Assembly: GCA_028279985.1 (NCBI GenBank)
Contig: JANQMR010000016.1
Location: 186,001 to 250,000 of the forward strand
DNA: 64,000 bases
Direction of reading: 5' to 3'
DNA from: Woeseiaceae bacterium
GTDB taxonomy: Bacteria > Pseudomonadota > Gammaproteobacteria > Steroidobacterales > Woeseiaceae
Below the pieces are notes generated by a model, which was not told the origin of the DNA, searched no databases, and saw only the letters and a list, made by a program, of their open reading frames with translations. Made by a program: the position numbers and the translations under genes. Below are positions 1 through 64,000 of the stretch, in pieces (within the stretch, counting starts at the first letter, position 1; each line of letters opens with the position of its first letter).

Positions 1-1
1 G

Positions 2-697
2 CTGATCTTCCTGCTCACTTTCTGGGTTCTGGCTGCGTTGCTTGTTCCTCGCGGCATAGCGGATGCCTCAAAATGGCTTTATCCGACGCCATCGGTTGCG
101 GAGTTTTCAAGGGCCATGGAGCAGGAGATGCTCGCTGCAGAAAACACAAGGAACGAAAAGCTACGAGAGCGGGTGTTGTCACAATACGGCGTGTCGGAAG
201 TGGACGAGCTGCCGTTCAACTTTGCTGGGTTGGATCTACAAGATTCTGAAGAGAAGGGTAATGTGATCATTGACCGATACTATCGGGGATTGAGCGACAT
301 ACTGAATCGACAAGACCGCCTTCATCAATACGTCTCTTTTTTGTCTCCCACACAGGCTATCCGATTTGTCTCTATGGGGCTTGCCGGGACGGACACAGCC
401 CAAAACCAGGATTTTGCGGCCGCAGCGGAGGCGTACAGGCGAACCATGGTCCGTGAGATGAACAATGCCGTAAGAGACAACGTTGGCGAAGTTGATGACG
501 AATATCGTGGAACTCAGAGCCTAAGTCGCCAAACAGGCCGTGACACGTGGGCCAAGGTTGCAGAATTCCACTATACCGTGCCGGACGCCGCATGGGTTTT
601 GCGAAACCACCGGTTGAGCGTCACCGCTCTACTCGGTTGGCTAATCGTGGCCGTTTTGTTCTCTATATGGTCAGTCAATAGAATGAGAGTCTGGTGA
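2..697 (+). CDS. ABC-2 type permease, DUF3526 type, 5' end outside window
   Basis: The frame is open from the window edge, so only the C-terminal 231 residues are seen. The visible part starts in a membrane segment, continues as a long hydrophilic extracytoplasmic region rich in charged helices (about residues 20-200), and ends with another membrane segment (GWLIVAVLFSIW) and a short basic tail. This is the layout of ABC-2 permeases carrying a DUF3526 region (family knowledge). Another ABC-2 permease follows 36 bases later on the same strand, so the two probably form a heterodimeric exporter. Its ATP-binding subunit would lie to the left of the window. The substrate is unknown. Confidence 0.75.
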   Translation: MIFLLTFWVLAALLVPRGIADASKWLYPTPSVAEFSRAMEQEMLAAENTRNEKLRERVLSQYGVSEVDELPFNFAGLDLQDSEEKGNVIIDRYYRGLSDILNRQDRLHQYVSFLSPTQAIRFVSMGLAGTDTAQNQDFAAAAEAYRRTMVREMNNAVRDNVGEVDDEYRGTQSLSRQTGRDTWAKVAEFHYTVPDAAWVLRNHRLSVTALLGWLIVAVLFSIWSVNRMRVW

Positions 698-733
698 TGC
701 AAGATCTTTGCGATTTCTGCCCGCTATTCAATC

Positions 734-2206
734 GTGTCTCACCGTAAGCGTCCTTTACGAATACCTGTAGTGCCGCTTTCGTTAGTGATGCGGTACGAGT
801 GGCGCCGGTTCAGCAGGCGTCGCATGTTTCAGCTAATGGTGGTTCTTCTCTCGGTACTCATGACCTACGCCGCATCCAACGGCGCACAGTGGATCGATTT
901 TCAAGGCCGGATGATCGAGAAGAGTCTTCTTGAGGAGAATGAGCGACTTAGCGCGATGCGCCAGGAGCTACACCAGATCGATGCCGGTCAAGTTCAACCG
1001 AAATTGTTTCGCGACCCGGCTCGTGCGGGTTGGGTTGGCGAGTTCCTTGGAACGCGCACGGCGGCGCTTCCGATAGCAGTGCTTTCGCCGTTCTCGATCG
1101 GGCATCGGGACCTGTATCCGTACTATTTTCGCGTATCAACTTTGAGTGCGGAGAATTTTATCAATGAAGATGAGATTGAAAATTCTCTAAATTTGTTGGC
1201 CGGTCGATTCGATGTCGCTTTCGTCATCGTTTTTATCTTGCCGCTCTTCATCTTGGCAGTATCGTACGACGTGATTTCCGGCGAACGCGAGAACGGAACA
1301 TTATCCATGCTCATGTCGCAGCCGGTTGACGTGAAGCGAGTCCTCCTGGGCCAGCTTCTACTTCGAGCAATAGTGTTGATTGGGTTAACGATTCTTCTCT
1401 GCTTTGTATCTGCCGCATTGGTTGGAATCAATGTTTTCGAGGCCGTGGCACTATCATTGTTGACTGCATGGTCGTTCGCTATTGTGGTCTACGCTGTATT
1501 CTGGTTCGTTGTTGCTGCTTTGGTAAACTCAATGGGAAATAGCTCGGCAACCAATGCGGTGTCGCTTTTTGCGGTTTGGTTGTCGCTTTCGATTATCATG
1601 CCGGCGGTGTTCGGCCTGATCGCTGCAAAGATCTACCCAGTGGAATCCCGTCTGGAACTCATCGCAGAAATCCGAGACGAACGGAATAGGGCGGCCGGAC
1701 GAACGAATGAGAGGCTGGCAGAATTCTATCAAGAGCATCCAGAACTAAGGCCTTCGGAACCGATAAAGAATGACTACATGCCCGGTTTCTACGCAGCCCA
1801 GATCGCTCGGGAGAAGAAGTTCCTACCTGTTTTGCTAGGCCATGAAGAACAGCTAGCGCGACAGAATGCTTTCGTCGAGCGTTTCCGGGTGTTGTCGCCG
1901 AGTATGGCTATGGCATCGGTGCTAAACGACGTTGCGGGAACCAGTCTATCCAGATACCAGCGCTTTGTTGCGCAGGTCTATCGGTTCCACTCAGAATGGC
2001 AAGCGTTTTTTCTTCCCAAGATGTTCAAGGGTGAGCCGCTGTCGGTAGGAGATTACGATACGTTTCCGAAGTTCGAGTTCGTGGAAGAACCGCCCTTGGC
2101 AGTGCTGAGACGAGCCCTCTATGGGCTTGGTTCGGTATTGTTCTTAACATTTGTAAGTGGAATTGCGGTATCCCGGAAGTTGCAGACGTATTCGATTGCA
2201 GGATGA
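734..2206 (+). CDS. ABC-2 type permease, DUF3526 type
   Basis: A 490-residue membrane protein. The first membrane helix lies around residues 31-50, a large extracytoplasmic loop follows, then a cluster of helices from about residue 155 to 290. The stretch SGERENGTLSMLMSQP (about residues 182-197) is the cytoplasmic loop signature common in ABC-2 permeases. A second extracytoplasmic domain and a last helix near residue 475 follow. It pairs with the partial permease upstream. The start is uncertain: GTG at 734 gives the full N-terminus, and ATG at 788 (MRYEWRRFSRRR) is a good alternative because these permeases often begin just before the first helix. The transported molecule cannot be told. 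Confidence 0.8.
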   Translation: MSHRKRPLRIPVVPLSLVMRYEWRRFSRRRMFQLMVVLLSVLMTYAASNGAQWIDFQGRMIEKSLLEENERLSAMRQELHQIDAGQVQPKLFRDPARAGWVGEFLGTRTAALPIAVLSPFSIGHRDLYPYYFRVSTLSAENFINEDEIENSLNLLAGRFDVAFVIVFILPLFILAVSYDVISGERENGTLSMLMSQPVDVKRVLLGQLLLRAIVLIGLTILLCFVSAALVGINVFEAVALSLLTAWSFAIVVYAVFWFVVAALVNSMGNSSATNAVSLFAVWLSLSIIMPAVFGLIAAKIYPVESRLELIAEIRDERNRAAGRTNERLAEFYQEHPELRPSEPIKNDYMPGFYAAQIAREKKFLPVLLGHEEQLARQNAFVERFRVLSPSMAMASVLNDVAGTSLSRYQRFVAQVYRFHSEWQAFFLPKMFKGEPLSVGDYDTFPKFEFVEEPPLAVLRRALYGLGSVLFLTFVSGIAVSRKLQTYSIAG

Positions 2207-2286
2207 TATCGGCTTGCACGGGCCCCGCCGCTCGCGAGTAAGGTGCCCATCTATCTGAGCGTCAAGTCGAATTGCACCATTCTGAC

Positions 2287-2490
2287 TCAATTCTGTCGGT
2301 GACGTGCCCCAGTTTTCACGTTCGCTAAGAACGTGTTCGTCGAGCGTTTCACGGTGGAGTCCCGGGGTTCCGAGACGAGGATGACAACGCACGGTCGATC
2401 TTTCCGGCCATGCACAAGTCCGGCGTCGTGATCGTTCTTCCATAAGAAATCGTAGCGGATGACGAGGCCGGTTTTCGGCCGGATTTCCAC
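2287..2490 (-). pseudogene. PemK/MazF-like toxin remnant
   Basis: The first 38 or so residues (VIRYDFLW, then HDAGLVHGRKDRPCVVILV) read like the N-terminus of PemK/MazF-superfamily toxins of the type paired with short Phd-like antitoxins. After SEPRD the similarity stops and the frame ends at residue 67, well short of the usual 110 or more. No continuation was recognised in the other frames, so it looks truncated or frameshifted. It starts with GTG only three bases after the stop of the antitoxin-like gene, the usual toxin-antitoxin order. Confidence 0.5.
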
Positions 2491-2493
2491 GGC

Positions 2494-2709
2494 CTAGTCC
2501 AGCAAATGGTCGAGTTCCGGCGTTGCTTCCCCTTGATAGCCTTTCTCGAGTTCGGCCTTGAGTTCGTCGCTCAATTCGTGCGGATACAGGGCTTGTCTCG
2601 TATCGTATCGTTTGAGCCGTTCATATTCTTCGATATCGATCTTCGGCGTCGTGCTTGCAGCCGAGCCGTGCTTGTAAGTGTCGGTGTAGTCCGTCGAGGT
2701 GACTGCCAA
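2494..2709 (-). CDS. Phd-like antitoxin, probably internally deleted
   Basis: A 71-residue acidic product from a TTG start. Its beginning (AVTSTDYTDTYKHG) and end (YERLKRYDTRQ, then ELSDELKAELEKGYQGE and ELDHLLD) resemble the two ends of Phd/YefM-type antitoxins. The central stretch that normally links them (HGRPxAVLVS-like) is missing, so about 20-25 residues seem to have been lost. The DNA-binding part may be defective. The adjoining toxin is truncated, which fits a decaying toxin-antitoxin locus. Similarity was judged by eye only. Confidence 0.45.
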   Translation of the reverse strand: MAVTSTDYTDTYKHGSAASTTPKIDIEEYERLKRYDTRQALYPHELSDELKAELEKGYQGEATPELDHLLD

Positions 2710-2923
2710 TGACGGCCTGTACGTTCAGCCGCGTTGCTACGGTTACCACCCGGATATCCTCACAATATAAGTCCGAAATTTGGGTGTACGCATAGCGTGC
2801 TGGTGTTTCAATAACGATTGACGAGCAGGCTCTTGAAACGGGCGGGGATCCTGACTGAGCTCGGGACGGCAACGAAGTGGCCGCCTAGGTTTCAAAAACA
2901 GTGGGCTCATCTTTGACTTACCC

Positions 2924-4381
2924 TTAAAGAACGTTAACCATGAACTTGTAGCCGCCGATCTCTGTAAAGAAGAGCTTGTTTCGGTTGGAGTCGTACCATT
3001 GGCGCCATTCGTCGGCAGTAGCAAACGATTCGTTGGTGTAACGGTGCAGTAATCGTTCACCAAGGTCGATCTGTTCGCCGTCCTCAAGCAACCCGATCGC
3101 CTTGTTCAATATCTCCGGATCGTCGTTTGCGATGCCTAGCGACTGTGCGTCGGCATCGATTGTAAAGGCATATGTGCTTCCGCTTTCCGGAATGATGTAG
3201 CCGCGGTTTTCCTCAAAGTAGGGCAGATACGCGCCCCAGTTGTCACCCAGGTCATTCCTTACGGACCCCGAGATGGAAAAGGCTGGCTGACTGCGATCAA
3301 ATTCGCCGAGACCTCCGAATTCCACGTAGTAACGCTCGGACTCGGTGGCAGTTCCGTCCTCGACCTTCGCCCGCATCTCCTCGAAATTGGCTACACGTCG
3401 TTCATGAGATGCTTTCCGCCGTGCTGTGGTTTCGTCGGACAACAGATACGGACCGTCCATACCGGCCAATCGGTGAGCACTCAGTGGCTCGACAAACTTT
3501 GCTGCACCTTTGAATGGCGCGATGTAGTAAATCGAGTTGATAAACGCCAGCTTGGCTTCCTCAGTCATGAACGACGGCGATTGACGAAAGCCCCAGGTGA
3601 GAAAACTGCCTTGCCTGGCAATCGCAACCGCATGCTGCGATTTGATGCTGACGCCGCCTGAGATCACCTCGGCGTCGGGAGAGTCATGGATGCCCGGGTT
3701 GCTGACATGCCCCGGCGGGTAGGGGCTGTCTTCATTGATGTCTTCGATGCCAACCCTCCACATGGGGGCAACCTCCGGGAGATTGCGGCCGCTGTAGTAA
3801 TTGAATACGCCTGGGGCGTGCTCGCGATCCTCATAGGTCAGCTGGACCTTGTAAGGAGTGTTGAAGATCGCGTGCTCGGTATCGACGTTGAACGCGTGTT
3901 TGTCAAGACAATGGCACAGCGTCGTGATCTTTAGTGATACATCGTCGGCGATATTCGAGATTGTTCCAGCGATAAAGATAGTGGGTGCGTCGAAGTCCTC
4001 GGGTAGCCAATTCCAGCCCATGAAGGGGCCGGCGTACTCGAACCGCGTGCCTTCGGCCATATCCTGGCCGTCCAGTTCCATCGGCAATGCATCAATCAGC
4101 GTTACATCAAAGTCGTCCGACATCTCGGGCTTGAAATCTTCGCCATACACCAGAGTTGCGTCGAAGTGCTGATCGAGAAACGCCATATAGTCGGCTGAGC
4201 GTGTTTTCTTCAATTCCCCGATGTACTCGGGTTTACCGCCGTAGGTGTAGCCTTCAACCGTATCGGGGTTCTGGCCAACGTACAGCACGCGTAGCTTTGG
4301 TGTGGTCTCTCCGGCAACAGCAACACCGGCCGTGAGCGCGGAGATCAAAGAGACCAGGAATAGGGCCAACTCTTTTTTCAT
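2924..4381 (-). CDS. Exported protein of unknown function
   Basis: A 485-residue product starting at MKKELALFL, chosen because GGGAG lies seven bases before this ATG. A signal peptide is clear (residues 1-23, ending AGVAVA). The mature part begins with a Rossmann-like strand (LRVLYVGQN) and DATLVYGEDF, DVTLIDALP pieces that recall a flavodoxin- or ThuA-like beta-alpha-beta fold, but I do not recognise the family. CHC near residue 150 is a possible metal or redox site. It lies 20 bases downstream of a TlpA-like lipoprotein gene on the same strand, so the two are very likely cotranscribed and act in the periplasm. Confidence 0.75.
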   Translation of the reverse strand: MKKELALFLVSLISALTAGVAVAGETTPKLRVLYVGQNPDTVEGYTYGGKPEYIGELKKTRSADYMAFLDQHFDATLVYGEDFKPEMSDDFDVTLIDALPMELDGQDMAEGTRFEYAGPFMGWNWLPEDFDAPTIFIAGTISNIADDVSLKITTLCHCLDKHAFNVDTEHAIFNTPYKVQLTYEDREHAPGVFNYYSGRNLPEVAPMWRVGIEDINEDSPYPPGHVSNPGIHDSPDAEVISGGVSIKSQHAVAIARQGSFLTWGFRQSPSFMTEEAKLAFINSIYYIAPFKGAAKFVEPLSAHRLAGMDGPYLLSDETTARRKASHERRVANFEEMRAKVEDGTATESERYYVEFGGLGEFDRSQPAFSISGSVRNDLGDNWGAYLPYFEENRGYIIPESGSTYAFTIDADAQSLGIANDDPEILNKAIGLLEDGEQIDLGERLLHRYTNESFATADEWRQWYDSNRNKLFFTEIGGYKFMVNVL

Positions 4382-4401
4382 CGTAGTCTCCCGGGATGCG
4401 C

Positions 4402-5670
4402 TCATTCCTGCGCAAACAAAGTATCGAGTTTGTGGTCCAGTGCTTCCTGGCGCAGGTCCTCCGCGACAATCTCGCCGGTTTCACCTTTTACCAGGTAGTT
4501 CTTGGGGATGCCGGCTACGCCATACATCCTGGCAACAGGGCTGGTGTAGGCCAGCAGATCCGAGGTGTTGGGCCACGGAATGCGGTGCTCAGCCGACGCG
4601 TTCTCCCAATCTTCCCGAACGTGATCCAGGGAGAACGAAACAATTTCAAAACCGTTCTTCTGGTGCCGCTCATACGCCGTATTCATATGCGGAATCTCCG
4701 CGATACAGGGTCCGCACCACGATGCCCAGAACTCGACCAGCACGTAGTCGTTATTCGCGAGAACGTCAGCGAGGTGAAACACGTTGCCATCCAGGTCTTC
4801 TGCCTCGAAGTCTTTGATGATCGTGCCAATCTCGATACCCGAGCTCGTTTCGCCCATGGTCATGATTTCGCGCGCCGTACGTAGTGCAAAACGATATTCA
4901 GGGTGCTCGCTGAAGTCATCATAGATCGCATTTAACGCCGTCAGGCGCTCCGCAGGCTCGCCAAAGGGCAATCTGGAAAGATGAAGCAGCTCGACGATTG
5001 AATCATCTTCGTTTGCAGACATTGCTGCCGCAAGCAGATCGGTCTTTTTCTCTTCAGCCGCATCCATGGATTCTCTGAATTTTGTTCTCAACTCCTGTCG
5101 ACGGTCCGCGTCCGGCTCGACGCCGGCATCACGAGCTTCAACTAGGGATTCGAAGAGTGCCGATTGATTAGCAACGCTTTCAGCGAACAAAGTCTGATAC
5201 TCAGGATTGGTTGCCCAGCTCTCTATGAAGATGCCGTTGTACTTCGGAGCGTCTAGCCCAGCAATTTCGTAAATGCCGTCCCCGTATTCCGCAGGCTGGA
5301 ATGTAACAGTCAAGTCTCCCGGCTCAACGATAATCTGAGTACGGGCGATTGTCCGGGGAGATTCGTCATTCTCCAAAGCCAGGTTGAGGGTTGCGCGACG
5401 CACGAACTCGGCATCAACGTTGACTGAAAGTTGGCCGTCTAGCAGTGGCTCGCTGAACAAAACGACAAGTCCTTCTGGTGTCGCCTTCACGGTAGGAACG
5501 TATAAGGATGTTATCGTGCCGTCCGGAAGGCCCGGTGCAACTACAGTCAGTTGCAGGGTCTTGCTCTGCGGTTCCTGAGAAGCGCTCTGCTGACCGCTGG
5601 GCTGCTCGCACCCACCGACCAGCAGGGCGACAGCAGCAATCGCACTCGGCAACTTAAATTTCGATTTCAT
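4402..5670 (-). CDS. TlpA/ResA-like thiol-disulfide oxidoreductase lipoprotein
   Basis: A 422-residue lipoprotein. The N-terminus MKSKFKLP is chosen because GAGGA lies five bases before this ATG. The lipobox LVGGC puts the lipidated cysteine at residue 21. Residues about 45-180 form a beta-rich domain of the kind found before thioredoxin domains in DUF4369-type thiol proteins. The C-terminal thioredoxin-like domain has FWASWCGPC (Cys319, Cys322) and the cis-proline region GIPKNYLV. Family knowledge: such proteins reduce disulfides of periplasmic substrates using electrons from a DsbD/CcdA-type membrane protein, and one is encoded nearby at 9334. It is divergent from the M16 protease gene, and the shared promoter carries the element described at 5736. 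Confidence 0.85.
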   Translation of the reverse strand: MKSKFKLPSAIAAVALLVGGCEQPSGQQSASQEPQSKTLQLTVVAPGLPDGTITSLYVPTVKATPEGLVVLFSEPLLDGQLSVNVDAEFVRRATLNLALENDESPRTIARTQIIVEPGDLTVTFQPAEYGDGIYEIAGLDAPKYNGIFIESWATNPEYQTLFAESVANQSALFESLVEARDAGVEPDADRRQELRTKFRESMDAAEEKKTDLLAAAMSANEDDSIVELLHLSRLPFGEPAERLTALNAIYDDFSEHPEYRFALRTAREIMTMGETSSGIEIGTIIKDFEAEDLDGNVFHLADVLANNDYVLVEFWASWCGPCIAEIPHMNTAYERHQKNGFEIVSFSLDHVREDWENASAEHRIPWPNTSDLLAYTSPVARMYGVAGIPKNYLVKGETGEIVAEDLRQEALDHKLDTLFAQE

Positions 5671-5735
5671 CGTATCCTCGTCCTGTTCGAATTGGTGTCT
5701 ATGGCCTGAATTATGGGGGCGCTTGCTTACCATTA

Positions 5736-5790
5736 TCTGACAAGCGAGTTTTTGTCGTGTCAGATTACGGCAAGCTGGTGTATTTATGAT
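5736..5790. promoter_or_regulatory. Composite regulatory element, copy 1, with a possible -10 box
   Basis: An inverted repeat TCTGACA (5736-5742) and TGTCAGA (5758-5764), 15 bases apart, is followed directly by TTACGGCAAGC (5765-5775) and TGGTGTATTT (5776-5785). TATGAT (5785-5790) could be a -10 box for the M16 gene. The same parts in the same order recur at 9232-9295. It lies between the divergent lipoprotein and M16 genes. It probably binds one regulator, and the nearby OmpR-type response regulator is the obvious candidate (inference). Confidence 0.6.
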
Positions 5791-5838
5791 CCGCGGATAA
5801 ACTAAGTCGCGCCTCGCGCTCACCCTCGGGAAATAGAC

Positions 5839-8562
5839 ATGAAACGACTAAGAACTTCACTCGTTCTTGTGCTGCTTGCATTCACTAGCAATGCGGTGGG
5901 ACAGGATCTGAGTTCCATTGATATTCCGTACGGTAAGTACGTACTCGACAACGGTCTGACATTGATTGTGCACGAGGATCACTCGTCGCCACAGGCGTTC
6001 ATCAGCGTGTACTACAAAGTTGGTTCCCGGGACGAGAAGCCCGGCAAGACTGGCTTCGCGCACCTGTTTGAACACCTGATGTTCAACGGAACCGAAAACT
6101 ACGATAAGGACTACTTCGCCCCCGTGCAGGATGTTGGCGGCACGCTCAACGGTGATACGTGGTTCGACCGTACTCGTTACTATCAAACGGTACCCATAAC
6201 GGCGGTCGATATGGTTCTGTGGCTCGAGTCGGAGCGCATGGGTCATCTGCTTGGTGCGGTTACGCAGGAAAAATTGGATAACCAGCGTGGTGTTGTGAAA
6301 AACGAAAAACGTCGTGGCGACAACAGGCCTTATGGCCTAATGCAATATCGCATGTTGGAGGGCTTGTTCCCCAAAGGTCATCCGTACAGTTGGTCAACTA
6401 TCGGGTCACTTGAAGATCTTAATGCGGCATCATTGGACGACGTACACGCCTGGTTCAAGGATTACTACGGAGCTGCAAACACGATTGTGACGGTAGCAGG
6501 GGACGTTGAATCCGCCGAGGTATTGGAGTCCGTGAAGCTTTACTTCGGCGATATCGCACCAGGCAATCCGGTCAATCGTATAGATGACATGGTGCCCGTA
6601 AGAACCGTCAACACCTACGACTCGATGCAGGATGCAGCACCGAATCCGCTGCTTTCTCGAAACTGGGTTGCTCCGGGCCGGGATCACGAAGAAGCTGCCG
6701 CACTCCGACTGGCTACGAGTATCTTGGGTGGCGACGAAACGTCGCGCCTTTACCAGGCGCTGGTTAAGGACGCCGGAATTGCTGTGTCTACATCGGCGAG
6801 CACAAATAGTCACGACCTTGCATCAATGCCGAGCATTTCAATCGTTGGCAAAGCTGGGGCAAGCCTCGATGAGGCGCGCGACATTCTTGATCGTGAGCTT
6901 CGTGCCTTCTTTGAGGATGGTCCAACCGATGACGAGCTTGATCTTGCGAAGGTCGCGATCGCTACGCGCGAGATCAAGAGCTTGGATTCCATCGGCGCAA
7001 AGGCCACCAAGCTTACCGAGGCAGAGTTCTATATGGGCTCTCCGGACGCCTACAAGCAGATTTTTCGCTGGATTGATGACGCGACGACCGAATCGGTACG
7101 CGCCACGGCTGCCCGATGGCTTGACCAGGGATACAATGAAATCCGTGTAAGTCCATTTGGCCGGCTGGCCGCAGCCAGCGGGGGTGCCGACAGAAGTAAA
7201 CTGCCTGAGGTCACGTCATACCCGGACGCGAAGGCACCGCTCATCGAAGACGCTGTGCTCTCGAACGGTGTCAAGGTCCGTTTCGTGTCTCGTCCCGGCG
7301 TCCCGGCGGCCTCGATTATGGCTGTATTTGATGGAAACTCGGTAAATGCCGGTGATCAGGAACTTGCGTACGAACTTGCGTCTGCGATGCTTGACAAGGG
7401 CACGGAGAATCGGACTGCTGAAGAGCTTAAGAAGGACCTGAAACGCGCAGGCACCTCGTTGATAGTGTTTACCGGTGCGAATAAGACATCTGTCAGCGTA
7501 AGCACACTTGGTTCAAAGCTGGGCGATGCTGTGGAGTTAATGAGTGACGTCATTCGGAACCCAAGGTTCGACGAAGCCGAGTTCCAAATCTTGAAGGATA
7601 TGACTCGAGCAAACATCGATTTTGCTAAATCAACGCCCTCGTCTCTGGTCGCTCGGTACATCAACACAACAGTGTTTGGGTCAGATCATCCGCTCGGTCG
7701 CGCGCCGGCAACGGGAGCAGAGGTCGATTCGGTCTCGACGGATGACCTTCGTACGATTCACTCGGCGGCGTTTCGTCCTGAGCAGCTTACTTTCTTGGTT
7801 GTCGGTGGCGTTAAGAAAGATGACGTCATTAAAGAGCTAAACATGCGATTTGGCAAGTGGAAAGGCACGGGTGATGCCCTGCCTGAAATCCAGGTACCGG
7901 CGCAAGCCTCCACTCCGGCAAGCAATGTGAAAGTCATCCTATTCGATACCCCCGGGGCTCCGCAATCAAATATTTCGGCGGCGCATCAGATTGACGCGGC
8001 CTACGGCGATGATCACTATGCGCTGCGCCTCGGTAGCGCCATGTACGGCGGTACGTTCCTGTCTCGCATCAACGCAAATATTCGTGAGGACAAGGGTTGG
8101 AGCTACGGAGTATTCGCTGGTATCCGAAATGACCTTAATGTGGGTACCTTCAACATTTCTGCACAGGTTCAGACCGACAAGACCGCGGAAAGCATCACCG
8201 AGTTGTTGAACGAGATGACCGCTATCTCCGGTGATCGTCCGTATACCGATGAAGAACTCGACGCTGTTCGCAACGAAATCGTCAGGAAACTGCCACAGGC
8301 CACATCGTCGAGCGGTGGCATCATCCAGTACCTGACCACGCTTGATACGTATGGCTTTAATGACGACTTTATTGAACATGAGAAGGCAGCCTACGACGCA
8401 GTCACAACGGGCTCGGCGGCAGCAGCGTTTGACAAGCACGTTTCCGCTGACAACCTGATCTGGTTTATTGCCGGGGACGTTGCGAAGATCGAGGAACCGG
8501 TCCGTGATTTGGGTCTCGGCAAGCTCGAGATCTGGGACGCTGACGGCAACAAAGTTCGATAA
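5839..8562 (+). CDS. Exported M16 family zinc metalloprotease (pitrilysin/insulinase type), double domain
   Basis: A 907-residue protein with a signal peptide (residues 1-21, ending SNAVG). The inverted zinc motif HLFEH is at residues 75-79 and the third ligand is Glu156 (VVKNEKRRG), as the M16 HxxEH-x76-E pattern requires. The second half (from about residue 480, VLSNGVKVRFVSRPGVP) is the usual inactive partner module with the conserved arginine-tyrosine type region (NIREDKGWSYG, about residue 755). Known role of the family: degradation of peptides in the periplasm. It is divergent from the lipoprotein operon and ends at a bidirectional terminator. Placement beside thiol-redox genes suggests a periplasmic quality-control set. 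Confidence 0.9.
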   Translation: MKRLRTSLVLVLLAFTSNAVGQDLSSIDIPYGKYVLDNGLTLIVHEDHSSPQAFISVYYKVGSRDEKPGKTGFAHLFEHLMFNGTENYDKDYFAPVQDVGGTLNGDTWFDRTRYYQTVPITAVDMVLWLESERMGHLLGAVTQEKLDNQRGVVKNEKRRGDNRPYGLMQYRMLEGLFPKGHPYSWSTIGSLEDLNAASLDDVHAWFKDYYGAANTIVTVAGDVESAEVLESVKLYFGDIAPGNPVNRIDDMVPVRTVNTYDSMQDAAPNPLLSRNWVAPGRDHEEAAALRLATSILGGDETSRLYQALVKDAGIAVSTSASTNSHDLASMPSISIVGKAGASLDEARDILDRELRAFFEDGPTDDELDLAKVAIATREIKSLDSIGAKATKLTEAEFYMGSPDAYKQIFRWIDDATTESVRATAARWLDQGYNEIRVSPFGRLAAASGGADRSKLPEVTSYPDAKAPLIEDAVLSNGVKVRFVSRPGVPAASIMAVFDGNSVNAGDQELAYELASAMLDKGTENRTAEELKKDLKRAGTSLIVFTGANKTSVSVSTLGSKLGDAVELMSDVIRNPRFDEAEFQILKDMTRANIDFAKSTPSSLVARYINTTVFGSDHPLGRAPATGAEVDSVSTDDLRTIHSAAFRPEQLTFLVVGGVKKDDVIKELNMRFGKWKGTGDALPEIQVPAQASTPASNVKVILFDTPGAPQSNISAAHQIDAAYGDDHYALRLGSAMYGGTFLSRINANIREDKGWSYGVFAGIRNDLNVGTFNISAQVQTDKTAESITELLNEMTAISGDRPYTDEELDAVRNEIVRKLPQATSSSGGIIQYLTTLDTYGFNDDFIEHEKAAYDAVTTGSAAAAFDKHVSADNLIWFIAGDVAKIEEPVRDLGLGKLEIWDADGNKVR

Positions 8563-8590
8563 GCTGCACACGCGCAAATCCGGCGCGACG

Positions 8591-8620
8591 AAAAGCCTAC
8601 CCGGCAACCGGTGGGCTTTT
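8591..8620. terminator. Bidirectional Rho-independent terminator
   Basis: A 13-bp stem (AAAAGCCTACCGG... with one G-T pair) closes a CAA loop, with four As on the left and four Ts followed by CTTGTCT on the right. It lies between the ends of the convergent M16 and DsbD-alpha-like genes and can stop transcription from both sides. Confidence 0.9.
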
Positions 8621-8652
8621 CTTGTCTGGTGTCTGTGACCTGTTTTGCGCGA

Positions 8653-9174
8653 CTATTCGACGGTGAGCTTAAGGGCGCGCGTTACCGTCTTCGGCGGTAG
8701 GCATATGTTCGGGTTACAAGCCTGGTACTTGATTGACATATGGATCTCAGATGCGCCGAGTGGGATGTCTTCGCCAATCTGCAACGGCTGTACGAAGCGG
8801 GCGTCGCCCGTGAAAATCAAAATATTCGGGTCGGCGTAGTAGGGCTTCGCGCGAGGGAGCTGCCATTTTTCGACGGCCATGACCTGCTCCGGCAGTTCCG
8901 TGTCGTAGTCTGTGACGATGAATGTGTAGGTTGGATCGAAAGCATAGATATGCCAACCCTTTTCCATCGTCGCTCGGATGGTTGCTTTGATTTGGTCCCC
9001 TGCAGCTACCGTTCGTATGCTCAGATACGCAGTGACTGTGACTGGATGATCATCCGAGGGAGAAACGTCGGATTGGGCGGCGATCGGTTCCTGTCCTACA
9101 GTGCCCAAGATCAACGCTACCGCCACGGCTATGGCTCGTCCGGGGCGATTATGTTGCGTTTGCAACATTCTCAT
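8653..9174 (-). CDS. DsbD N-terminal (alpha) domain-like exported protein
   Basis: About 173 residues from ATG at 9174; GTG at 9204 would add ten residues and ATG 9168 would remove two. A signal peptide ends near AAQ. The rest is a single immunoglobulin-like DsbD-alpha domain: GWHIYAFDP near the start and the C-terminal redox pair in CNPNICLPPKTV. In full DsbD this domain receives electrons and passes them to periplasmic partners. Here it is free, so it probably acts as a soluble electron carrier or chaperone-like partner (inference). It is divergent from the DsbD-TlpA fusion gene and converges on the M16 gene. Confidence 0.8.
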   Translation of the reverse strand: MRMLQTQHNRPGRAIAVAVALILGTVGQEPIAAQSDVSPSDDHPVTVTAYLSIRTVAAGDQIKATIRATMEKGWHIYAFDPTYTFIVTDYDTELPEQVMAVEKWQLPRAKPYYADPNILIFTGDARFVQPLQIGEDIPLGASEIHMSIKYQACNPNICLPPKTVTRALKLTVE

Positions 9175-9231
9175 AGTTCGGTCTGCCGTGTGTGAGTACT
9201 GCACAAGTTTGCCACTTCCACCTTACCGCTT

Positions 9232-9295
9232 CCTGACACGTACCAATAACAATGTCAGGCTACGGCAAGCGTCAGCGGTGAGAATTGGTGTATTT
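9232..9295. promoter_or_regulatory. Composite regulatory element, copy 2
   Basis: Inverted repeat CCTGACA (9232-9238) and TGTCAGG (9253-9259), 14 bases apart, followed directly by CTACGGCAAGC (9260-9270) and, after 15 extra bases, TGGTGTATTT (9286-9295). It has the same parts and order as the element at 5736 and again lies in a divergent intergenic region. The last block is 38 bases before the start of the DsbD-TlpA fusion gene. Confidence 0.6.
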
Positions 9296-9333
9296 CGAGG
9301 GCCGGAAAGGCCTGACTTTGCGGAGAAATACCC

Positions 9334-12300
9334 ATGAAAACCGGTGTTCGATCCAGTATTTTCCAGCTGCTGTTTGTCGTCCTCGTTTCGCTTGCGACGT
9401 CTGCATCGGCCACACCGAAGAAAACCGCTTATTCCACGGTCGATCTTCTTATCGAGCAGGAAAGCGTTCCCGCCGATGGCGGCACCATCACACTTGGTTT
9501 ATACCTCAAGCCAGATCCGACCTGGCACACGTACTGGATCAACCCTGGCGATGCTGGTATGGCGCCGTCGGTCAAGTGGATGCTGCCCGATGGTTTTGAG
9601 GCTGGCGAGCTAATGTTTCCGGCACCTCACGTACTTCCCTTCGGCGAACTGAATACCTATGCCTATGAGGAAGAGTTGCTGCTCTTGACCGAGGTTACGG
9701 TTCCCGGCGACCAGGCGGTTGGTTCGGAGTTGATCATTTCGGGTGCCGCGAGCTGGGTGGTCTGTGACGACAAGATTTGTATTCCCGAGAAGGCTGATTT
9801 GCTTTCTGTTGTATATGTCGGCGACGGTGGTGCGAACAATGCTGTTGCCGACCAGTTCGCCGCGGCGCGTGATCTGCTGCCGCAGTGGGCCGAGTGGCCG
9901 GCCGAGTTTGAGCTCAAGGATGGCAAGGTCGCGTTCTACATCGCTCCGGACATCGGCGCCGACGAAGTCAACGAGCCGTACTTGTTCGTGGAATCCAAGA
10001 AGCTGGTCGAATACGACGAGCAGATCGTGTCGAATCGACGCAACGGCCTTGTGCTTACGATGCCGGTATCCAGCACGGCCGACGGAGTGGAATCTACGCG
10101 CGCGATCCTTGCCTACACGGATTCCGATGGTGAGCACAAGACAGCGCACATCAATCTGGTTCCGGGCAGCGGGAACTTTGCGGCCGTCGGCGGTGGCTCG
10201 GACAGTGGTATCGGCATCTTCAAGGCTGTCGTATTCGCCTTTCTGGGCGGTGTTATTTTGAATCTGATGCCTTGCGTTTTCCCGATTCTCTCGATGAAGA
10301 TGCTGTCACTCGTTACTATGGGCCAGCAGGATCAGCGCGTGGCACGTGAAAGTGGCGTCATTTATACTGCCGGGATTCTCGTTGCATTCGCGGCGCTTGG
10401 TGCCGCTCTCCTCGGAGTTCGCGCTGCGGGCGACGCGGTTGGCTGGGGATTCCAGATGCAGAACCCGCTGATCAATGTGGGTCTCGGTCTGTTGATGGTG
10501 GCGATCGCCATGAATCTGCTCGGCGTGTTCGAGATTGGCACGCGTGTCATGGGCGTAGGCCAGGGTCTGACAGAGGGTGGCGAGCGCAAGTCGGCATTCT
10601 TCACTGGATTGTTGGCGGTCGTTGTTGCGACACCCTGCACGGCGCCCTTCATGGGCGTTGCTCTAGGCTATGCGCTGGCGCAGCCGCCGGCGGCATCGAT
10701 GTCCGTCTTTCTCGCACTCGGCTTCGGCCTTGCGTTTCCGTACCTCGCGCTAAGTTTCGTGCCAGCGCTTGGTCGCATCATGCCCAAGCCGGGCGCGTGG
10801 ATGGAGACCTTCAAGCATTTCCTTGCATTCCCGATGATCGTGACAGCCTTGTGGTTGTTCTGGGTGGTTGGAAAACAGCTGGGTGCCACGTCGATGTCAG
10901 TTGCGCTACTGGCTGCCGTCGCACTTTCGTTCGCGCTATGGGCGTACGGCAAAGGAGCGCTGTCAGGCCACAGGGGCGCCTGGTATGTCACGGCCGCGGT
11001 AGGCCTGATCGCCTGCGGGGTCTCGTTCTCCCAGGTCGAAGCCAACAAGTTTGTTCCACGCGCAGCGGGCGACGTCTCGGCCGGCACCCTCGGCGGATTG
11101 GAGCTTGAGTATTTTGATCCGGATCGACTGACACAATACGTTGCGGATGGTCAGCCAACGTTTGTGTACTTCACGGCAGACTGGTGCATCAGCTGTAAAG
11201 CGAACGAGCGGGTCGCACTGGCGACGGACGAAGTGGCGGAGGCGTTCAATTCCCGCGGCATCAAGGTAGTCGAAGGCGACTGGACGACAGAAGACCCTGC
11301 TATCACTGAGTGGCTGGCAAGGTACGATCGTGCCGGTGTGCCGCTGTATCTGTACTTCCCGCGGGGCTCTTCACTGGATACTGCGGCGATCCTGCCACAA
11401 GTACTGACGTCGGGAATCGTTATCGATGCCATCGTCGCGGCCGACACTGGTGCGCCGCTTCCGGTGCCTGAAAAGGCCATCGTCGAAGAGAAGCCACCGT
11501 ACCGAATCCCGGATGCCGAACCGGACTGGGAACCGGTCCAGTACTACATCGATATCGACGCGGAGTGGCACGAACTCGACAACGAGATTCGCGCATCAGA
11601 TGACACTGCTGAAGAGAAACAGCGTCGTCTTGAAGAAGAACTCGGTCCACATCCAGAGATTGAGGATGCGCTGGCAGCAGCGGTAGCCATCGTCAAGTCG
11701 CCAGGCGGTCATGATCGAGCCGCAGACGCTGCGGAGTTCCTGGTTGTGCACCCGTACGGATTCGAAGGTTATACCGAAGCAGCGTTACTTGGTGCGAATT
11801 GGTACAGGCGGGAAGACCCCAACTACAACAAGTGGACTACACTCCTGACCTCGCTCGATTTTGTAATCGATCCGGGAGCGTCGGACGAGTTTGAAGATAT
11901 GTTGGTTGAATTCGGCAATGGTCATAGCGATCCAAAAGCACGCGCTGCAGCAAGGTATTATCTGGCATCAAGAAACATGCGCTTGGGGAACGCTGTTGGT
12001 ACGCCGCATGATGAGCGAGAGGGTTACCATCAAGCGGCGATCGGCTTTGCCACGGACTTAAGTTCTGGTATCGAAGATGTCGAGTTTATGCGACGCGAGC
12101 GCTTCGACGCCGATGGTAATCGAATTCCAGATCGTACTTTTGCCGAGTATGAGGAAGATCTGTTGTACAACCTGAATTTTTTGTCCGTCGGGCAGGTTAT
12201 TCCGGATTTGGCTGCAACCAACCTCGCAGGCACCGAAGAGACTATCGCATCCTACCGTGGCGAAACGGTATTGCTGGATTTTTGGGCTACCTGGTGTGGT

Positions 12301-12600
12301 CCCTGCATTGCGTCGATTCCAAAGATGATCGAACTCGACGAGACATTGCCGGAAGACGAATTCGAGATATTGTCGATAAGTGTGGATGAGGACTTGGCTG
12401 CCGTCATTGAGTTCCAAGAAGGCAAGCCAATGCCATGGGCGAATTGGCATGTCGGACCTAGGAGCCAGGTTCTTCAGGACTGGGCTGTGCGCGGTTATCC
12501 TACCTATATTCTGATTGACCGCGAGGGCCGAATAGTTGCCAGACAGCACGACCTGACGGACAATTTTGCGGATCTTGTTAAAGTAACAACTGTGATGTAA
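9334..12600 (+). CDS. DsbD/ScsB-like membrane thiol reductase fused to a C-terminal TlpA domain
   Basis: A 1088-residue protein. In order: signal peptide (1-26, ending SASA); DsbD-alpha-like domain with CDDKIC (Cys144, Cys149); membrane domain with the two conserved cysteines of DsbD-beta (LMPCVFP Cys314, ATPCTAP Cys435); thioredoxin-like gamma domain with ADWCISC (Cys618, Cys621); a helical linker of about 200 residues; and a second thioredoxin/TlpA domain with WATWCGPC (Cys988, Cys991). DsbD and ScsB normally end after the gamma domain at 600-700 residues, so the tail is an extra module. It moves electrons from cytoplasmic thioredoxin to periplasmic disulfides (family knowledge). Its stop overlaps the next start (TAATG), so it is cotranscribed with the two-component genes. 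Confidence 0.9.
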   Translation: MKTGVRSSIFQLLFVVLVSLATSASATPKKTAYSTVDLLIEQESVPADGGTITLGLYLKPDPTWHTYWINPGDAGMAPSVKWMLPDGFEAGELMFPAPHVLPFGELNTYAYEEELLLLTEVTVPGDQAVGSELIISGAASWVVCDDKICIPEKADLLSVVYVGDGGANNAVADQFAAARDLLPQWAEWPAEFELKDGKVAFYIAPDIGADEVNEPYLFVESKKLVEYDEQIVSNRRNGLVLTMPVSSTADGVESTRAILAYTDSDGEHKTAHINLVPGSGNFAAVGGGSDSGIGIFKAVVFAFLGGVILNLMPCVFPILSMKMLSLVTMGQQDQRVARESGVIYTAGILVAFAALGAALLGVRAAGDAVGWGFQMQNPLINVGLGLLMVAIAMNLLGVFEIGTRVMGVGQGLTEGGERKSAFFTGLLAVVVATPCTAPFMGVALGYALAQPPAASMSVFLALGFGLAFPYLALSFVPALGRIMPKPGAWMETFKHFLAFPMIVTALWLFWVVGKQLGATSMSVALLAAVALSFALWAYGKGALSGHRGAWYVTAAVGLIACGVSFSQVEANKFVPRAAGDVSAGTLGGLELEYFDPDRLTQYVADGQPTFVYFTADWCISCKANERVALATDEVAEAFNSRGIKVVEGDWTTEDPAITEWLARYDRAGVPLYLYFPRGSSLDTAAILPQVLTSGIVIDAIVAADTGAPLPVPEKAIVEEKPPYRIPDAEPDWEPVQYYIDIDAEWHELDNEIRASDDTAEEKQRRLEEELGPHPEIEDALAAAVAIVKSPGGHDRAADAAEFLVVHPYGFEGYTEAALLGANWYRREDPNYNKWTTLLTSLDFVIDPGASDEFEDMLVEFGNGHSDPKARAAARYYLASRNMRLGNAVGTPHDEREGYHQAAIGFATDLSSGIEDVEFMRRERFDADGNRIPDRTFAEYEEDLLYNLNFLSVGQVIPDLAATNLAGTEETIASYRGETVLLDFWATWCGPCIASIPKMIELDETLPEDEFEILSISVDEDLAAVIEFQEGKPMPWANWHVGPRSQVLQDWAVRGYPTYILIDREGRIVARQHDLTDNFADLVKVTTVM

Positions 12601-13274
12601 TGAAAATACTGCTGGTTGAGGATGACAAGGAACTCGCGGACACCACACGGTGGATTCTCGAAAAGAACAAGATCGTCGTCGACGTTGCGGAGTCACTGTT
12701 GCTCGCAAAGGCAGCAATTCTCGATCACGAGTATTCAGTCGTGTTGTTGGATCGGCGTCTGCCAGATGGGGAGGGGACGGAACTCATCCACTACGCGAAA
12801 CAACACGGCGTGGAAACGCGGTTTTTAGTGATCTCAGCAGTAGGCGATCTGGGAAGCCGAGTTGAAGGGCTCGATCTTGGGGCAGACGACTATTTGGTCA
12901 AACCGTACGAAGTCGACGAGCTGCTCGCTCGGATTCGAGCGGTTGAACGTCGGCCTCTGCAGGAAGGCGACCGAGTCTACGAACTCGGTAATGTGCGGTT
13001 CAATCGAGATACCCGAAATTTTCGCATTTGCGGCGAAACGCTGGTTTTTTCGCGTCGAGAGATGCTCGTGCTCGAGAGTCTGATTTCAGGTGCCGGCCGA
13101 GTCGTCGCGCGTGAATCGTTGCAGGCTCACGTGTATGGCTACGATGAAGAAGTGAAGCCGAATGCAGTGGAAGCACACGTCTCTCGGTTGCGGAAAACGC
13201 TGGCGACGCAGAACTCAGGCGTTAAAATCCATACCATTCGCGGCGTTGGCTACATGCTAAAGGAAAGCAACTGA
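12600..13274 (+). CDS. OmpR-family response regulator
   Basis: A 224-residue two-domain regulator. The receiver domain has the acidic pocket E7-D8-D9, the phosphoacceptor Asp51 (VVLLDRRLPDG), Ser79 and Lys101 (DYLVKPYE). The C-terminal winged helix (about 130-222) ends with VSRLRKTL and TIRGVGYML, as in QseB/PmrA/CusR-type proteins. The start overlaps the stop of the DsbD-TlpA fusion by one base and its own stop overlaps the kinase start (ATGA), so the three proteins are made together. It probably controls this operon and perhaps the other genes with the element at 5736 and 9232 (inference). Confidence 0.92.
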   Translation: MKILLVEDDKELADTTRWILEKNKIVVDVAESLLLAKAAILDHEYSVVLLDRRLPDGEGTELIHYAKQHGVETRFLVISAVGDLGSRVEGLDLGADDYLVKPYEVDELLARIRAVERRPLQEGDRVYELGNVRFNRDTRNFRICGETLVFSRREMLVLESLISGAGRVVARESLQAHVYGYDEEVKPNAVEAHVSRLRKTLATQNSGVKIHTIRGVGYMLKESN

Positions 13275-14671
13275 TGCTCCGCAAGGTCCGGATGTTACCG
13301 CAATCAATAGCCGGGCAATTAGCATTGTTGTCGCTTATCTTTGCTGTACTTGCGCTCGTCTATCTGGCTTTTCCGTTCTGGTCATACTTGTCGGATGGAG
13401 ATCCGCTGGATCGCACCATTTCGTTTGCGGAGATAAGTATCGTCAGAGCGGCGTTGGCAGACTCTCCGGAAAGCGATCTGGCCCGTCGCCTTAGTGAATC
13501 GGTTGAGATTGCCGAGATTGCCGCTGCGAACTCTGGTTTTCGGTACTTTGTTGATCGCAATGATGAACAGGCACAATTCGGTGGTGATCCCCGATGGCAA
13601 GGTGCGATTGACTTTAGCCACCCGTCTCTTTCCAGCGAAGGCCTGCAAGACTCCACTGATTGTCAAAGCTCGGCATGGTGGCGTGCAAACTACGATGAAG
13701 ATGGCGTGCCGGTAGTCATCGGCTACCAGAGCTGCGGTGTTGATTCGACCTATTACGAGTTCGCGGGGATAACCACGCCGATCGATAGCGCAACCCGATT
13801 CTTGGACCGCAGGAATCTCGAAATTATATGGAATGAAAGCCAGGAGACACTTGCCGGCATGGTCGGAATTGCTTTGATTGGGTTCATAGTTATCTGGGCA
13901 ACAACACGATCGTTGCGTCGACTGATCGACGTTGCAGAATCGTTCGACGAAGAAAGCTCGGAACACATATTGCCCACAGACGGGTTGCCGCGAGAGATCA
14001 TACCGCTGGTGCGGGCAATGAACAGGATGATGCGACGCATTGATGCTGCCAATAAGAAGCAAGCGTTTTTCCTGGCGACGGCAGCGCATGAGATGCGTAC
14101 GCCAATGGCGATCCTCAGAAATCGTCTGGAGCGGCTACCCGAAAGTCAGGACAAGGAAGACCTTAGAAACGACATCCGACGCATTACGGGGCTGCTGGAA
14201 CAACTGCTGCAGTTAATAGGTATCAGTGAGACTGAGCGATTTGAAGACACAGTGGACCTTGTGACAGCGGCGAAAGCTGTGGTGATGGATCGCGTACCTC
14301 TCGCCGTCGAAAAAGGTGTCGAAATTGAGTTCGTTCCAAATGTTGAGACGGCACCCGTTCTAGGAAATCAGCGTTTGTTGCAGGTTGCAATCTCAAATTT
14401 GATCGATAACGCCATTTCATTCAGCGATAGTGGCGATACGCTGACAGTTCGCGTTGACGAGGGTCCGCGCATAACAGTGATCGATGAGGGGCCGGGAATT
14501 GCGGAAGATGTTATCGATACAGTGTTTGAACCTTTCGTGAAGAATCCGCCGAATCGCCATGGGCATGGGCTCGGTCTCGCAATCGTGAAGGCCGTCGTGA
14601 ATTTGCACAAAGGCGGTGTGTCCGTCACCAACAATGTCCGAGGCGGCACGAACATTAGCCTGCAGTTCTAG
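13274..14671 (+). CDS. Sensor histidine kinase with a two-cysteine periplasmic domain
   Basis: A 465-residue membrane kinase. TM1 is at about residues 12-36, a periplasmic domain at about 38-190, TM2 at about 192-210 and a HAMP linker after it. The H-box has His272 (ATAAHEMRTP), the N-box is NLIDNAIS, and the G boxes are DEGPGIA and GHGLGLAI. The whole protein has only two cysteines, Cys130 and Cys154, both in the periplasmic domain. In an operon with a DsbD-type reductase this suggests that disulfide state, or thiophilic metal, is the signal (inference). It overlaps the response regulator by four bases. Confidence 0.92.
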   Translation: MLRKVRMLPQSIAGQLALLSLIFAVLALVYLAFPFWSYLSDGDPLDRTISFAEISIVRAALADSPESDLARRLSESVEIAEIAAANSGFRYFVDRNDEQAQFGGDPRWQGAIDFSHPSLSSEGLQDSTDCQSSAWWRANYDEDGVPVVIGYQSCGVDSTYYEFAGITTPIDSATRFLDRRNLEIIWNESQETLAGMVGIALIGFIVIWATTRSLRRLIDVAESFDEESSEHILPTDGLPREIIPLVRAMNRMMRRIDAANKKQAFFLATAAHEMRTPMAILRNRLERLPESQDKEDLRNDIRRITGLLEQLLQLIGISETERFEDTVDLVTAAKAVVMDRVPLAVEKGVEIEFVPNVETAPVLGNQRLLQVAISNLIDNAISFSDSGDTLTVRVDEGPRITVIDEGPGIAEDVIDTVFEPFVKNPPNRHGHGLGLAIVKAVVNLHKGGVSVTNNVRGGTNISLQF

Positions 14672-14713
14672 TTTGCTTATAACCGCTGCGAATATTCCCT
14701 GTACAATAGGTGG

Positions 14714-15514
14714 ATGTTCCACTTTGGCCTCCAGCACGCAATTTCGTCCGGATGCACCCGAAAGGTCAAATTAATGTGGTCGGCCGGTCTGGTCATTTTG
14801 TCTGGGTGTGCTGATCAGTCCATTCGGGAAGTTGATACCTGGTCCAGCGGCGTTGGCGTAAACTGCCAGTCGGTAGTGTTCATTTACACAGCGAGCTTTG
14901 AAAGCCTGGACGCCGTCGTCGGCGTAAATCTGGTGCCATTGCTTCAGTCAGACGATCAATCAGTACTCCGGCTAGTATTCGTCAGTTGCCATTCCGAGAA
15001 TGGTTCTAGCGAACCTGCTGAGGCACAGGTACTTATCGAACTGAACCCTGACCGACTTCCCGTGCAATTGGTCGGGAGTAGTGCCTGGGATGCCTATGTA
15101 CTGCATCTTGCAAATAACGGCGCTACATCACACCAGGTCATGAATGAGAGTAAGTTGGCCACGTTACGCGCGGACGTGTCACTACACGTGTCGGAGGATA
15201 CCGGCCTTGCGGTGGGCAAGCTCGAATTTTCCAATGGCAGTGTGACAGCCACGACCAGCCGCGACTGTGGAGGGGCTAGGTTCGTGCGAACAAGAATGCT
15301 CATCGGTACTGGGGCGGAGTATTCAGTGCTTTTTGGCGAGGAATCGGGATTTCGCTGCGCGCTTGATGAAAACTCGCTCTCAGTCAAGGGGTTGACGCCA
15401 TTTGCGGGTCTCGACCTCGAAGCTCATGGAGCGGTGTGGATTCCCGAGTTGCGATGGGACTATACGGTGTGGCGAAACGTCGCAATTCAAGGGGTATCCG
15501 ATGAAAACCAATGA
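14714..15514 (+). CDS. Putative lipoprotein of unknown function
   Basis: 266 residues, family not recognised. LMWSAGLVILSGCAD (about residues 20-34) is a lipobox with the cysteine near residue 32. The basic stretch TRKVK just before it supports the longer start at 14714, which has AGGTGG upstream. ATG at 14774 would leave a signal peptide without a charged N-region. The mature part is beta-rich with several cysteines (VNCQS, VSCHSE, RDCGG, FRCAL), possibly disulfide-bonded. It lies between the two-component operon and the sigma factor, and its last bases overlap a small frame before the sigma gene. It may belong to the surface-signalling operon, but that is only positional. Confidence 0.6.
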   Translation: MFHFGLQHAISSGCTRKVKLMWSAGLVILSGCADQSIREVDTWSSGVGVNCQSVVFIYTASFESLDAVVGVNLVPLLQSDDQSVLRLVFVSCHSENGSSEPAEAQVLIELNPDRLPVQLVGSSAWDAYVLHLANNGATSHQVMNESKLATLRADVSLHVSEDTGLAVGKLEFSNGSVTATTSRDCGGARFVRTRMLIGTGAEYSVLFGEESGFRCALDENSLSVKGLTPFAGLDLEAHGAVWIPELRWDYTVWRNVAIQGVSDENQ

Positions 15515-15569
15515 GGGCATTGCGCGTTCGCTCGTTTATCTCCACAAGGCATATCGGGACAGGAGGTAG
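15501..15569 (+). CDS. Possible 22-residue leader ORF before the sigma factor
   Basis: ATG at 15501 has AAGGGG six bases upstream and encodes 22 residues (MKTNEGIARS...AYRDRR). Its TAG stop (15567-15569) overlaps the end of the AGGAGGT ribosome site of the sigma factor gene. It overlaps the end of the lipoprotein gene. No homologue is recognised. It could couple translation of the lipoprotein and sigma genes, or be chance. Confidence 0.3.
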   Translation: MKTNEGIARSLVYLHKAYRDRR

Positions 15570-15576
15570 TGCGAGC

Positions 15577-16149
15577 GTGGCGGATCGGGTATCCGAGAAC
15601 GTCGTTTTTCTGGAGCGCCGCAAGGGCTCAGAGTCGTCGCTGCTTGAAAAAGTGGCCTATGACCACGAGCCGGCATTGCGCAGGTTCTTGAGAATTCGGC
15701 TTTCGGGGCATCCTGACTATGAGGATCTGGTTCAGGATACGTTCGTCAGGCTTGCGCGCCAGGAGGACTTGGCGCGGAAGCTGTCGCAAGGCGAGTCAAG
15801 TACGCGTTCGTACCTGTTTTCGATCGCGGCGAATCTGGTCAATGACCGGCATCGGCAACTGGCAACGAGACAGTCGCATGACGAAAAATTGGCAAACGAG
15901 CCGCGTTCGTACCAATTTGGAGCGTCGGCTGAAGATCACGTGGCTCAGCGACAGCAACTGAAACTGGTACGCAAGGCGCTAGCCGGACTGAACGCGGAAT
16001 CTCGCGATGCCTTTGTCTTGAGCCGTTTCGAAGCTATGAGTTACCGCGAGATCGCGGAACGTATGAGCATCTCGGTAAGTATGGTTGAGAAGCACATTAT
16101 TCGTGCGCTTTCGGCCATTCGGAAGAAAACACGGACTTCTAAAGGATGA
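15577..16149 (+). CDS. ECF RNA polymerase sigma factor, FecI-like
   Basis: 190 residues from GTG at 15577, chosen because AGGAGGT (15561-15567) sits nine bases upstream. ATG at 15511, overlapping the lipoprotein stop, would add 22 residues without a good ribosome site. Region 2 has DYEDLVQDTFVRLA and SYLFSIAANLVNDRHR; region 4 has SYREIAERMSISVSMVEKH, a typical sigma-70 region 4.2 helix-turn-helix. It overlaps the FecR gene by four bases and stands before a TBDR with a signalling domain. It should transcribe the TBDR gene when the FecR protein releases it. Confidence 0.9.
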   Translation: MADRVSENVVFLERRKGSESSLLEKVAYDHEPALRRFLRIRLSGHPDYEDLVQDTFVRLARQEDLARKLSQGESSTRSYLFSIAANLVNDRHRQLATRQSHDEKLANEPRSYQFGASAEDHVAQRQQLKLVRKALAGLNAESRDAFVLSRFEAMSYREIAERMSISVSMVEKHIIRALSAIRKKTRTSKG

Positions 16150-17195
16150 AGGAAGAAACAACAGTAAGCTCAGGCAATTCTGGAGCTTCGGACCTCACGG
16201 CATCGCGCGCCGAGCGCTATGTCGCTCGGCTGTATTCCGGTGAAATGAGTGCCAGGGAGGAGTCTGAGCTGTTTGAATGGCTCGAGGCGGATCAGCGAAA
16301 TCGTCGAGAACTGGATCAGGCAATTGCGTTGTGGGACTCGATGACATGGATGACAGACGAAGACCCTATCGTTGCTATGCGTCTTGAAGCCCGTAGTCGA
16401 CATCAACAGAGGGTGAGTCGGCGCTGGTTCAGTGCCGCTGCCGCGATCATCGTGATGGTGTCGGCGGCTATGTTGATTATCAATCCTCCGGGCGGCGAGG
16501 TCGCGGAGCCGACACCAATTACCTATGAGACTGCCATTGGCGGTTCGCAAGTTGTGTCGTTGCCCGATGGCAGCACCATGAACATGAATACGGCATCTCG
16601 CGTCATCGTCGACTATACGACTGAATCGCGACGAATTATTCTGGATTTTGGTGAGATATACCTCGATGTCGCGAAAGACCCAGACCGACCAATGTCTGTA
16701 GTTGCAGGTGATCTTGTGGTCACCGCACTAGGCACCAAGTTTAGTGTGAAGCGAGTTGGGCCGGACTTACAGGTGGCCGTTGAAGAAGGGACCGTGGCGG
16801 TGACTCGGCAGGGGTCGTTGACACCGGTAGGTTCTGTGGCAGTTGGAGATGACGACATTCTGTTGGGGGCTGGCGCGATTGCAGAAATTGTCGACAACAA
16901 TGAGCCGATTGCGACTGAGAGCGCAGTGGCCGTTGAGCGCCTTCAAGGTTGGCGTCACGGAATCGTTCCATTTCATGATCAGCCGTTGATCGAAGTGATC
17001 GGCGAGTACAATCGCTACAGCGAGGCCAAGGCGCTGATTGAAGACAGCTCGATCACTGACCTCCGAATTACCGGTGCGTTGCGCCTGGACAACATCGAGT
17101 TGTTCTTGAGTTCGTTGGAAGCGATTCACCCCGTTCGCGTAATCCGTCACCCTGACCGTTATGTCCTTGTTGCAGAAACGAATTCGTCGCAGTAA
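16146..17195 (+). CDS. FecR-family anti-sigma regulator
   Basis: 349 residues. The N-terminal cytoplasmic part (about 1-90, ERYVARLYSGEMSAREESEL) is the DUF4880-type sigma-binding region. One membrane helix follows (about 98-114, FSAAAAIIVMVSAAMLI), then the FecR periplasmic domain (about 130-240, VSLPDGSTMNMNTASR, GEIYLDVAKD, VTALGTKFSV) and a C-terminal STN-like region (about 275-349). It passes the signal from the outer-membrane receptor to the sigma factor. Start and sigma stop overlap as ATGA. The order sigma, FecR, receptor is the classic Fec layout. Confidence 0.92.
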   Translation: MKEETTVSSGNSGASDLTASRAERYVARLYSGEMSAREESELFEWLEADQRNRRELDQAIALWDSMTWMTDEDPIVAMRLEARSRHQQRVSRRWFSAAAAIIVMVSAAMLIINPPGGEVAEPTPITYETAIGGSQVVSLPDGSTMNMNTASRVIVDYTTESRRIILDFGEIYLDVAKDPDRPMSVVAGDLVVTALGTKFSVKRVGPDLQVAVEEGTVAVTRQGSLTPVGSVAVGDDDILLGAGAIAEIVDNNEPIATESAVAVERLQGWRHGIVPFHDQPLIEVIGEYNRYSEAKALIEDSSITDLRITGALRLDNIELFLSSLEAIHPVRVIRHPDRYVLVAETNSSQ

Positions 17196-17310
17196 TTGAA
17201 ATTCCGTTGAGGGATAGCCGCAGTCGCTCGTTTACTTCCCGGATAGCGAAAAATGTTGTTTTCGCGCAAAAAAAAGCACAAATCCGGGACTAGATTGGGG
17301 AGGAACCGCA

Positions 17311-20300
17311 ATGTCATGTGAACTAAACGAGGCGCTTGCCGCGGCAGGACAGCCATTCAGAAGTGCTGTATCTCTGGCACTCGGCATTGGCCTTATGGTC
17401 AACGGCTCCGCGGCACTTGCCGACGAGTACGACTTCGACGTCGACGCACAGCGCACCGATGGCAGCTTGATTGAGATCGCCAAGACTGGCGACGTACAGG
17501 TCTTATTTGCCCCAGACCCAGTTGAGAAAAACCATTCACCTGAAGTGCGTGGCACTCAGAGCGTGGATTCGGCACTGGAAACCTCACTCTCCCAGTCGAA
17601 TCTGTCCTACGAGTTCAAATCGGACGACTTCGTTGTGGTCACGGAGAGTGCACAGGGCGAGAAAGTCATGCATACCGCCAAAACCTCGTCCGTTTCTCCT
17701 GTCTTGCTTGCTCAACTGCAAGACGACCGTTCTCGCAATGACGTCGCCAGTACGCTGGAATCATCTGATGACGAGTCGACAGTAGCTACCGAACTGGATG
17801 TAATAACCGTCACAGGCACCCGAATGTCGGGCGCTAATGCGGCGGGTGCGCACGTCGTTTCTGTCGACCAAGCCGATTTTGAACTCCGAGGGTTTTCAAG
17901 TATATCTGACGTACTGCGCGCGATTCCGCAGAACCACGGAAGTGGGCTGAGTTCGTTCTTCGAAACCGGTGGCGGTGGATTGAACACCACCGCACTGGGT
18001 CTAGGTGCTCGAGATGCCACAAATATTGCGAATCTGCGCGGCCTTGGAGCAAATCGTACACTGGTTCTCGTCAACGGACGTCGGGTCGCTGACTCCCAAG
18101 CCGTTTTCGATCCTGCCACCGACCTCAACAGCATCCCGTTCAATTCAATCGAGCGGATCGAGATCATGCTTGACGGCGGTAGCGCGGTATACGGCGCTGA
18201 TGCGCAGGGCGGTGTAATCAATATTATCACTCGTACAGACTACAGCGGTTTTGACGTTGGGGTGCGTTATCAGGACGAATCAACAGGCGGTAAGGACACT
18301 CGAGTTCAAGCGAATTTCGGGCACGGCTGGGACAGCGGCTCATTTATGGTGGGCGTGGCCTACAACGAGGTTGACCCGGTGGTGGCAGCGGAGACTCTTT
18401 ACGGTGGTGCGCAAGATTTGACCGCTTTCGGCGGACCGGACAATCGTTCGATTTTTGGCAGCCGGATGCCATCTTTTGCTCCATTAGGCGGCGGGTTTTT
18501 TGATCCGCGTTTTGTGTTGCCGCTCGGAGACGCCGGCAGCGGACCGATCGAAGCGGACGACCTGGAAGGTACTACTGGGCGATTACAGTCGCTGCCGCCA
18601 TCGTTCTTCTTTCCTGATGATCCCGTCGTGATCGCCAACAAGTTTGAAAATGGCAACCTGTACTGGGGATCGTTCAGAGAAAACGACAGTGCGTTTTTAG
18701 CCATTCGTCAGAGTCTCGGTGAGCGAGTGCAGACACGCCTCGATATTCGATATACGAAGAGTGATACCAGATACATTCAGCAGATTCCGAGCGCATCTTT
18801 CATCGTGCCGACCAGCAATGCATTCAACAACACTGGGCAGCCTTTGGAAGTCGAATATAGCTTCGTAAGCGAAATTGCCAACGGATTGATTTTGAGAGAT
18901 CAGCAACTATCTGAATCAGAGTCGTTGACTTTTGATCTCAGCGGGGAAGTCAGTCTGACAGACGACTGGTTGCTCAAGGTGGCGGTGACCCAGAGTGATT
19001 CAGAATCCTCGAGCGCCAAAATCGGAACCTTCGAATTCTCTGCACCACCACCCGCAGAGTTTCTTGCAGCGGTAGCGAATTCCAATCCAGCTACGGCATT
19101 CAATCCCTTCGGTGACGGCTCGGGTAGTACCTTGGACCTGACAGGCCTCGCGCGAGCTATAGAGGGCGTGCGTCCCAGCAAAGGAAAGTCCAGAACATAC
19201 GAGTTAAGTGTTGAAGGAGCATTGTTTGAACTCCCCGGCGGCGATGTTAGGACATTGTTCGGTGCAGAGGTGCGCAGTAACGAACGCGAACCGGCAACCT
19301 CGTTCTCCGAGTCTTTCGGCGATTTCGTGTTTGACGGCGGAAAGCAGGATACCGTGGCATACTTCGCAGAACTGGCAATTCCCGTGATTGGTGAGGGCAA
19401 CGCACTGTCTTGGTTGCAGTCACTCGACATATCGCTGCAGGCTCGTGAGGACGACTATGATTACGTTCCAGATGTGACTGTTTTGGCAAGTCCGCTGGAT
19501 GTTCTGGATCCCAACTTCGACCCGTTCAATCCGAATCTGAATTCCACCAAATACGATTTCAACAGCGGTCTGGTGCCGAGGTTCGGTGTCAGTATGCGGT
19601 TGTGGAATGATGTAACGCTCCGATACAGCTATTCTGAAGCGTTCAGGGCACCGGCACTGGGTGATGCATTCCTTAACTTATTTGTGTCGGCACCAAGTCC
19701 TTTCTTTCCGTTTGTGGATCCGCTCAGTCCTGCGAACCCACCGACATTTCCGTTCACCATTACCCAGTCCAACTTGTCGCTTGGGCCGGAAACCGGTGAA
19801 ACAAGAACAGTTGGCTTGGACTGGACGCCATCCTTTATCGAGGGTTTGAGAGTGTCTGCGACTTACTCGGATATTCGGACGGAAGACGTGATTTCCAGTA
19901 CAAATCAATTCTTGGCTGGTGATCTGGATGCTGTGGGCGCGCTCGTTGCGGCAAATGGCCCAGAGTTCATTGATCAGTTCATAGTCCGGGATGCCACTGG
20001 GTTGCCGGTTGCGACGATCACAACCCAGACAAATTTCGGAAATCTGAGGCAACGGGCAGTCGACTTCAATATTGAATACATGTTCAATGCAGCATCTGCC
20101 GATTTCGTCGTCGGTGTAGACGGCACGAGAAATCTGGAAAACGATCAACGTTTCCCATTTTTTAATAACCCAATCATTTCTGGCACGCTGCCGGATCGCG
20201 TAGGCACGGAAGTCGGGCCGGATGACTGGCTTGGCAAGATATTCGTAAGTATGAGTAGGGGCGATCTAGACTTGAGTGTTTTCTACAACTATTCAAGCTC

Positions 20301-20583
20301 TTACATCAATAGTGTCTCAAATGTTCCCGGTGCTAGTGATCCGGCGACCGATCTTGAAAAGGTGAGTAGCTATGCAACGTGGGATATTACCGGTTCTTAT
20401 CGGTTCTCGGATTGGGGGTTGAAGCTCAACGCCGGAATTAGAAACGTCACTGATGCTGATGCACCGTTTTACAACTTTTCGACACCATTCGGTGGTTCGG
20501 GTCAGACCGGCATTGATGCGCAACGCGTCGACCTGCGCGGCCGTATGATCTTCCTCGAACTAATAAAGTCGTTTGAGTTCTAA
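17311..20583 (+). CDS. TonB-dependent transducer with STN signalling domain
   Basis: 1090 residues, start preceded by GGGAGG. After a signal peptide (ending about SAALA) comes an STN domain (about 45-115, LIEIAKTGDVQVLFAPDPV to YEFKSDDFVVV), then a linker, the TonB box and plug (about 160-300, LDVITVTGTR, LRGLGANRTLVLVNGRR, DGGSAVYGADAQGG) and a 22-strand barrel ending in the aromatic FLELIKSFEF. The STN domain would touch the FecR protein encoded upstream. Substrate is unknown: iron complexes are the usual case, but FecIR-linked receptors for peptides or glycans are also known. It is probably on the same transcript as sigma and FecR or from a sigma-dependent promoter in the 115-base gap. Confidence 0.92.
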   Translation: MSCELNEALAAAGQPFRSAVSLALGIGLMVNGSAALADEYDFDVDAQRTDGSLIEIAKTGDVQVLFAPDPVEKNHSPEVRGTQSVDSALETSLSQSNLSYEFKSDDFVVVTESAQGEKVMHTAKTSSVSPVLLAQLQDDRSRNDVASTLESSDDESTVATELDVITVTGTRMSGANAAGAHVVSVDQADFELRGFSSISDVLRAIPQNHGSGLSSFFETGGGGLNTTALGLGARDATNIANLRGLGANRTLVLVNGRRVADSQAVFDPATDLNSIPFNSIERIEIMLDGGSAVYGADAQGGVINIITRTDYSGFDVGVRYQDESTGGKDTRVQANFGHGWDSGSFMVGVAYNEVDPVVAAETLYGGAQDLTAFGGPDNRSIFGSRMPSFAPLGGGFFDPRFVLPLGDAGSGPIEADDLEGTTGRLQSLPPSFFFPDDPVVIANKFENGNLYWGSFRENDSAFLAIRQSLGERVQTRLDIRYTKSDTRYIQQIPSASFIVPTSNAFNNTGQPLEVEYSFVSEIANGLILRDQQLSESESLTFDLSGEVSLTDDWLLKVAVTQSDSESSSAKIGTFEFSAPPPAEFLAAVANSNPATAFNPFGDGSGSTLDLTGLARAIEGVRPSKGKSRTYELSVEGALFELPGGDVRTLFGAEVRSNEREPATSFSESFGDFVFDGGKQDTVAYFAELAIPVIGEGNALSWLQSLDISLQAREDDYDYVPDVTVLASPLDVLDPNFDPFNPNLNSTKYDFNSGLVPRFGVSMRLWNDVTLRYSYSEAFRAPALGDAFLNLFVSAPSPFFPFVDPLSPANPPTFPFTITQSNLSLGPETGETRTVGLDWTPSFIEGLRVSATYSDIRTEDVISSTNQFLAGDLDAVGALVAANGPEFIDQFIVRDATGLPVATITTQTNFGNLRQRAVDFNIEYMFNAASADFVVGVDGTRNLENDQRFPFFNNPIISGTLPDRVGTEVGPDDWLGKIFVSMSRGDLDLSVFYNYSSSYINSVSNVPGASDPATDLEKVSSYATWDITGSYRFSDWGLKLNAGIRNVTDADAPFYNFSTPFGGSGQTGIDAQRVDLRGRMIFLELIKSFEF

Positions 20584-20685
20584 AGTACGGAAATTATTCG
20601 TATCTCTGGAGCGATGTTGAAGTGACGGTTTTTCGAGCCATGGGGTGGTTTCTTTATTATGACGAGCCCGTCAACAGGGCGCTTG

Positions 20686-22110
20686 TCACGCAAAGCCGAT
20701 CTGCACCGCGATCACAAGCGCGACGGCTGCCGCCGCGAGCAGTTTGAGAATCAGCGGGAACATGAAGCGGAACCAGCGCGTGTACGGGATACCGGCGAGG
20801 CCGATGATGCCCATGAGAACCGGATTGGTCGGCACGATCATGTTCATGAAGCCGTCGCCGTACAGGAAGGCGAGGACCGAAACCTGTCGTTCGATACCGA
20901 CCAGATCGCCGATCGGCGCCATCAGCGGCATCGTCAGATAAGCCTGTCCGCTGCCCGACGACACGAAGATGTTCATGACGCTCTGGATGCCGAGCATGCC
21001 GACCGCCGAGATTTCGGCCGGCAGCCCGATCAGCGGGCTGGCCATGAAGTCGACGATCGTGTGCAGCACCAGGCCGTCTTCTAGCAGGAGCGAAATCGCG
21101 CGCGCGAAACCGATCAGCAGCGCGGTACCGGCAAGCTCTGCCGCGCCGTTGCTGAACACGATCGCGACGCGATTCAACTTGAGGCGGGCGACGAAGCCGA
21201 CCACTATCGTCAACGCCACGAACAGCGCGCTCAGCTCCGTCAGGTACCAGCCGCGCTGCGTGATGCCCCACACGAGCAGCAGCAGGGCCGCGAGCGTCGT
21301 CAAGAGCACCGTCAGCCGCATACCGCTCATCGGCGGCGGCTCGACGTGCTCGGGCGGCTGTGCCTCTTCGATGTCGGCGACGAGGCTTTTCGAAGGATCC
21401 GCCTGCACGCGTTTCGCATAGCTCCAGACGTGATGGACACCGATCAGTACGAAGGGCAAGTACCAGGCCAGCCGATAGCCCCAACCGGAAATCGGCTGCA
21501 GCTCGGCCAGGTTCTGGGCGATGACGAGCGTGAACGGATTGGTCAGCGCCGCGCCGTAGCCGATACCGTAGCCCACGACGATGATGCCGATGGCGGCCAC
21601 CGCGTCGAGCCGCATCGCCACGCAAAGCGTGATCAGTATGCCCGCCAGCGGTATGTACTCGACGGCCATCCCGATCGTCGCCGAACCGAACGCGAACATG
21701 AACACGCCGGCGAGTATCAGGAGGCTCGGCGCCGAGCCGAAGCGGACGATCACGCGCCCGAGCAGCGCGTCGATTGCACCGGTCTCGCGGATCACCGCCA
21801 GTGCGCCGCCGATGAGCAGCACGAAGAAGATGATGTCCTGTGCCTGACCGAGGGCGCGCGGGATCGCCGTGAACAGCGCCAGCGGCGACATCTTCGGATA
21901 GTCGTCGACGACGGCATAGGTCCCGGCGACGACGACTTCGCGACCGGCGTCGTTGACCTCGGTTTCGAAGCTGCCGGCCGGCAGCACCCAGGTCATCGCC
22001 AGCGCCAGAATCATCAGCCCGAACATCAGTACCAGCGTGTGCGGCATGCGAAAACGGGGCCTCGTGCCGGCCGGGTCGATGGTTGCGAATGATGCGGTTT
22101 GCTCGGTCAT
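20686..22110 (-). CDS. YfcC/DcuC-family inner-membrane carrier
   Basis: 474 residues, almost wholly hydrophobic with 12-13 membrane helices. It begins with a short cytoplasmic tail and TM1 (LVLMFGLMILALAMTWVLPAG) followed by the periplasmic loop ETEVNDAGREV. Later loops VPTNPVLMGIIGL and SSGSGQAYLTMPLMAPIGD resemble the substrate-binding hairpins of the ion-transporter superfamily. It belongs to the YfcC group of the DcuC family, for which C4-dicarboxylates, basic amino acids or short-chain acids have been proposed. It points toward the signalling TBDR and away from the catabolic genes. Its promoter is probably the AT-rich stretch around 22120-22200. Confidence 0.8.
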   Translation of the reverse strand: MTEQTASFATIDPAGTRPRFRMPHTLVLMFGLMILALAMTWVLPAGSFETEVNDAGREVVVAGTYAVVDDYPKMSPLALFTAIPRALGQAQDIIFFVLLIGGALAVIRETGAIDALLGRVIVRFGSAPSLLILAGVFMFAFGSATIGMAVEYIPLAGILITLCVAMRLDAVAAIGIIVVGYGIGYGAALTNPFTLVIAQNLAELQPISGWGYRLAWYLPFVLIGVHHVWSYAKRVQADPSKSLVADIEEAQPPEHVEPPPMSGMRLTVLLTTLAALLLLVWGITQRGWYLTELSALFVALTIVVGFVARLKLNRVAIVFSNGAAELAGTALLIGFARAISLLLEDGLVLHTIVDFMASPLIGLPAEISAVGMLGIQSVMNIFVSSGSGQAYLTMPLMAPIGDLVGIERQVSVLAFLYGDGFMNMIVPTNPVLMGIIGLAGIPYTRWFRFMFPLILKLLAAAAVALVIAVQIGFA

Positions 22111-22252
22111 ATCGGGTCGCCTGTTGTTCGTTTATTGTTGTCGTAGAGATTCGATTAAGTTAACAAAATTTAAAGGATTATCGGGCTTTAGGAGTCCAAT
22201 GTGTAGCGTACACTGGAGCGTCTAGTTCACTTTCCATCACCTTGAATCGATG

Positions 22253-22292
22253 CATGATATTCACTACATTCTGACAGGTCACGAATATCATG
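22253..22292. promoter_or_regulatory. 10-bp perfect inverted repeat, possible operator
   Basis: CATGATATTC (22253-22262) and its exact reverse complement GAATATCATG (22283-22292) are separated by 20 bases. It ends 20 bases before the small frame at 22313 and 143 bases from the start of the divergent carrier gene. It could be an operator or an RNA hairpin at the 5' end of a transcript. Confidence 0.4.
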
Positions 22293-22312
22293 GCCGAAAA
22301 AGGGGAAGCGGC

Positions 22313-22560
22313 ATGTCGGACGGCCTGTCCCACATCGACCTGACGCCGGAGGATATCGAAAAGCTGCCGGCCGGCTTGCGACGGAAAATCGAAGCTGACC
22401 TCGATGTCGACAATGCCGAGCTGCGTACCGAGTACCTTCGAACGACACCGCTTCTGACTGTAATGGATGGCTCGATGGTGCCGAGCCGCAAGAGCGTTTG
22501 TCCAAGCCGGACGATGCGATCGACGCGGCCCGCAAGCTGGCCGAGCCCGCGATAGGCTAG
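22313..22560 (+). pseudogene. Small unknown gene, probably frameshifted
   Basis: ATG at 22313 follows AAGGGGAAG. It encodes a plausible acidic helical start (MSDGLSHIDLTPEDIEKLPA, RRKIEADLDVDNAEL). After about residue 50 the natural-looking sequence jumps to another frame (DGAEPQERLSKPDDAIDAAR, then KLAEPAIG and a stop at 22558). The first frame instead becomes Ser/Arg-rich and ends at 22555. This suggests a frameshift between about 22455 and 22480, by mutation, sequencing error or programmed slippage. The family is not recognised. Confidence 0.35.
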
Positions 22561-22624
22561 TGTCCTGTCAGATTTATTCGTTGAACAATTCGCTGCGTCT
22601 TTTCGCGTCTGGCAGCAGCAAACC

Positions 22625-23584
22625 TCATGTTCGATTAGGCCACTGTATCAAGTCGACGTCCACGTTGCCGCCGGTCAGGATCATGCCAATACGCTTACCC
22701 CGGAATCTTGCGGGGTACTCGAGCATGGCCGCGTAGCCGACTGCGCCGGAGGGCTCTATGACTAGCTTGAGCCGGTCCCAGAGAGTCCGCATGGCCTCCA
22801 ATATGCTTGCCTCGCCGACGGTGATAATGTCATCGACGTGACGCTGAATCACTCGGAATGGCCTTTCGCCTAGCACAGTACGCAGGCCTTCGGCTACCGT
22901 GTCTGACTTCGATTCCGTGACTCTCCGCCCCGACTTGAACGATCGGTATGCGGTGTCGACGGCTGATGGTTCGACGCCAAACACCTCTGCACCCCGTGAC
23001 ATCCGGCTTGAAACGACTGCAGTGCCGCTGAGAAGGCCGCCGCCGCCCACCGGGCAGAGTATAGTATCCAGTCCCGGGATGTCTTCGATCAGCTCGAGTG
23101 CCGCCGTTCCTTGACCCGCCATCACTCGCAAGTCATCGTAACCATGTATCAGCGTGGCCCCTGTCTCCCCGGCGATCGCCGCCGCGGCCTTTTCACGCGA
23201 AGCCAGCGTCGGGTCGCACCAGATGATACGGCCACCGAAGCTGCGGACTGCTTCTTGCTTGATCTTTGAAATATTACTCGGCATCACTACATAGGCGGGG
23301 ATTCCGCGCAGTCGGGCCGCACGCGCGAGCGCCGCGCCGTGGTTGCCGGAGGAGTGGGTGCACACCCCAGCGTCGGCGACCGCCCCCGATAAAGCAAACA
23401 CGGCATTGGTGGCTCCTCGTGCCTTGAACGCACCGGTCTTCTGCAAGTTCTCGCACTTGAAGTACACAGATGCAGCTACATCGGCGTTGATTTCATCATT
23501 TACGAGTACGGGCGTCCTCGACACCATGCCGGCGATCCGCTCGCGGGCTTCGCGCACCAAGCCGATCCCGAATTCTTCGCTCAT
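22625..23584 (-). CDS. PLP-dependent threonine/serine dehydratase-like enzyme
   Basis: 319 residues, fold type II PLP enzyme. The cofactor lysine is in TGAFKARGA (about residue 52), the substrate loop is SSGNHGAALA and the phosphate-binding glycine loop is PVGGGGLLSG. There is no C-terminal ACT regulatory domain, so it is the short catabolic or serine racemase/3-hydroxyaspartate dehydratase type. Product would be a 2-oxo acid and ammonia. ATG 23584 is used; GTG 23599 would add five residues. Neither has a strong ribosome site. It stands alone on its strand next to a PhyH gene and near enzymes that make or use aspartate-like compounds, so a beta-substituted aspartate is a possible substrate (inference). 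Confidence 0.85.
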   Translation of the reverse strand: MSEEFGIGLVREARERIAGMVSRTPVLVNDEINADVAASVYFKCENLQKTGAFKARGATNAVFALSGAVADAGVCTHSSGNHGAALARAARLRGIPAYVVMPSNISKIKQEAVRSFGGRIIWCDPTLASREKAAAAIAGETGATLIHGYDDLRVMAGQGTAALELIEDIPGLDTILCPVGGGGLLSGTAVVSSRMSRGAEVFGVEPSAVDTAYRSFKSGRRVTESKSDTVAEGLRTVLGERPFRVIQRHVDDIITVGEASILEAMRTLWDRLKLVIEPSGAVGYAAMLEYPARFRGKRIGMILTGGNVDVDLIQWPNRT

Positions 23585-23907
23585 CTTCAGATTACCCACA
23601 GTTCGCTATGTCCGGCACGAGAAATGTAGCAGAGATCGGGCTTTGGCCAATGTATAAAACCATGGCTCGGACCGCTTTACGAGAACTCGGCGGCGCGGCG
23701 GTGTCGAGTTGCTTCTTTCGCGCTCCGGGCGACGGCCCGGGAGCGGGCCCGATCCACGGCAGACCTCCGGCAAGCAGACAAACCTATCGCTGATGAACGG
23801 ACACGGGAGCCCGCTCCTGCGGACCGTTCGATGCTAGCATGTCGGGGAGTCCAGGGAATGGACCCGCTCGACCAACTAAGCCCTTGGGATACTCCGTGTA
23901 CTGAATC
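23585..23907. other. Intergenic stretch with no recognised gene
   Basis: 323 bases between the dehydratase start and the PhyH stop, both on the minus strand. It must hold the dehydratase promoter. A GC-rich self-complementary patch (CTCCGGGCGACGGCCCGGGAG near 23726-23746) can fold into a hairpin. I see no supported frame. Confidence 0.5.
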
Positions 23908-24831
23908 TCATGGACGGCGCCACACCACGGGTAAGACGTCATCCTGCGAAGGGCGGTCGCCGGGCCGCATCGCGTGTCGGGGTATGCCGGGAATGTTGAT
24001 GCACTCCGGACGCGGATCCCACGTCACATCGTCGCCGAACCAGCGCGTGCTGAATGCAATGCGCGGCTGTGTCGGATGAAGGTTGGGGCCGCCGCCGTGG
24101 TAGGTGCGGGGATGAATGATCAGTGCGTCGCCGGGCTCCATATCGAATGCAAGGAACCGCACCGACGGATCGTTACGCCGGGTCTCGAAGTCGATGTACT
24201 CCAGGCGATCGTCCGGGCGGCCGAGGATCTTTGCATTGTACGTGTTCGGCCACGGCAATCGTTTGTCGTGGTGGCTTCCCGCCACGAACTCGAGGCTGCT
24301 CAGCTTGCGATCCACCGGCAGCAGGGGCATCCACATCGTGGGAACCTGTTCGCCTTCAGTAGGCCATGCCGACTGATCCGCGTGCCAGTAGGTACTCGTC
24401 TCGACACCCGGCTCTTTCATGAAAATGGCATCCAAGAAAAATCGAACTTCGTTGGCGCCGATCACCCGACCGATCAATGCGCCGGCCGGTGAGTGAAGCA
24501 CGAACTCGCGGAACTCAGGCGACCACAAGCGCATATACTTGCAGCGTATGAAGCCCAGGGCCTGCTCCGTGTACATTTTGCGCTGACTTTCCTCCTTGTT
24601 GCGGATCGTCCTTATCTCGCGGGCGAGGTCGGGGTCGGCTTCCAGATACTCTGGAGGAAAACGGTAGGTGCTCGCCGGGTTCTCGAGAATTTCACGGCGC
24701 ATGCGGTCCCAGGCATCCAGTAGGAGGTCAATCCAGTCTCCGTCGAAGGCCTGCTTGATTAGCACGACGCCGTCACTCCGATATGTAGAGATCTGTTCAT
24801 CCGTGATCGGGGTCGAGAGTGTGCGATTCAT
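23908..24831 (-). CDS. Phytanoyl-CoA dioxygenase (PhyH) family Fe(II)/2-oxoglutarate oxygenase
   Basis: 307 residues from ATG 24831 (MNRTLSTPIT). The iron-binding HxD is in YWHADQSAWP and the distal histidine in HPRTYHGGGP, followed by RIAFSTRWFGDD with the arginine that binds 2-oxoglutarate. LIIHPRTYHGG and GDALI are typical of the family. Family knowledge: these enzymes hydroxylate or demethylate small molecules. The substrate cannot be read from sequence. It is divergent from a TBDR gene, with tandem repeats in between, which suggests that uptake and oxidation of one compound are linked. Confidence 0.85.
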   Translation of the reverse strand: MNRTLSTPITDEQISTYRSDGVVLIKQAFDGDWIDLLLDAWDRMRREILENPASTYRFPPEYLEADPDLAREIRTIRNKEESQRKMYTEQALGFIRCKYMRLWSPEFREFVLHSPAGALIGRVIGANEVRFFLDAIFMKEPGVETSTYWHADQSAWPTEGEQVPTMWMPLLPVDRKLSSLEFVAGSHHDKRLPWPNTYNAKILGRPDDRLEYIDFETRRNDPSVRFLAFDMEPGDALIIHPRTYHGGGPNLHPTQPRIAFSTRWFGDDVTWDPRPECINIPGIPRHAMRPGDRPSQDDVLPVVWRRP

Positions 24832-25207
24832 CGAGTTTCCTACCGCGTAGTGACGTCTGGGCGCCGTAACAGGCATTGAGTCTAGCTACGGGTGAGTCTA
24901 GCTACAGGTAGTTCGATGTTGTTTCGTTAGAAGTAACGGCCAATAGAATTAAGTTATTGCCGGCGTGGGTGTTACCTTAAAGGGAAATACGCCGTGGGCT
25001 GATCTGGGTTTGGAAGCCCGAGTTGCTCCATTGGGCACCGAGGTAGGCGCTCGCTGCCCGACGACTTCAGCGACGTGTTCAGGTTTATAACTGAATACTG
25101 GAATGTCTTTCGCCCATTGAATAAAGACGCGAACGGGTTTAGGTCAAGCTCCGAAGCGAATGCGTATCGAACAACAGGCGAAAAAACTGCTCGGGGGGAG
25201 CCAAATC
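24832..25207. other. Divergent promoter region of PhyH and TBDR genes
   Basis: 376 bases without a supported gene. It contains the two 16-bp tandem repeats at 24877-24908 and an AT-richer stretch (24945-24990, with TTAAGTTATT and TTACCTTAAAGGG). Both promoters must lie here. The TBDR ribosome site GGGGGGAG is at 25193-25200. Confidence 0.6.
24877..24908. repeat. Two 16-bp direct repeats
   Basis: TGAGTCTAGCTAC is at 24877-24889 and again at 24893-24905, each followed by GGG or AGG, so the unit is 16 bp in tandem. They lie 46 bases upstream of the PhyH start codon in a divergent promoter region and may be regulator sites on nearly the same face of the helix or a local duplication. Confidence 0.6.
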
Positions 25208-27613
25208 ATGAAGCATGTTGACGGGATACAGGCGCTGGAAAGCTCCAGTTGGGTACTGCCGCAAAGGTTGATTAAAGCAGCAGCGGTTGCGGCATTACTC
25301 GTACCGCTCGGCGCCGCTCGGGTGTCGTTTGCCGAGCCTGCTGCTGAGCCGATCGCGGAAATCGTCGTGACAGCGCGCAAGCGCGAGGAATCGATACTCG
25401 AAGTGCCGATCGCAATTACGGCTGTCTCGGCTCAAGCATTGTCCGACTACAACATCAAAGACCTTAGCGATCTTCAGAGCATCACCCCGGGCTTCCAGCT
25501 CAGCGAGACGGCGTCCTTCCGTCGTGCGCGTGACGGTTTCAGCCTTGTGATGCGCGGATTGAACGTAGGAGGAACAGGAGACAGTGCGGCCGTCCTGCAG
25601 TCCGCGGCGACGATTTTTGTCGACGGCGCACCGTTCGTTGGCGGTCGACCGAGCAGCTTCCACGACGTGGAGCGAATCGAGGTGCTCAAGGGCCCGCAGA
25701 CTGCGTATTTCGGTCGCGCGACCTTCAGCGGCGCGATAAACATAGTCACCAAGGACCCGGCAAGCGAATGGGGTGGGCAAGTTACCGGCGAGATTGGGGA
25801 GTTCAATACGTCCGACGCGCTCATCTCTGTCGAAGGACCGATCATCGCGGATACGCTGAGCTTCCGCGCGGCCGCCAGGAACCTCGTCAAAGGAGCCCAG
25901 TATTCCGAGAACGTCTTCAATAGTCCGGTCGGCGAACGGAAAACGCAAAGTGGCTCCCTGACGTTCCTTTTCACGCCGAGCGATTCGCTACGCGTGAAGG
26001 TCTTCGGCGAGTACGCCGAGTTCCACGACACGATGTCCATGGTTTGGGACTATCCGGTAAACGAGTTCGGCAATTGCAACCCGGGCGGCGGTTCAGCGCC
26101 GAGCTGGATCTGCGGCACGCCGCCTCCGCTCGGGATCGCGATTGAGCGCCTGGGGTTTCCCGCCGTCGTTGACGACGTGTTCATGGACACGATCGTTCCC
26201 TTTAGTATTTACGACAAGCTACTGCTCGAGCCGGGCGATAACCTGTTCTCGGGAAATACCACGACGCACGCGATTCTCGACTACGAGTTCGAGAACGGCA
26301 TGACCTTCAGCTCGATCGTTGCTTACCACCATACGAAGCTGCAGGTGTTGGAGGAGTCCACGCACGACGCGGCGTTTGGCTTTTATCCCTGCATACTGCC
26401 GGCAGGCTGCGACCGCCCGTTCGCGCAGTACATCTTTCTCCGCGATCGGGAACAACGCGATCGCTCCTTCGAGGCGCGGTTGACGTCTGCGCCGGACCGC
26501 CGACTCCGATGGATCGTCGGTACCAGTTACTCTACCGCATCGTTGAGTGGCATTTCGATGGGTGAGATCCCGCAGCTCGGTCCGTATGTGTCTCGTCCCA
26601 ATGAGTATCATGAGACCAGCACACTCGGCGTCTTTGGTGGATTCAATTTCGATATCACGGACAAGCTGCAGGCAAGTGCCGAGTTTCGACATCAGCGTGA
26701 CAAGGTTCGCCTGAATCCGGATCAGAACGCTGTCACGCCGGTCAGCATAGAGGATCGGTTCGACTCGACGACACCCCGCGTGAGCCTCTCGTACAATTTC
26801 GCGCCGGGGTACATGCTGTATGCCAGCTACGCCATAGGTACGCGACCCGGGACGTTCAACGGTGCGCTACTCACGAGGCCGCAGTCGATTATCGACCTTC
26901 TCGAGCAGCAGTTCGGTGTTAGCCTCCGGGTGGACGAAGAGGAGCTGGATATGTACGAGCTTGGCGTGAAGGGCCGATTCTTCGACGACCGCATCCAGGC
27001 GACTCTCGGCATTTACAAGGGCCAGGTGACGAATCAACAGGTCCAACAGTCGATCTTTGTCGATACGCCGGAATTGGTAACGACTGTTACCTTCACCAAT
27101 AACGCCGGCGAGACCGATATTCAGGGCGTGGAGTTGGAGGCTTCAATGCAGGTCACGGCCGGACTCCGCATCGACGGCAGCTTCGGGTACTACGACACGG
27201 AGATCGTTGCAGACTCCTGCGCGCAGTGCGTGCGCATCGGTGGAACGCTTACGTCCTCCCACGGCCAACGCATAGATGGTACCCCTGTTTCCTCGGGTAG
27301 CTTGGTGGGTACGTATACGGTACCGGTGCGAAGTGATGTAGATTGGTACGGCCGGGTCGAATACTTCTACAGAGGCAAGACATACGGTGACCGCATGAAC
27401 CTCTCGCACGTTCCCGACTCCCATCGCGTGACCCTGCGAACAGGCATCATGACCGGTAAGTTCGATGTGGAGGCGTACCTCATTAATGCGTTCAATGACC
27501 GGACACCAGTGAATAATCAACTGAATACAGATCTACCAAGCTTCGGCGTTGCGCTGAAGATCGGTCTTCCTGAACAGCGTCAATGGGGCCTGCGAGGCAC
27601 GTATCGATTCTGA
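25208..27613 (+). CDS. TonB-dependent outer-membrane receptor
   Basis: 801 residues from ATG 25208, chosen for GGGGGGAG seven bases upstream (an upstream ATG at 25160 lacks one). A signal peptide ends near SFAEPA. The TonB box/plug begins at EIVVTARKREES, with the plug (about 55-190, FVDGAPF, ERIEVLKGPQTAYFGR). The barrel has cysteine pairs in loops (NCNPG, WICGTP; CILPAGC; CAQC) and ends RGTYRF with terminal phenylalanine. There is no STN domain, so it is a plain importer. Likely substrate-specific for the compound handled by the flanking PhyH, LysR and catabolic genes (inference). Confidence 0.92.
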   Translation: MKHVDGIQALESSSWVLPQRLIKAAAVAALLVPLGAARVSFAEPAAEPIAEIVVTARKREESILEVPIAITAVSAQALSDYNIKDLSDLQSITPGFQLSETASFRRARDGFSLVMRGLNVGGTGDSAAVLQSAATIFVDGAPFVGGRPSSFHDVERIEVLKGPQTAYFGRATFSGAINIVTKDPASEWGGQVTGEIGEFNTSDALISVEGPIIADTLSFRAAARNLVKGAQYSENVFNSPVGERKTQSGSLTFLFTPSDSLRVKVFGEYAEFHDTMSMVWDYPVNEFGNCNPGGGSAPSWICGTPPPLGIAIERLGFPAVVDDVFMDTIVPFSIYDKLLLEPGDNLFSGNTTTHAILDYEFENGMTFSSIVAYHHTKLQVLEESTHDAAFGFYPCILPAGCDRPFAQYIFLRDREQRDRSFEARLTSAPDRRLRWIVGTSYSTASLSGISMGEIPQLGPYVSRPNEYHETSTLGVFGGFNFDITDKLQASAEFRHQRDKVRLNPDQNAVTPVSIEDRFDSTTPRVSLSYNFAPGYMLYASYAIGTRPGTFNGALLTRPQSIIDLLEQQFGVSLRVDEEELDMYELGVKGRFFDDRIQATLGIYKGQVTNQQVQQSIFVDTPELVTTVTFTNNAGETDIQGVELEASMQVTAGLRIDGSFGYYDTEIVADSCAQCVRIGGTLTSSHGQRIDGTPVSSGSLVGTYTVPVRSDVDWYGRVEYFYRGKTYGDRMNLSHVPDSHRVTLRTGIMTGKFDVEAYLINAFNDRTPVNNQLNTDLPSFGVALKIGLPEQRQWGLRGTYRF

Positions 27614-27645
27614 CTCTTGTCCGTCTGTCTGAGGCTATGTCCGGC

Positions 27646-27867
27646 TCAGATACGCGCCAACGTCATGCGCAAGTCGTTGTCGCCAATCCAGGCGATGCTC
27701 TGCACGGCGTCCAGTGTGTGGAAAGATCGGCCTGCCTGCGTTTCGGGCTTCCACGCCAGTAACCGGCCTCCAACTGACCGGTAACCTTGTAGTGTTCGTA
27801 TGCCGCACTGCGGGAAACAGTCCGTCCGGCTGTCCCGTTTGGGAAGCGATCGTTCTAACGTGTACAA
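27646..27867 (-). pseudogene. Possible fragment of an SMP-30/gluconolactonase-like gene
   Basis: The minus strand between the TBDR and LysR genes encodes RLLAWKPETQAGRSFHTLD and AVQSIAWIGDNDLRMTLA, which resemble a single blade of SMP-30/gluconolactonase beta-propellers (WDPETG..., SIAW..). The similarity covers about 45 residues, then the frame stops at 27646, and no start region is present. It may be a relic of a lactonase gene or chance. The rest of this 312-base gap holds the LysR promoter. Confidence 0.25.
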
Positions 27868-27925
27868 GGGTATAAATTCTGGTTATCGTACGGTGAGGCG
27901 GTGGTCGAGCTTCACAGGGGCGCAA

Positions 27926-28852
27926 ATGTACACAAAGCAGATCCGCTATTTCCTGACGCTCGCCGAGATCGGTAGCTTCCGCCGCGCCGCGGAGAAACTG
28001 TCAATCAGCCAGCCGGCGCTTTCCAACAGCATCAAGAGCCTCGAGGCGCAGTACCAGATCGAACTCTTCGACCGTGGACCGCTTGGAACTCGCCTCACGG
28101 AGGCCGGAAAAGTGCTTCACGGATTCCTGCACAATGCGGTCGAATGCATCGAGCGAAGTAAACTCGAGATAGACCTGCTGCGTAAGGGGTCTCACGGACA
28201 CCTATCGATCGGCGCTCCGACCGGTCTGATCGATCAGCTTCTACCGGACGTGATCGACCGTATGTTCGCCATTTCCGACGGGTTCTCGTTCGAAGTCGAC
28301 TACCAATACCTGTCGGGCCTCCTGGAGGGGCTGCGCGGATGGCGGTTTGATGTTCTGCTGACGACGTATTGGCCCAACGCCCACCTTGGGCCCGACCTGG
28401 TTGTCGAGCGCTTCGCCGACCTGGAGGTTTCTATCTACTGCCGCGCCACACATCCAATCGCGCGTAAGCGCAAAGTGACGATTGACGACTTGATGAAGTC
28501 ACGGTGGGTGCTACACGACTCACGGGGCATGCGAACGTTCCTCCAAGAATTATTCGGGGTCGAGCATTACGGAGGGTTGCAGCGTCCGATCGTACACGCA
28601 TACCCGCCGTTCATGATCGGGATGCTCAAGCGCATGAATTTGCTATCGCTGATTCCCGACTACACGGTCGATGAGCACGTCCGGCGCGGTGTGCTCAAGC
28701 GAATCGAGTATCCGGACTTCCAGGGTAAGATCTCGGCGGGTGTAGTATACTTGCGCGATCGTCACTTGACGCCTGCGCTGCAAACCTTCATCAGATGCGC
28801 GAAGGAAGTCGGAACCGCTCGATACACGGATAGGGCGCACAGGCGGCCATAA
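27926..28852 (+). CDS. LysR-family transcriptional regulator
   Basis: 308 residues from ATG 27926 (MYTKQIRYFLTLAEIGSFRR), preceded by CAGGGG. The N-terminal winged helix has AAEKLSISQPALSNSIKSLE as its helix-turn-helix, and residues about 90-300 form the periplasmic-binding-like effector domain (LSIGAPTGLIDQLLPDV). LysR regulators usually bind a pathway intermediate and activate a nearby divergent or adjacent operon. Likely targets here are the TBDR just upstream and the GlcG-like gene just downstream, but neither is divergent from it, so this is inference. It is not similar in context to a known named regulator. Confidence 0.9.
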   Translation: MYTKQIRYFLTLAEIGSFRRAAEKLSISQPALSNSIKSLEAQYQIELFDRGPLGTRLTEAGKVLHGFLHNAVECIERSKLEIDLLRKGSHGHLSIGAPTGLIDQLLPDVIDRMFAISDGFSFEVDYQYLSGLLEGLRGWRFDVLLTTYWPNAHLGPDLVVERFADLEVSIYCRATHPIARKRKVTIDDLMKSRWVLHDSRGMRTFLQELFGVEHYGGLQRPIVHAYPPFMIGMLKRMNLLSLIPDYTVDEHVRRGVLKRIEYPDFQGKISAGVVYLRDRHLTPALQTFIRCAKEVGTARYTDRAHRRP

Positions 28853-28914
28853 CGAGCGGGAACGAGCTGGTACCATTTCGAATTCGATTCCCTGTCTGCT
28901 ACAAGAGAGTGCTC

Positions 28915-29322
28915 ATGCAACACAAGCCGGTACTTACCCTCAGCGAATGCGAAACGGCCCTGGCCGCGGCCAAGCATGCGGCCGAAGGCGCGGGCTGGTG
29001 TGTCACCATTGCCGTGGTCGACGACGGCGGGCACTTGCTGGGTCTGCGTCGCCTGGACGGTTGCGCTCCGATCGCTTCGTATGTGGCGACCGAAAAGGCG
29101 CGAACCGCCGCACTCGCCCGGCGACCGTCTGCCGATTTCGAGGAGATGATCAACGGCGGCAGGCCGGCGTTCCTGTCGGTGCCGCTGATGCAGGCCACAA
29201 TGACCGGCGGCGTGCCGATTAGTTTGAATGGGCAAGTTGTCGGCGCCGTGGGTGTGTCGGGCGTGAAGCCGGACCAGGACGCCGAAGTGGCGCAGGCCGC
29301 CGTGGACGCGCTGTCGGGCTGA
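28915..29322 (+). CDS. GlcG/HbpS-like small protein
   Basis: 135 residues from ATG 28915 (AAGAGAG just upstream). The whole length matches the GlcG/HbpS fold: TIAVVDDGGHLLGLRRLDG, ASYVATEKARTAA and the C-terminal GAVGVSG. Members occur beside many catabolic operons (glycolate, propanediol, ethanolamine and others). Some bind heme or cobalamin, and their exact role is often unknown. It has no signal peptide, so it is cytoplasmic. It converges with the class I fumarase gene with 24 bases between. Confidence 0.85.
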   Translation: MQHKPVLTLSECETALAAAKHAAEGAGWCVTIAVVDDGGHLLGLRRLDGCAPIASYVATEKARTAALARRPSADFEEMINGGRPAFLSVPLMQATMTGGVPISLNGQVVGAVGVSGVKPDQDAEVAQAAVDALSG

Positions 29323-29346
29323 AAGCCAATCTACCCTAATGGAGCA

Positions 29347-30873
29347 TCACCCGACGATGCGCACCGCCTGCTCGGCGATTCGCTCCTTCCATCGGGCCGG
29401 ACCGGCCTGGTGCACCGACTCGCCGTTCACGTCCACCGCCACGGTGACCGGCATGTCCTTCACTTCGAACTCGTAAATGGCCTCCATTCCCAGCTCCGGA
29501 AAGGCCACGGTACGGGAATCGACGATGGCCCGGGAAACCAGGTAGGCCGCACCGCCCACCGCCGTGAGGTAGACCGCCCGGTGCTTGCGGATGGCGTCGA
29601 TGGCCGCCGGCCCACGCTCCGCCTTGCCGATCATGCCGAGCAGACCGGTATGTTCGAGCATCGAAGCGGTGAACTTGTCCATACGGGTCGCCGTCGTCGG
29701 GCCCGCCGGTCCCACCACTTCATCCCTGACCGGGTCCACCGGCCCGACGTAGTAGATGAAACGGCCCGCGAGATCGACACCTTCCGGTAATCCGGCGCCG
29801 GAATCGATGCGTTCGATGAGTTTCTTGTGGGCTGCATCGCGGCCGGTGAGCATACGGCCGTTGAGCAGCAGGGTTTCGCCCGGCTTCCAAGCCGCCACGT
29901 CCTCCCGGGTCACCGTGTCGAGGTCGACGCGACGCGCACCCGCGCCGGGGTCCGAGGCGATCTCGGGCCAGTCGTCCAGACTCGGCGGCGTCTGCAGGGC
30001 CGGTCCGGAGCCGTCCAGCACGAAATGGGCATGGCGCGTCGCCGCGCAGTTCGGGATCATGCATACGGGCAGTGATGCCGCATGGGTCGGGTAGTCGCGC
30101 AGCTTGACGTCGAGCACGGTGGTCAGCCCACCGAGACCCTGAGCGCCGATGCCGAGCGCATTCACCGCATCCATGATTTCCAGTCGCAGTGCTTCGGTCC
30201 GATTCGCCGGACCGCGGGCACGCAACTCGTGGATGTCGATGGGGTCCAGCAACGCTTCCTTGGCCAGCACCGCAGCCTTCTCCGCCGTACCGCCGATTCC
30301 CAAGCCGAGCATACCGGGCGGGCACCAGCCGGCACCCATCGTGGGCACGGTCTCAACCACCCAGTCGACGATGGAATCGGCGGGGTTCAGCATCGCCAGC
30401 TTGGACTTGTTCTCGGAGCCCCCGCCCTTGGCCGCAACCCGAACGTCCACCTTGTCGCCGGGGACGACTTCCATGTGGATCACGGCGGGGGTGTTGTCGC
30501 CGGTGTTACGGCGGGCACCGGCAGGGTCCGAGAGGATCGAGGCCCGCAAGACGTTGTCGGGGTGCGTATAGGCGCGCCGCACGCCCTCGTTGATCATCTC
30601 CGCCACGCTCAGGGTTGCATCCCAGCGTACGTCCATGCCAATCTTGATGAAGACCGTGACAATGCCGGTGTCCTGACAGATCGGCCGACGACCTTCGGCG
30701 CACATGCGCGAATTGACCAGGATCTGCGCCATGGCGTCCTTGGCGGCCCGGGATTCCTCTCGTTGCCAGGCCTCGTGGACGGCCCGAATGAAATCCACGG
30801 GATGGTAGTAGGAGACGAACTGCAGGGCGTCCGCGACGCTCGCCGTGAGATCATCCTGTCGGATCAGCGTCAT
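29347..30873 (-). CDS. Class I fumarate hydratase (oxygen-sensitive, [4Fe-4S])
   Basis: 508 residues, the size of FumA/FumB. Three candidate cluster cysteines are PICQDTG, GAGWCPPG and MIPNCAATRH. The C-terminal beta domain begins about residue 325 and has GPTTATRMDKF, also typical. ATG 30873 is used, which overlaps the upstream alpha/beta hydrolase gene by 23 bases, so the two are coupled. Reaction: fumarate to L-malate. Class I fumarases also hydrate mesaconate to citramalate (established for several), which matters because a methylaspartate ammonia-lyase lies 10 kb away. Its place in a catabolic cluster rather than with other citric acid cycle genes suggests a special substrate (inference). 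Confidence 0.92.
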   Translation of the reverse strand: MTLIRQDDLTASVADALQFVSYYHPVDFIRAVHEAWQREESRAAKDAMAQILVNSRMCAEGRRPICQDTGIVTVFIKIGMDVRWDATLSVAEMINEGVRRAYTHPDNVLRASILSDPAGARRNTGDNTPAVIHMEVVPGDKVDVRVAAKGGGSENKSKLAMLNPADSIVDWVVETVPTMGAGWCPPGMLGLGIGGTAEKAAVLAKEALLDPIDIHELRARGPANRTEALRLEIMDAVNALGIGAQGLGGLTTVLDVKLRDYPTHAASLPVCMIPNCAATRHAHFVLDGSGPALQTPPSLDDWPEIASDPGAGARRVDLDTVTREDVAAWKPGETLLLNGRMLTGRDAAHKKLIERIDSGAGLPEGVDLAGRFIYYVGPVDPVRDEVVGPAGPTTATRMDKFTASMLEHTGLLGMIGKAERGPAAIDAIRKHRAVYLTAVGGAAYLVSRAIVDSRTVAFPELGMEAIYEFEVKDMPVTVAVDVNGESVHQAGPARWKERIAEQAVRIVG

Positions 30874-31672
30874 GGCCGGGAACTCCGAGAAACGAAAGCA
30901 CGCGATCGCAAAACTCGTCGGGACGGGTGCGTGGAAAGAAGTGACCGCCTTTTGCAAACACGTGCAGGCGGGCACCGCCTACGCGCTCGGCGAGTTCGCG
31001 CTGGAAGTGCTCGGGCGTAAGCTGGTCGTCGCCGGCGCCGAGCACGAATGTCGGCGTCGTTATGCCGCCAACGCGATCTCGGAGATCGTGTTGCATCACC
31101 GCCTCGAGTCGCGCTGCTTCTATCTCCAGCCCGGGATACCCAAGCTCGGTGTCCGATAGCTTGCGGCCTAAGATTTCGGGATGCCTGGCGATCCACGCCG
31201 GTGGGAATGCGAGCAATGCGCCGAGGGCATAGTACTCCCGTGCGCCGCAGTCCTCGAGCACTTTGCGGCGCAACTCGAATGTACGCAGGAATGTGGAATC
31301 GGGACCGCACCACGTGCCGGACAAAACGAGACTACGAAGACGGTCCGGCGCGTGCAGGGCGATGTGCTGGCCGATCGCGCCGCCCGTCGAGTGACCGACG
31401 AAGTCGGCCCGTGCGATTTCGAGTGCATCCATCAACTGGAGGACGTCGTCTGCCAAACGGGAGACGGAGTAACGACCGACCCAACGACTGCTGTCGCCGG
31501 TGCCGCGTTGATCGTGTGTGACGACTCGGAAATGTCTTGCCAATTCCTGGATGTGCGGGTCCCAAAAAGCGCCCCGACCGCCGAGTCCCGCGACCAGCAA
31601 CAATGGCGGCCCATTCCCTTCGGACCACACCTGTAGCTCGCAATCGCCTATTGACACGAGTGGCATCGACAT
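30851..31672 (-). CDS. Alpha/beta-fold hydrolase
   Basis: 273 residues. The nucleophile elbow is FVGHSTGGAIG (Ser near 94). HDQRGTGDSS follows strand 4, the acid is probably in LGAGDDQLTP and the histidine in AKGGHFFPR. The oxyanion region is LVAGLGGRGAFWDP. It looks like RutD/3-oxoadipate enol-lactonase-type enzymes that open lactones or cleave small amides and esters. It is the first gene of a two-gene leftward unit with the class I fumarase and is divergent from a PrpE-like synthetase, so it may release an acid that the fumarase then hydrates. Confidence 0.88.
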   Translation of the reverse strand: MSMPLVSIGDCELQVWSEGNGPPLLLVAGLGGRGAFWDPHIQELARHFRVVTHDQRGTGDSSRWVGRYSVSRLADDVLQLMDALEIARADFVGHSTGGAIGQHIALHAPDRLRSLVLSGTWCGPDSTFLRTFELRRKVLEDCGAREYYALGALLAFPPAWIARHPEILGRKLSDTELGYPGLEIEAARLEAVMQHDLRDRVGGITTPTFVLGAGDDQLTPEHFQRELAERVGGARLHVFAKGGHFFPRTRPDEFCDRVLSFLGVPGHDADPTG

Positions 31673-31817
31673 TCACCCGTAAACGGACTTCTCGATTGTA
31701 CGTGAACCGATTCAGCCCGCGATCGAAAGCATGTCTAGCCTGATAGGCCCTTTGAATTCGACATCCGGCGCCGAAACATACTATTGATAGGTTCCGAGAC
31801 TTCAGATGGAGACCAGG

Positions 31818-33710
31818 ATGGATTCGTACCTGCACTCATACACCGCATCGATAAGCGATCCTGTTGAGTTCTGGCGCGAAGCAGCAGGTCACCTGGACTG
31901 GTTTGAGCCGTACGATTCCATCGCGCCGCCGGAGCAGGGACAGCGTCATGCCTGGTTCATCGGCGGGCGAGTCAACGCCTGTCATGAAGCCCTGGATCGC
32001 CACATCTCCGACGGTCGAGGCGACGAGCCCGCGCTGATCTACGAGAGTGGGTACAGGTCGGCGTCGGAGCAGCTTAGCTTTCGCCAGCTCAGGGATACTG
32101 TCGCGGAGCTCGCCGGATGCATGGCGCGGCGCGGTGTCGGGATTGGCGACGTGGTGCTCATATACATGCCGGCAATCCCGCAGGCGGTCGTCGCCATGCT
32201 CGCGTGCGTACGGCTCGGCGCTATTCATGCCGTCGTATTCGGCGGGTTCGGGCCACGCGAACTGTCCGCGCGTATCTCGCTCGCGCGCCCGAAGCTCATC
32301 CTTACCGCTTCCTGCGGCCTGGAACCGGGTCGCGTCGTGCCGTACATGCCTGCAATCGAGGAGGCGCTTGCACTAGCCGATCACGTCGTGCCGCGGGTCA
32401 TTGTCTGGCAGAGGCCGGAATGCGTCGCGACGCTGCGCGAAGGGCGTGACGAGGAGTGGCAGGAGGCGGTTCCCGGATCGGCACCGGCGCCCTGCCACGG
32501 CGTGCCGGCGGAGCATCCCCTTTACGTGCTGTATACCTCGGGAACCACTGGACAGCCCAAAGGCGTCGTCCGAGACACTGCCGGCTATCTCGTGGCGCTA
32601 CGCTACTCTATGCGTGCCGTTTACGGCCTTGGTCAGGACAGTGTTTTCTGGGCGGCATCGGACATCGGGTGGGTCGTGGGGCACTCTTACATGGTGTACG
32701 GTCCGCTGGTCGCAGGCTGTGCGACCGTGATGTACGAGGGCAAGCCGGTAGGGACTCCGGATGCGGGCGCTTACTGGCGGCTGATCGACCGTCATCGCGT
32801 GAACGTCCTATTCAGTGCGCCGACGGCGATGCGTGCGATCAAGCGCGATGACCCGGAGGCGCGCCATTTGACGGCGACCGAGTTGCCGTCGCTGCATGCC
32901 GTTTTCCTCGCCGGCGAGCGTTCCGATCCGGACACTGTCCGCTGGCTGGAGGAACGATTGCGCCGTCCCGTGATCGACCACTGGTGGCAGACGGAGTCCG
33001 GGTGGCCCATTACCGCGATCTGTCTCGGTTTGCCGCCGACAAGACCGGTCAGACATGGAAGTGCGGGAATGGCGGTACCTGGGTACAACGTATGCGTGCT
33101 CGACGGCGAAGGCGAACCGGTGCCGGCGGGGGACATGGGCACACTGACTCTCAAGCTGCCGCTGCCGCCCGGGTGTCTCATGTCTCTATGGGACGATCAG
33201 GAGGGTTACCGCCGCGCCTATCTCGGGCAATACCCAGGGTATTACTCCACCGGCGACGGCGGATTCGTCGACCCAGACGGGTACGTGCACGTGATGGGGA
33301 GGATCGACGATATCATCAACGTCGCCGGCCACCGCCTGTCCACAGGCGAGTTGGAACAAGTCATTGCATCGCATCCCGCCGTTGCCGAGTGCGCGGTTAT
33401 CGCCATACCGGATACGATCAAGGGCCAAGTGCCCCTGGCTCTGGCGACGCTCAAGGCGGGAATTTCTCAGTCGCCAGTCGAAGCGAGTCGCGAAGTGCTC
33501 GCCTTAGTCCGTCACGACGTCGGTGCGGTTGCCAGCCTGCGTAAGTGTCTTATCGTCGACAGTCTGCCGAAGACGCGGTCCGGAAAGATATTGCGTGGCA
33601 CGATGCGACGGATCGCGGCGAACGAACCTTGGTCCGTGCCGCCGACGATCGAGGATCCGAGTACGCTTGACTACATCGCACGCATTCTTGAAGAAACATC
33701 GAGTTCGTAA
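31818..33710 (+). CDS. Acyl-CoA synthetase, PrpE/acetyl-CoA synthetase type
   Basis: 630 residues from ATG 31818, with GGAG six bases upstream (ATG 31806 would add four residues). An ANL-superfamily adenylating enzyme: N-terminal ACAS region (PVEFWREAAGHLDWFEPYD), P-loop LYTSGTTGQPKGVVRD, YYSTGDGG, hinge GRIDDIINVAGHRLSTGE, and catalytic lysine in TRSGKILRGTMRR. The pattern WDW-like site is DHWWQTESGWPI. It activates a short-chain acid (propionate, 3-hydroxypropionate, acrylate or similar) to its CoA ester. It lies between an alpha/beta hydrolase (divergent) and a cupin/GMC pair (convergent). Confidence 0.9.
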   Translation: MDSYLHSYTASISDPVEFWREAAGHLDWFEPYDSIAPPEQGQRHAWFIGGRVNACHEALDRHISDGRGDEPALIYESGYRSASEQLSFRQLRDTVAELAGCMARRGVGIGDVVLIYMPAIPQAVVAMLACVRLGAIHAVVFGGFGPRELSARISLARPKLILTASCGLEPGRVVPYMPAIEEALALADHVVPRVIVWQRPECVATLREGRDEEWQEAVPGSAPAPCHGVPAEHPLYVLYTSGTTGQPKGVVRDTAGYLVALRYSMRAVYGLGQDSVFWAASDIGWVVGHSYMVYGPLVAGCATVMYEGKPVGTPDAGAYWRLIDRHRVNVLFSAPTAMRAIKRDDPEARHLTATELPSLHAVFLAGERSDPDTVRWLEERLRRPVIDHWWQTESGWPITAICLGLPPTRPVRHGSAGMAVPGYNVCVLDGEGEPVPAGDMGTLTLKLPLPPGCLMSLWDDQEGYRRAYLGQYPGYYSTGDGGFVDPDGYVHVMGRIDDIINVAGHRLSTGELEQVIASHPAVAECAVIAIPDTIKGQVPLALATLKAGISQSPVEASREVLALVRHDVGAVASLRKCLIVDSLPKTRSGKILRGTMRRIAANEPWSVPPTIEDPSTLDYIARILEETSSS

Positions 33711-33726
33711 GCGCCTCGGGAATGCC

Positions 33727-34419
33727 CTACGGCCAGTGGCCCCAGTGCACGAGTATCGCGGCGTCCTCGAGCGCGGTCAGCATCGGCAGTTCTTCACCAA
33801 GTGGGTAGAAGCCGTAGGCCCCAGGGGGCAGAACTCGATCATTTGAGTCAAGCGTGCCCGAAACCAGCAAGATCTCGACCGGTAGCGCGTGCCATGCGCA
33901 GGTATCCAGTACCGCACCGGCGGGCACTCGCTTGAGGTCGATGGCGCCGCCGGGGATCGACCGGAGCGTCCGATGCTCGGGCACATCCGGCCAGCCGGTA
34001 TCTATCAGCAGCGCCTGCGGCGAGTCGTCGCGGCCGTCCTCTCGATACGGCTGCGCGCTGCGCGGCGTCGGGACGCGCACCGCTTCGGTCGAGCCGCTGG
34101 TGCGAAGGTACAGTCGATAGCCGACAGGTACCTGGACATGCGCGCCGTGCACGACGCCGGCGGGGAAGCAGGCGTAGGCTCCCGGTCGAAACCAGTGCTC
34201 GCCGTCGAACGTGAACCGACCCTCGAGACAGAAGAACTCTTCCTCGCTCGCATGGAATTGCGCTTTCCGTTCCGTGCCCGGTCGCGGTGGCGAGGTCACG
34301 AATGCCGTGCGGGCACCCGTGGACGGGTCCCGGTTCAGTTCTTTGAGCATCAGGCCTGAAGTGCCGAGCGGTGCCCATGGTGTCGAGTCAGTCGGGCCGA
34401 GTGAGATTGCTGAGCGCAT
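33727..34419 (-). CDS. Double-cupin protein (ChrR/DUF4437-like)
   Basis: 230 residues from ATG 34419 (GAGG seven bases upstream). Two beta-barrel repeats: the first has FHASEEEFFCLEGRFTFDGE and FPAGVVHGAHV with plausible metal ligands (H, E, E, H), the second (about 140-230) has DTCAWHALPVEILLVSGTL. It ends WGHWP. Cupins of this type include ChrR-like anti-sigma domains and small isomerases or oxygenases; there is no attached zinc-binding anti-sigma part here, so an enzymatic role is more likely. It follows the GMC oxidoreductase gene by 23 bases on the same strand. Confidence 0.75.
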   Translation of the reverse strand: MRSAISLGPTDSTPWAPLGTSGLMLKELNRDPSTGARTAFVTSPPRPGTERKAQFHASEEEFFCLEGRFTFDGEHWFRPGAYACFPAGVVHGAHVQVPVGYRLYLRTSGSTEAVRVPTPRSAQPYREDGRDDSPQALLIDTGWPDVPEHRTLRSIPGGAIDLKRVPAGAVLDTCAWHALPVEILLVSGTLDSNDRVLPPGAYGFYPLGEELPMLTALEDAAILVHWGHWP

Positions 34420-34442
34420 GTGACCTCGTCCTGATACGGACA

Positions 34443-36119
34443 CTATCGATGAGCGCCGGAAGCCGGTCGGAGCGCCACACGGTCCGGGGCCGAGTACGAC
34501 TCCGCCGCCTTGTGGTCGCGGACGATCATCTCCGCCGCCCTGGACGCAATCATTAGCGTCGGCGCATTGGTGTTACCGCTGGTGATCACCGGCATCACCG
34601 ACGAGTCCGCTACGCGCAGGCCTGCCACGCCGTGTACCGTCAAGTCCGGCGACACGACGGCGTTCGGATCTATCCCCATCTTGCATGTCCCGGCAATATG
34701 GTAGATTGGTGCGACGCGTTCGCGCAGCACGCTTTCCCATTGCTCGTCGGACTCGATCGCCGGTCCCGGGAAAGACTCGACGGTGACTACATCGGCGAAG
34801 CTCGGTGCGGCGAAGATCCGCCGGACCAGACGGCAGGCGGCGGTCAACCGCTCTATGTCCCGCCGGGCCTCGAGCAGTCGCGGCTGGATCCGCGGCGGAT
34901 CTTCGGGGTTCGTGCTGGAGAGGGTGAGTTCGCCGCGGCTGTCCGGCCGGTTCACGCTTGGCACCGCCATGATCGCGGGCGTTTTCAGTATTTCCATCGT
35001 GCTGTCGACGAAGCGGTAGCCCATCGGCATGAAGTGGATCTGAACGTCCGGAGTGCGTTCGTCAGGTGCTGTCCTGACGAATGCAAGCGCCTGTGCGGTG
35101 GGCGTGCCGACCGGGCCGCCCCGCGTCATGACGTAACGCAGCAACTGCCGCGCAACGCCCAGCGCGTTGTAGTCCATGTTGGCGGTGTGTATGCCGGATT
35201 GCACCCCCTGCACGATCCAAATCCCGGCATGCTCCTGCAGGTTCTTGCCAACACCGGGCAGCCGTGTCGTGGCCGGGATGCCGAGTCGGGACAGTTCCGC
35301 GGCCGGCCCTATGCCCGAACGCATCAGCAGGCAAGGGGAGCCGATTGCCCCCGCGCATACAATGATCTCGCGGCGTGCCGTAACGGTCTTGCGCTGACCG
35401 GCCTGTAGGAACTCGACACCGCAGGCGCGCGATCCCTCGAACCTGATGCGGTCCACGAGCGCACCCGATTCGAGCCGAACACGATCGGTGCGACGTGCCG
35501 GGTGGAGGAATGCGCGCGCGGCGCTTTGACGGAAGCCGCCGTGAATCGTCGTCTGCGCCAGCGCAGCGCCTTCCTGCACCCGGCCGTTGTAGTCGGTATT
35601 GGCTGCAATCCCCGTCTCGCCGGCGGCCTGAACAAACCGCTCGCTCAACCAATGCGGACTTGGCACATCCGAGACGTGCAAGGCGCCGCGCGTCCCTCGG
35701 TAGGCCGGATCGCCCTGTCCAGCGTACGACTCGAGGTCGCGGAAGTGGGGCAAAACATCGGCGTACGACCAGCCCTCGTTGCCGAGGCGAGCCCACAGGT
35801 CGAAATCGTCCGGATTGCCACGGACGTAGAACAAACCGTTGATCGTGGTGCTGCCGCCCACCACCTTGCCGCGTGGCCAGGTCTCCGAGCGGTCGAGACG
35901 CGAGGGATCCGGTTCGGTGCGGAATCGCCAGTCGTATCGGGGATTGCCCAGGGTAAAAAGCTTGCCTGCAGGCACGAGGTGCATTGGCGACCAGTCCGAA
36001 CCGCCGGCTTCGAGGACCAGCACGGACCAAGGTCCGTCCTTCCCCAGCCGGTTCGCGAGCACGGAGCCGGCGGCGCCCGCCCCAACAATCACGAAGTCGT
36101 ACGTGCCGATATTCACCAT
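34443..36119 (-). CDS. GMC-family FAD-dependent alcohol oxidoreductase (choline dehydrogenase-like)
   Basis: 558 residues. The FAD-binding GxGxxG is at the N-terminus (DFVIVGAGAAGSVLANRL), followed by PRGKVVGGSTTINGLFYVRG, the GMC signature 1. Signature 2 appears as GAIGSPCLLMRSGIGP. The C-terminal active site has YHIAGTCKMG (His) and TSGNTNAPT (Asn), the His-Asn pair of the family. It oxidises a primary or secondary alcohol with FAD. No signal peptide is seen. It and the cupin form one leftward unit. An aldehyde dehydrogenase that could take its product is at 37914. Confidence 0.92.
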   Translation of the reverse strand: MVNIGTYDFVIVGAGAAGSVLANRLGKDGPWSVLVLEAGGSDWSPMHLVPAGKLFTLGNPRYDWRFRTEPDPSRLDRSETWPRGKVVGGSTTINGLFYVRGNPDDFDLWARLGNEGWSYADVLPHFRDLESYAGQGDPAYRGTRGALHVSDVPSPHWLSERFVQAAGETGIAANTDYNGRVQEGAALAQTTIHGGFRQSAARAFLHPARRTDRVRLESGALVDRIRFEGSRACGVEFLQAGQRKTVTARREIIVCAGAIGSPCLLMRSGIGPAAELSRLGIPATTRLPGVGKNLQEHAGIWIVQGVQSGIHTANMDYNALGVARQLLRYVMTRGGPVGTPTAQALAFVRTAPDERTPDVQIHFMPMGYRFVDSTMEILKTPAIMAVPSVNRPDSRGELTLSSTNPEDPPRIQPRLLEARRDIERLTAACRLVRRIFAAPSFADVVTVESFPGPAIESDEQWESVLRERVAPIYHIAGTCKMGIDPNAVVSPDLTVHGVAGLRVADSSVMPVITSGNTNAPTLMIASRAAEMIVRDHKAAESYSAPDRVALRPASGAHR

Positions 36120-36271
36120 GATCGCTTCACTAACCGCTATCTGCCACGCGGTATTGTGGCGGCTTCCGGCGGATCGAGCGATAGGAAGCGCGTATAGCCT
36201 GATGTTCTTCTTTCATAGTGCCCCGGACACGATTGTGTTGGTATTACTACTGTCCGGCTACTGTCCGTCCA

Positions 36272-36478
36272 AGCATCGAACAGATTCAGTGGGTTAAGGA
36301 GTTTCGGGTTTGAATTGGCCACTGCGGGTTCATCGAGTGCCTGTTGCACCTGTTGCAAGGGCATTTTCTCGAACAGGGTGATGGCAAGGATCTGTAGAAG
36401 CACATGCATCGAGGCGGTCACATTGAGTGCCTTCCACCGGACAGTAGTGTGTTGATAGACAAACTCATTCAAGGGGGT
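36272..36478 (-). mobile_element. C-terminal remnant of an IS4-type transposase
   Basis: The minus strand encodes FVYQHTTVRWKALNVTAS, MHVLLQILAITLFEKMPLQQ and, at the end, LNPLNLFDA. This is the characteristic C-terminal tail of a group of IS4-family transposases. No catalytic DDE region, start or complete terminal repeats remain. It fills most of the gap between the GMC and symporter genes; the symporter's ribosome site (AAGGGGGTTA) touches its inner edge, so an insertion and deletion probably shaped this junction. Confidence 0.6.
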
Positions 36479-36484
36479 TAGGAC

Positions 36485-37858
36485 TTGAAAGAAGCTACGC
36501 CTCGTTCGCAAGCGCCCATTGCTCGTGGACTGAGCTTCGGAGCCGGGCAGGTGACCATCTCGGTTTTTTTCCAGGTTACCTCGTTGCTGCTGCTCCCGTT
36601 TATGACGAACATGCTCGCAATCCCTGCCGCAATCGCCGCGGCAGTGATTATGGTGCCCAAGGTTTTCTCGATGTTCCTCGATCCTGTCGTCGGGGTCGCC
36701 TCGGATCGTATACCGCCGTCCTGGAGATCGCGCAGACCGTTGCTCCTGTTTGGAGGGCTGACTACCGCGATCGTGTTCCCGCTGCTCTTCCATCCCTTCG
36801 GGGCCTGGTCGCCTGCCGTGTCGGCAGCCTACATGCTTGCAGCATTCACAATCGCCAATGTCGCGCTATCCTGCCTGACTGTCTCATACCTCGCATCGGC
36901 GGCCGATGTGACGGACGATCCCCGTGAACGCACTTACTTGATGTCCTGGCGGGTAGGCGCGCACATGGGCGGCGTTCTGCTTGGCGGGCTTGCGCCTGTA
37001 ACCGTGGTATGGCTGGGCGGCGAGCGCCTCGCCTACACGCAGATGGCAACGATCCTCTCGGTCTTGTGTCTTGCCGCTGTGCTGATCAACTACCGTTTCA
37101 TCGTCAAGGTTTCGCGACCGACGAGCGTGCCGCCGCAGGCGGCATTCCGTGACCTCTTGGCAACCTTGTGGCATCCCTCGATGTTCCGCAGCCTCGTTGC
37201 GATCTACGGCGTAAAGTACCTTGCCAACGGAGTGCAGTACGCAGCGACCGCTTACTTCGTCCTGTTCGTATTGGGCGGCGACCTGGCCCTATTGAGTGCC
37301 CTCGTGGTCACGATGACGCTCTTCGCGCTGGTCTCGCAACCGATATGGGTCCGCCTCGCGGCGGCGTTGGGAGAGGTGCGTGTGTTCGTGATTGCCACAC
37401 TGGGCATTGGCGTAACGTTTTTCTCCTATCTATTTCTCAGCCCAGGTCAGTATCCGGCTGCTTTCGCGTTGATGGCAATGCAGGGACTGTTCGCCGGCGG
37501 TGGGGCGCTGATGTCTTGGTCCTTGTTCGTCAGCTCCATGCAGCGATACGGCGTGGATTGTGGCGAACACCGGCCGGAGCTGCTGTCGGGCGTCTGGTCG
37601 GCGGTGGAGAAGTCGAGCTTTGCGGTCGGTGTGTTCGTGACCGGCGCGCTACTGCAGTGGCTCGGGCTTTTGTCGACGCGATCCCTGGACGTCGTCCAGC
37701 CGGAAAGCGCGCTGCTCGGCGTACGCCTCGGGATGGCGGTTTTGCCGGCGATCGGCATGGCCCTCAACATTGTGATGATCCTCCGCTGGCTGGTGCCCAA
37801 GCTTGCGGCGGGTGACGTTGCACCGCGGCAGGCCGCCGACGGCGCCCGTCCGTCGTGA
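36485..37858 (+). CDS. Glycoside-pentoside-hexuronide (GPH)-type major facilitator symporter
   Basis: 457 residues, 12 membrane helices. The motif after helix 2 (MFLDPVVGVASDRIPPSWRSRRP) is the GPH/MelB version of the MFS loop 2-3 sequence. Start TTG 36485 is preceded by AGGGGGTTAGG at good distance. An alternative ATG at 36603 would remove the first helix. Likely a cation-coupled importer in the inner membrane for the compound used by this cluster. Followed 55 bases later by an aldehyde dehydrogenase gene on the same strand. Confidence 0.88.
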   Translation: MKEATPRSQAPIARGLSFGAGQVTISVFFQVTSLLLLPFMTNMLAIPAAIAAAVIMVPKVFSMFLDPVVGVASDRIPPSWRSRRPLLLFGGLTTAIVFPLLFHPFGAWSPAVSAAYMLAAFTIANVALSCLTVSYLASAADVTDDPRERTYLMSWRVGAHMGGVLLGGLAPVTVVWLGGERLAYTQMATILSVLCLAAVLINYRFIVKVSRPTSVPPQAAFRDLLATLWHPSMFRSLVAIYGVKYLANGVQYAATAYFVLFVLGGDLALLSALVVTMTLFALVSQPIWVRLAAALGEVRVFVIATLGIGVTFFSYLFLSPGQYPAAFALMAMQGLFAGGGALMSWSLFVSSMQRYGVDCGEHRPELLSGVWSAVEKSSFAVGVFVTGALLQWLGLLSTRSLDVVQPESALLGVRLGMAVLPAIGMALNIVMILRWLVPKLAAGDVAPRQAADGARPS

Positions 37859-37913
37859 ACGGCTGTGAATTGCCGTGAACGGCATGCACAAATCTGTGGC
37901 GAGTGAGGAAGCC

Positions 37914-39380
37914 ATGAAAGAAGACCCCTCCGTCCGCGCTAAGCGAACGATCGACGTGGTGAACCCGCGTACCGGCTGCGTGGATTATCACGTGACCCCA
38001 CCTACGAAGCGCGAAATCGCCGATGTATGCGCCAGCTTGCGGAGCGCGCAGAGCGCATGGTGCGACGTCGGCGTGGAAGCCCGGGCCGCCGCGCTGATGC
38101 GGTGGGCCGACGAGATCATGCGCGACCATGCCCAGATTGCCGCGGCGGAATGTCTCGACACGGGCCGCTACCGGTTGGCGGCCGAAAGCCCCGCAGGTCT
38201 TGCGGCGACCCTCCGTGCTTGGGCCGTCAAGGCACCTTCGGTCATTGAAGCGGCTGCGCTCGAAGGCAGGTCGAGTGCGGTTACCACCATCGGCTTTCGA
38301 ACGAACTGCGTGCCTTTTGAGCTCGTCGGTGTCATCAGTCCGTGGAACTTTCCGCTGGCAATGTCGCTAGTGGATGCCGTGCCGGCCTTGCTGGCGGGCT
38401 GTGCCGTGATCATCAAGCCCAGCGAAGTTGCGCCCAGATTCGTCGAGCCGCTAGTGCGCACGCTGGAGCGGGTCCCGGAACTGGCCTCGGTCGTTCGCTA
38501 CGTCGTCGGCGGTGCGGAGACCGGCCGGGAGCTGATCGACAACGTGGATGCCGTCTGCTTTACCGGCAGCGTGTCAACCGGCCGGCGCGTCGCGGAGCAG
38601 TGCGGCCGGCGACTGATTCCGGCTTTCATGGAGCTCGGTGGCAAGGATCCGGCGATCGTGACCGCCGAGGCGGACCTCGAGCGCGCCGTTGCAGCGGTGC
38701 TGCGGGGCGCGGTGTTTGCAACCGGCCAGATGTGCTTCTCCGTCGAACGCGTTTACGTGTCGGAATCGATACACGACGCCTTCGTGGATCGGCTGGTCGA
38801 GAGTTGCGAAGCGCTAGCGCTCAACTATCCCGATATCCATCGCGGGCACATCGGTCCGTTCATCCTTCCCCGCCAGGCGGCGCTGGTGGACGAACAGATC
38901 GACGATGCGATCGAGCGCGGCGCCCGTTTGCGAACGGGGGGCAAGTCGCAGATTCTCGGGGGCGGTCGCTACATGCGACCGACGGTGCTGACCGACGTTA
39001 CGCATGACATGAAGATCATGCGGGAAGAGACCTTCGGCCCGGTGATTCCCGTCATGCGCTACGGATCTGTCGACGAGGCCGTACGGCTCGCAAACGATTC
39101 GATGTTTGGCTTGTCGGCCGCGGTGATCGCGGCTACGGAACGGGCTGCCGCCGACATCGGCGTACGCCTGCACGCGGGCGGCGTTAGCCTGCAGGACACG
39201 ACGCTGAACGGCGCCGTCTTGCGGGATGCGGAGAAAAATTCCTTCAAGCAATCAGGCATTGGACCCTCCAGGATTGGCTCCAGTGCCTTGACGCGGTTCT
39301 TGAGGAAGCAGGCGCTGATAACGAATGCAGGTTCCTGCGCGGCGTTGCAAGACCTCGGTGAGTACCAGCCGAATGGCTGA
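37914..39380 (+). CDS. Aldehyde dehydrogenase (NAD(P)-dependent)
   Basis: 488 residues from ATG 37914 (GAGGAA five bases upstream; GTG 37875 and ATG 37884 are weaker). Rossmann and catalytic domains are complete: VGVISPWNFPLAMSL, FTGSVSTGRRVAE, the general base in FMELGGKDPAI and the nucleophilic cysteine in FATGQMCFSVERV, then EETFGPVIPVM. It resembles betaine/succinate-semialdehyde dehydrogenases, but the exact aldehyde is not clear. It follows the GPH symporter. It may act after the GMC alcohol oxidoreductase (inference). Confidence 0.9.
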   Translation: MKEDPSVRAKRTIDVVNPRTGCVDYHVTPPTKREIADVCASLRSAQSAWCDVGVEARAAALMRWADEIMRDHAQIAAAECLDTGRYRLAAESPAGLAATLRAWAVKAPSVIEAAALEGRSSAVTTIGFRTNCVPFELVGVISPWNFPLAMSLVDAVPALLAGCAVIIKPSEVAPRFVEPLVRTLERVPELASVVRYVVGGAETGRELIDNVDAVCFTGSVSTGRRVAEQCGRRLIPAFMELGGKDPAIVTAEADLERAVAAVLRGAVFATGQMCFSVERVYVSESIHDAFVDRLVESCEALALNYPDIHRGHIGPFILPRQAALVDEQIDDAIERGARLRTGGKSQILGGGRYMRPTVLTDVTHDMKIMREETFGPVIPVMRYGSVDEAVRLANDSMFGLSAAVIAATERAAADIGVRLHAGGVSLQDTTLNGAVLRDAEKNSFKQSGIGPSRIGSSALTRFLRKQALITNAGSCAALQDLGEYQPNG

Positions 39381-39579
39381 TTGTGGCCAAGGCCCTGTCG
39401 TCGGCCGCAGTCTTTGCCGGGTCCCGACCCCGAGCTGCGGCGTACCCTGCATCGTGGCATACCAAAGATGGCTCTATTGAGTTTCGAGTGGGTTACCTGC
39501 GCGCTACCGACTGACTAATACACTACCCATGCAGAATTCATCAGAATTGAAAAGAGACCGCATTTCCTGGGAGAAGAAA

Positions 39580-40101
39580 ATGACTGAAACGAGATCAACC
39601 GGACCTAAGCGATGTTATCCGCAGTCTCTCGTCGTTGAGCCCGGATCGGCAAAAGCATACTGGCAGCCCCTGCCTTCACGGGGCTATGTAGAGGTTGCGC
39701 TGTCACCCTATAACACGGTGTACGATGACTTTTCCGCGGGTATCCAAGTGCTTCCGCCCGGCTGCTCCGTCAAGGAACACGGTCACGAGAGAAATCACGA
39801 GGTCTTGTTCATCTATCAGGGTACGGGAATCTGCGTCATTGACGGCGTCGAACACAAACTGTCCCCCGGAACCGTGGTCTTGTTCTCCCGCGATTCCGTG
39901 CACAGGCTGCACAATACCGGTGAAGAAGACCTGGAGCTATTCTGGCTGTTCATCCCGCCGGGACTGGAGAACTGGTTCGAGGCCATCGGACGCGAAAAGA
40001 AAGATGGGGAAAAGATGCCCCCACCGTTCGAACGACCGACGAATGTGGAGGCCGTACAAGAGGGCCTGCATTTCCTCAAACCCCGGAAAGATGGTGCGTA
40101 A
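39580..40101 (+). CDS. Single-domain cupin protein
   Basis: 173 residues from ATG 39580 with GGGAGAAG upstream. Cupin motif 1 is EHGHERNHEVLFIYQGTG (two His and a Glu as metal ligands) and motif 2 includes PGTVVLFSRDSVHRLHNTG. The first gene of a rightward run of four closely spaced genes (cupin, cyclodeaminase-like, methylaspartate ammonia-lyase, CoA-transferase). It may be a sugar- or acid-modifying enzyme or an epimerase; a lyase function such as DMSP cleavage cannot be supported from these motifs. Confidence 0.8.
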   Translation: MTETRSTGPKRCYPQSLVVEPGSAKAYWQPLPSRGYVEVALSPYNTVYDDFSAGIQVLPPGCSVKEHGHERNHEVLFIYQGTGICVIDGVEHKLSPGTVVLFSRDSVHRLHNTGEEDLELFWLFIPPGLENWFEAIGREKKDGEKMPPPFERPTNVEAVQEGLHFLKPRKDGA

Positions 40102-40103
40102 AA

Positions 40104-41081
40104 ATGCTGATTCTCGACGCCGCAGAGATAGACGGCATGCTCTCTTACGAGGAGTGCATTCCGGCAATCGAAATCGCAATGCGGGAGATTGCAGCCGGCG
40201 CGGCTTTGAATCCGCTACGACAGTTCTATCCAATCGGCACGAATGGCGGGAAACTTGCGATCATGCCCGGTCATCTACCCGCCAGCCGATTGTTCGGCGT
40301 CAAGATTGTCAGTAAGTTCCCCCGAAAACCGGAGGATCCACATGGTTCCCATGTCGGCGCGGTACTGGTCTTCGATGACGAAGCAGGCCTTCCAGTCGCG
40401 CTCCTTGAAGGTGGAGCGCTGACCGCGATACGGACGGCCGCGGCCTCGGCGTTTGCAACAAGACTGCTGGCACGACCTGACTCTCGGGTGCTGACCATAA
40501 TGGGAACTGGCGAAGCAGCTCGTAGACATGCCGTGGCCCTGCGCCATGCCAGAGACTTTCGGGAGATCTTGCTATGGGGGCGTACCCTGCACCATGCAGA
40601 GTCCTTGTGCCGAGACCTTGCTGACCTACCTTGCGAAATTTCAGCCGTACAATCGGCGGAACAAGCCGTTAGCCAAGCCGATGTCGTCTGTACCGTCACC
40701 TCCGCTCGGGAGCCGATCCTGTTCGGTGCATGGATAAAACCCGGCACCCATGTAAATCTCGTTGGCGCTCCGAGCGCCGATGCGGCGGAAATAGACAGTC
40801 TTGGCGTCAAGAACGCAGTGTATTTCGTTGACCATCGGGAGTCGGCCGAAACGCAGGCAGGGGAGCTTTTACGGGCGATCGAGGCAAAACTGGTTGGGCT
40901 TGATCATATCGCCGGCGAAATCGGTCACGTGGCTTGCGGCAACGTGGATGGGCGACGTAGCGACAGCGAAATCACCATCTATAAATCACTCGGCATATCA
41001 GCTCAGGATATGGCGGCTGCACGAGTCGTCGTAGACAAAGCGTTGGCCTCACCAGAACGGGGTTTGGATTATTCTTGGTGA
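40104..41081 (+). CDS. Ornithine cyclodeaminase/mu-crystallin family NAD(P)-dependent enzyme
   Basis: 325 residues. N-terminal part binds the amino acid (LSYEECIPAIEIAMREIAAG, KIVSKFPRKP). The Rossmann dinucleotide motif is LTIMGTGEAARRHAVALRHA (about 133-152), and VGAPSADAAEID is a typical family sequence. Members make proline from ornithine, reduce ketimines, or act as alanine or lysine dehydrogenases. The start is two bases after the cupin stop. In this cluster it could make or consume an imino or 2-oxo acid linked to the aspartate-type lyase downstream (inference). Confidence 0.9.
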   Translation: MLILDAAEIDGMLSYEECIPAIEIAMREIAAGAALNPLRQFYPIGTNGGKLAIMPGHLPASRLFGVKIVSKFPRKPEDPHGSHVGAVLVFDDEAGLPVALLEGGALTAIRTAAASAFATRLLARPDSRVLTIMGTGEAARRHAVALRHARDFREILLWGRTLHHAESLCRDLADLPCEISAVQSAEQAVSQADVVCTVTSAREPILFGAWIKPGTHVNLVGAPSADAAEIDSLGVKNAVYFVDHRESAETQAGELLRAIEAKLVGLDHIAGEIGHVACGNVDGRRSDSEITIYKSLGISAQDMAAARVVVDKALASPERGLDYSW

Positions 41082-41201
41082 GGCACTGGTAATGACCCAG
41101 CGGTTTTCTACGCGCGGCATCGAGCACGCACTCGCGGTCCGTCCGGAGGACATCCGCGAGCAGTGCCAACGCCGGCTAAAGGGTCTGCAGAAAGGGAAAT
41201 C

Positions 41202-42473
41202 ATGAAGATTGAAGCTGTCATTTGCGCGTCGGGCAGCGGTGCTTATTATCATGACGACCGTGCGGCAATTTCGCAGGGAGCGCAATTGGACGGCTTCTAT
41301 TATGCGGGCACCCCATTGACGAAGGGCTTTAGTGCCATACGAATTCCAGCAGTAAGTCTCAGTATCGGCCTTGTTCTGGATGACGGTTGTATTGTTTGGG
41401 GCGATACGGCCAGTGTGCAGTATGCCGGCGCGGCCGGTCGGGATCCGCTGCAGTCTTCGACTGAAATCGAAAGTACGGTCGAGTCGGACTTGCTCGCGCA
41501 TCTTGTCGGGCGCACCGTGAATTCTTTTCTACAGTCGGAAGCGGTTTTGCATGATAGCGTGTTACCTAAATCGATCTCGTATGGGGTCAGTCAGGCGCTA
41601 TTGAAAGCTGCCGCGTATTCCAGGGGGTGCATGCCGGCAGCGATTGTTCAGGAGGAATTCGATTTCACGTCCGATTGGTCCCGAGTCCCGATCCTGGCTC
41701 AGTGTGGTGACGAGCGGTATGGCAATGTCGACAAGATGATCATGAAGCGGGCCGAATACCTGCCTCACGGCTTGTTCAACAACGCGGCTCTTTTGGGTGC
41801 AAGTGGCACCGGCCTGCTTGAATATCTCGAGTGGCTCTCGAAGCGTATTGTATCCAAGCGTGAGGGGGAGTATGTCCCCGCAATCTATGTGGACCTTTAT
41901 GGCACGCTAACGGACTTGTTCGGCCATGACCTCGATCGCATGGCTGATTTTTTGGGGCTTGCGGCGAACGCTGCAAGCCCTTATGCGTTGTTTGTAGAGT
42001 CTCCGGCCGATTTCGGATCCAAGTCGGCGCAAATCGAAGGCTTGTGCGATTTGCGTGAAACACTGCTCAGTAAATCGATTCCCGTATCGATCGTTGCCGA
42101 TGAGTGGTGCAATACTTTGGAGGACATTGTCGACTTCGCCAAGGCCAAAGCGACCGACGTCATCCAGATAAAAATGCCTGATCTCGGGAGTGTTGGGCAC
42201 TCTATCCGAGCAGTTGCGGCTTGCAAGGCGGAGGGCGTGAGGGCTTATCTTGGTGGAACGTCTGCCGAGACCGATCTTTCGGCAGCGCTTTCGGTTCACG
42301 TCGGCATTGCGGCACAGGCAGACATTATGCTGGCCAAACCCGCAATGGATGTTGACGCCGCGCTGACCATCGTAGGAAACGAGCAGGAACGCGTGCTTGC
42401 AGTAGACAGCTATCTTCGCTCCAGAAGCTTCGATGATTCCAACACTAGAAGGAAAACATGCGCTCAGGGCTAA
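41202..42473 (+). CDS. Methylaspartate ammonia-lyase-like enzyme (enolase superfamily)
   Basis: 423 residues from ATG 41202 (AAGGGAAA upstream). Core sequences fit MAL throughout: LAQCGDERYGNVDKMIMKR, LPHGLFNNA, IYVDLYGTLTDLF, VADEWCNTLEDI (metal ligand Asp) and IQIKMPDLGSVGHSI, which holds the catalytic lysine, then AYLGGTSAETD and LAKPAMDVDAALTIVGNE. Reaction: 3-methylaspartate to mesaconate plus ammonia. The family's GGTC motif reads GGTS here and a phenylalanine at the substrate pocket reads Leu, so a related beta-substituted aspartate may be the real substrate. No glutamate mutase is nearby. It overlaps the CoA-transferase by 16 bases. Confidence 0.87.
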   Translation: MKIEAVICASGSGAYYHDDRAAISQGAQLDGFYYAGTPLTKGFSAIRIPAVSLSIGLVLDDGCIVWGDTASVQYAGAAGRDPLQSSTEIESTVESDLLAHLVGRTVNSFLQSEAVLHDSVLPKSISYGVSQALLKAAAYSRGCMPAAIVQEEFDFTSDWSRVPILAQCGDERYGNVDKMIMKRAEYLPHGLFNNAALLGASGTGLLEYLEWLSKRIVSKREGEYVPAIYVDLYGTLTDLFGHDLDRMADFLGLAANAASPYALFVESPADFGSKSAQIEGLCDLRETLLSKSIPVSIVADEWCNTLEDIVDFAKAKATDVIQIKMPDLGSVGHSIRAVAACKAEGVRAYLGGTSAETDLSAALSVHVGIAAQADIMLAKPAMDVDAALTIVGNEQERVLAVDSYLRSRSFDDSNTRRKTCAQG

Positions 42474-43606
42474 ACGGAGTGGATCTTGAGGGTATTGTCG
42501 TCGTATCGCTCGAACAAGCGGTAGCCGCCCCCTTGGCCTCCGCACGGCTTGCCGATGCTGGGGCTCGCGTGTTTAAGGTCGAGAGAGAGTCGGGTGACTT
42601 TTCCCGGCGCTATGATCGAATGGTCAAGGGCCAAAGCGCCTATTTCGTTTGGTTGAATCGCGGCAAGGAATCCGTTGTTGCCGATATCAAGGATCCGGAA
42701 GACATCCATAAATTGCGGCAGTTGTTGGCCAAGGCCGACGTCTTTATCGAGAATCTGAAACCCGGAACGATGGAACAAATCGGTCTCCCCGATGCCGAGC
42801 TCCACAGTCTCAATCCCGGTCTGGTGATTTGTCACATAACGGGTTTCGGCAAGCTTGGTCCTCGTGCGTACGACAAGGCCTACGACATGATCATGCAGGC
42901 TGAGACTGGAGTGAGCGCCATCACCGGAACAACCGATTCACCCGCGAGAGTCGGGATTTCAATTTGCGATATTTCTGCCGGAGTTACGGCGCATGCGGCC
43001 ATTCTCCAAGGACTGTTCGCGCGCTATAGAACAGGTAAAGGCCGAACTATCGAGGTCTCGCTTTTCGACAGCATTGCCGACTGGATGAATGTGCCGTACC
43101 TGCAGTATCTTTACGGTGGCGTAGAGTTCAAAAGATGCGGCCTCAATCACCTGAGTATCGCTCCCTATGGGGCTTATGCAACCCGAGATAAGCGAGAAAT
43201 AATATTTTCCATCCAGAATGAGCAGGAATGGGAAAGTTTCTGCGCCAAGGTCTTGGGTCGAAGAGAAATATTTTCGGATCGACGCTTTCATGACAACACG
43301 GCGAGACTGCAATACCGTGCCGAACTCGATGAGATCATTACTGACCGTTTTAGCTATTCCAATGCAGACGAAATCACAAAAGTATTGAACGAAGCAGGGA
43401 TCGCAAACGGCTATTTGAGCGATGTTTCAGAGGCCGTTAAAAATCCGCATTTGCGCTTCGTCGAAGTATCGACGCCAAACGGCACCATAAGTATGGCGGC
43501 TCCAGCTCCGATCGTAGACGGACAGGAAGCGGAACTCGGCGGGGTTCCGGACATCGGCATCCGTACCTTGGACGAACTCATTGGGTCGGATAATCTTCAA
43601 GCCTAG
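42458..43606 (+). CDS. Class III (CaiB/BaiF) CoA-transferase
   Basis: 382 residues. N-terminal VVVSLEQAVAAPLASARLADAG and GADVFKVERE-like ARVFKVERESGDFSRRYD, then WLNRGKESVVADIKDPED, VFIENLKPGTMEQIG and LVICHITGFGKLGPRAY match the fold; the catalytic Asp is probably in AYDMIMQAETGV. It would move CoA from a donor such as succinyl-CoA to a dicarboxylic acid. Because it overlaps the MAL gene, mesaconate or a homologue is the best guess (mesaconate CoA-transferases of this class are known). Convergent with gabT. Confidence 0.9.
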   Translation: MRSGLNGVDLEGIVVVSLEQAVAAPLASARLADAGARVFKVERESGDFSRRYDRMVKGQSAYFVWLNRGKESVVADIKDPEDIHKLRQLLAKADVFIENLKPGTMEQIGLPDAELHSLNPGLVICHITGFGKLGPRAYDKAYDMIMQAETGVSAITGTTDSPARVGISICDISAGVTAHAAILQGLFARYRTGKGRTIEVSLFDSIADWMNVPYLQYLYGGVEFKRCGLNHLSIAPYGAYATRDKREIIFSIQNEQEWESFCAKVLGRREIFSDRRFHDNTARLQYRAELDEIITDRFSYSNADEITKVLNEAGIANGYLSDVSEAVKNPHLRFVEVSTPNGTISMAAPAPIVDGQEAELGGVPDIGIRTLDELIGSDNLQA

Positions 43607-43684
43607 TCGGTATGGGCTGCTCCGGCTAGAATCAGCCCTTGTGAGATAAAGCACAACCGGCGGCATTAATACCGCTTAGGCGCG

Positions 43685-45019
43685 TCAATGACCGCCGCCC
43701 GTTAAGCAATGCGCTAGACAAGCACCGAAAATATCAAGTCCTTCGTCAATTTCCTCATCGGTAATCGTCAATGCCGGAAGGAATCGAACAACGTTGCCGT
43801 TTATCCCACAGGACAAAATAACGAGGCCGTTTTGATGCGCACGGGACACGAGTCGTTTCACAAGATCAGGGTCCGGCTGATCCGCTCTTCCATCTGACAC
43901 GAATTCCACGGCGATCATTGCACCTCTATTCGTGCGAAGCTGGCCCATTACTTCTGGGAATTGCGCTTGCATCTCCAATAGTCGCCCTTCGAATCTCGCA
44001 CCGATTCCGACAGAACGACTGACGAGGTTTTTCTGCTCGATCTCCTCAATCACTGCGAGTGCAGCCGCGCAACCGATCGGCGACCCCGCGTATGTACCGC
44101 CCAGGCCGCCAGGAAGCGGGGCATCCATGATGTCCGCTTTGCCAACCACCGCCGCTAGAGGAAATCCGCCTGCAATACCCTTTGCCGCGGTTATGAGATC
44201 CGGTTCAATGTCCGCGTACTCCGTCGCAAAAAAACGTCCTGTGCGGCCGAATCCGGTTTGAATCTCGTCCATGACCAATACGATGCCGTGCTTGTCGCAC
44301 AGTCTGCGAAGAGCTTGAAGAAACTCGTTCGGCGCCGCGTAGAAGCCGCCTTCTCCCTGTACCGGTTCGACGATGATCGCGGCGACATCACTGGCTGCTA
44401 TTTCGACTTTGAACAACGTATCCAATGCGCTTAGCGCATCGTCGACGGAAATTCCATGGTAGTCGATGGGAAAAGGCGCGTGATAAACATTTCCAGGAAA
44501 AGGACCGAACAGGTTCTTATACGGTGTAATCTTGCCTGTGAGCCCCATCGCCAGCAGCGTTCGACCGTGAAAGCCGCCATTGAATGCGATAACGCCGCGA
44601 CGGCCGGTATATGATCGCGCGATCTTAATCGTATTCTCGACAGCTTCAGCACCGGTGGTGACGAAAATCGTCTTCTTGACCGAATCTCCTGGCGCGAGGT
44701 CGTTGAGTCTTTCGGCGAGATCGACGGCGGATTCGTAGGGAGTAACCATCACACAGGTGTGCGAGAATCGGTCAAGTTGGTTTTTGACGGCTGTCACCAC
44801 CGCCGGGTGACTATGCCCGAGGTTACAGACTGCGATTCCCGTTCCGAAATCTATGTATCGCTTACCTTCCACGTCCCACAATTCCGACCCTTGCGCCCGG
44901 TCGACGTAGACCGCTGCGACGTTTCCTTGACCTCTGGCGATTGCCTCGACTTTTCTTTTCTGCAACTCCTCGTTTGTCGACAATCCTGATGAAGCGCTGT
45001 TTTGTTGGGCGACGGTCAT
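43685..45019 (-). CDS. gabT: 4-aminobutyrate aminotransferase
   Basis: 444 residues, class III PLP aminotransferase. ATG 45019 has GGGAGGT seven bases upstream, inside the end of gabD. The PLP lysine is in LITAAKGIAGGFPLAAVVG, the Asp-Glu in VLVMDEIQTGFGRTG, and FVTTGAEAVENTIKIARS and FNGGFHGRTLLAMGLTG are typical of GabT. Converts GABA and 2-oxoglutarate to succinate semialdehyde and glutamate. Last gene of the leftward operon and just after gabD, which takes its product. Its residue set is also compatible with other omega-amino acids such as 5-aminovalerate. Confidence 0.93.
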   Translation of the reverse strand: MTVAQQNSASSGLSTNEELQKRKVEAIARGQGNVAAVYVDRAQGSELWDVEGKRYIDFGTGIAVCNLGHSHPAVVTAVKNQLDRFSHTCVMVTPYESAVDLAERLNDLAPGDSVKKTIFVTTGAEAVENTIKIARSYTGRRGVIAFNGGFHGRTLLAMGLTGKITPYKNLFGPFPGNVYHAPFPIDYHGISVDDALSALDTLFKVEIAASDVAAIIVEPVQGEGGFYAAPNEFLQALRRLCDKHGIVLVMDEIQTGFGRTGRFFATEYADIEPDLITAAKGIAGGFPLAAVVGKADIMDAPLPGGLGGTYAGSPIGCAAALAVIEEIEQKNLVSRSVGIGARFEGRLLEMQAQFPEVMGQLRTNRGAMIAVEFVSDGRADQPDPDLVKRLVSRAHQNGLVILSCGINGNVVRFLPALTITDEEIDEGLDIFGACLAHCLTGGGH

Positions 45020-45020
45020 C

Positions 45021-46472
45021 TCAAATACCTCCCATACACATGTACTTGATCTCGAGATAGTCGTCGAGGCCGTACTTCGAGCCTTCGCGACCTTGCCCGG
45101 ATTCTTTGACTCCGCCGAACGGTGCCATCTCATTCGAGATGATGCCTTCGTTGATACCGACAATGCCGTATTCGAGCCCTTCGGCTACACGCCAGATGCG
45201 ACCGATGTCGCGCGAGTAAAAATAGCAGGCGAGACCGAACTCGGTGTCGTTCGCTATTGCGATTGCCTCGTCCTCCGTCCTGAACTTGAATAGCGGCGCG
45301 ACGGGACCGAAGATCTCCTCGCTGAACACGCGCATGTTCTCGTTGACGTTGGTCAGCACGGTCGGCTCGACGAAACAACTGCCGAGATCGGAGCGGCTGC
45401 CGCCGGTAACGACGTTGGCGCCCTTGCTGACGGCGTCTTCGACGAACTCGAGCACGTCCCTGGCAGCGCCATCGTTGATGAGCGGACCCACCGATACACC
45501 TTCGTCCGCACCATTGCCCATTCTGAGGCTCGAGGTTGCTGCCCTGAGCTTCTCGGTAAACTCGTCGTAGATGCTTTCCTGCACGAGAATGCGGTTGGCA
45601 CAAACACAGGTCTGTCCCGCATTGCGAAACTTGCAGACGATCGCGCCTTTGACGGCTTCATCGATATCGGCGTCGTCAAACACGATGAACGGTGCGTTGC
45701 CGCCGAGTTCCATTGAAGTGCGCTTCACCGTGCCCGCACACTGTTCCATGAGGAGCTTGCCGACCGGGGTCGAACCCGTGAACGTCAGTTTGCGCACGAT
45801 TGGATTGGCAGTCAGCTCGGTCCCGATTTCGCGCGTAACACCGCCAAGAACGTTGATTACGCCGGGCGGCACGCCGGCGCGCTCGGCCAGTTCGACGATT
45901 GCAAGTGCGGACAATGGCGTTTCGTTGGCCGGTTTGCATATGACGGCGCAGCCTGCCGCCAAGGCCGGTGCGATTTTCCGCGTCAGCATTGCATTCGGAA
46001 AATTCCACGGCGTGATGCAGGCGACGACACCAACGGGCTGCTTGATGACGACGACGCGCCTGTCATTCGTCGGGCCCGGGATCGTGTCGCCGTAGATACG
46101 CTTCGCTTCTTCTGCGAACCATTCGATATAGCTTGCCCCGTAAACGACTTCGCCGCGCGCTTCGGCGAGCGGCTTGCCCTGTTCCGCGGTGAGGATCTGC
46201 GCGAGGTCTTCCTGCGCCTCCAGCATCAGGTCATACCAGCGGCGCAGAATCGCCGCGCGCTCTTTCGCCGTCGTCTGGCGCCAGCTTAGCTGAGCTTTCT
46301 CGGCAGCTTCGATCGCTCTTCGGGTCTCGGCCGTCCCGCACTTCGCGATCTCCGCGATGGTTTCGCCGTTCGCGGGATTCAGGACCGCCAGCGTTGCGCC
46401 GCTATCGGCATCGACCCACCGGCCGGCAATGTAGGCTTGGGCTCGTAAGAGGTTCTTGTCGTTCAGTTCCAC
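45021..46472 (-). CDS. gabD: Succinate-semialdehyde dehydrogenase
   Basis: 483 residues, typical GabD length. Cofactor region [37 protein letters not shown], general base in [15 protein letters not shown], catalytic cysteine in [17 protein letters not shown], and the C-terminal GFGG-like [15 protein letters not shown]. Oxidises succinate semialdehyde to succinate with NAD(P). The stop is two bases before gabT. Lies in an operon whose upstream enzymes can make GABA from putrescine. Confidence 0.93.
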
Positions 46473-46506
46473 GCGATTTCCTAAATAAGCACGCTGCCAA
46501 ACTCGA

Positions 46507-47766
46507 CTAGGCTGCGGTCGTTACGTCCTGCGTGCCGGCCATCCGGGCCACCGCGTTCAGCAATACATCGCATCCCGCGGAGAGGTCTTCCTGTTTAGCC
46601 GCTTCTTGTTCGTTGTGTGAGATGCCGCCTTCACAGGGCACGAATATCATCGATGTGGGAGCGATACGGGACACGTAGACAGAGTCATGTCCGGCGCCCG
46701 AAACGATCCGCATGGATTTGTAGCCCAGATTGTCGGCCGAATCTGCAATTGCTGCAACACATTCTGCATCGAATTCGACGGCTTCAGAGCTCCATTCGTC
46801 ACGAACTTGTCCGGCTACGTTCGCATTCTCGGCCTCTTCAGAAACGATCTTGCGCATACGTTGATCAATCTCAGCTAGGATAGATTCATCGGGATGTCGC
46901 AGATCCAGCGCGATGATTATCTTCTCCGGAACGGTATTGCGAGATCCCGGCTCGAATCTGATGTCGCCAAACGTCACTCGACTCGACGGCGCGTACTTCG
47001 ACACCAATTCGTACAGTCGTTCACAAATCGCATAAAAGGCGCGAACAGGATCGCGACGACTTTCCATTGGGGTAGGTCCGGCGTGTACGGCATCGCCATA
47101 GAGCTCGATGTCATACCATCGTATCCCTTGAACGCCGGTGACTACGCCAATTGTCCGGCCTTCGGCCTCGAGAACGGGCCCCTGTTCAATATGTGCTTCA
47201 AATGCTGCTCTGATCGCGCCGTAGGTGCATGGTCTGCTCCCCGCGTATCCAAGCCGATCCAGCTCTTCGCCAATCGTGACACCGTCTTTCGCGGCTCGGG
47301 ATCGCCCGTATTCGAGATCGAATACCCCGGCGAAAACGCCCGAACCGGTCATCGCCGGCGAAAACCGGGCACCTTCTTCATTAGTCCAGACCACCACTTC
47401 GACAGGATGGTGTGTATCGATGTTCAGGTCATTTAACGACTCGATAACTTCCAGACCAGCCAGGACCCCATAGACACCGTCGAACTTTCCGCCGGTCGGC
47501 TGAGTGTCGAGATGGGAGCCCACTAGTACGGGCGGCAGAGAATCGTCGATACCCGACCGCCTCGCGAAGATGTTGCCCATCTCGTCGAACTCGATGCTGC
47601 ATCTGGCGGCTATACACCAAGACTCGAACAGCTTTCGGCCTCGTTTGTCATCATCCGTCAAGGCCTGGCGGTTGCATCCACCGGCCGGTGTCGCGCCGAT
47701 TGCCGCCATCTCCATGAGCCGGTCCCACAGCCGCTCGCCATTCGCTCGTAGCGTTTCGTTGCCCAT
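46507..47766 (-). CDS. M20-family N-carbamoyl amino acid hydrolase (hydantoinase/carbamoylase-type)
   Basis: 419 residues from ATG 47766, which overlaps the preceding stop as TGATG; ATG 47781 is an alternative. Metal ligands of the two-zinc centre: [38 protein letters not shown], and C-terminal [18 protein letters not shown] and a dimerisation domain complete the family form of N-carbamoyl-L-amino acid hydrolase, beta-ureidopropionase and allantoate amidohydrolase. Reaction: hydrolysis of a carbamoyl group to amine, CO2 and ammonia. It sits inside an operon with another ureido-cleaving enzyme, the AguB-like amidase. Confidence 0.9.
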
Positions 47767-49319
47767 CAGTAGCTCATCCATACCGATTTCGTTTCAAGAT
47801 AGGCATCGAGCTGCTCCGGGCCCAGCTCGCGCCCATATCCGGAATGTTTCACGCCCCCGAACGGCAGCGAGGGGTCGACCGGGTTGTGTGTATTCACCCA
47901 GACAATGCCGGCACGAATTCTTGGCACCATGCGGTGGACTTTTCGTAGGTCGTTCGACCAAATGCTTGCCGACAGACCGAAGTTGCTTGCATTTGCGACT
48001 TCGATGACGGCGGTTTCGTCCTTGAACGGCGCTGCAACGAGCACCGGACCAAAAATCTCTTCGTTTACGACACGCATCTCGTCGGATGTATCTGCCAATA
48101 CCGTCGGCCTGACGAAGAAGCCGGCGTCGGGCTTCGAGTCGGCCGATGTCGCAACACTTGCGCCTTCGCTAATGCCGATGTCGATGTAATCCTCAACGCG
48201 AACCTGCTGCTCGCTGGAAATCAGCGGGCCCATTTGACAACCGGGCGCCACTCCAGGCGCCAGCCGGATACCATCGGCAATAGCCGCTACGTCGGCGATA
48301 ACTTCGTCGTAGATGTCCTGGTGGACATAAAGCCGCGAACCTGCCGTACACACCTGTCCCTGGTTGAAAAAAATCGCACCGGCTGCGCCCTGTGCCGCGG
48401 CAGCCGTATCGCTGTCGGCCAACACGATGACAGGCGATTTGCCGCCGAGCTCCAGAGTGACGCGCGCAAGCGTATCCGCTGCTGCGTGCGCAATCGTGCG
48501 CCCTATACCCGTGGACCCAGTGAATGCAATCTTGTCGATACCTGGGTGTGACGCGAGCGCCGCGCCGGCAGAAGTGCCGGTGCCTGTTACGACATTGAGT
48601 ACGCCTTTCGGGAAGCCGACTTCCTCGGCAAGTTCCGCTAACCGCAGAACCGACAGTGATGTCTGCTCGGCCGGTTTCAGGACTATCGTGCACCCCGTCA
48701 CAAGTGCCGGCACGATCTTCCAAGACGCCATTCCCAGCGGGAAATTCCATGGAATGATTGCGCCGACGACACCGACAGGTTCCTTTGTCGTGTACGCGAA
48801 GTGATCGCCAGGCACGGATACATTTGTCGTGCGGCCGTCGATTTTGGTTGCCCAACCTGCCATATACCGCATCAGACCCGCAACGCCATTGACGTCGATC
48901 TGCGATTCGCCGATAGGCTTCCCGTTGTCCCGCGTCTCGAGCTCGACGAGCTCGTCGAAGTTCTTCTCGACGAGATCCGCCAGGTTGAGCATTAGCTGCT
49001 GCCTGTCCGCCGGCTTCATCCTTGACCATTCCGGCGATTCGAATGCTCGCCTTGCGGCATCTACGGCAAGGTCGATATCCATGGGCCCGCCGGCGGGTAT
49101 GTGACCATGTTCATTGCCTGTCGCCGGATCGAAGACGGGGAGTGTTTTTCCTTCAACGGCATGGCGCCACTCCCCGGCGATGAACATCTTGTGGTCGCGG
49201 CCGATATACGCCGTCACATCGGCGCTGTAAGCTTCAAATTCTGCAACCGGCACGTTTGCCTGTTTCACTATAACTTCCGCATCGTCAAGCCTGCCAAATC
49301 CCTTCCCGAGTAAAGTCAT
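47766..49319 (-). CDS. Aldehyde dehydrogenase, aminoaldehyde/phenylacetaldehyde type
   Basis: 517 residues. GVVGAIIPWNFPLGMASWKI, FTGSTGIGRTIAHAAAD, general base in VTLELGGKSPVIVLADSD, catalytic Cys in FFNQGQVCTAGSRLYV, C-terminal PFGGVKHSGYGRELG. An N-terminal extension of about 40 residues precedes the usual start, so GTG/ATG choices downstream are possible; ATG 49319 overlaps the aminotransferase stop by 35 bases. Placed right after the aminotransferase, it probably oxidises the aminoaldehyde (for example 4-aminobutanal to GABA). Confidence 0.9.
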   Translation of the reverse strand: MTLLGKGFGRLDDAEVIVKQANVPVAEFEAYSADVTAYIGRDHKMFIAGEWRHAVEGKTLPVFDPATGNEHGHIPAGGPMDIDLAVDAARRAFESPEWSRMKPADRQQLMLNLADLVEKNFDELVELETRDNGKPIGESQIDVNGVAGLMRYMAGWATKIDGRTTNVSVPGDHFAYTTKEPVGVVGAIIPWNFPLGMASWKIVPALVTGCTIVLKPAEQTSLSVLRLAELAEEVGFPKGVLNVVTGTGTSAGAALASHPGIDKIAFTGSTGIGRTIAHAAADTLARVTLELGGKSPVIVLADSDTAAAAQGAAGAIFFNQGQVCTAGSRLYVHQDIYDEVIADVAAIADGIRLAPGVAPGCQMGPLISSEQQVRVEDYIDIGISEGASVATSADSKPDAGFFVRPTVLADTSDEMRVVNEEIFGPVLVAAPFKDETAVIEVANASNFGLSASIWSNDLRKVHRMVPRIRAGIVWVNTHNPVDPSLPFGGVKHSGYGRELGPEQLDAYLETKSVWMSY

Positions 49320-50694
49320 CCATTGTCATTTCGATCGCGTTTTTCAGTACGTCGACGATTTCATCAATCTCTGCCGTCGACATCGTAAGCGGCGGCGAAA
49401 GAATGATGTAATCGCCAACGTTGCGGGCGATGACACCCTGCTGATAGGCGTGGTCTGCGATGCGCTTACCGACAGCCACCGAGCTCTCGAAACAAGTCTT
49501 CGTCTTCTTGTTGCTGACCATTTCGATCGCCAGCATGAAATGGCTTCCGCGAGTGTCGCCGACGATCGGAAGATCTCTTAGTTCGCCGAGTCGCTTTTCA
49601 AAGTACGGCCCGGCTGAACGAACGTGCTCACAGAGCCTTTCCGACTCGATGATCTCGATATTCTTGAGTCCTGCGGCGCAGGCGACCGGATGACCTGAAT
49701 AAGTAAAGCCATGACTAAACGGCTTACCGCCGATTTCGGGTGAGCTCAAAACCTCGAATATCTCGTCGGAGAAAAGTGTAGCGCCGAGCGGTATGTAGCC
49801 GGAAGAAATTCCCTTCGCCGTCGTAATGATGTCCGGCAGTACATTGAATACGGCCTCCGAGGCGAAGAAGTGCCCGAGTCGGCCGAACGACGTTACAACT
49901 TCGTCGGATACATAGAGAATATCGTTTTGCGTGCAGACCTCCTTGGCACGACCGTGATAACCCTTTGGCGCCACTTTGACGCCGCCCGCGCCGATGATGG
50001 GTTCGGCGATAAAACACGCAATGGCGTCGGCGCCGACTTCAGAGATCGTCTTTTCCAAATCCCGAATCAGAAGATCGCAATAGCCTTCTTCATTCATGCC
50101 GTCCGGGCGACGATACATGTTAGGTTCGGTTGTGTGGTGAATAAGCGGATCCGGCCCTTCGAGCAATGTATGAAAACCGTCGTGGTTCGGTCTGATGCCG
50201 GTAAGAGATGCGGCGAGGTAGGTGCTTCCATGATAGGCATTCTCGCGAGCGACGATCTTGTTCTTGGACGGACGGCCTTGGCGATTGAAGTAGTACTGGG
50301 CGAGACGTACCGCAGTATCGTTGGCGGCCGATCCGCTACAGGTAAAGAACACGTGGTTTATATCGCCTGGCGCGAGTTCGGCCAGCTTTGCCGCGAGATT
50401 CGCGGCCGGTGGCGACGTCATATCCGTAAACGTGTTGTAATACGGCAAAGCGGATGCCTGCTCTGCAATCGCCTCTGCCATTTCTTGCCGCCCATAGCCG
50501 ATATTCACACACCACAATCCGCCGATGCCGTCGATAAACTTGCGACCGTCATCGGATTCCACGACGATGCCGTCTGCCTTCGTGAAAATTCGTGAGCCGG
50601 TTGTATTGAATTGCGGGAACTCCGCGAACGGGTGCAGCAGATGTCTGCGATCATTTCGCCATACTTGCGAACCCCGTCCCACATTATTTTTCAT
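49285..50694 (-). CDS. Class III aminotransferase, SpuC/putrescine-pyruvate type
   Basis: 469 residues. N-terminal HLLHPFAEFPQFNTTGSRI, GIGGLWCVNIGYGRQEMAEA and PYYNTFTDMTSPPAANLA follow the SpuC-type diamine:pyruvate aminotransferases. PLP lysine in ITTAKGISSGYIPLGATLF, the Asp in LYVSDEVVTSFGRLGHFF. VFFTCSGSAANDTAVRLA binds the phosphate. Likely converts putrescine (or a related diamine or omega-amino acid) with pyruvate to an aminoaldehyde and alanine. It follows aguB by 29 bases and overlaps the aldehyde dehydrogenase start. Confidence 0.88.
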   Translation of the reverse strand: MKNNVGRGSQVWRNDRRHLLHPFAEFPQFNTTGSRIFTKADGIVVESDDGRKFIDGIGGLWCVNIGYGRQEMAEAIAEQASALPYYNTFTDMTSPPAANLAAKLAELAPGDINHVFFTCSGSAANDTAVRLAQYYFNRQGRPSKNKIVARENAYHGSTYLAASLTGIRPNHDGFHTLLEGPDPLIHHTTEPNMYRRPDGMNEEGYCDLLIRDLEKTISEVGADAIACFIAEPIIGAGGVKVAPKGYHGRAKEVCTQNDILYVSDEVVTSFGRLGHFFASEAVFNVLPDIITTAKGISSGYIPLGATLFSDEIFEVLSSPEIGGKPFSHGFTYSGHPVACAAGLKNIEIIESERLCEHVRSAGPYFEKRLGELRDLPIVGDTRGSHFMLAIEMVSNKKTKTCFESSVAVGKRIADHAYQQGVIARNVGDYIILSPPLTMSTAEIDEIVDVLKNAIEMTMDDFTREGIWQA

Positions 50695-50723
50695 TCGAGC
50701 GTTTTCCTAATTGCAGTTGAGTG

Positions 50724-51590
50724 TCACGATCCGTCCAACGTGAGTAACTTTCCATAGAGTTCCGGACGGCGATCCCGGAACATCCCGAGGTTGTTTCGCC
50801 GTCTCAGGGCTACATCGGTATCAATCGTACTCACTATGGTCATGTCGCTTTCCTGATCTCCCTCGACGACGATCTCCCCAAGATGATCTGTAACGAACGA
50901 CGAACCGTAGAAACGCAGTGAGTTCTCCGCCGAACCCTCGACACCCACCCTGTTTGATGCTACGACCGGTATGACGTTCGCGGCCGAATGGCCCTGCATG
51001 GTTCGCTGCCAGTGCCTGCGCGATTCCGTATCGTCACATCCCAGGTTGGACCCGATGGCCGACGGATACAGGAGAAGATCCGCTCCCTCGAGAGCCATGA
51101 TTCGGGCCGCTTCCGGGAACCACTGATCCCAGCATATGGCAGTACCGATTTTCCCGTACTTCGTTTGCCACACGGCGAACCCCGTGTCGCCCGGATTGAA
51201 GTATCGCTTCTCCCAGTACCCGGCGGCCTGTGGAATATGCGACTTTCGATAGGTTCCGAGAATGGTGCCGCCTGCGTCGATCATTACCAGACTGTTGAAA
51301 TACGATTTGTTTGCACGTTCGTACACGCTGACCGGCAGGACGACATCCAACTCGGCGGCCAGGTCACTCATCGTTCGAACGGTGTCGTTGCCGGAAACTG
51401 GAGACGCGAGGTCGAAGAACTTATCGTCATGCTCCCGGCAAAAGTACTCAGTCTCGAAAAACTCTTGCAACAGGATAACTTGCGCACCTTTTGACGCAGC
51501 TTCACGCACCAGTGCTTCGGCGTTGCGGACATTTCTCTTCTTGTCTGTCGTGCATGACATTTGCGTGGCTGCAACCGTAAGGGTGGTCAT
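50724..51590 (-). CDS. aguB: N-carbamoylputrescine amidase-like carbon-nitrogen hydrolase
   Basis: 288 residues from ATG 51590 (AGAGG site nine bases upstream). Nitrilase superfamily triad: Glu in LLQEFFETEYFC, Lys in LGTYRKSHIPQAAGYWEK, Cys in GTAICWDQWFPEAARIMALE. SRRHWQRTMQGHSAANVIPV and PVVASNRVG are strongly AguB-like. Reaction: N-carbamoylputrescine to putrescine, CO2 and ammonia. The name is assigned by similarity; beta-ureidopropionase is a related possibility. Second gene of the leftward operon, 14 bases after the symporter. Confidence 0.85.
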   Translation of the reverse strand: MTTLTVAATQMSCTTDKKRNVRNAEALVREAASKGAQVILLQEFFETEYFCREHDDKFFDLASPVSGNDTVRTMSDLAAELDVVLPVSVYERANKSYFNSLVMIDAGGTILGTYRKSHIPQAAGYWEKRYFNPGDTGFAVWQTKYGKIGTAICWDQWFPEAARIMALEGADLLLYPSAIGSNLGCDDTESRRHWQRTMQGHSAANVIPVVASNRVGVEGSAENSLRFYGSSFVTDHLGEIVVEGDQESDMTIVSTIDTDVALRRRNNLGMFRDRRPELYGKLLTLDGS

Positions 51591-51604
51591 TTCTACCTCT
51601 CCGT

Positions 51605-52939
51605 TCAATCCAGGGTTTCTTCAATTCTCTGCCTGACTCTCTTATGTTTCGCCTCCGTCAGCGGGTACTTCCATAAGATGACCGCCGCGGGAATAAGCAA
51701 GGCCACCGGCAGTAAGTTTCCAACGATCTTTAGCGAAAAGAGAGCCAAACCCTCGTTCGAGGCTCCCGCCGTGGCGTCGAATCCAAGTACATCGAGAAGC
51801 GGTAAGCCAATGGCGACTCCGGTAGCCATCGCAACTTTCCACACGAGATTGAATGCGGCCATGTAAAGGCCCGTTTGGTCGCCACCGCCACTTAGCTGTC
51901 CAATGTCTGCGGCGTCCGCAACCATCGATGTCGGAATCGCCCAAAACCCCGAGATTGACAAACCGACTATCGCGTAGCCGACGGCGGCAAGCATGAAGTT
52001 GCCGGCCGGAATGAGCGCGATCACGATGCATCCGGTGGCGAACAGTAGTCCGGAACACGCGAACATTCGGTGTTTCCCGAACCGACTCGCCATGACGACG
52101 GTAAACGGCGTGAAGATGATCGCGCAGATATAGTCGATTGCGAGTAACTTCGGAAATGCACCCGGAAGCTGCAAGCTTCGCTCAACCACAAAAAGCATCG
52201 GCACTTCGAATAGCGCCAGCGCCGTATCCCACAAAAAGAATGCGAGCAAAAACAGACGAAACGGCTTGTTCTTTGCCATCGTCGAAAAGACGTCGCGCCA
52301 CGTCACTGCCGTTCGCGAAGGATGATTCGGCTCGGGAACCGCGACGATGGCCACGATCACCGCGATGGGTAATAGGAACACCAGAACATTCGCATACAAC
52401 CGTAACACCGATGCAGGCTCTGCGTCGTCGCCGAGGAAGATGACGGGTAGCATCGACGCCGCGAGGATTCCGATCATCGATCCGAAACTTCGAAACCCGA
52501 CAATCCGGCCCCGTTCGCGGTAATCCGGCGATAGGTCGGCCGCCCATGCCATATGCGGAATTTGTACGACGGTCCAAAACGTATAGAAGCAGATCAAGGA
52601 GATGGCGAGGTAGGAAAGCGTTGCCGTAGCGGGAGGTACTTGGAGGAAATAACTCGCTACAACGAGAAATCCCGCACCAAACAACATCCACGGCTTTCGC
52701 CGCCCGAGTCTTGTCTGTATTCGATCGGAAAGCCCGCCGACGACCGGATCGCTGATCCCATCCCATAGTCTTGCAGCCAGGAAGACCAGACCGGTGGCCG
52801 TTAGACTAAGGCCCAACTCCTGCGTGTAGTACGCCGGAATCCAGAGAATGATCGGAATCCAGAGAAAGCTGAGCGGTGCAGCCGGAAAGCCATACGCCAG
52901 CAACCTGGTGTTCGATAAACGCTCCTTCTCTTTGGACAT
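51605..52939 (-). CDS. GPH-type major facilitator symporter
   Basis: 444 residues, 12 membrane helices. Helix 2-3 region AARLWDGISDPVVGGLSDR and RLGRRKPWMLFGAG are the GPH/MelB signature; SGGGDQTGLYMAAFNLVWKV near helix 10 is also typical. It is the first gene of the seven-gene leftward operon, so it is probably the inner-membrane importer for its substrate, with the TBDR upstream as the outer-membrane step. The 168-base gap to the TBDR gene can hold its promoter. Confidence 0.88.
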   Translation of the reverse strand: MSKEKERLSNTRLLAYGFPAAPLSFLWIPIILWIPAYYTQELGLSLTATGLVFLAARLWDGISDPVVGGLSDRIQTRLGRRKPWMLFGAGFLVVASYFLQVPPATATLSYLAISLICFYTFWTVVQIPHMAWAADLSPDYRERGRIVGFRSFGSMIGILAASMLPVIFLGDDAEPASVLRLYANVLVFLLPIAVIVAIVAVPEPNHPSRTAVTWRDVFSTMAKNKPFRLFLLAFFLWDTALALFEVPMLFVVERSLQLPGAFPKLLAIDYICAIIFTPFTVVMASRFGKHRMFACSGLLFATGCIVIALIPAGNFMLAAVGYAIVGLSISGFWAIPTSMVADAADIGQLSGGGDQTGLYMAAFNLVWKVAMATGVAIGLPLLDVLGFDATAGASNEGLALFSLKIVGNLLPVALLIPAAVILWKYPLTEAKHKRVRQRIEETLD

Positions 52940-53107
52940 CGGTTGACTAACTCACTTTAGTTCCGGACTTGCACAGGTTTCCGGTGTGATGTCCGGGAGG
53001 TCGAACTAGTGCTGCTGTATTGGCCGAAGGTGTCCGCCGTAAGGCCCGGACGATCCCGCCGATCCTGTTTCGTAGCACACGAAAGCAGTTGCCGTTTTTG
53101 CGGCTGT

Positions 53108-55357
53108 CTAGTTCCAGTTGTAGCTTGCGGATATTCCGTAGGTCCTCGAGTAGCCGGCTGTCTTGAGTACTGCACCCAGACCGATCAAGTCGTTTATATA
53201 CTGCGTGTATTCTTCATCTGCCAGATTTTGGACAAACAAGGAAACGTCCCATCTACCGTCGTCTGCCATCAAACCTACTCGAGCATTCAATAACACGTAG
53301 CTATCGATGGCAGCTACCGGTGTATTCGGTACTTCACCGAACTGATCGCCCTTGTAAGTTCCGTCAAACTGAAAATAGACTTCTTTGTCGGTTGCAAATG
53401 CTTGTTGATATCGCGCCAACCAGTTACCTTGCCACTCCGGCGTGTAGTTCAGGTTGCTGCCGTTCAGGTTTTCGTTGCCTACTGCCGCGTTCGTTAGCTC
53501 AGTATCCGAGTAGGCGATTCCTGCGCGAATTTCCAAAGCATCCGTAGGCAACCACTTGATGTCGGATTCCGCACCGAAGACGTCTGCATCTGCACCGTTG
53601 TTGAATCGAAAGACAGTGAACGACCCGCCTCCGGGTAATGGCAGTGTTTCACCGATTTGAAGAATTACATCCTGATAGTCGTACGCATAGATGGACGCGT
53701 TCCACTGCAGACGGCCATCGGCCAAGGTTGCCTTCGTTCCGATCTCGTATGCGATCAGTATTTCCTCGTTGAATGGCTGCAGTTCCGCATCCGAGAACGC
53801 CAGATTGCCGTTGAAGCCGCCACTCTTGAAGCCCTTGGATACGGTTCCATAGACCAGCCAGTCATCGTCCGGGAAGTAGTCCAAGCCAAGCTTCCAGGAG
53901 ATATCGTCGAAAGATATCTCATCGGTCAGTGACGCGAGAATCACCGGCGGGTCGAACGACACGCCTTCACCGCCTATGACTGGCGGCGTAATCGTGGCCT
54001 CCGTAAATCCGTCAAATGACCGCTCTTCGTTGGTGTAACGAAGGCCGGTCGTTAGTCGGAACGTATCCGACAGTTGCCACTCTCCGCTGGCGAACAAAGC
54101 GATGGAGTCGGATTCTTGGACATAGATCGCATTCAAGCCGCCGGGAGCCGGGAAATCGGTACCTAGGAATTCCTGTTTCGGCGTATCGATCTTGTCGCTT
54201 GAGTAGTATGCACCGACAATCCAGCCAAATGAACCGTCGCCGTAGGAAGACAATCTCAATTCCTGGCTGAATTGATCGATTTCGTTTTGAAAGAGGTCAT
54301 CGACAATGATTTGCGGAAAACCGTCGGCGTCTTCTGCCGAGAACCGCTCCAGATTGCCGTACGCTGTAATCGACGTTAACCGGAGGTCGCCTACGTCCCA
54401 GTTGACCGCGACATTTACTCCCACACTTTCCAAGATCTGTGAATTGGGCAGCCCGAGACTGCTGGTAAACGGGTCGTTATCAATCTCCTGGTTTCCGAGC
54501 AGGTCGAAGCAATCGGCTTCTCCTCCCTTCAATGATCCATCAAGATACGCCGGGCACGGTGCCGTCCCGGCCGCATTCAAGGCCGGCAACATATTGTATT
54601 GGGCCCCCTCCGAATCTTCGCGACCGCCATGGACATTCAGGTTGATGTCCAGCGTGTCTGACGGTGTGAAGTTGAGCTGCGCGCGAAGGCCCCACCATTG
54701 ATCGATGCCGCCCAGGTCTCTGTTCAAGAACCGGCTGTACCAAGGTCCGTCGTCTTGTGTCTTGTAAAATCCCGATACGCGGCCGGCAACCGTGTCCGTC
54801 AGACCGCCGTTGAGATGAAAATCGACTCGGGCCGCGCCGTAACGCCCGTAGGTACCGGTGACGCCGGCGTCGAACTCCTGGCTTGGTTTCTTGCTAAAGA
54901 AGTTGACCGCGCCGCCTGTCGTATTTCTTCCGAAGAGCGTGCCCTGTGGCCCTTTGAGTATTTCGACGCGTTCCATATCGAAGAGCCCGAAATTGAGAAA
55001 CGCAGAAAACGACTGATATACCTCGTCCAGATGAACAGCCACGGGAGAGCTGTTGTTCGGCGCGAAGTCGTTCAATCCTACGCCCCGCAATGCAAAGTTC
55101 GGCAAGTTACTACCCACGGAGTAGCTCACAACCAGGCCTGGCGTCTGCATCATCAAATCGCGCGGATCGTCGAAGCCGAGTTGATTCAGGTCGTCGCCGC
55201 TGAGCGCAGTGATTGTGATACCCACATCCTGAACGCTTTGTTCTCGCTTTTGTGCGGTGACGACCACTTCTTCCAACACCTGACTTTGAGCAATCGGAGT
55301 GCAAAGTACGCAGGATGCGAGAATGGGCAGCGAGAGGAATTGCTTACTTTTGGACAT
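53108..55357 (-). CDS. TonB-dependent outer-membrane receptor
   Basis: 749 residues from ATG 55357 (AGGGGGAAACCT upstream). Signal peptide to about residue 25 (ASCVLCTPIAQSQ). TonB box VLEEVVVTAQKREQS, plug with LRGVGLNDFAPNNSSPV, VHLDEVYQ, MERVEILKGPQGTLFGR. Barrel to the end (SRTYGISASYNW). A double cysteine site in CPAYLDGSLKGGEADC may form a loop disulfide. Classic CirA/FepA-like length, without STN domain. Likely brings in the nitrogen compound handled by the operon downstream (inference). Its own leader carries two palindromes. Confidence 0.92.
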   Translation of the reverse strand: MSKSKQFLSLPILASCVLCTPIAQSQVLEEVVVTAQKREQSVQDVGITITALSGDDLNQLGFDDPRDLMMQTPGLVVSYSVGSNLPNFALRGVGLNDFAPNNSSPVAVHLDEVYQSFSAFLNFGLFDMERVEILKGPQGTLFGRNTTGGAVNFFSKKPSQEFDAGVTGTYGRYGAARVDFHLNGGLTDTVAGRVSGFYKTQDDGPWYSRFLNRDLGGIDQWWGLRAQLNFTPSDTLDINLNVHGGREDSEGAQYNMLPALNAAGTAPCPAYLDGSLKGGEADCFDLLGNQEIDNDPFTSSLGLPNSQILESVGVNVAVNWDVGDLRLTSITAYGNLERFSAEDADGFPQIIVDDLFQNEIDQFSQELRLSSYGDGSFGWIVGAYYSSDKIDTPKQEFLGTDFPAPGGLNAIYVQESDSIALFASGEWQLSDTFRLTTGLRYTNEERSFDGFTEATITPPVIGGEGVSFDPPVILASLTDEISFDDISWKLGLDYFPDDDWLVYGTVSKGFKSGGFNGNLAFSDAELQPFNEEILIAYEIGTKATLADGRLQWNASIYAYDYQDVILQIGETLPLPGGGSFTVFRFNNGADADVFGAESDIKWLPTDALEIRAGIAYSDTELTNAAVGNENLNGSNLNYTPEWQGNWLARYQQAFATDKEVYFQFDGTYKGDQFGEVPNTPVAAIDSYVLLNARVGLMADDGRWDVSLFVQNLADEEYTQYINDLIGLGAVLKTAGYSRTYGISASYNWN

Positions 55358-55387
55358 AGGTTTCCCCCTAAATGACGTATGGATGGA

Positions 55388-55405
55388 ATCGGACCTTTCT
55401 CCGAT
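55388..55405. promoter_or_regulatory. Perfect 6-bp palindrome with 6-base spacer
   Basis: ATCGGA (55388-55393) and TCCGAT (55400-55405) flank CCTTTC. It lies 31 bases upstream of the TBDR start codon, where a repressor bound in the leader could block transcription. Confidence 0.35.
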
Positions 55406-55427
55406 CCAAGAAGAATCCATAGAAACC

Positions 55428-55457
55428 GTTTAAAATCGACAATAATCGAGATTAAAC
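55428..55457. promoter_or_regulatory. Imperfect 30-bp palindrome, possible TetR operator
   Basis: Outer arms GTTTAA (55428-55433) and TTAAAC (55452-55457), inner arms TCGA (55436-55439) and TCGA (55446-55449), with two mismatched positions on each side and a CAATAA centre. It lies in the TBDR promoter region, 140 bases from the TetR gene. The size and symmetry suit a TetR-family dimer pair. Confidence 0.45.
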
Positions 55458-55597
55458 AAGAAAAGCAAGCATTTTCTGGCAGTTATTTTCGTGCAAGGTG
55501 GTTATTTGTCGATTTTTATTGGTTTTTGCGTCGAGAATTGAAGCATCGCGTACGCCGGGAAGTCTCCGCGATCAGGTGGTGAGTTTGATTCCGGCCT

Positions 55598-56257
55598 CTA
55601 CCGGCCTTGCGCTCTTCTGTCCAGAATCGGCGGAAGGTACTCGGACAAATAGCCGATCGTGATCCTTTTGGCTTCTTCAACGGCACGTGAGGAGATCCGG
55701 CCACTCTCCATAACGGATAGGGAATAGACGAGATCAGTGATTTCCAGCACATAGAACCACATCGTTCGCTTGTTGCTTAGCGTCGGTACGACGAAATGGG
55801 TGGACAAAATGGAGTCGAATATCTCTGCGACTTTGTGGAAGTTTCTGCAGTCCGAAGAATGCTTGACCGCCGCTGGTACCCTCCCTGCAAGCAAGAGGCT
55901 GACGGCGGCAGGGTTTGCCCTATAGATGTCAACCGAGCGTTCGAGAATCAGCCCGACAAGGTCTGTCCACGTGTCCTTCTCGGCGACTTGATAAGGTTCT
56001 TGGTGAGCCTGGACGAAACGATCGCCGAGAATTTCCGCGACATCTTCAAATACGCCGAACTTGTTCGTATAGTAGTGATATGCCGATGCAGCGGGAACGG
56101 CGGCTTTTTCGCATATGTCGTTAAAACTGATCTCATCCGGCCGGCTATCGACAAGTAATTCCAGCGCTGCTTTTTGCAGCACTTTTCGGCGTTCGACGCC
56201 ACGTGCATACTTCGTGGCGCTTTCACGTTTCTCGCCTAACTTGTTTCTGACTGCCAT
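55598..56257 (-). CDS. TetR-family transcriptional regulator
   Basis: 219 residues. N-terminal helix-turn-helix (about 25-70: VLQKAALELL, ISFNDICEKAAVPAASAYHYYTNK), then a helical ligand and dimer domain with ETDLVYSLSVMESGRISSR-like ending. The YHYYTNKFGVFEDVAE phrase is typical. It is transcribed toward the TBDR and polyamine operon and very likely represses one or both; candidate operators are at 55388 and 55428. The ligand is not predictable. A ribosome site before ATG 56257 is weak. Confidence 0.9.
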   Translation of the reverse strand: MAVRNKLGEKRESATKYARGVERRKVLQKAALELLVDSRPDEISFNDICEKAAVPAASAYHYYTNKFGVFEDVAEILGDRFVQAHQEPYQVAEKDTWTDLVGLILERSVDIYRANPAAVSLLLAGRVPAAVKHSSDCRNFHKVAEIFDSILSTHFVVPTLSNKRTMWFYVLEITDLVYSLSVMESGRISSRAVEEAKRITIGYLSEYLPPILDRRAQGR

Positions 56258-56645
56258 TCGAAAGAATTATCCAGAATCGAGAATCGATTGCCAGCCGGGT
56301 AACCGTCTCAAGATAGACAACTGTAGCCCGGATCACAACTGCGACGGGCGTATGGGTAGATACAACGACATTCCGTGTCCAGTTTCTCTTGCAGTGGAAC
56401 GATATGTGAATAATCGGTGGGTAGCGGCGGCGGACCTGAGGTGGTCCGGTGAATGTCCGCCGTCTCCCGGTCGAGGTTCTGATCGACGCGCCGGCAGCCG
56501 ATGACGACGAGTGCGCGCTGCTCGAAGGGGCCGCGTGAACCAACGACATGAGCTTTTGCAGCCGTTGATTACTTTTCCTACTTCGATCGCTTGCTTAGTG
56601 GGCGCTGAACACAAATAATGGGTCCGGGCTATTCGATTGGATCCA
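56258..56645. other. Divergent promoter region of TetR and GntR genes
   Basis: 388 bases with no convincing gene. It must hold promoters for both regulators. A short frame from GTG at about 56441 (29 residues, MNVRRLPVEVLIDAPAADDD, ending at 56529) looks coding-like but has no recognised family and no ribosome site. The VanR-type operator at its right end overlaps the GntR start. Confidence 0.5.
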
Positions 56646-56647
56646 AT
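56636..56647. promoter_or_regulatory. VanR-type operator, perfect 12-bp palindrome
   Basis: ATTGGATCCAAT, a perfect palindrome, overlaps the first two bases of the GntR start codon (56646). The same 12 bp is the operator known for the vanillate regulator VanR of Caulobacter (from memory). A near copy lies at 57521. It suggests tight self-repression. Confidence 0.75.
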
Positions 56648-57314
56648 GGGCTCAGAGCTGGCAGGCAAGCCGAGAACGACCGCAGAGTGGCTTTTTCACG
56701 AGTTGCGCGATGCGATCATTCGCGGCGCGTACCCGGCGGGAAGCCCGATCAGGCAGGATGAAGTCGCGTCGAAGTACGAGGTCAGTCGAATGCCGGTCAG
56801 AGAGGCGATGCGCCGCCTCGAGGCAGAAGGACTCGTCAACCAGCGTCCTCACCGTGGTGCCGTCGTTGCCGACCTGGACGCGGACGACGCCTTGGAGCTC
56901 TTCGAAATCCGGACCGAGCTCGAATCGCTTGCGGTCCGGCGTTCGTTTCCCCGATTGGACGAAACCCAGATTGCCGCAATCGAGTCCTCGCATCTCGCCT
57001 TGCAAAAGTCGTCGAAGAAGCAAATTCTTCAACGCCATCGGGATTTTCATCTGTCGCTATACGTCGGTGCCGGAAAGAGACTTCAGAAGCTCATCGGTGA
57101 ACAGCTAGATTCCTCGCAGCGTTACCACCTGCGCTTCGGCCGGCCCGAGATGGAAGTTTCCAGACGGGACATGCAGGAACACCGGCAGCTAGTGGTTGCC
57201 GCCAAGAACCGTGATGTCGAGACTGCAACCCGCATCATTCGGGAGCACGTCGGCGGCGGTGGGGCTGCCATTGCAAGATCCATCGAAGAAAGAAGCAATA
57301 AGAATAAACAATAA
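56646..57314 (+). CDS. GntR-family regulator, FCD type, VanR-like
   Basis: 222 residues from ATG 56646 (TTG 56637 is possible; neither has a clear ribosome site, so leaderless translation may occur). N-terminal winged helix about 10-75 (FHELRDAIIRGAYPAGSPIR), recognition helix VSRMPVREAMRRLEAEGLV; the SRMPVR form, instead of the common SRTPVR, is also found in VanR. C-terminal FCD effector domain (about 85-215: ELFEIRTELESLAVRRSF, HRDFHLSLY, EHRQLVVAAKNRDVETA) has the His/Asp pattern that binds metal and a carboxylic acid. It probably represses itself and the S41-TBDR locus, and is released by an acidic or aromatic ligand (inference). Confidence 0.9.
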   Translation: MGSELAGKPRTTAEWLFHELRDAIIRGAYPAGSPIRQDEVASKYEVSRMPVREAMRRLEAEGLVNQRPHRGAVVADLDADDALELFEIRTELESLAVRRSFPRLDETQIAAIESSHLALQKSSKKQILQRHRDFHLSLYVGAGKRLQKLIGEQLDSSQRYHLRFGRPEMEVSRRDMQEHRQLVVAAKNRDVETATRIIREHVGGGGAAIARSIEERSNKNKQ

Positions 57315-57489
57315 GTTCCCAGACTCGTAGCCGTTACATCCTCGCGGCTATTCGCAGTCATTCATCTCCAGCCAAGTGCCTGGCGCGGGGTCGGTCAAGG
57401 GCCGGGTCTTCGGGTAGCCGTGAAGAAGTCCCTGGACAGTGGGTCTTCGGCTTAGGCATTACATCGCGAGACGAAATCCGCCTTGCTTG

Positions 57490-57518
57490 TTGACATTTCA
57501 CGGAGATTGGCGTCTACT
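57490..57518 (+). promoter_or_regulatory. Predicted sigma-70 promoter for the S41/TBDR locus
   Basis: TTGACA (57490-57495) is a perfect -35 box. Seventeen bases later TCTACT (57513-57518) matches four of six positions of a -10 box. The operator starts two bases after it, so transcription would begin inside the operator. A 54-base leader precedes the ATG at 57572. Confidence 0.6.
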
Positions 57519-57520
57519 AA

Positions 57521-57539
57521 ATTGGATCCAAGATCCAAT
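57521..57539. promoter_or_regulatory. GntR (VanR-type) operator in the S41 promoter
   Basis: ATTGGATC (57521-57528) and GATCCAAT (57532-57539) with CAA between. The left part, ATTGGATCCAAG (57521-57532), matches 11 of 12 positions of the operator at 56636. It directly follows the promoter, the position for repression. Confidence 0.7.
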
Positions 57540-57571
57540 TTCACAAGAACAACACAGACAGACGCAATCGA

Positions 57572-60064
57572 ATGCGATGCCATGAACGCAGTTTGAAGGG
57601 GCGGGAATTCGGCGCTACAGGGGCGATACGCCGCTTTTTCGTGCTCGTTGTCCTGACCGCAGTATTCACGAATCCGGCTCGAGCCGATGACCTATCCAAT
57701 GACCTATCCAATGACGTGTCCGATGAGGTATCCAATGAGGCATCCAGCGGGACGGTCGGGTATCCGGAATCGCTCATTCGCATCTGGAGTACGGTGCGAG
57801 TATCCCATCCTTGGGTCGGAGAAGACCTGTCGGGATGGGATCGGGCCTTCGTAAAAGCCGTCGAGCAGTCCCTGGACGGCGCGGATTGCGATTCGTTCGG
57901 GCTTGCACTTAGAGAAATGTTGGAATCCCTCGGGGACCCGGAAACTCGCGTGGCCCAAGCTCGAAATCGGAACGATGCCGGATTGCAACCGGTCGTCGCC
58001 GAGCGAGCGATAAGGCCAGCGCTGTCCTGGCTCGACGAGCAAACCGCGATCATCGACGTAAGAGACTGGCTGGGCTTGACCATCGGTGCAGGCGGGCTCA
58101 ACGCGATGCACAATCCCATGTTCGTCGACGTCTTCGCCGAAGCCGAATCCGCCAGGACGCTTGTACTCGACCTTCGGAGAACGGACCGGCCTGCCGGCGC
58201 CGGCGGTTTCGATAGCGGCGCATTCATGCTCTCGGCCGTTCTGCGTCGCGAACTGCCGCTAATCCTTAAAAAACCGCTGGTAATGCCGACAACGGCGAGC
58301 CGCCAACACTACGGATACTCGAATCAGGGCATCACGAGTGAGTTCTATCACTCCGGCCACTACATACGCGACCACAAGCTCGTCGAAGCGGAAAACACAA
58401 ACGCCGGGAAACCTGCCGCTATCGCGGTTTGGATAAACGAACCCGAGTCGGATGCTCACCTTGCAATCGTTGACCTGATCGCAGCGCTTCAAGACTCCGG
58501 CAACGGTATCGTAGTTGCCGCTTCAAAGCGCGCAACGCATGTCGACCCTTATGCGTATCCGGTTCCGGTGTTGACGGCATGCGGATTCGAAGCGCGCCTT
58601 CGCACGTCGGTGATGGTCAACTCGGACGGTTCGTTCGGGTTCTCGCCTGCCGCGTTCGTTCAAGCGGGCGGCTCGGACAAGTTATGGCTCAATGCGACCG
58701 AAGAAGCGTTCGTTTCCGATACCGGAGACAGGCCTGCCGGCGGGCGCAGGTTTCCGCTCGTCGCCGAGAGTGATCCGAAGTACGAAGGCATGCGCGAGTT
58801 GTCCGTCGGATATCGATTGCTCGCTCTCGCGAAATTCTGGTCGGCGTTCAATCATTTCTCACCCTACAAGGAACTGACGGATCGGCCCTGGGACGCGACG
58901 TTGGCCGAATTCATACCGAAGTTCATTGCTGCAAGAGATGACCTGGAGTATGCAAAGTTGGTCGCGAAGCTCGGCGTCGAAACGAATGATTCGCATACGA
59001 GTATCTCGGCGCCGGCATTGACGGAGTACTTCGGAACGGCAACGGTACCGATAATCGCGAGAGAAATCGAAGGCCGGAGCGTGGTCGTTTGGACCGGTGA
59101 CGATGAAGCGCTCATGGACGTCGAACGAGGCGACATCATCGTGTCGATCGACGGGCAGGCGGCCGCGGATCGATTGTCCGATTTGCTGAGCTTGACGCCC
59201 GGATCGAATCGCGCGGCCCGAGTCAGGAATGCCCATTCCAGGATGTTCCACGGTCGGCCGGGTTCCCTGGCTAGCATCACATTGAAAGACGGCGACGGCC
59301 GAAGCAGGAAAGTTACGATTCGGCGAACAGATGGAGCCGCAGGGCGCTGGGTGCTCTACCGCGCTTCGAAAACAGCCGACGCCGCCGCGATCGTTTCCGA
59401 CGACATTGGATACATCGACATCCCGAGAGTCGGACCGGCAGACCTGGAGGGCGTCATCGAATCGACCGCAGGCGCCCGCGACTTCATCTTCGATATGCGC
59501 GGTTATCCAAATCTGCCGGTAACCGATTTTCTCGCCGAGCTCTCGGACTCGAGTGGGGTAGGCGCACTAATCGCGGTACCGATCGTGCGCAGTGTCAGTC
59601 AGGACACAAGCACCAAAGAAGTATCGAGACAACGTTTTTTTGCTGACGCAGACGCTCCGATTCCCGGCCACGTCGTCATACTCGTCAACCGTTGGACCCA
59701 GAGCGCGGCCGAGCATGCGGCGCTGTTTTTGAAGTCTGCGTTCGGGGATCGGGCGGTCATCGCAGGTGAGCCATCGGCCGGCGCCAATGGAACGATTACC
59801 TATGCCTATCTGCCCGGCGGCGTGACCGTGTCGTTCACCGGGATGAGTGTCGCATGGGCGAACGGAGACAAGCTTCAGCGTCTGGGGATTATCCCCAATA
59901 TCGTCGCGCGGCCGACGATCCGGGGTATCAGGGAGGGCCGCGATGAAGTGCTCGAAGCCGCCATCGCTCATCTCGAGTCCGTCCGATCGGTTAGCTCCGG
60001 GAGCGTGAGCAAAGTCGGCGAGTTCGCTGACGACGGACTCCGGTACCCGGGTACCGAAAGATGA
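57572..60064 (+). CDS. Two-module S41 family peptidase with N-terminal four-residue repeats
   Basis: 830 residues. Signal peptide (about 15-38, FFVLVVLTAVFTNPARA), then five four-residue repeats (DDLS NDLS NDVS DEVS NEAS). Residues about 50-400 and 405-830 are two copies of one fold: each starts with an IRIW/ALAKFW helix, an HP or PY turn and a DLEYAKLVAKLG-like helix. The second copy has a PDZ-like segment (RGDIIVSIDGQAAADR), DMRGYP, and the catalytic Ser711 and Glu714 in WTQSAAEHA, followed by GEPSAGANGT, as in S41 C-terminal processing peptidases. The first copy lacks the SAAE motif (EPESDAHLA instead). Start ATG 57572 has no strong ribosome site. Role: degradation of imported or surface peptides (inference). 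Confidence 0.88.
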   Translation: MRCHERSLKGREFGATGAIRRFFVLVVLTAVFTNPARADDLSNDLSNDVSDEVSNEASSGTVGYPESLIRIWSTVRVSHPWVGEDLSGWDRAFVKAVEQSLDGADCDSFGLALREMLESLGDPETRVAQARNRNDAGLQPVVAERAIRPALSWLDEQTAIIDVRDWLGLTIGAGGLNAMHNPMFVDVFAEAESARTLVLDLRRTDRPAGAGGFDSGAFMLSAVLRRELPLILKKPLVMPTTASRQHYGYSNQGITSEFYHSGHYIRDHKLVEAENTNAGKPAAIAVWINEPESDAHLAIVDLIAALQDSGNGIVVAASKRATHVDPYAYPVPVLTACGFEARLRTSVMVNSDGSFGFSPAAFVQAGGSDKLWLNATEEAFVSDTGDRPAGGRRFPLVAESDPKYEGMRELSVGYRLLALAKFWSAFNHFSPYKELTDRPWDATLAEFIPKFIAARDDLEYAKLVAKLGVETNDSHTSISAPALTEYFGTATVPIIAREIEGRSVVVWTGDDEALMDVERGDIIVSIDGQAAADRLSDLLSLTPGSNRAARVRNAHSRMFHGRPGSLASITLKDGDGRSRKVTIRRTDGAAGRWVLYRASKTADAAAIVSDDIGYIDIPRVGPADLEGVIESTAGARDFIFDMRGYPNLPVTDFLAELSDSSGVGALIAVPIVRSVSQDTSTKEVSRQRFFADADAPIPGHVVILVNRWTQSAAEHAALFLKSAFGDRAVIAGEPSAGANGTITYAYLPGGVTVSFTGMSVAWANGDKLQRLGIIPNIVARPTIRGIREGRDEVLEAAIAHLESVRSVSSGSVSKVGEFADDGLRYPGTER
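57686..57745 (+). repeat. 12-bp coding repeat, five units
   Basis: Five 12-base units of the form gatgacctatcc or aatgaggcatcc encode x-D/E-L/V/A-S four times over, plus DDLS. They follow the signal peptide cleavage site of the S41 protein directly. Unit length is a multiple of three, so copy number can change without a frameshift. Confidence 0.85.
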
Positions 60065-60142
60065 ACACTGCGTCATCGTTCGCATCAACAATCATCAAGT
60101 TCAGTTGCGCCGGAAAGGTGCGCCCGACGGGGGGAGGTTCTT

Positions 60143-62539
60143 ATGATAATTAAAAATGGGACAAACACATCGGTCTCCAGATCGGAATATGCATTCCTGA
60201 GACCGCTATTGTCGATAGCGTTTGGAGCTGCCGTTTTTTGCATTTGGGGGCTTGGCGGCAGCGCCAATGCGCAAGAGATCGGCGCGGAAGAACAGGAGAT
60301 CCTGGACGAGATTATCGTAAGGGGTCGAAAGCGTGTGGAGTCTCTGCAGAACGTCCCGTCTTCCGTTTCCGTAGTCGATGGCGAAGATTTCGAACGATTC
60401 GGAGGGCGGAACCTCCGAGATATCGAGTTTCAGTTGGCAAACGTCGATTTCTTCGATCAATCGAATCTGGTCAACAACATCGTCTCCATTCGCGGCATAG
60501 GAACGAATACGCGAAGCGCCGGCCTTGAAACCGGAACCGCATACTATCTCGACGGTGTCCTGCTCAACAGGCCCGGGCTGTTTTCTCTTACGACGAACGA
60601 CTTGCAGAACATCGAGGTCTTCAGGGGGCCTCAAGGCACGGAATTCGGTCGAAACGCGCTGGCTGGCGTCTTCTTTGCAACATCGGGCAGGCCGACTGAC
60701 GAATGGATGTATCGCGGCATGCTCGGCTCCGGCAACTTCGAGTACTTCGAAACCTCACACGTCGTCAGTGGGCCCATCGTGAAAGACAGGCTCGGGATAC
60801 GAGTGAGCTATCAAGAGCAGGCTCGAGAAGACGGCTACATCGAGAATTTCGAGGGCGAAAACGCCGGGACCACGGACCAGGTCGCCGCGAGACTCCATCT
60901 CACGTGGGCTCCGGGAGATTCGACTACCGTGGAGCTGATCGGCAATTTCGCGGAGGACACCATCGACTTCAACACCTTGGAAAACTTCGTCCAGGAGAAC
61001 CCTGTTTTCGGCGCACAGTACGGCTGCGAGTATCCGGATGTGGCGACGGTAGATTTCGGTCCGCCATTCGGCGTATTCGAGTTTCCGTGCATTCCCGTTC
61101 CCGGGCCCCGCACGATCGCGGTCGCAGACCCGGTGTTTCAAGAGTCCGAAACCTCCGGTGTCCAGCTAAACCTCGAGCATGAACTGCAGAACGGTTGGAC
61201 TATTCGATCGATCAACGCGCAGTACGACAACGAAACGGAGTTCCCGTTTTCCCTCGCACCGGGACCGCAGGCTTCCGGCACCGAGGCCAATTTCGCAGAC
61301 GACGCCAAGCAGTTCAGCTCCGAGCTGCAGTTCATTTCCCCGGTAGGTTCACCCACGGGAACGCAATGGGACATGGTTGGCGGCTTGTTCTATCTCAATG
61401 AGGAAGTGGTGAGTAATCGGGTAGCGGATTTCGGCGCGCCCAGTATTCCCGTCGTAGACGAGAACGGAATTCCCACTGGAGAGTTTCTGAGCCTTCTGGG
61501 CCAATACGGCAGTCAGGAGCTCGACAGCTTCGCGGCCTACGTCAACGGCAACTATTATGTCGGAGACTTTACATTCAACGCAGGAATACGTGCATCTCGC
61601 GAGGAGCGGGATGCTACCCAGAGACAAGAAGGGAGTATTCAGTTCTTTGTCGGCCGCTTTATTACCCGATTATCCAGCCTGAAGGAGGATGTCGTAACCG
61701 GCACGCTGTCTGTCGGCTACGACTTTTCACCCGATGTGAAGACCTATGCCAAGTGGGCGCGCGGTTTCAAGCCCGGTGGCGTGAACCTCGACTCAACCGG
61801 TCCGATAGATACTTTCGGCATTCCGGCAGCCTTCGACAATGAAAGCAGTGACTTGTTCGAGTTGGGTTTGAGATCGACGCTGAACCGCAATCTGAGCTTG
61901 AACGTCACTGCTTTCTACCAGATCTACGAGGATCAGCAGAATACGATCTTGTTGCCTGGAAGCCCGCAGGCCGATCCGTCACAACCTGACGGCAACATCA
62001 TCGTCAATATCGGCGATGCGACGTCCAAGGGGGTGGAGCTGGATCTCAGATACACGCCGACAGAGGCACTGAATATGTCGCTGGCCTACGGATACGTCGA
62101 TGCCAGATACGACGAGAGTCAGCCGCGGAGCGATACCGTTGCCGCAATCGACGCGGTCATCGAAGGTTTCGCCGAGGGTATTGCGGGTTCCCCGTTGCCT
62201 TACTCGCGGCGGCATACCGGGATCGCGGATGCTTCCTATGTATTCGGGCTCGGCAAAGCCGGAAGCGTCATGTTGAGAGCGAATTACAGCTATCGTTCTC
62301 CAGCCGCCTCGGCGACCGCAAACAGCGGGGTTGGAACCGATGCGGTGCGCAATCTCAACGGCTTCGTTACGTGGACGAGCCCACAAGCTGCCTGGCAAGT
62401 CGAGATGTGGGGCCGAAATCTCACCGACGAGACCTACCTGCTCAGCGTTTTCGGAAACAGCTTTACGGGCGGCGCCTTTGGGGGCTCGTATAACGCCCCG
62501 AGAGAGTATGGGTTACGCGTCCGGGCGTACTTCGATTGA
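60143..62539 (+). CDS. TonB-dependent outer-membrane receptor
   Basis: 798 residues, ATG 60143 with GGGGGGAGG upstream. Signal peptide (about 20-44, ending GGSANAQ). TonB box DEIIVRGRKRVES, plug with SIRGIGTNTRSAGLETG, YYLDGVLLNR, NIEVFRGPQGTEFGRNA. Barrel ends ARGLRVRAYFD-like (EYGLRVRAYFD). Two cysteines in YGCEYPD and EFPCIPV probably pair in an outer loop. It stands between two S41-type peptidase genes, 78 bases after the first and 77 before the second, so all three look like one transcript under GntR control. Confidence 0.92.
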   Translation: MIIKNGTNTSVSRSEYAFLRPLLSIAFGAAVFCIWGLGGSANAQEIGAEEQEILDEIIVRGRKRVESLQNVPSSVSVVDGEDFERFGGRNLRDIEFQLANVDFFDQSNLVNNIVSIRGIGTNTRSAGLETGTAYYLDGVLLNRPGLFSLTTNDLQNIEVFRGPQGTEFGRNALAGVFFATSGRPTDEWMYRGMLGSGNFEYFETSHVVSGPIVKDRLGIRVSYQEQAREDGYIENFEGENAGTTDQVAARLHLTWAPGDSTTVELIGNFAEDTIDFNTLENFVQENPVFGAQYGCEYPDVATVDFGPPFGVFEFPCIPVPGPRTIAVADPVFQESETSGVQLNLEHELQNGWTIRSINAQYDNETEFPFSLAPGPQASGTEANFADDAKQFSSELQFISPVGSPTGTQWDMVGGLFYLNEEVVSNRVADFGAPSIPVVDENGIPTGEFLSLLGQYGSQELDSFAAYVNGNYYVGDFTFNAGIRASREERDATQRQEGSIQFFVGRFITRLSSLKEDVVTGTLSVGYDFSPDVKTYAKWARGFKPGGVNLDSTGPIDTFGIPAAFDNESSDLFELGLRSTLNRNLSLNVTAFYQIYEDQQNTILLPGSPQADPSQPDGNIIVNIGDATSKGVELDLRYTPTEALNMSLAYGYVDARYDESQPRSDTVAAIDAVIEGFAEGIAGSPLPYSRRHTGIADASYVFGLGKAGSVMLRANYSYRSPAASATANSGVGTDAVRNLNGFVTWTSPQAAWQVEMWGRNLTDETYLLSVFGNSFTGGAFGGSYNAPREYGLRVRAYFD

Positions 62540-62616
62540 CAGCGACAGGGCCCGGCATCTATTTCTCGGTGCCGAGAACCTTGCCGGGTCGTCCTTACCT
62601 GAATTGGTGGCGAATC

Positions 62617-64000
62617 TTGTGTACTACTAGGAAAAGTCTTGCGGCTACTCTGCTGCTGCTGCTGAATGCCGGCGTTTTCGCAGAGCCAGCAGTGTCCTCC
62701 GAAGTCTCCCCCGAAGTCTCCCCCGAAGTCTCCCCCGAAGTCTCCCCCGAAGTCTTCTCCGAAGTCTTCTCCGAGGTCTTCCCCGAGGTCTTCCCCGAGG
62801 TCTTCGATGAAACGGTGGATCGCCTTGATGCCCTGGGCCGTATCTGGGGCCAGGCGAGGTACTTTCACCCCGGCATCTTCGAAGGCCAAATCGACTGGGA
62901 CGAGGCGGGCATCGAGGCTATTCGGGCGGCCTTGAATGCGCCGGACAGGGCTGCTTTTCGCGGTTCCGTAGCCTCGATGCTCTCCCGGCTCGGCGATAGC
63001 AACAGCCGGGTGGTTCCCGCCGGCGGCGCGGGCGAAGGCGCCGGAGCCGATCATCGCTTCGTCGCGCAAGAGAAGCCGGTCGTCGAGCGGCTCGACGAGA
63101 ATACCGTCCTCGTTCGAGTCAATGATTGGACCGGCTTGTCGACTCGTGTGAACCCCCTGGCGGCGAACGTTTTTGACGAGGTTTTGCCTCAGATCGTGGA
63201 TCTTCCGCATCTGATCTTCGACTTTCGTCGCTTCGATCAGCCGGTTCCGGGACCTTTGGATCTGGGAGCGTTCGTCATCTCCCGCTCTGTCCAGAACCTG
63301 GTCTCGAAGCTGTCTCCCGCGGATCTGATCCTGCCGTCGGTTGCTCAGGTGATTCACAGCGGGTATCCGAGCGAACGATGGCGTACGGACAACTACTACA
63401 CGGCGACGATCAGGAGAAATCACCAAGGTCTGGCCGCCGCGGAGAGTGTACCTGGCGAACGGTTTATCGTCTTTGTCCACGATGAACATGGAGGGGCGAT
63501 AACGCCGTTTGCGAATGCTCTCGCGCAAGCCGGGGCCGGCGCGTCGATTGTCGAGGGTAACGCAGGTAGTGCGGGACCTTCGTCGACCGTGCCCTTGCTC
63601 GACGAAGGGTATAGCGCGGTCATCAGCACGTCGATGCTTGTCAACGCAGACGGGTCGCGCGGTGCCATCGTCGCGAAGCAAGTCGAGACGCCGGGTGCTG
63701 AAGCGAAGGGTGATGCGGCGCTTGCCGCGGCAATGCTTGTCGTTACAGAAAGATATTCAGGCAGCCAGGGAGAGGGATCCGATACTCCCCTTGTCCAGAT
63801 TTTCGAATCGAGCTCTCAAACCGGCGCCAAGTTGTCTGTCGAAGAACGCGTCCTGGCCGCATTCAAACTCTGGAACGCGATCGAGTTCTTTTTTCCGTAT
63901 CACGATTTGACCGATCAGGACTGGGATTCCGCGCTAAAAGCGGCGATCCCGGCATTCATCAATGCCGATACCGACATCGAGTATGCGAAAGCAGTGGCTG
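62617..64000 (+). CDS. S41-like two-module exported protein, 3' end outside window
   Basis: Open to the window edge (461 residues seen). Start TTG 62617 is chosen because it has GGTGG six bases upstream and gives a clean signal peptide (MCTTRKSLAATLLLLLNAG). Then follow nine four-residue repeats (EVSP, EVFS, EVFP). Residues about 70-400 are the same S41-like module as the first half of the 57572 protein (RIWGQARYFHPGI, LGDSNSRVVPAG, LIFDFRRFD, VIHSGYPSERWRTDNYY, STSMLVNADGSRG), and a second module starts at FKLWNAIEFFFPYHDLTDQD. The nucleophile region of the first module (HDEHGGAITPF) has no Ser, so it is probably inactive. Paralogue of the 57572 gene. Confidence 0.8.
   Translation, partial: MCTTRKSLAATLLLLLNAGVFAEPAVSSEVSPEVSPEVSPEVSPEVFSEVFSEVFPEVFPEVFDETVDRLDALGRIWGQARYFHPGIFEGQIDWDEAGIEAIRAALNAPDRAAFRGSVASMLSRLGDSNSRVVPAGGAGEGAGADHRFVAQEKPVVERLDENTVLVRVNDWTGLSTRVNPLAANVFDEVLPQIVDLPHLIFDFRRFDQPVPGPLDLGAFVISRSVQNLVSKLSPADLILPSVAQVIHSGYPSERWRTDNYYTATIRRNHQGLAAAESVPGERFIVFVHDEHGGAITPFANALAQAGAGASIVEGNAGSAGPSSTVPLLDEGYSAVISTSMLVNADGSRGAIVAKQVETPGAEAKGDAALAAAMLVVTERYSGSQGEGSDTPLVQIFESSSQTGAKLSVEERVLAAFKLWNAIEFFFPYHDLTDQDWDSALKAAIPAFINADTDIEYAKAVA
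62701..62808 (+). repeat. 12-bp coding repeat, nine units
   Basis: Nine tandem 12-base units: gaagtctccccc four times, gaagtcttctcc twice, then gaggtcttcccc twice and gaggtcttcgat. They encode EVSP x4, EVFS x2, EVFP x2, EVFD, directly after the signal peptide of the S41-like protein. The identical first four units suggest recent expansion. Confidence 0.9.

Follow-up and report, generated by a model that had tools for sequence, protein, structure and literature searches.

A TonB-dependent receptor (TBDR) gene of a Woeseiaceae bacterium is flanked by genes for two paralogous S41 proteins, S41-A and S41-B, and in both proteins a degenerate S41 module without a PDZ domain precedes a PDZ-containing S41 module. 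We read this cluster, which closes the 64,000-nucleotide stretch of DNA analysed (the window), as an exported system that would take up and degrade a peptide-like compound and in which the dead module would serve for binding or as a scaffold, an anatomy comparable to that of IRBP/RBP3; we put the probability of this reading at roughly 40%. The features on which it is built are the following.

56637..57314, + strand: GntR/FCD-type regulator, 257 bp upstream of S41-A (Pfam GntR 7e-18, FCD 5e-18)
57572..60064, + strand: S41-A, two-module S41 protein of 830 aa (open reading frame; signal peptide by eye; paralogue of S41-B)
57687..57746, + strand: 12-bp tandem repeat, 5.0 copies, encoding the linker behind the S41-A signal peptide
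57755..58726, + strand: first module of S41-A, about residues 62-385, helical part and degenerate S41 catalytic fold, no PDZ, no catalytic Ser/His
58793..59977, + strand: second module of S41-A, about residues 408-802, helical part, PDZ and S41 catalytic fold (PF03572 at residues 612-778)
58994..58996, + strand: codon of His475, catalytic His position (24/24 aligned members; codon checked)
59702..59704, + strand: codon of Ser711, nucleophile position, with Glu714 three codons further (24/24; codon checked)
59876..59878, + strand: codon of Gln769, at the position of the catalytic Glu558 of CPAF in the CPAF alignment (Gln in 24/24; codon checked)
60143..62539, + strand: TBDR of 798 aa, plug and barrel (PF00593 1.9e-38, 133.9 bits; PF07715 1.3e-17, 64.7 bits; over cut-off)
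62536..64000, + strand: S41-B, two-module S41 protein of 837 aa from TTG (open reading frame), cut by the window end and continuing to the equivalent of 65049
62699..62805, + strand: 12-bp tandem repeat, 8.9 copies, encoding the linker behind the S41-B signal peptide
62818..63765, + strand: first, degenerate module of S41-B, about residues 95-410

The open reading frames of S41-A, the TBDR and S41-B were found where the initial annotation had placed them. Its proposal that the flanking proteins are paralogues, each repeating the S41 fold, was borne out by profile comparison, by the predicted fold of S41-A and by 31% identity between the two over 814 alignment columns. They are sisters on long branches, which points to an old duplication. 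The complete S41-B gene is present in the contig (L008, 8536-11049; 837 aa counted from TTG), and signal peptides seen by eye suggest that both proteins are exported.

A Pfam search with the sequence alone detected only the second module and gave no match in the first. Profile comparison of the two S41-A modules with hhalign gave a probability of 99.3% (E 5e-20), and of 97.4% (E 1.5e-11) when the shared helical part was removed. Likewise, a Foldseek search with a model of the S41-A first module alone returned 30 PDB chains at E ≤ 1e-3, 28 of which are titled S41 peptidases, putative peptidases or IRBP, the other two being chains of 4y68, a streptococcal lipoprotein. The idea had been declared open to refutation should the N-terminal module prove not to be S41-like; it is S41-like by both methods in S41-A, and by sequence only in S41-B.

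As predicted, the first module is devoid of a Ser-x-x-Glu motif at the active site: none occurs within the first 410 residues of S41-A, and the only one in the first module of S41-B (337-340) is out of alignment with the nucleophile. At position 300, counted from the conserved Asn, Ser is found in 2/24 aligned members and Val in S41-A, and none of the 24 has Glu three residues further on. The catalytic Ser of peptidase family S41 is absent, and the catalytic His is also gone, which had not been foreseen. The first catalytic part is weakly constrained, with 11/214 columns at ≥ 80% identity versus 73/197 in the second. A motif particular to it is nonetheless conserved, His246 (21/24), Gly248 (23/24) and Tyr259 (23/24), as would be expected for a site or contact that is still used. 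Judged from these alignments, the first module retains the S41 fold but not its catalytic residues, and it has presumably lost the chemistry.

In the second module, His475, Ser711 and Glu714 are invariant (24/24), and the retention of Ser711/Glu714 claimed for S41-A was confirmed at exactly these positions. PF03572 matches the second module of both proteins (42.9 and 52.8 bits; cut-off 24) and all 24 members of alignment A2. S41-B carries the same SAAEH at Ser739, so its second module is complete as well. With its PDZ, its S41 catalytic fold and a nucleophilic Ser that falls on the same alignment column, the second module resembles that of the chlamydial S41 protease CPAF (sequence profile E 2e-10, fold E 5e-16) and also that of tricorn-type S41 peptidases, which we take to combine PDZ and S41 catalytic fold in the same way. 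The CPAF triad is given as Ser-His-Glu in excerpts of PMC8787135. Its Ser and His are found in 24/24 members, whereas the third residue, Glu558, is replaced by Gln769 in all of them, again unforeseen; in the HMMER alignment with CPAF, the Glu558 position lies 59 residues past the CPAF nucleophile by our own count. The two-module family further differs from CPAF in the dead S41 module that precedes, and the scores of 32 and 45.8 bits lie far under the cut-off of 250 of the CPAF equivalog NF033424. CtpA/Prc C-terminal processing peptidases, which share the S41 fold with PDZ, use a Ser-Lys dyad; in contrast, no Lys occurs at 736-740 among the 24 aligned members, and the Lys position is Ala in the two-module family (Ala738 in 20/24). 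Because neither the Lys of the Ser-Lys type nor the Glu of CPAF is present, the activity of the second module is uncertain, and with Gln769 in 24/24 the word 'peptidase' is likely but not demonstrated. The second module is likely to be a CPAF/tricorn-like serine hydrolase in which Ser and His are kept.

The two-module S41 protein type is widespread and not special to the Woeseiaceae genome. The build was found in at least 24 of the 37 loci of one genome-wide scan (Acidobacteriota, Bacteroidota, Myxococcota and others), with one copy in 13 of 18 genomes, two in four and none in one. Loci were picked via two peptide patterns in the second half of the protein (about residues 421-429 and 640-647), which biases the conservation seen at these stretches; neither pattern includes His475, Ser711 or Gln769. 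Alignments A2 and A3 took 23 of the 37 loci and do not include S41-B, of which the window holds only a part. Short or cut stretches were dropped (L041, L042, L053, L054, L057, L059), as were L060, whose gene and the L037 gene are identical, and seven loci with a tblastn match in the second module only (L052, L055, L056, L058, L061, L062, L063); L062, which the first-module profile matches at 6e-77, probably has two modules as well. The same architecture is seen in Hymenobacter swuensis WP_197031860.1, an 'S41 family peptidase', and in relatives (Acidobacteriota, Bacteroidota, Myxococcota), with 22-30% identity to S41-A over the alignment and the same His/Ser/Glu/Gln pattern, but at the loci read no paralogue adjoins them and copies are not separated by a TBDR.

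The initial annotation had further made the two-module protein part of the TBDR layout, and this claim was not supported, for the protein is widespread and mostly single-copy, and at 23 loci no TBDR gene was seen directly beside it. Pfam scanning of 96 of 129 neighbour ORFs (≥ 200 aa, within 5.5 kb of the 23 two-module loci) found two TBDRs, one on the opposite strand (L048, 12401-14764) and one 2.6 kb upstream (L049, 4932-7277), each separated from the S41 gene by at least one ORF; no Pfam family was common to more than three of the 87 neighbour ORFs tallied. An annotated TBDR lies 3.4 kb from the gene of a shorter S41 protein on a Hymenobacter plasmid (L026). For all 37 loci, the ORFs were also compared with the cluster proteins by BLASTP, and the neighbourhoods were checked with a TBDR profile from five TBDRs of the Woeseiaceae contig, which was weak and missed the TBDRs of L026 and L049. 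Conserved linkage of the two-module S41 gene with a TBDR was rejected, the loci scanned showing no neighbourhood conservation.

Genome searches gave a similar result. Some match to S41-A was present in 13 of 99 relatives, at full length only in its own genome, and S41-B matched in two of 369 genomes of the class at E ≤ 1e-20, its own and one with the second module only. The first-module profile hit one of 398 genomes of the phylum (E ≤ 1e-15), and the TBDR one of 60 relatives and one of the 398 (E ≤ 1e-90). These samples overlap, and each count takes in the own genome. At most two candidates per genome were scored for S41-B in the class and the TBDR in the phylum, five for the first-module profile and 17 for the TBDR in relatives; a receptor relative in TBDR-rich genomes may therefore have been missed in the 398-genome TBDR search. 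In none of the other genomes searched did we find the tight run of S41-A, TBDR, S41-B and downstream genes. Restriction to one genome had been set beforehand as a ground for refutation, and by that standard the sandwich makes a poor case for a conserved system.

Within its own genome the cluster is compact. Six co-directional genes run from S41-A to a PLP enzyme past the window, with spacings of 78 bp, an overlap (TTG start), 4 bp, 7 bp and 27 bp, assuming the nearest GTG starts, chosen by us, for the Ere-like protein and the amidohydrolase. If TTG is used, the S41-B start overlaps the TBDR stop (62536-62539). Direction and spacing suggest co-transcription of the six; no + strand promoter was recognised (the four promoter-like sites found, against 4.7 expected, are all on the - strand), and terminator-like sites showed no excess over chance (10 versus 11.8 in shuffles). 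The GntR/FCD-type protein probably regulates the cluster, and Pfam found no domain in the TBDR beyond plug and barrel. The genes past the window encode an Ere-like lipoprotein (Pfam Erythro_esteras 2e-60), a dipeptidase-like amidohydrolase lipoprotein (Pfam Amidohydro_1 7e-24) and the PLP enzyme, which is D-cysteine-desulfhydrase-like and falls in the D-cysteine desulfhydrase/CuyA group; a prolyl oligopeptidase gene lies on the other strand. With these four enzymes a peptide-like ligand fits better than from the window alone. The 15 solved relatives of the amidohydrolase include prolidase, Xaa-Pro dipeptidase and Cc2672; it is also close to phenylurea and molinate hydrolases, so that the compound may be no peptide. 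Of the exported two-peptidase uptake system first envisaged, the pseudo and kept modules, the paralogy, the signal peptides and the receptor in the same run have thus stood, joined now by the downstream genes, while the tie of the two-module protein to this layout has not.

The host genome is rich in TBDR-like places (61 first-look candidates), so there is some probability that the adjacency is a coincidence. It may be that an old tandem S41 pair simply has one of many TBDR genes between its copies, the proteins having separate tasks, as the unconserved layout and the mostly single-copy S41 genes without a directly adjoining TBDR elsewhere would allow. The shared strand, the tight spacing with its overlap and the related chemistry of the six-gene run argue against such a chance neighbourhood, and with some 60 candidates in 4.1 Mb a given slot would hold a TBDR by chance in about 1-2% of cases, at about one gene per kb; we consider it somewhat unlikely.

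A second alternative is that neither module cuts, and that the tandem modules act as carriers, receiving a hydrophobic or peptide ligand from the receptor, binding it and passing it on. According to PMC10450429 and PMC11750400, IRBP/RBP3 is descended from a bacterial S41 peptidase whose catalytic residues it no longer has, and is a carrier of retinoids and fatty acids. Like it, the two-module proteins consist of tandem S41-fold modules, here with the catalytic residues lost in the first; the S41-A first module aligns with the IRBP unit 1j7x (E 1.7e-8) and the whole S41-A model with RBP3 9frx over 806 columns (Foldseek, E 2e-16), and the Ser-His-Gln site, with Gln where Glu would be expected, is found in 24/24. 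However, IRBP/RBP3 has four modules and occurs in vertebrates, whereas here there are two in a bacterium, with Ser and His lost in the first only; these residues and their neighbouring columns are strictly kept in the second. Moreover, the rmsd to 9frx is 23 Å, at which the same module arrangement is not shown. We regard pure carriers as unlikely. Trimming or degradation of envelope proteins, possibly the TBDR, in the manner of Prc or CtpA is very improbable, since beyond the S41 fold with PDZ and a weak similarity to the prc model TIGR00225 (25.1 and 56.4 bits, far under its cut-off of 218.6) the proteins lack Lys at 736-740, and the neighbouring genes encode catabolic-type enzymes.

In the uptake-and-degradation system that we favour, S41-A and S41-B would be old duplicates from a widespread exported two-module family, acting in the periplasm or at the cell surface alongside the TBDR. 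The receptor would import a peptide or peptide-like compound, which the dead first module may bind or position and which S41-A and S41-B would cut, each with a different specificity. The Ere-like and amidohydrolase lipoproteins could remove parts attached by ester or amide bonds, and in the cytoplasm the PLP enzyme could break down a liberated amino acid, with the GntR/FCD regulator in control. More speculatively, and with rather low odds in our estimate, the dead module may capture the ligand and pass it to the attached Ser-His-Gln module, an IRBP-like layout evolved independently in a widespread bacterial lineage, of which two diverged copies would here serve one TBDR cluster and provide its receptor with a dedicated capture-and-cut pair.

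Known roles of S41 proteins are those of processing protease and, among vertebrates, of a tandem-module retinoid carrier that has lost catalysis. With one dead and one kept S41 module per chain, a bacterial family would offer a way to find out what such a dead module does, and the change of a peptidase into a carrier could have a natural counterpart in it. That the third triad residue is invariably Gln raises the biochemical question of whether a Ser-His-Gln S41 site cuts peptides, and the TBDR cluster is one place to look for the physiological ligand of the two-module S41 proteins.

The two paralogous S41 proteins, S41-A and S41-B, flank a TonB-dependent receptor (TBDR). The window lies within a 317-kb contig, and gene order was read on past its end, where positions above 64000 are window-equivalent coordinates.

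56637-57314, + strand: GntR/FCD regulator, first gene in the order
57572-60064, + strand: S41-A
60143-62539, + strand: TBDR
62536 to the equivalent of 65049, + strand: S41-B, running past the window end
Equivalent of 65033-66523, + strand: Ere-family protein, beyond the window; the TTG and a GTG at 65054 are equally possible starts
66531 (assumed GTG start) to 67934, + strand: amidohydrolase, beyond the window
67962-69044, + strand: PLP enzyme of the D-cysteine desulfhydrase group, beyond the window
69208-71292, opposite strand: S9 prolyl oligopeptidase, beyond the window

Inspection by eye placed signal peptides at the start of S41-A, S41-B, the TBDR and the S9 protein and lipoprotein signals at the start of the Ere-like protein and the amidohydrolase; the PLP enzyme has no signal peptide by the same inspection. 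G+C stays level along the cluster, between 0.56 and 0.60 in steps of 1.5 kb, and thus gives no sign of recent arrival. In each S41 gene a 12-bp tandem repeat follows soon after the signal peptide (57687-57746, 5.0 copies; 62699-62805, 8.9 copies); the repeats code for linkers of the SNDLSNDV and SPEVSPEV type that are unlike in length. Ahead of the cluster, the minus strand of 43685-56257 encodes, by eye, two aminotransferases, two aldehyde dehydrogenases, an M20-type amidohydrolase, a carbon-nitrogen hydrolase, an MFS carrier, a TetR regulator and another TBDR (53108-55420), a set that suggests catabolism of amines or beta-amino acids served by a receptor of its own. Two DsbD-like thiol-disulfide transporters were also seen by eye (9334-12600, and 4787-6919 of stored locus L009); one of them (1088 aa) has an extra C-terminal thioredoxin-like stretch.

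S41-A and S41-B share 31% identity over 814 alignment columns, and Pfam detects only the second module in each. Profiles of the two modules, built from S41-A and 23 relatives, nevertheless match each other with a probability of 99.3% (E 5e-20), and still at 97.4% (E 1.5e-11) when the shared helical part is left out. In the predicted structure of S41-A (pTM 0.80, mean pLDDT 77), strands and helices follow one another in the same sequence twice on our reading of the element list, and the PDZ-bearing stretch of the second module is absent from the first. Modelled alone (pTM 0.74, mean pLDDT 74, several weak loops), the first module matched 30 PDB chains at E ≤ 1e-3, at modest TM-scores by query length (0.26-0.46). 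By title, 28 of these are S41 peptidases, putative peptidases or the vertebrate retinoid binder IRBP (1j7x, 7jti); the other two are chains of 4y68, a streptococcal lipoprotein. The 50 matches listed for the whole model include 4ghn, CtpA, CtpB, D1P, the chlamydial protease CPAF, Prc and RBP3, the last aligned over 806 columns but at an rmsd of 23 Å. The initial annotation, which placed a TBDR between two proteins each joining a pseudo-peptidase to a peptidase module, was right: profile match and predicted fold make the first module S41-like.

This first module has lost the catalytic residues, as had been proposed for its Ser-x-x-Glu motif. Among the 24 sequences, the position equivalent to His475 holds His in one, and that equivalent to Ser711 holds Ser in two, never with Glu three residues on; the register of the Ser count was set by hand from a conserved Asn, beside a 7-residue insertion in S41-A. 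Columns at ≥ 80% identity number 11 of 214 in its catalytic part, versus 73 of 197 in the second module, a figure somewhat inflated because one scan pattern falls there. The conserved columns include Asp200 and Arg202, and the module has a motif of its own (His246, 21/24; Gly248, 23/24; Ser256, 20/24; Tyr259, 23/24). Such conservation fits a module released from catalysis in which a site or contact would still be under constraint.

His475, Ser711 and Glu714 of the second module are invariant (24/24), bearing out the Ser711/Glu714 pair first noticed, and the same residues are kept in S41-B (Ser739) and in a Hymenobacter protein of the same architecture. The Lys of Ser-Lys S41 enzymes, which we take to correspond to position 738 of S41-A, is replaced by Ala (20/24), Val (2/24) or Ser (2/24). 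A HMMER alignment sets Gln769 (codon 59876-59878) opposite the Glu that lies 59 residues past the CPAF nucleophile. The CPAF triad is His105-Ser499-Glu558 according to PMC8787135, so that its triad Glu558 is Gln in S41-A. Position 769 is Gln in all 24 aligned two-module proteins and Gln or His in most of the more distant S41 proteins compared; L014 has Val there, and L015 and L003, among the most distant, have Glu. By sequence, then, the second module keeps Ser and His with neither classical third partner, Lys or Glu; residue conservation makes it likely to be enzymatically active.

Scanning the genome collection gave 37 loci. At least 24 have the two-module form (22 by tblastn range, L040 and L048 by ORFs) and L062 is probably a 25th; their hosts belong to Acidobacteriota, Bacteroidota and Myxococcota, with one Cloacimonadota member and a single Rubrivivax bin. 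L037 and L060 are an identical gene in two bins. A two-module protein also occurs on a Hymenobacter plasmid. A first-module profile search of 18 genomes behind these loci found one copy in 13, two in four and none in one, the two-copy pairs lying 7.6 Mb apart (one) or on separate contigs (three). Adjacent S41 pairs were found only here and in an Ignavibacteria bin (L052), where the pair belongs to a more distant branch. The L052 genes (9083-11272 and 11357-13672) are long and related, have no TBDR between them and encode His, not Gln, as the third triad residue. S41-A and S41-B come out of the tree as sisters (support 100/99); their branches are long (1.46 and 1.8) and fall outside the main two-module group, which has 24 rows, and the two hence look like old duplicates rather than a recent repeat; the tool warned of the long branches and unlike composition.

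The S41-TBDR-S41 layout was found in no other genome among 99 relatives, 369 of the class and 398 of the phylum (own genome counted in each), nor in the 37 scan loci within reach of the stored flanks. At E ≤ 1e-90 the TBDR matched nothing but itself among 60 relatives and 398 genomes of the phylum, with few candidates scored per genome; its 12 best plasmid matches listed, mostly from sphingomonads, reach 26-29% identity. The arrangement had been put forward as undescribed. Two things have to be told apart here: the receptor sandwich seems a one-off of this lineage; the two-module protein itself belongs to a widespread S41 subfamily, for which we found no name or description.

Beyond the anatomy, homology and gene order described here, what the cluster does we infer. 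The only solved receptor matching the TBDR at E ≤ 1e-10, the pesticin receptor 4epa (62 bits), does not tell its ligand. The amidohydrolase lies near prolidase, Xaa-Pro dipeptidase and the L-Arg carboxypeptidase Cc2672, as well as phenylurea and molinate hydrolases. The Ere-like protein suggests an ester substrate; a second Ere-family gene in this genome (G000:C21:73136-74266) encodes a protein 30% identical to it. For the PLP enzyme the closest relatives are D-cysteine desulfhydrase and the D-cysteate sulfo-lyase CuyA; it scores 312 bits against the CuyA model, below the cut-off of 450. From the relatives of these three enzymes, a first guess at the ligand would be a peptide or depsipeptide that contains unusual residues. 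A run of exported hydrolases that surrounds one receptor and closes with an amino-acid PLP enzyme looks like an uptake-and-degradation cluster, in which the two S41 proteins would cut such a compound and their dead first modules may hold it.
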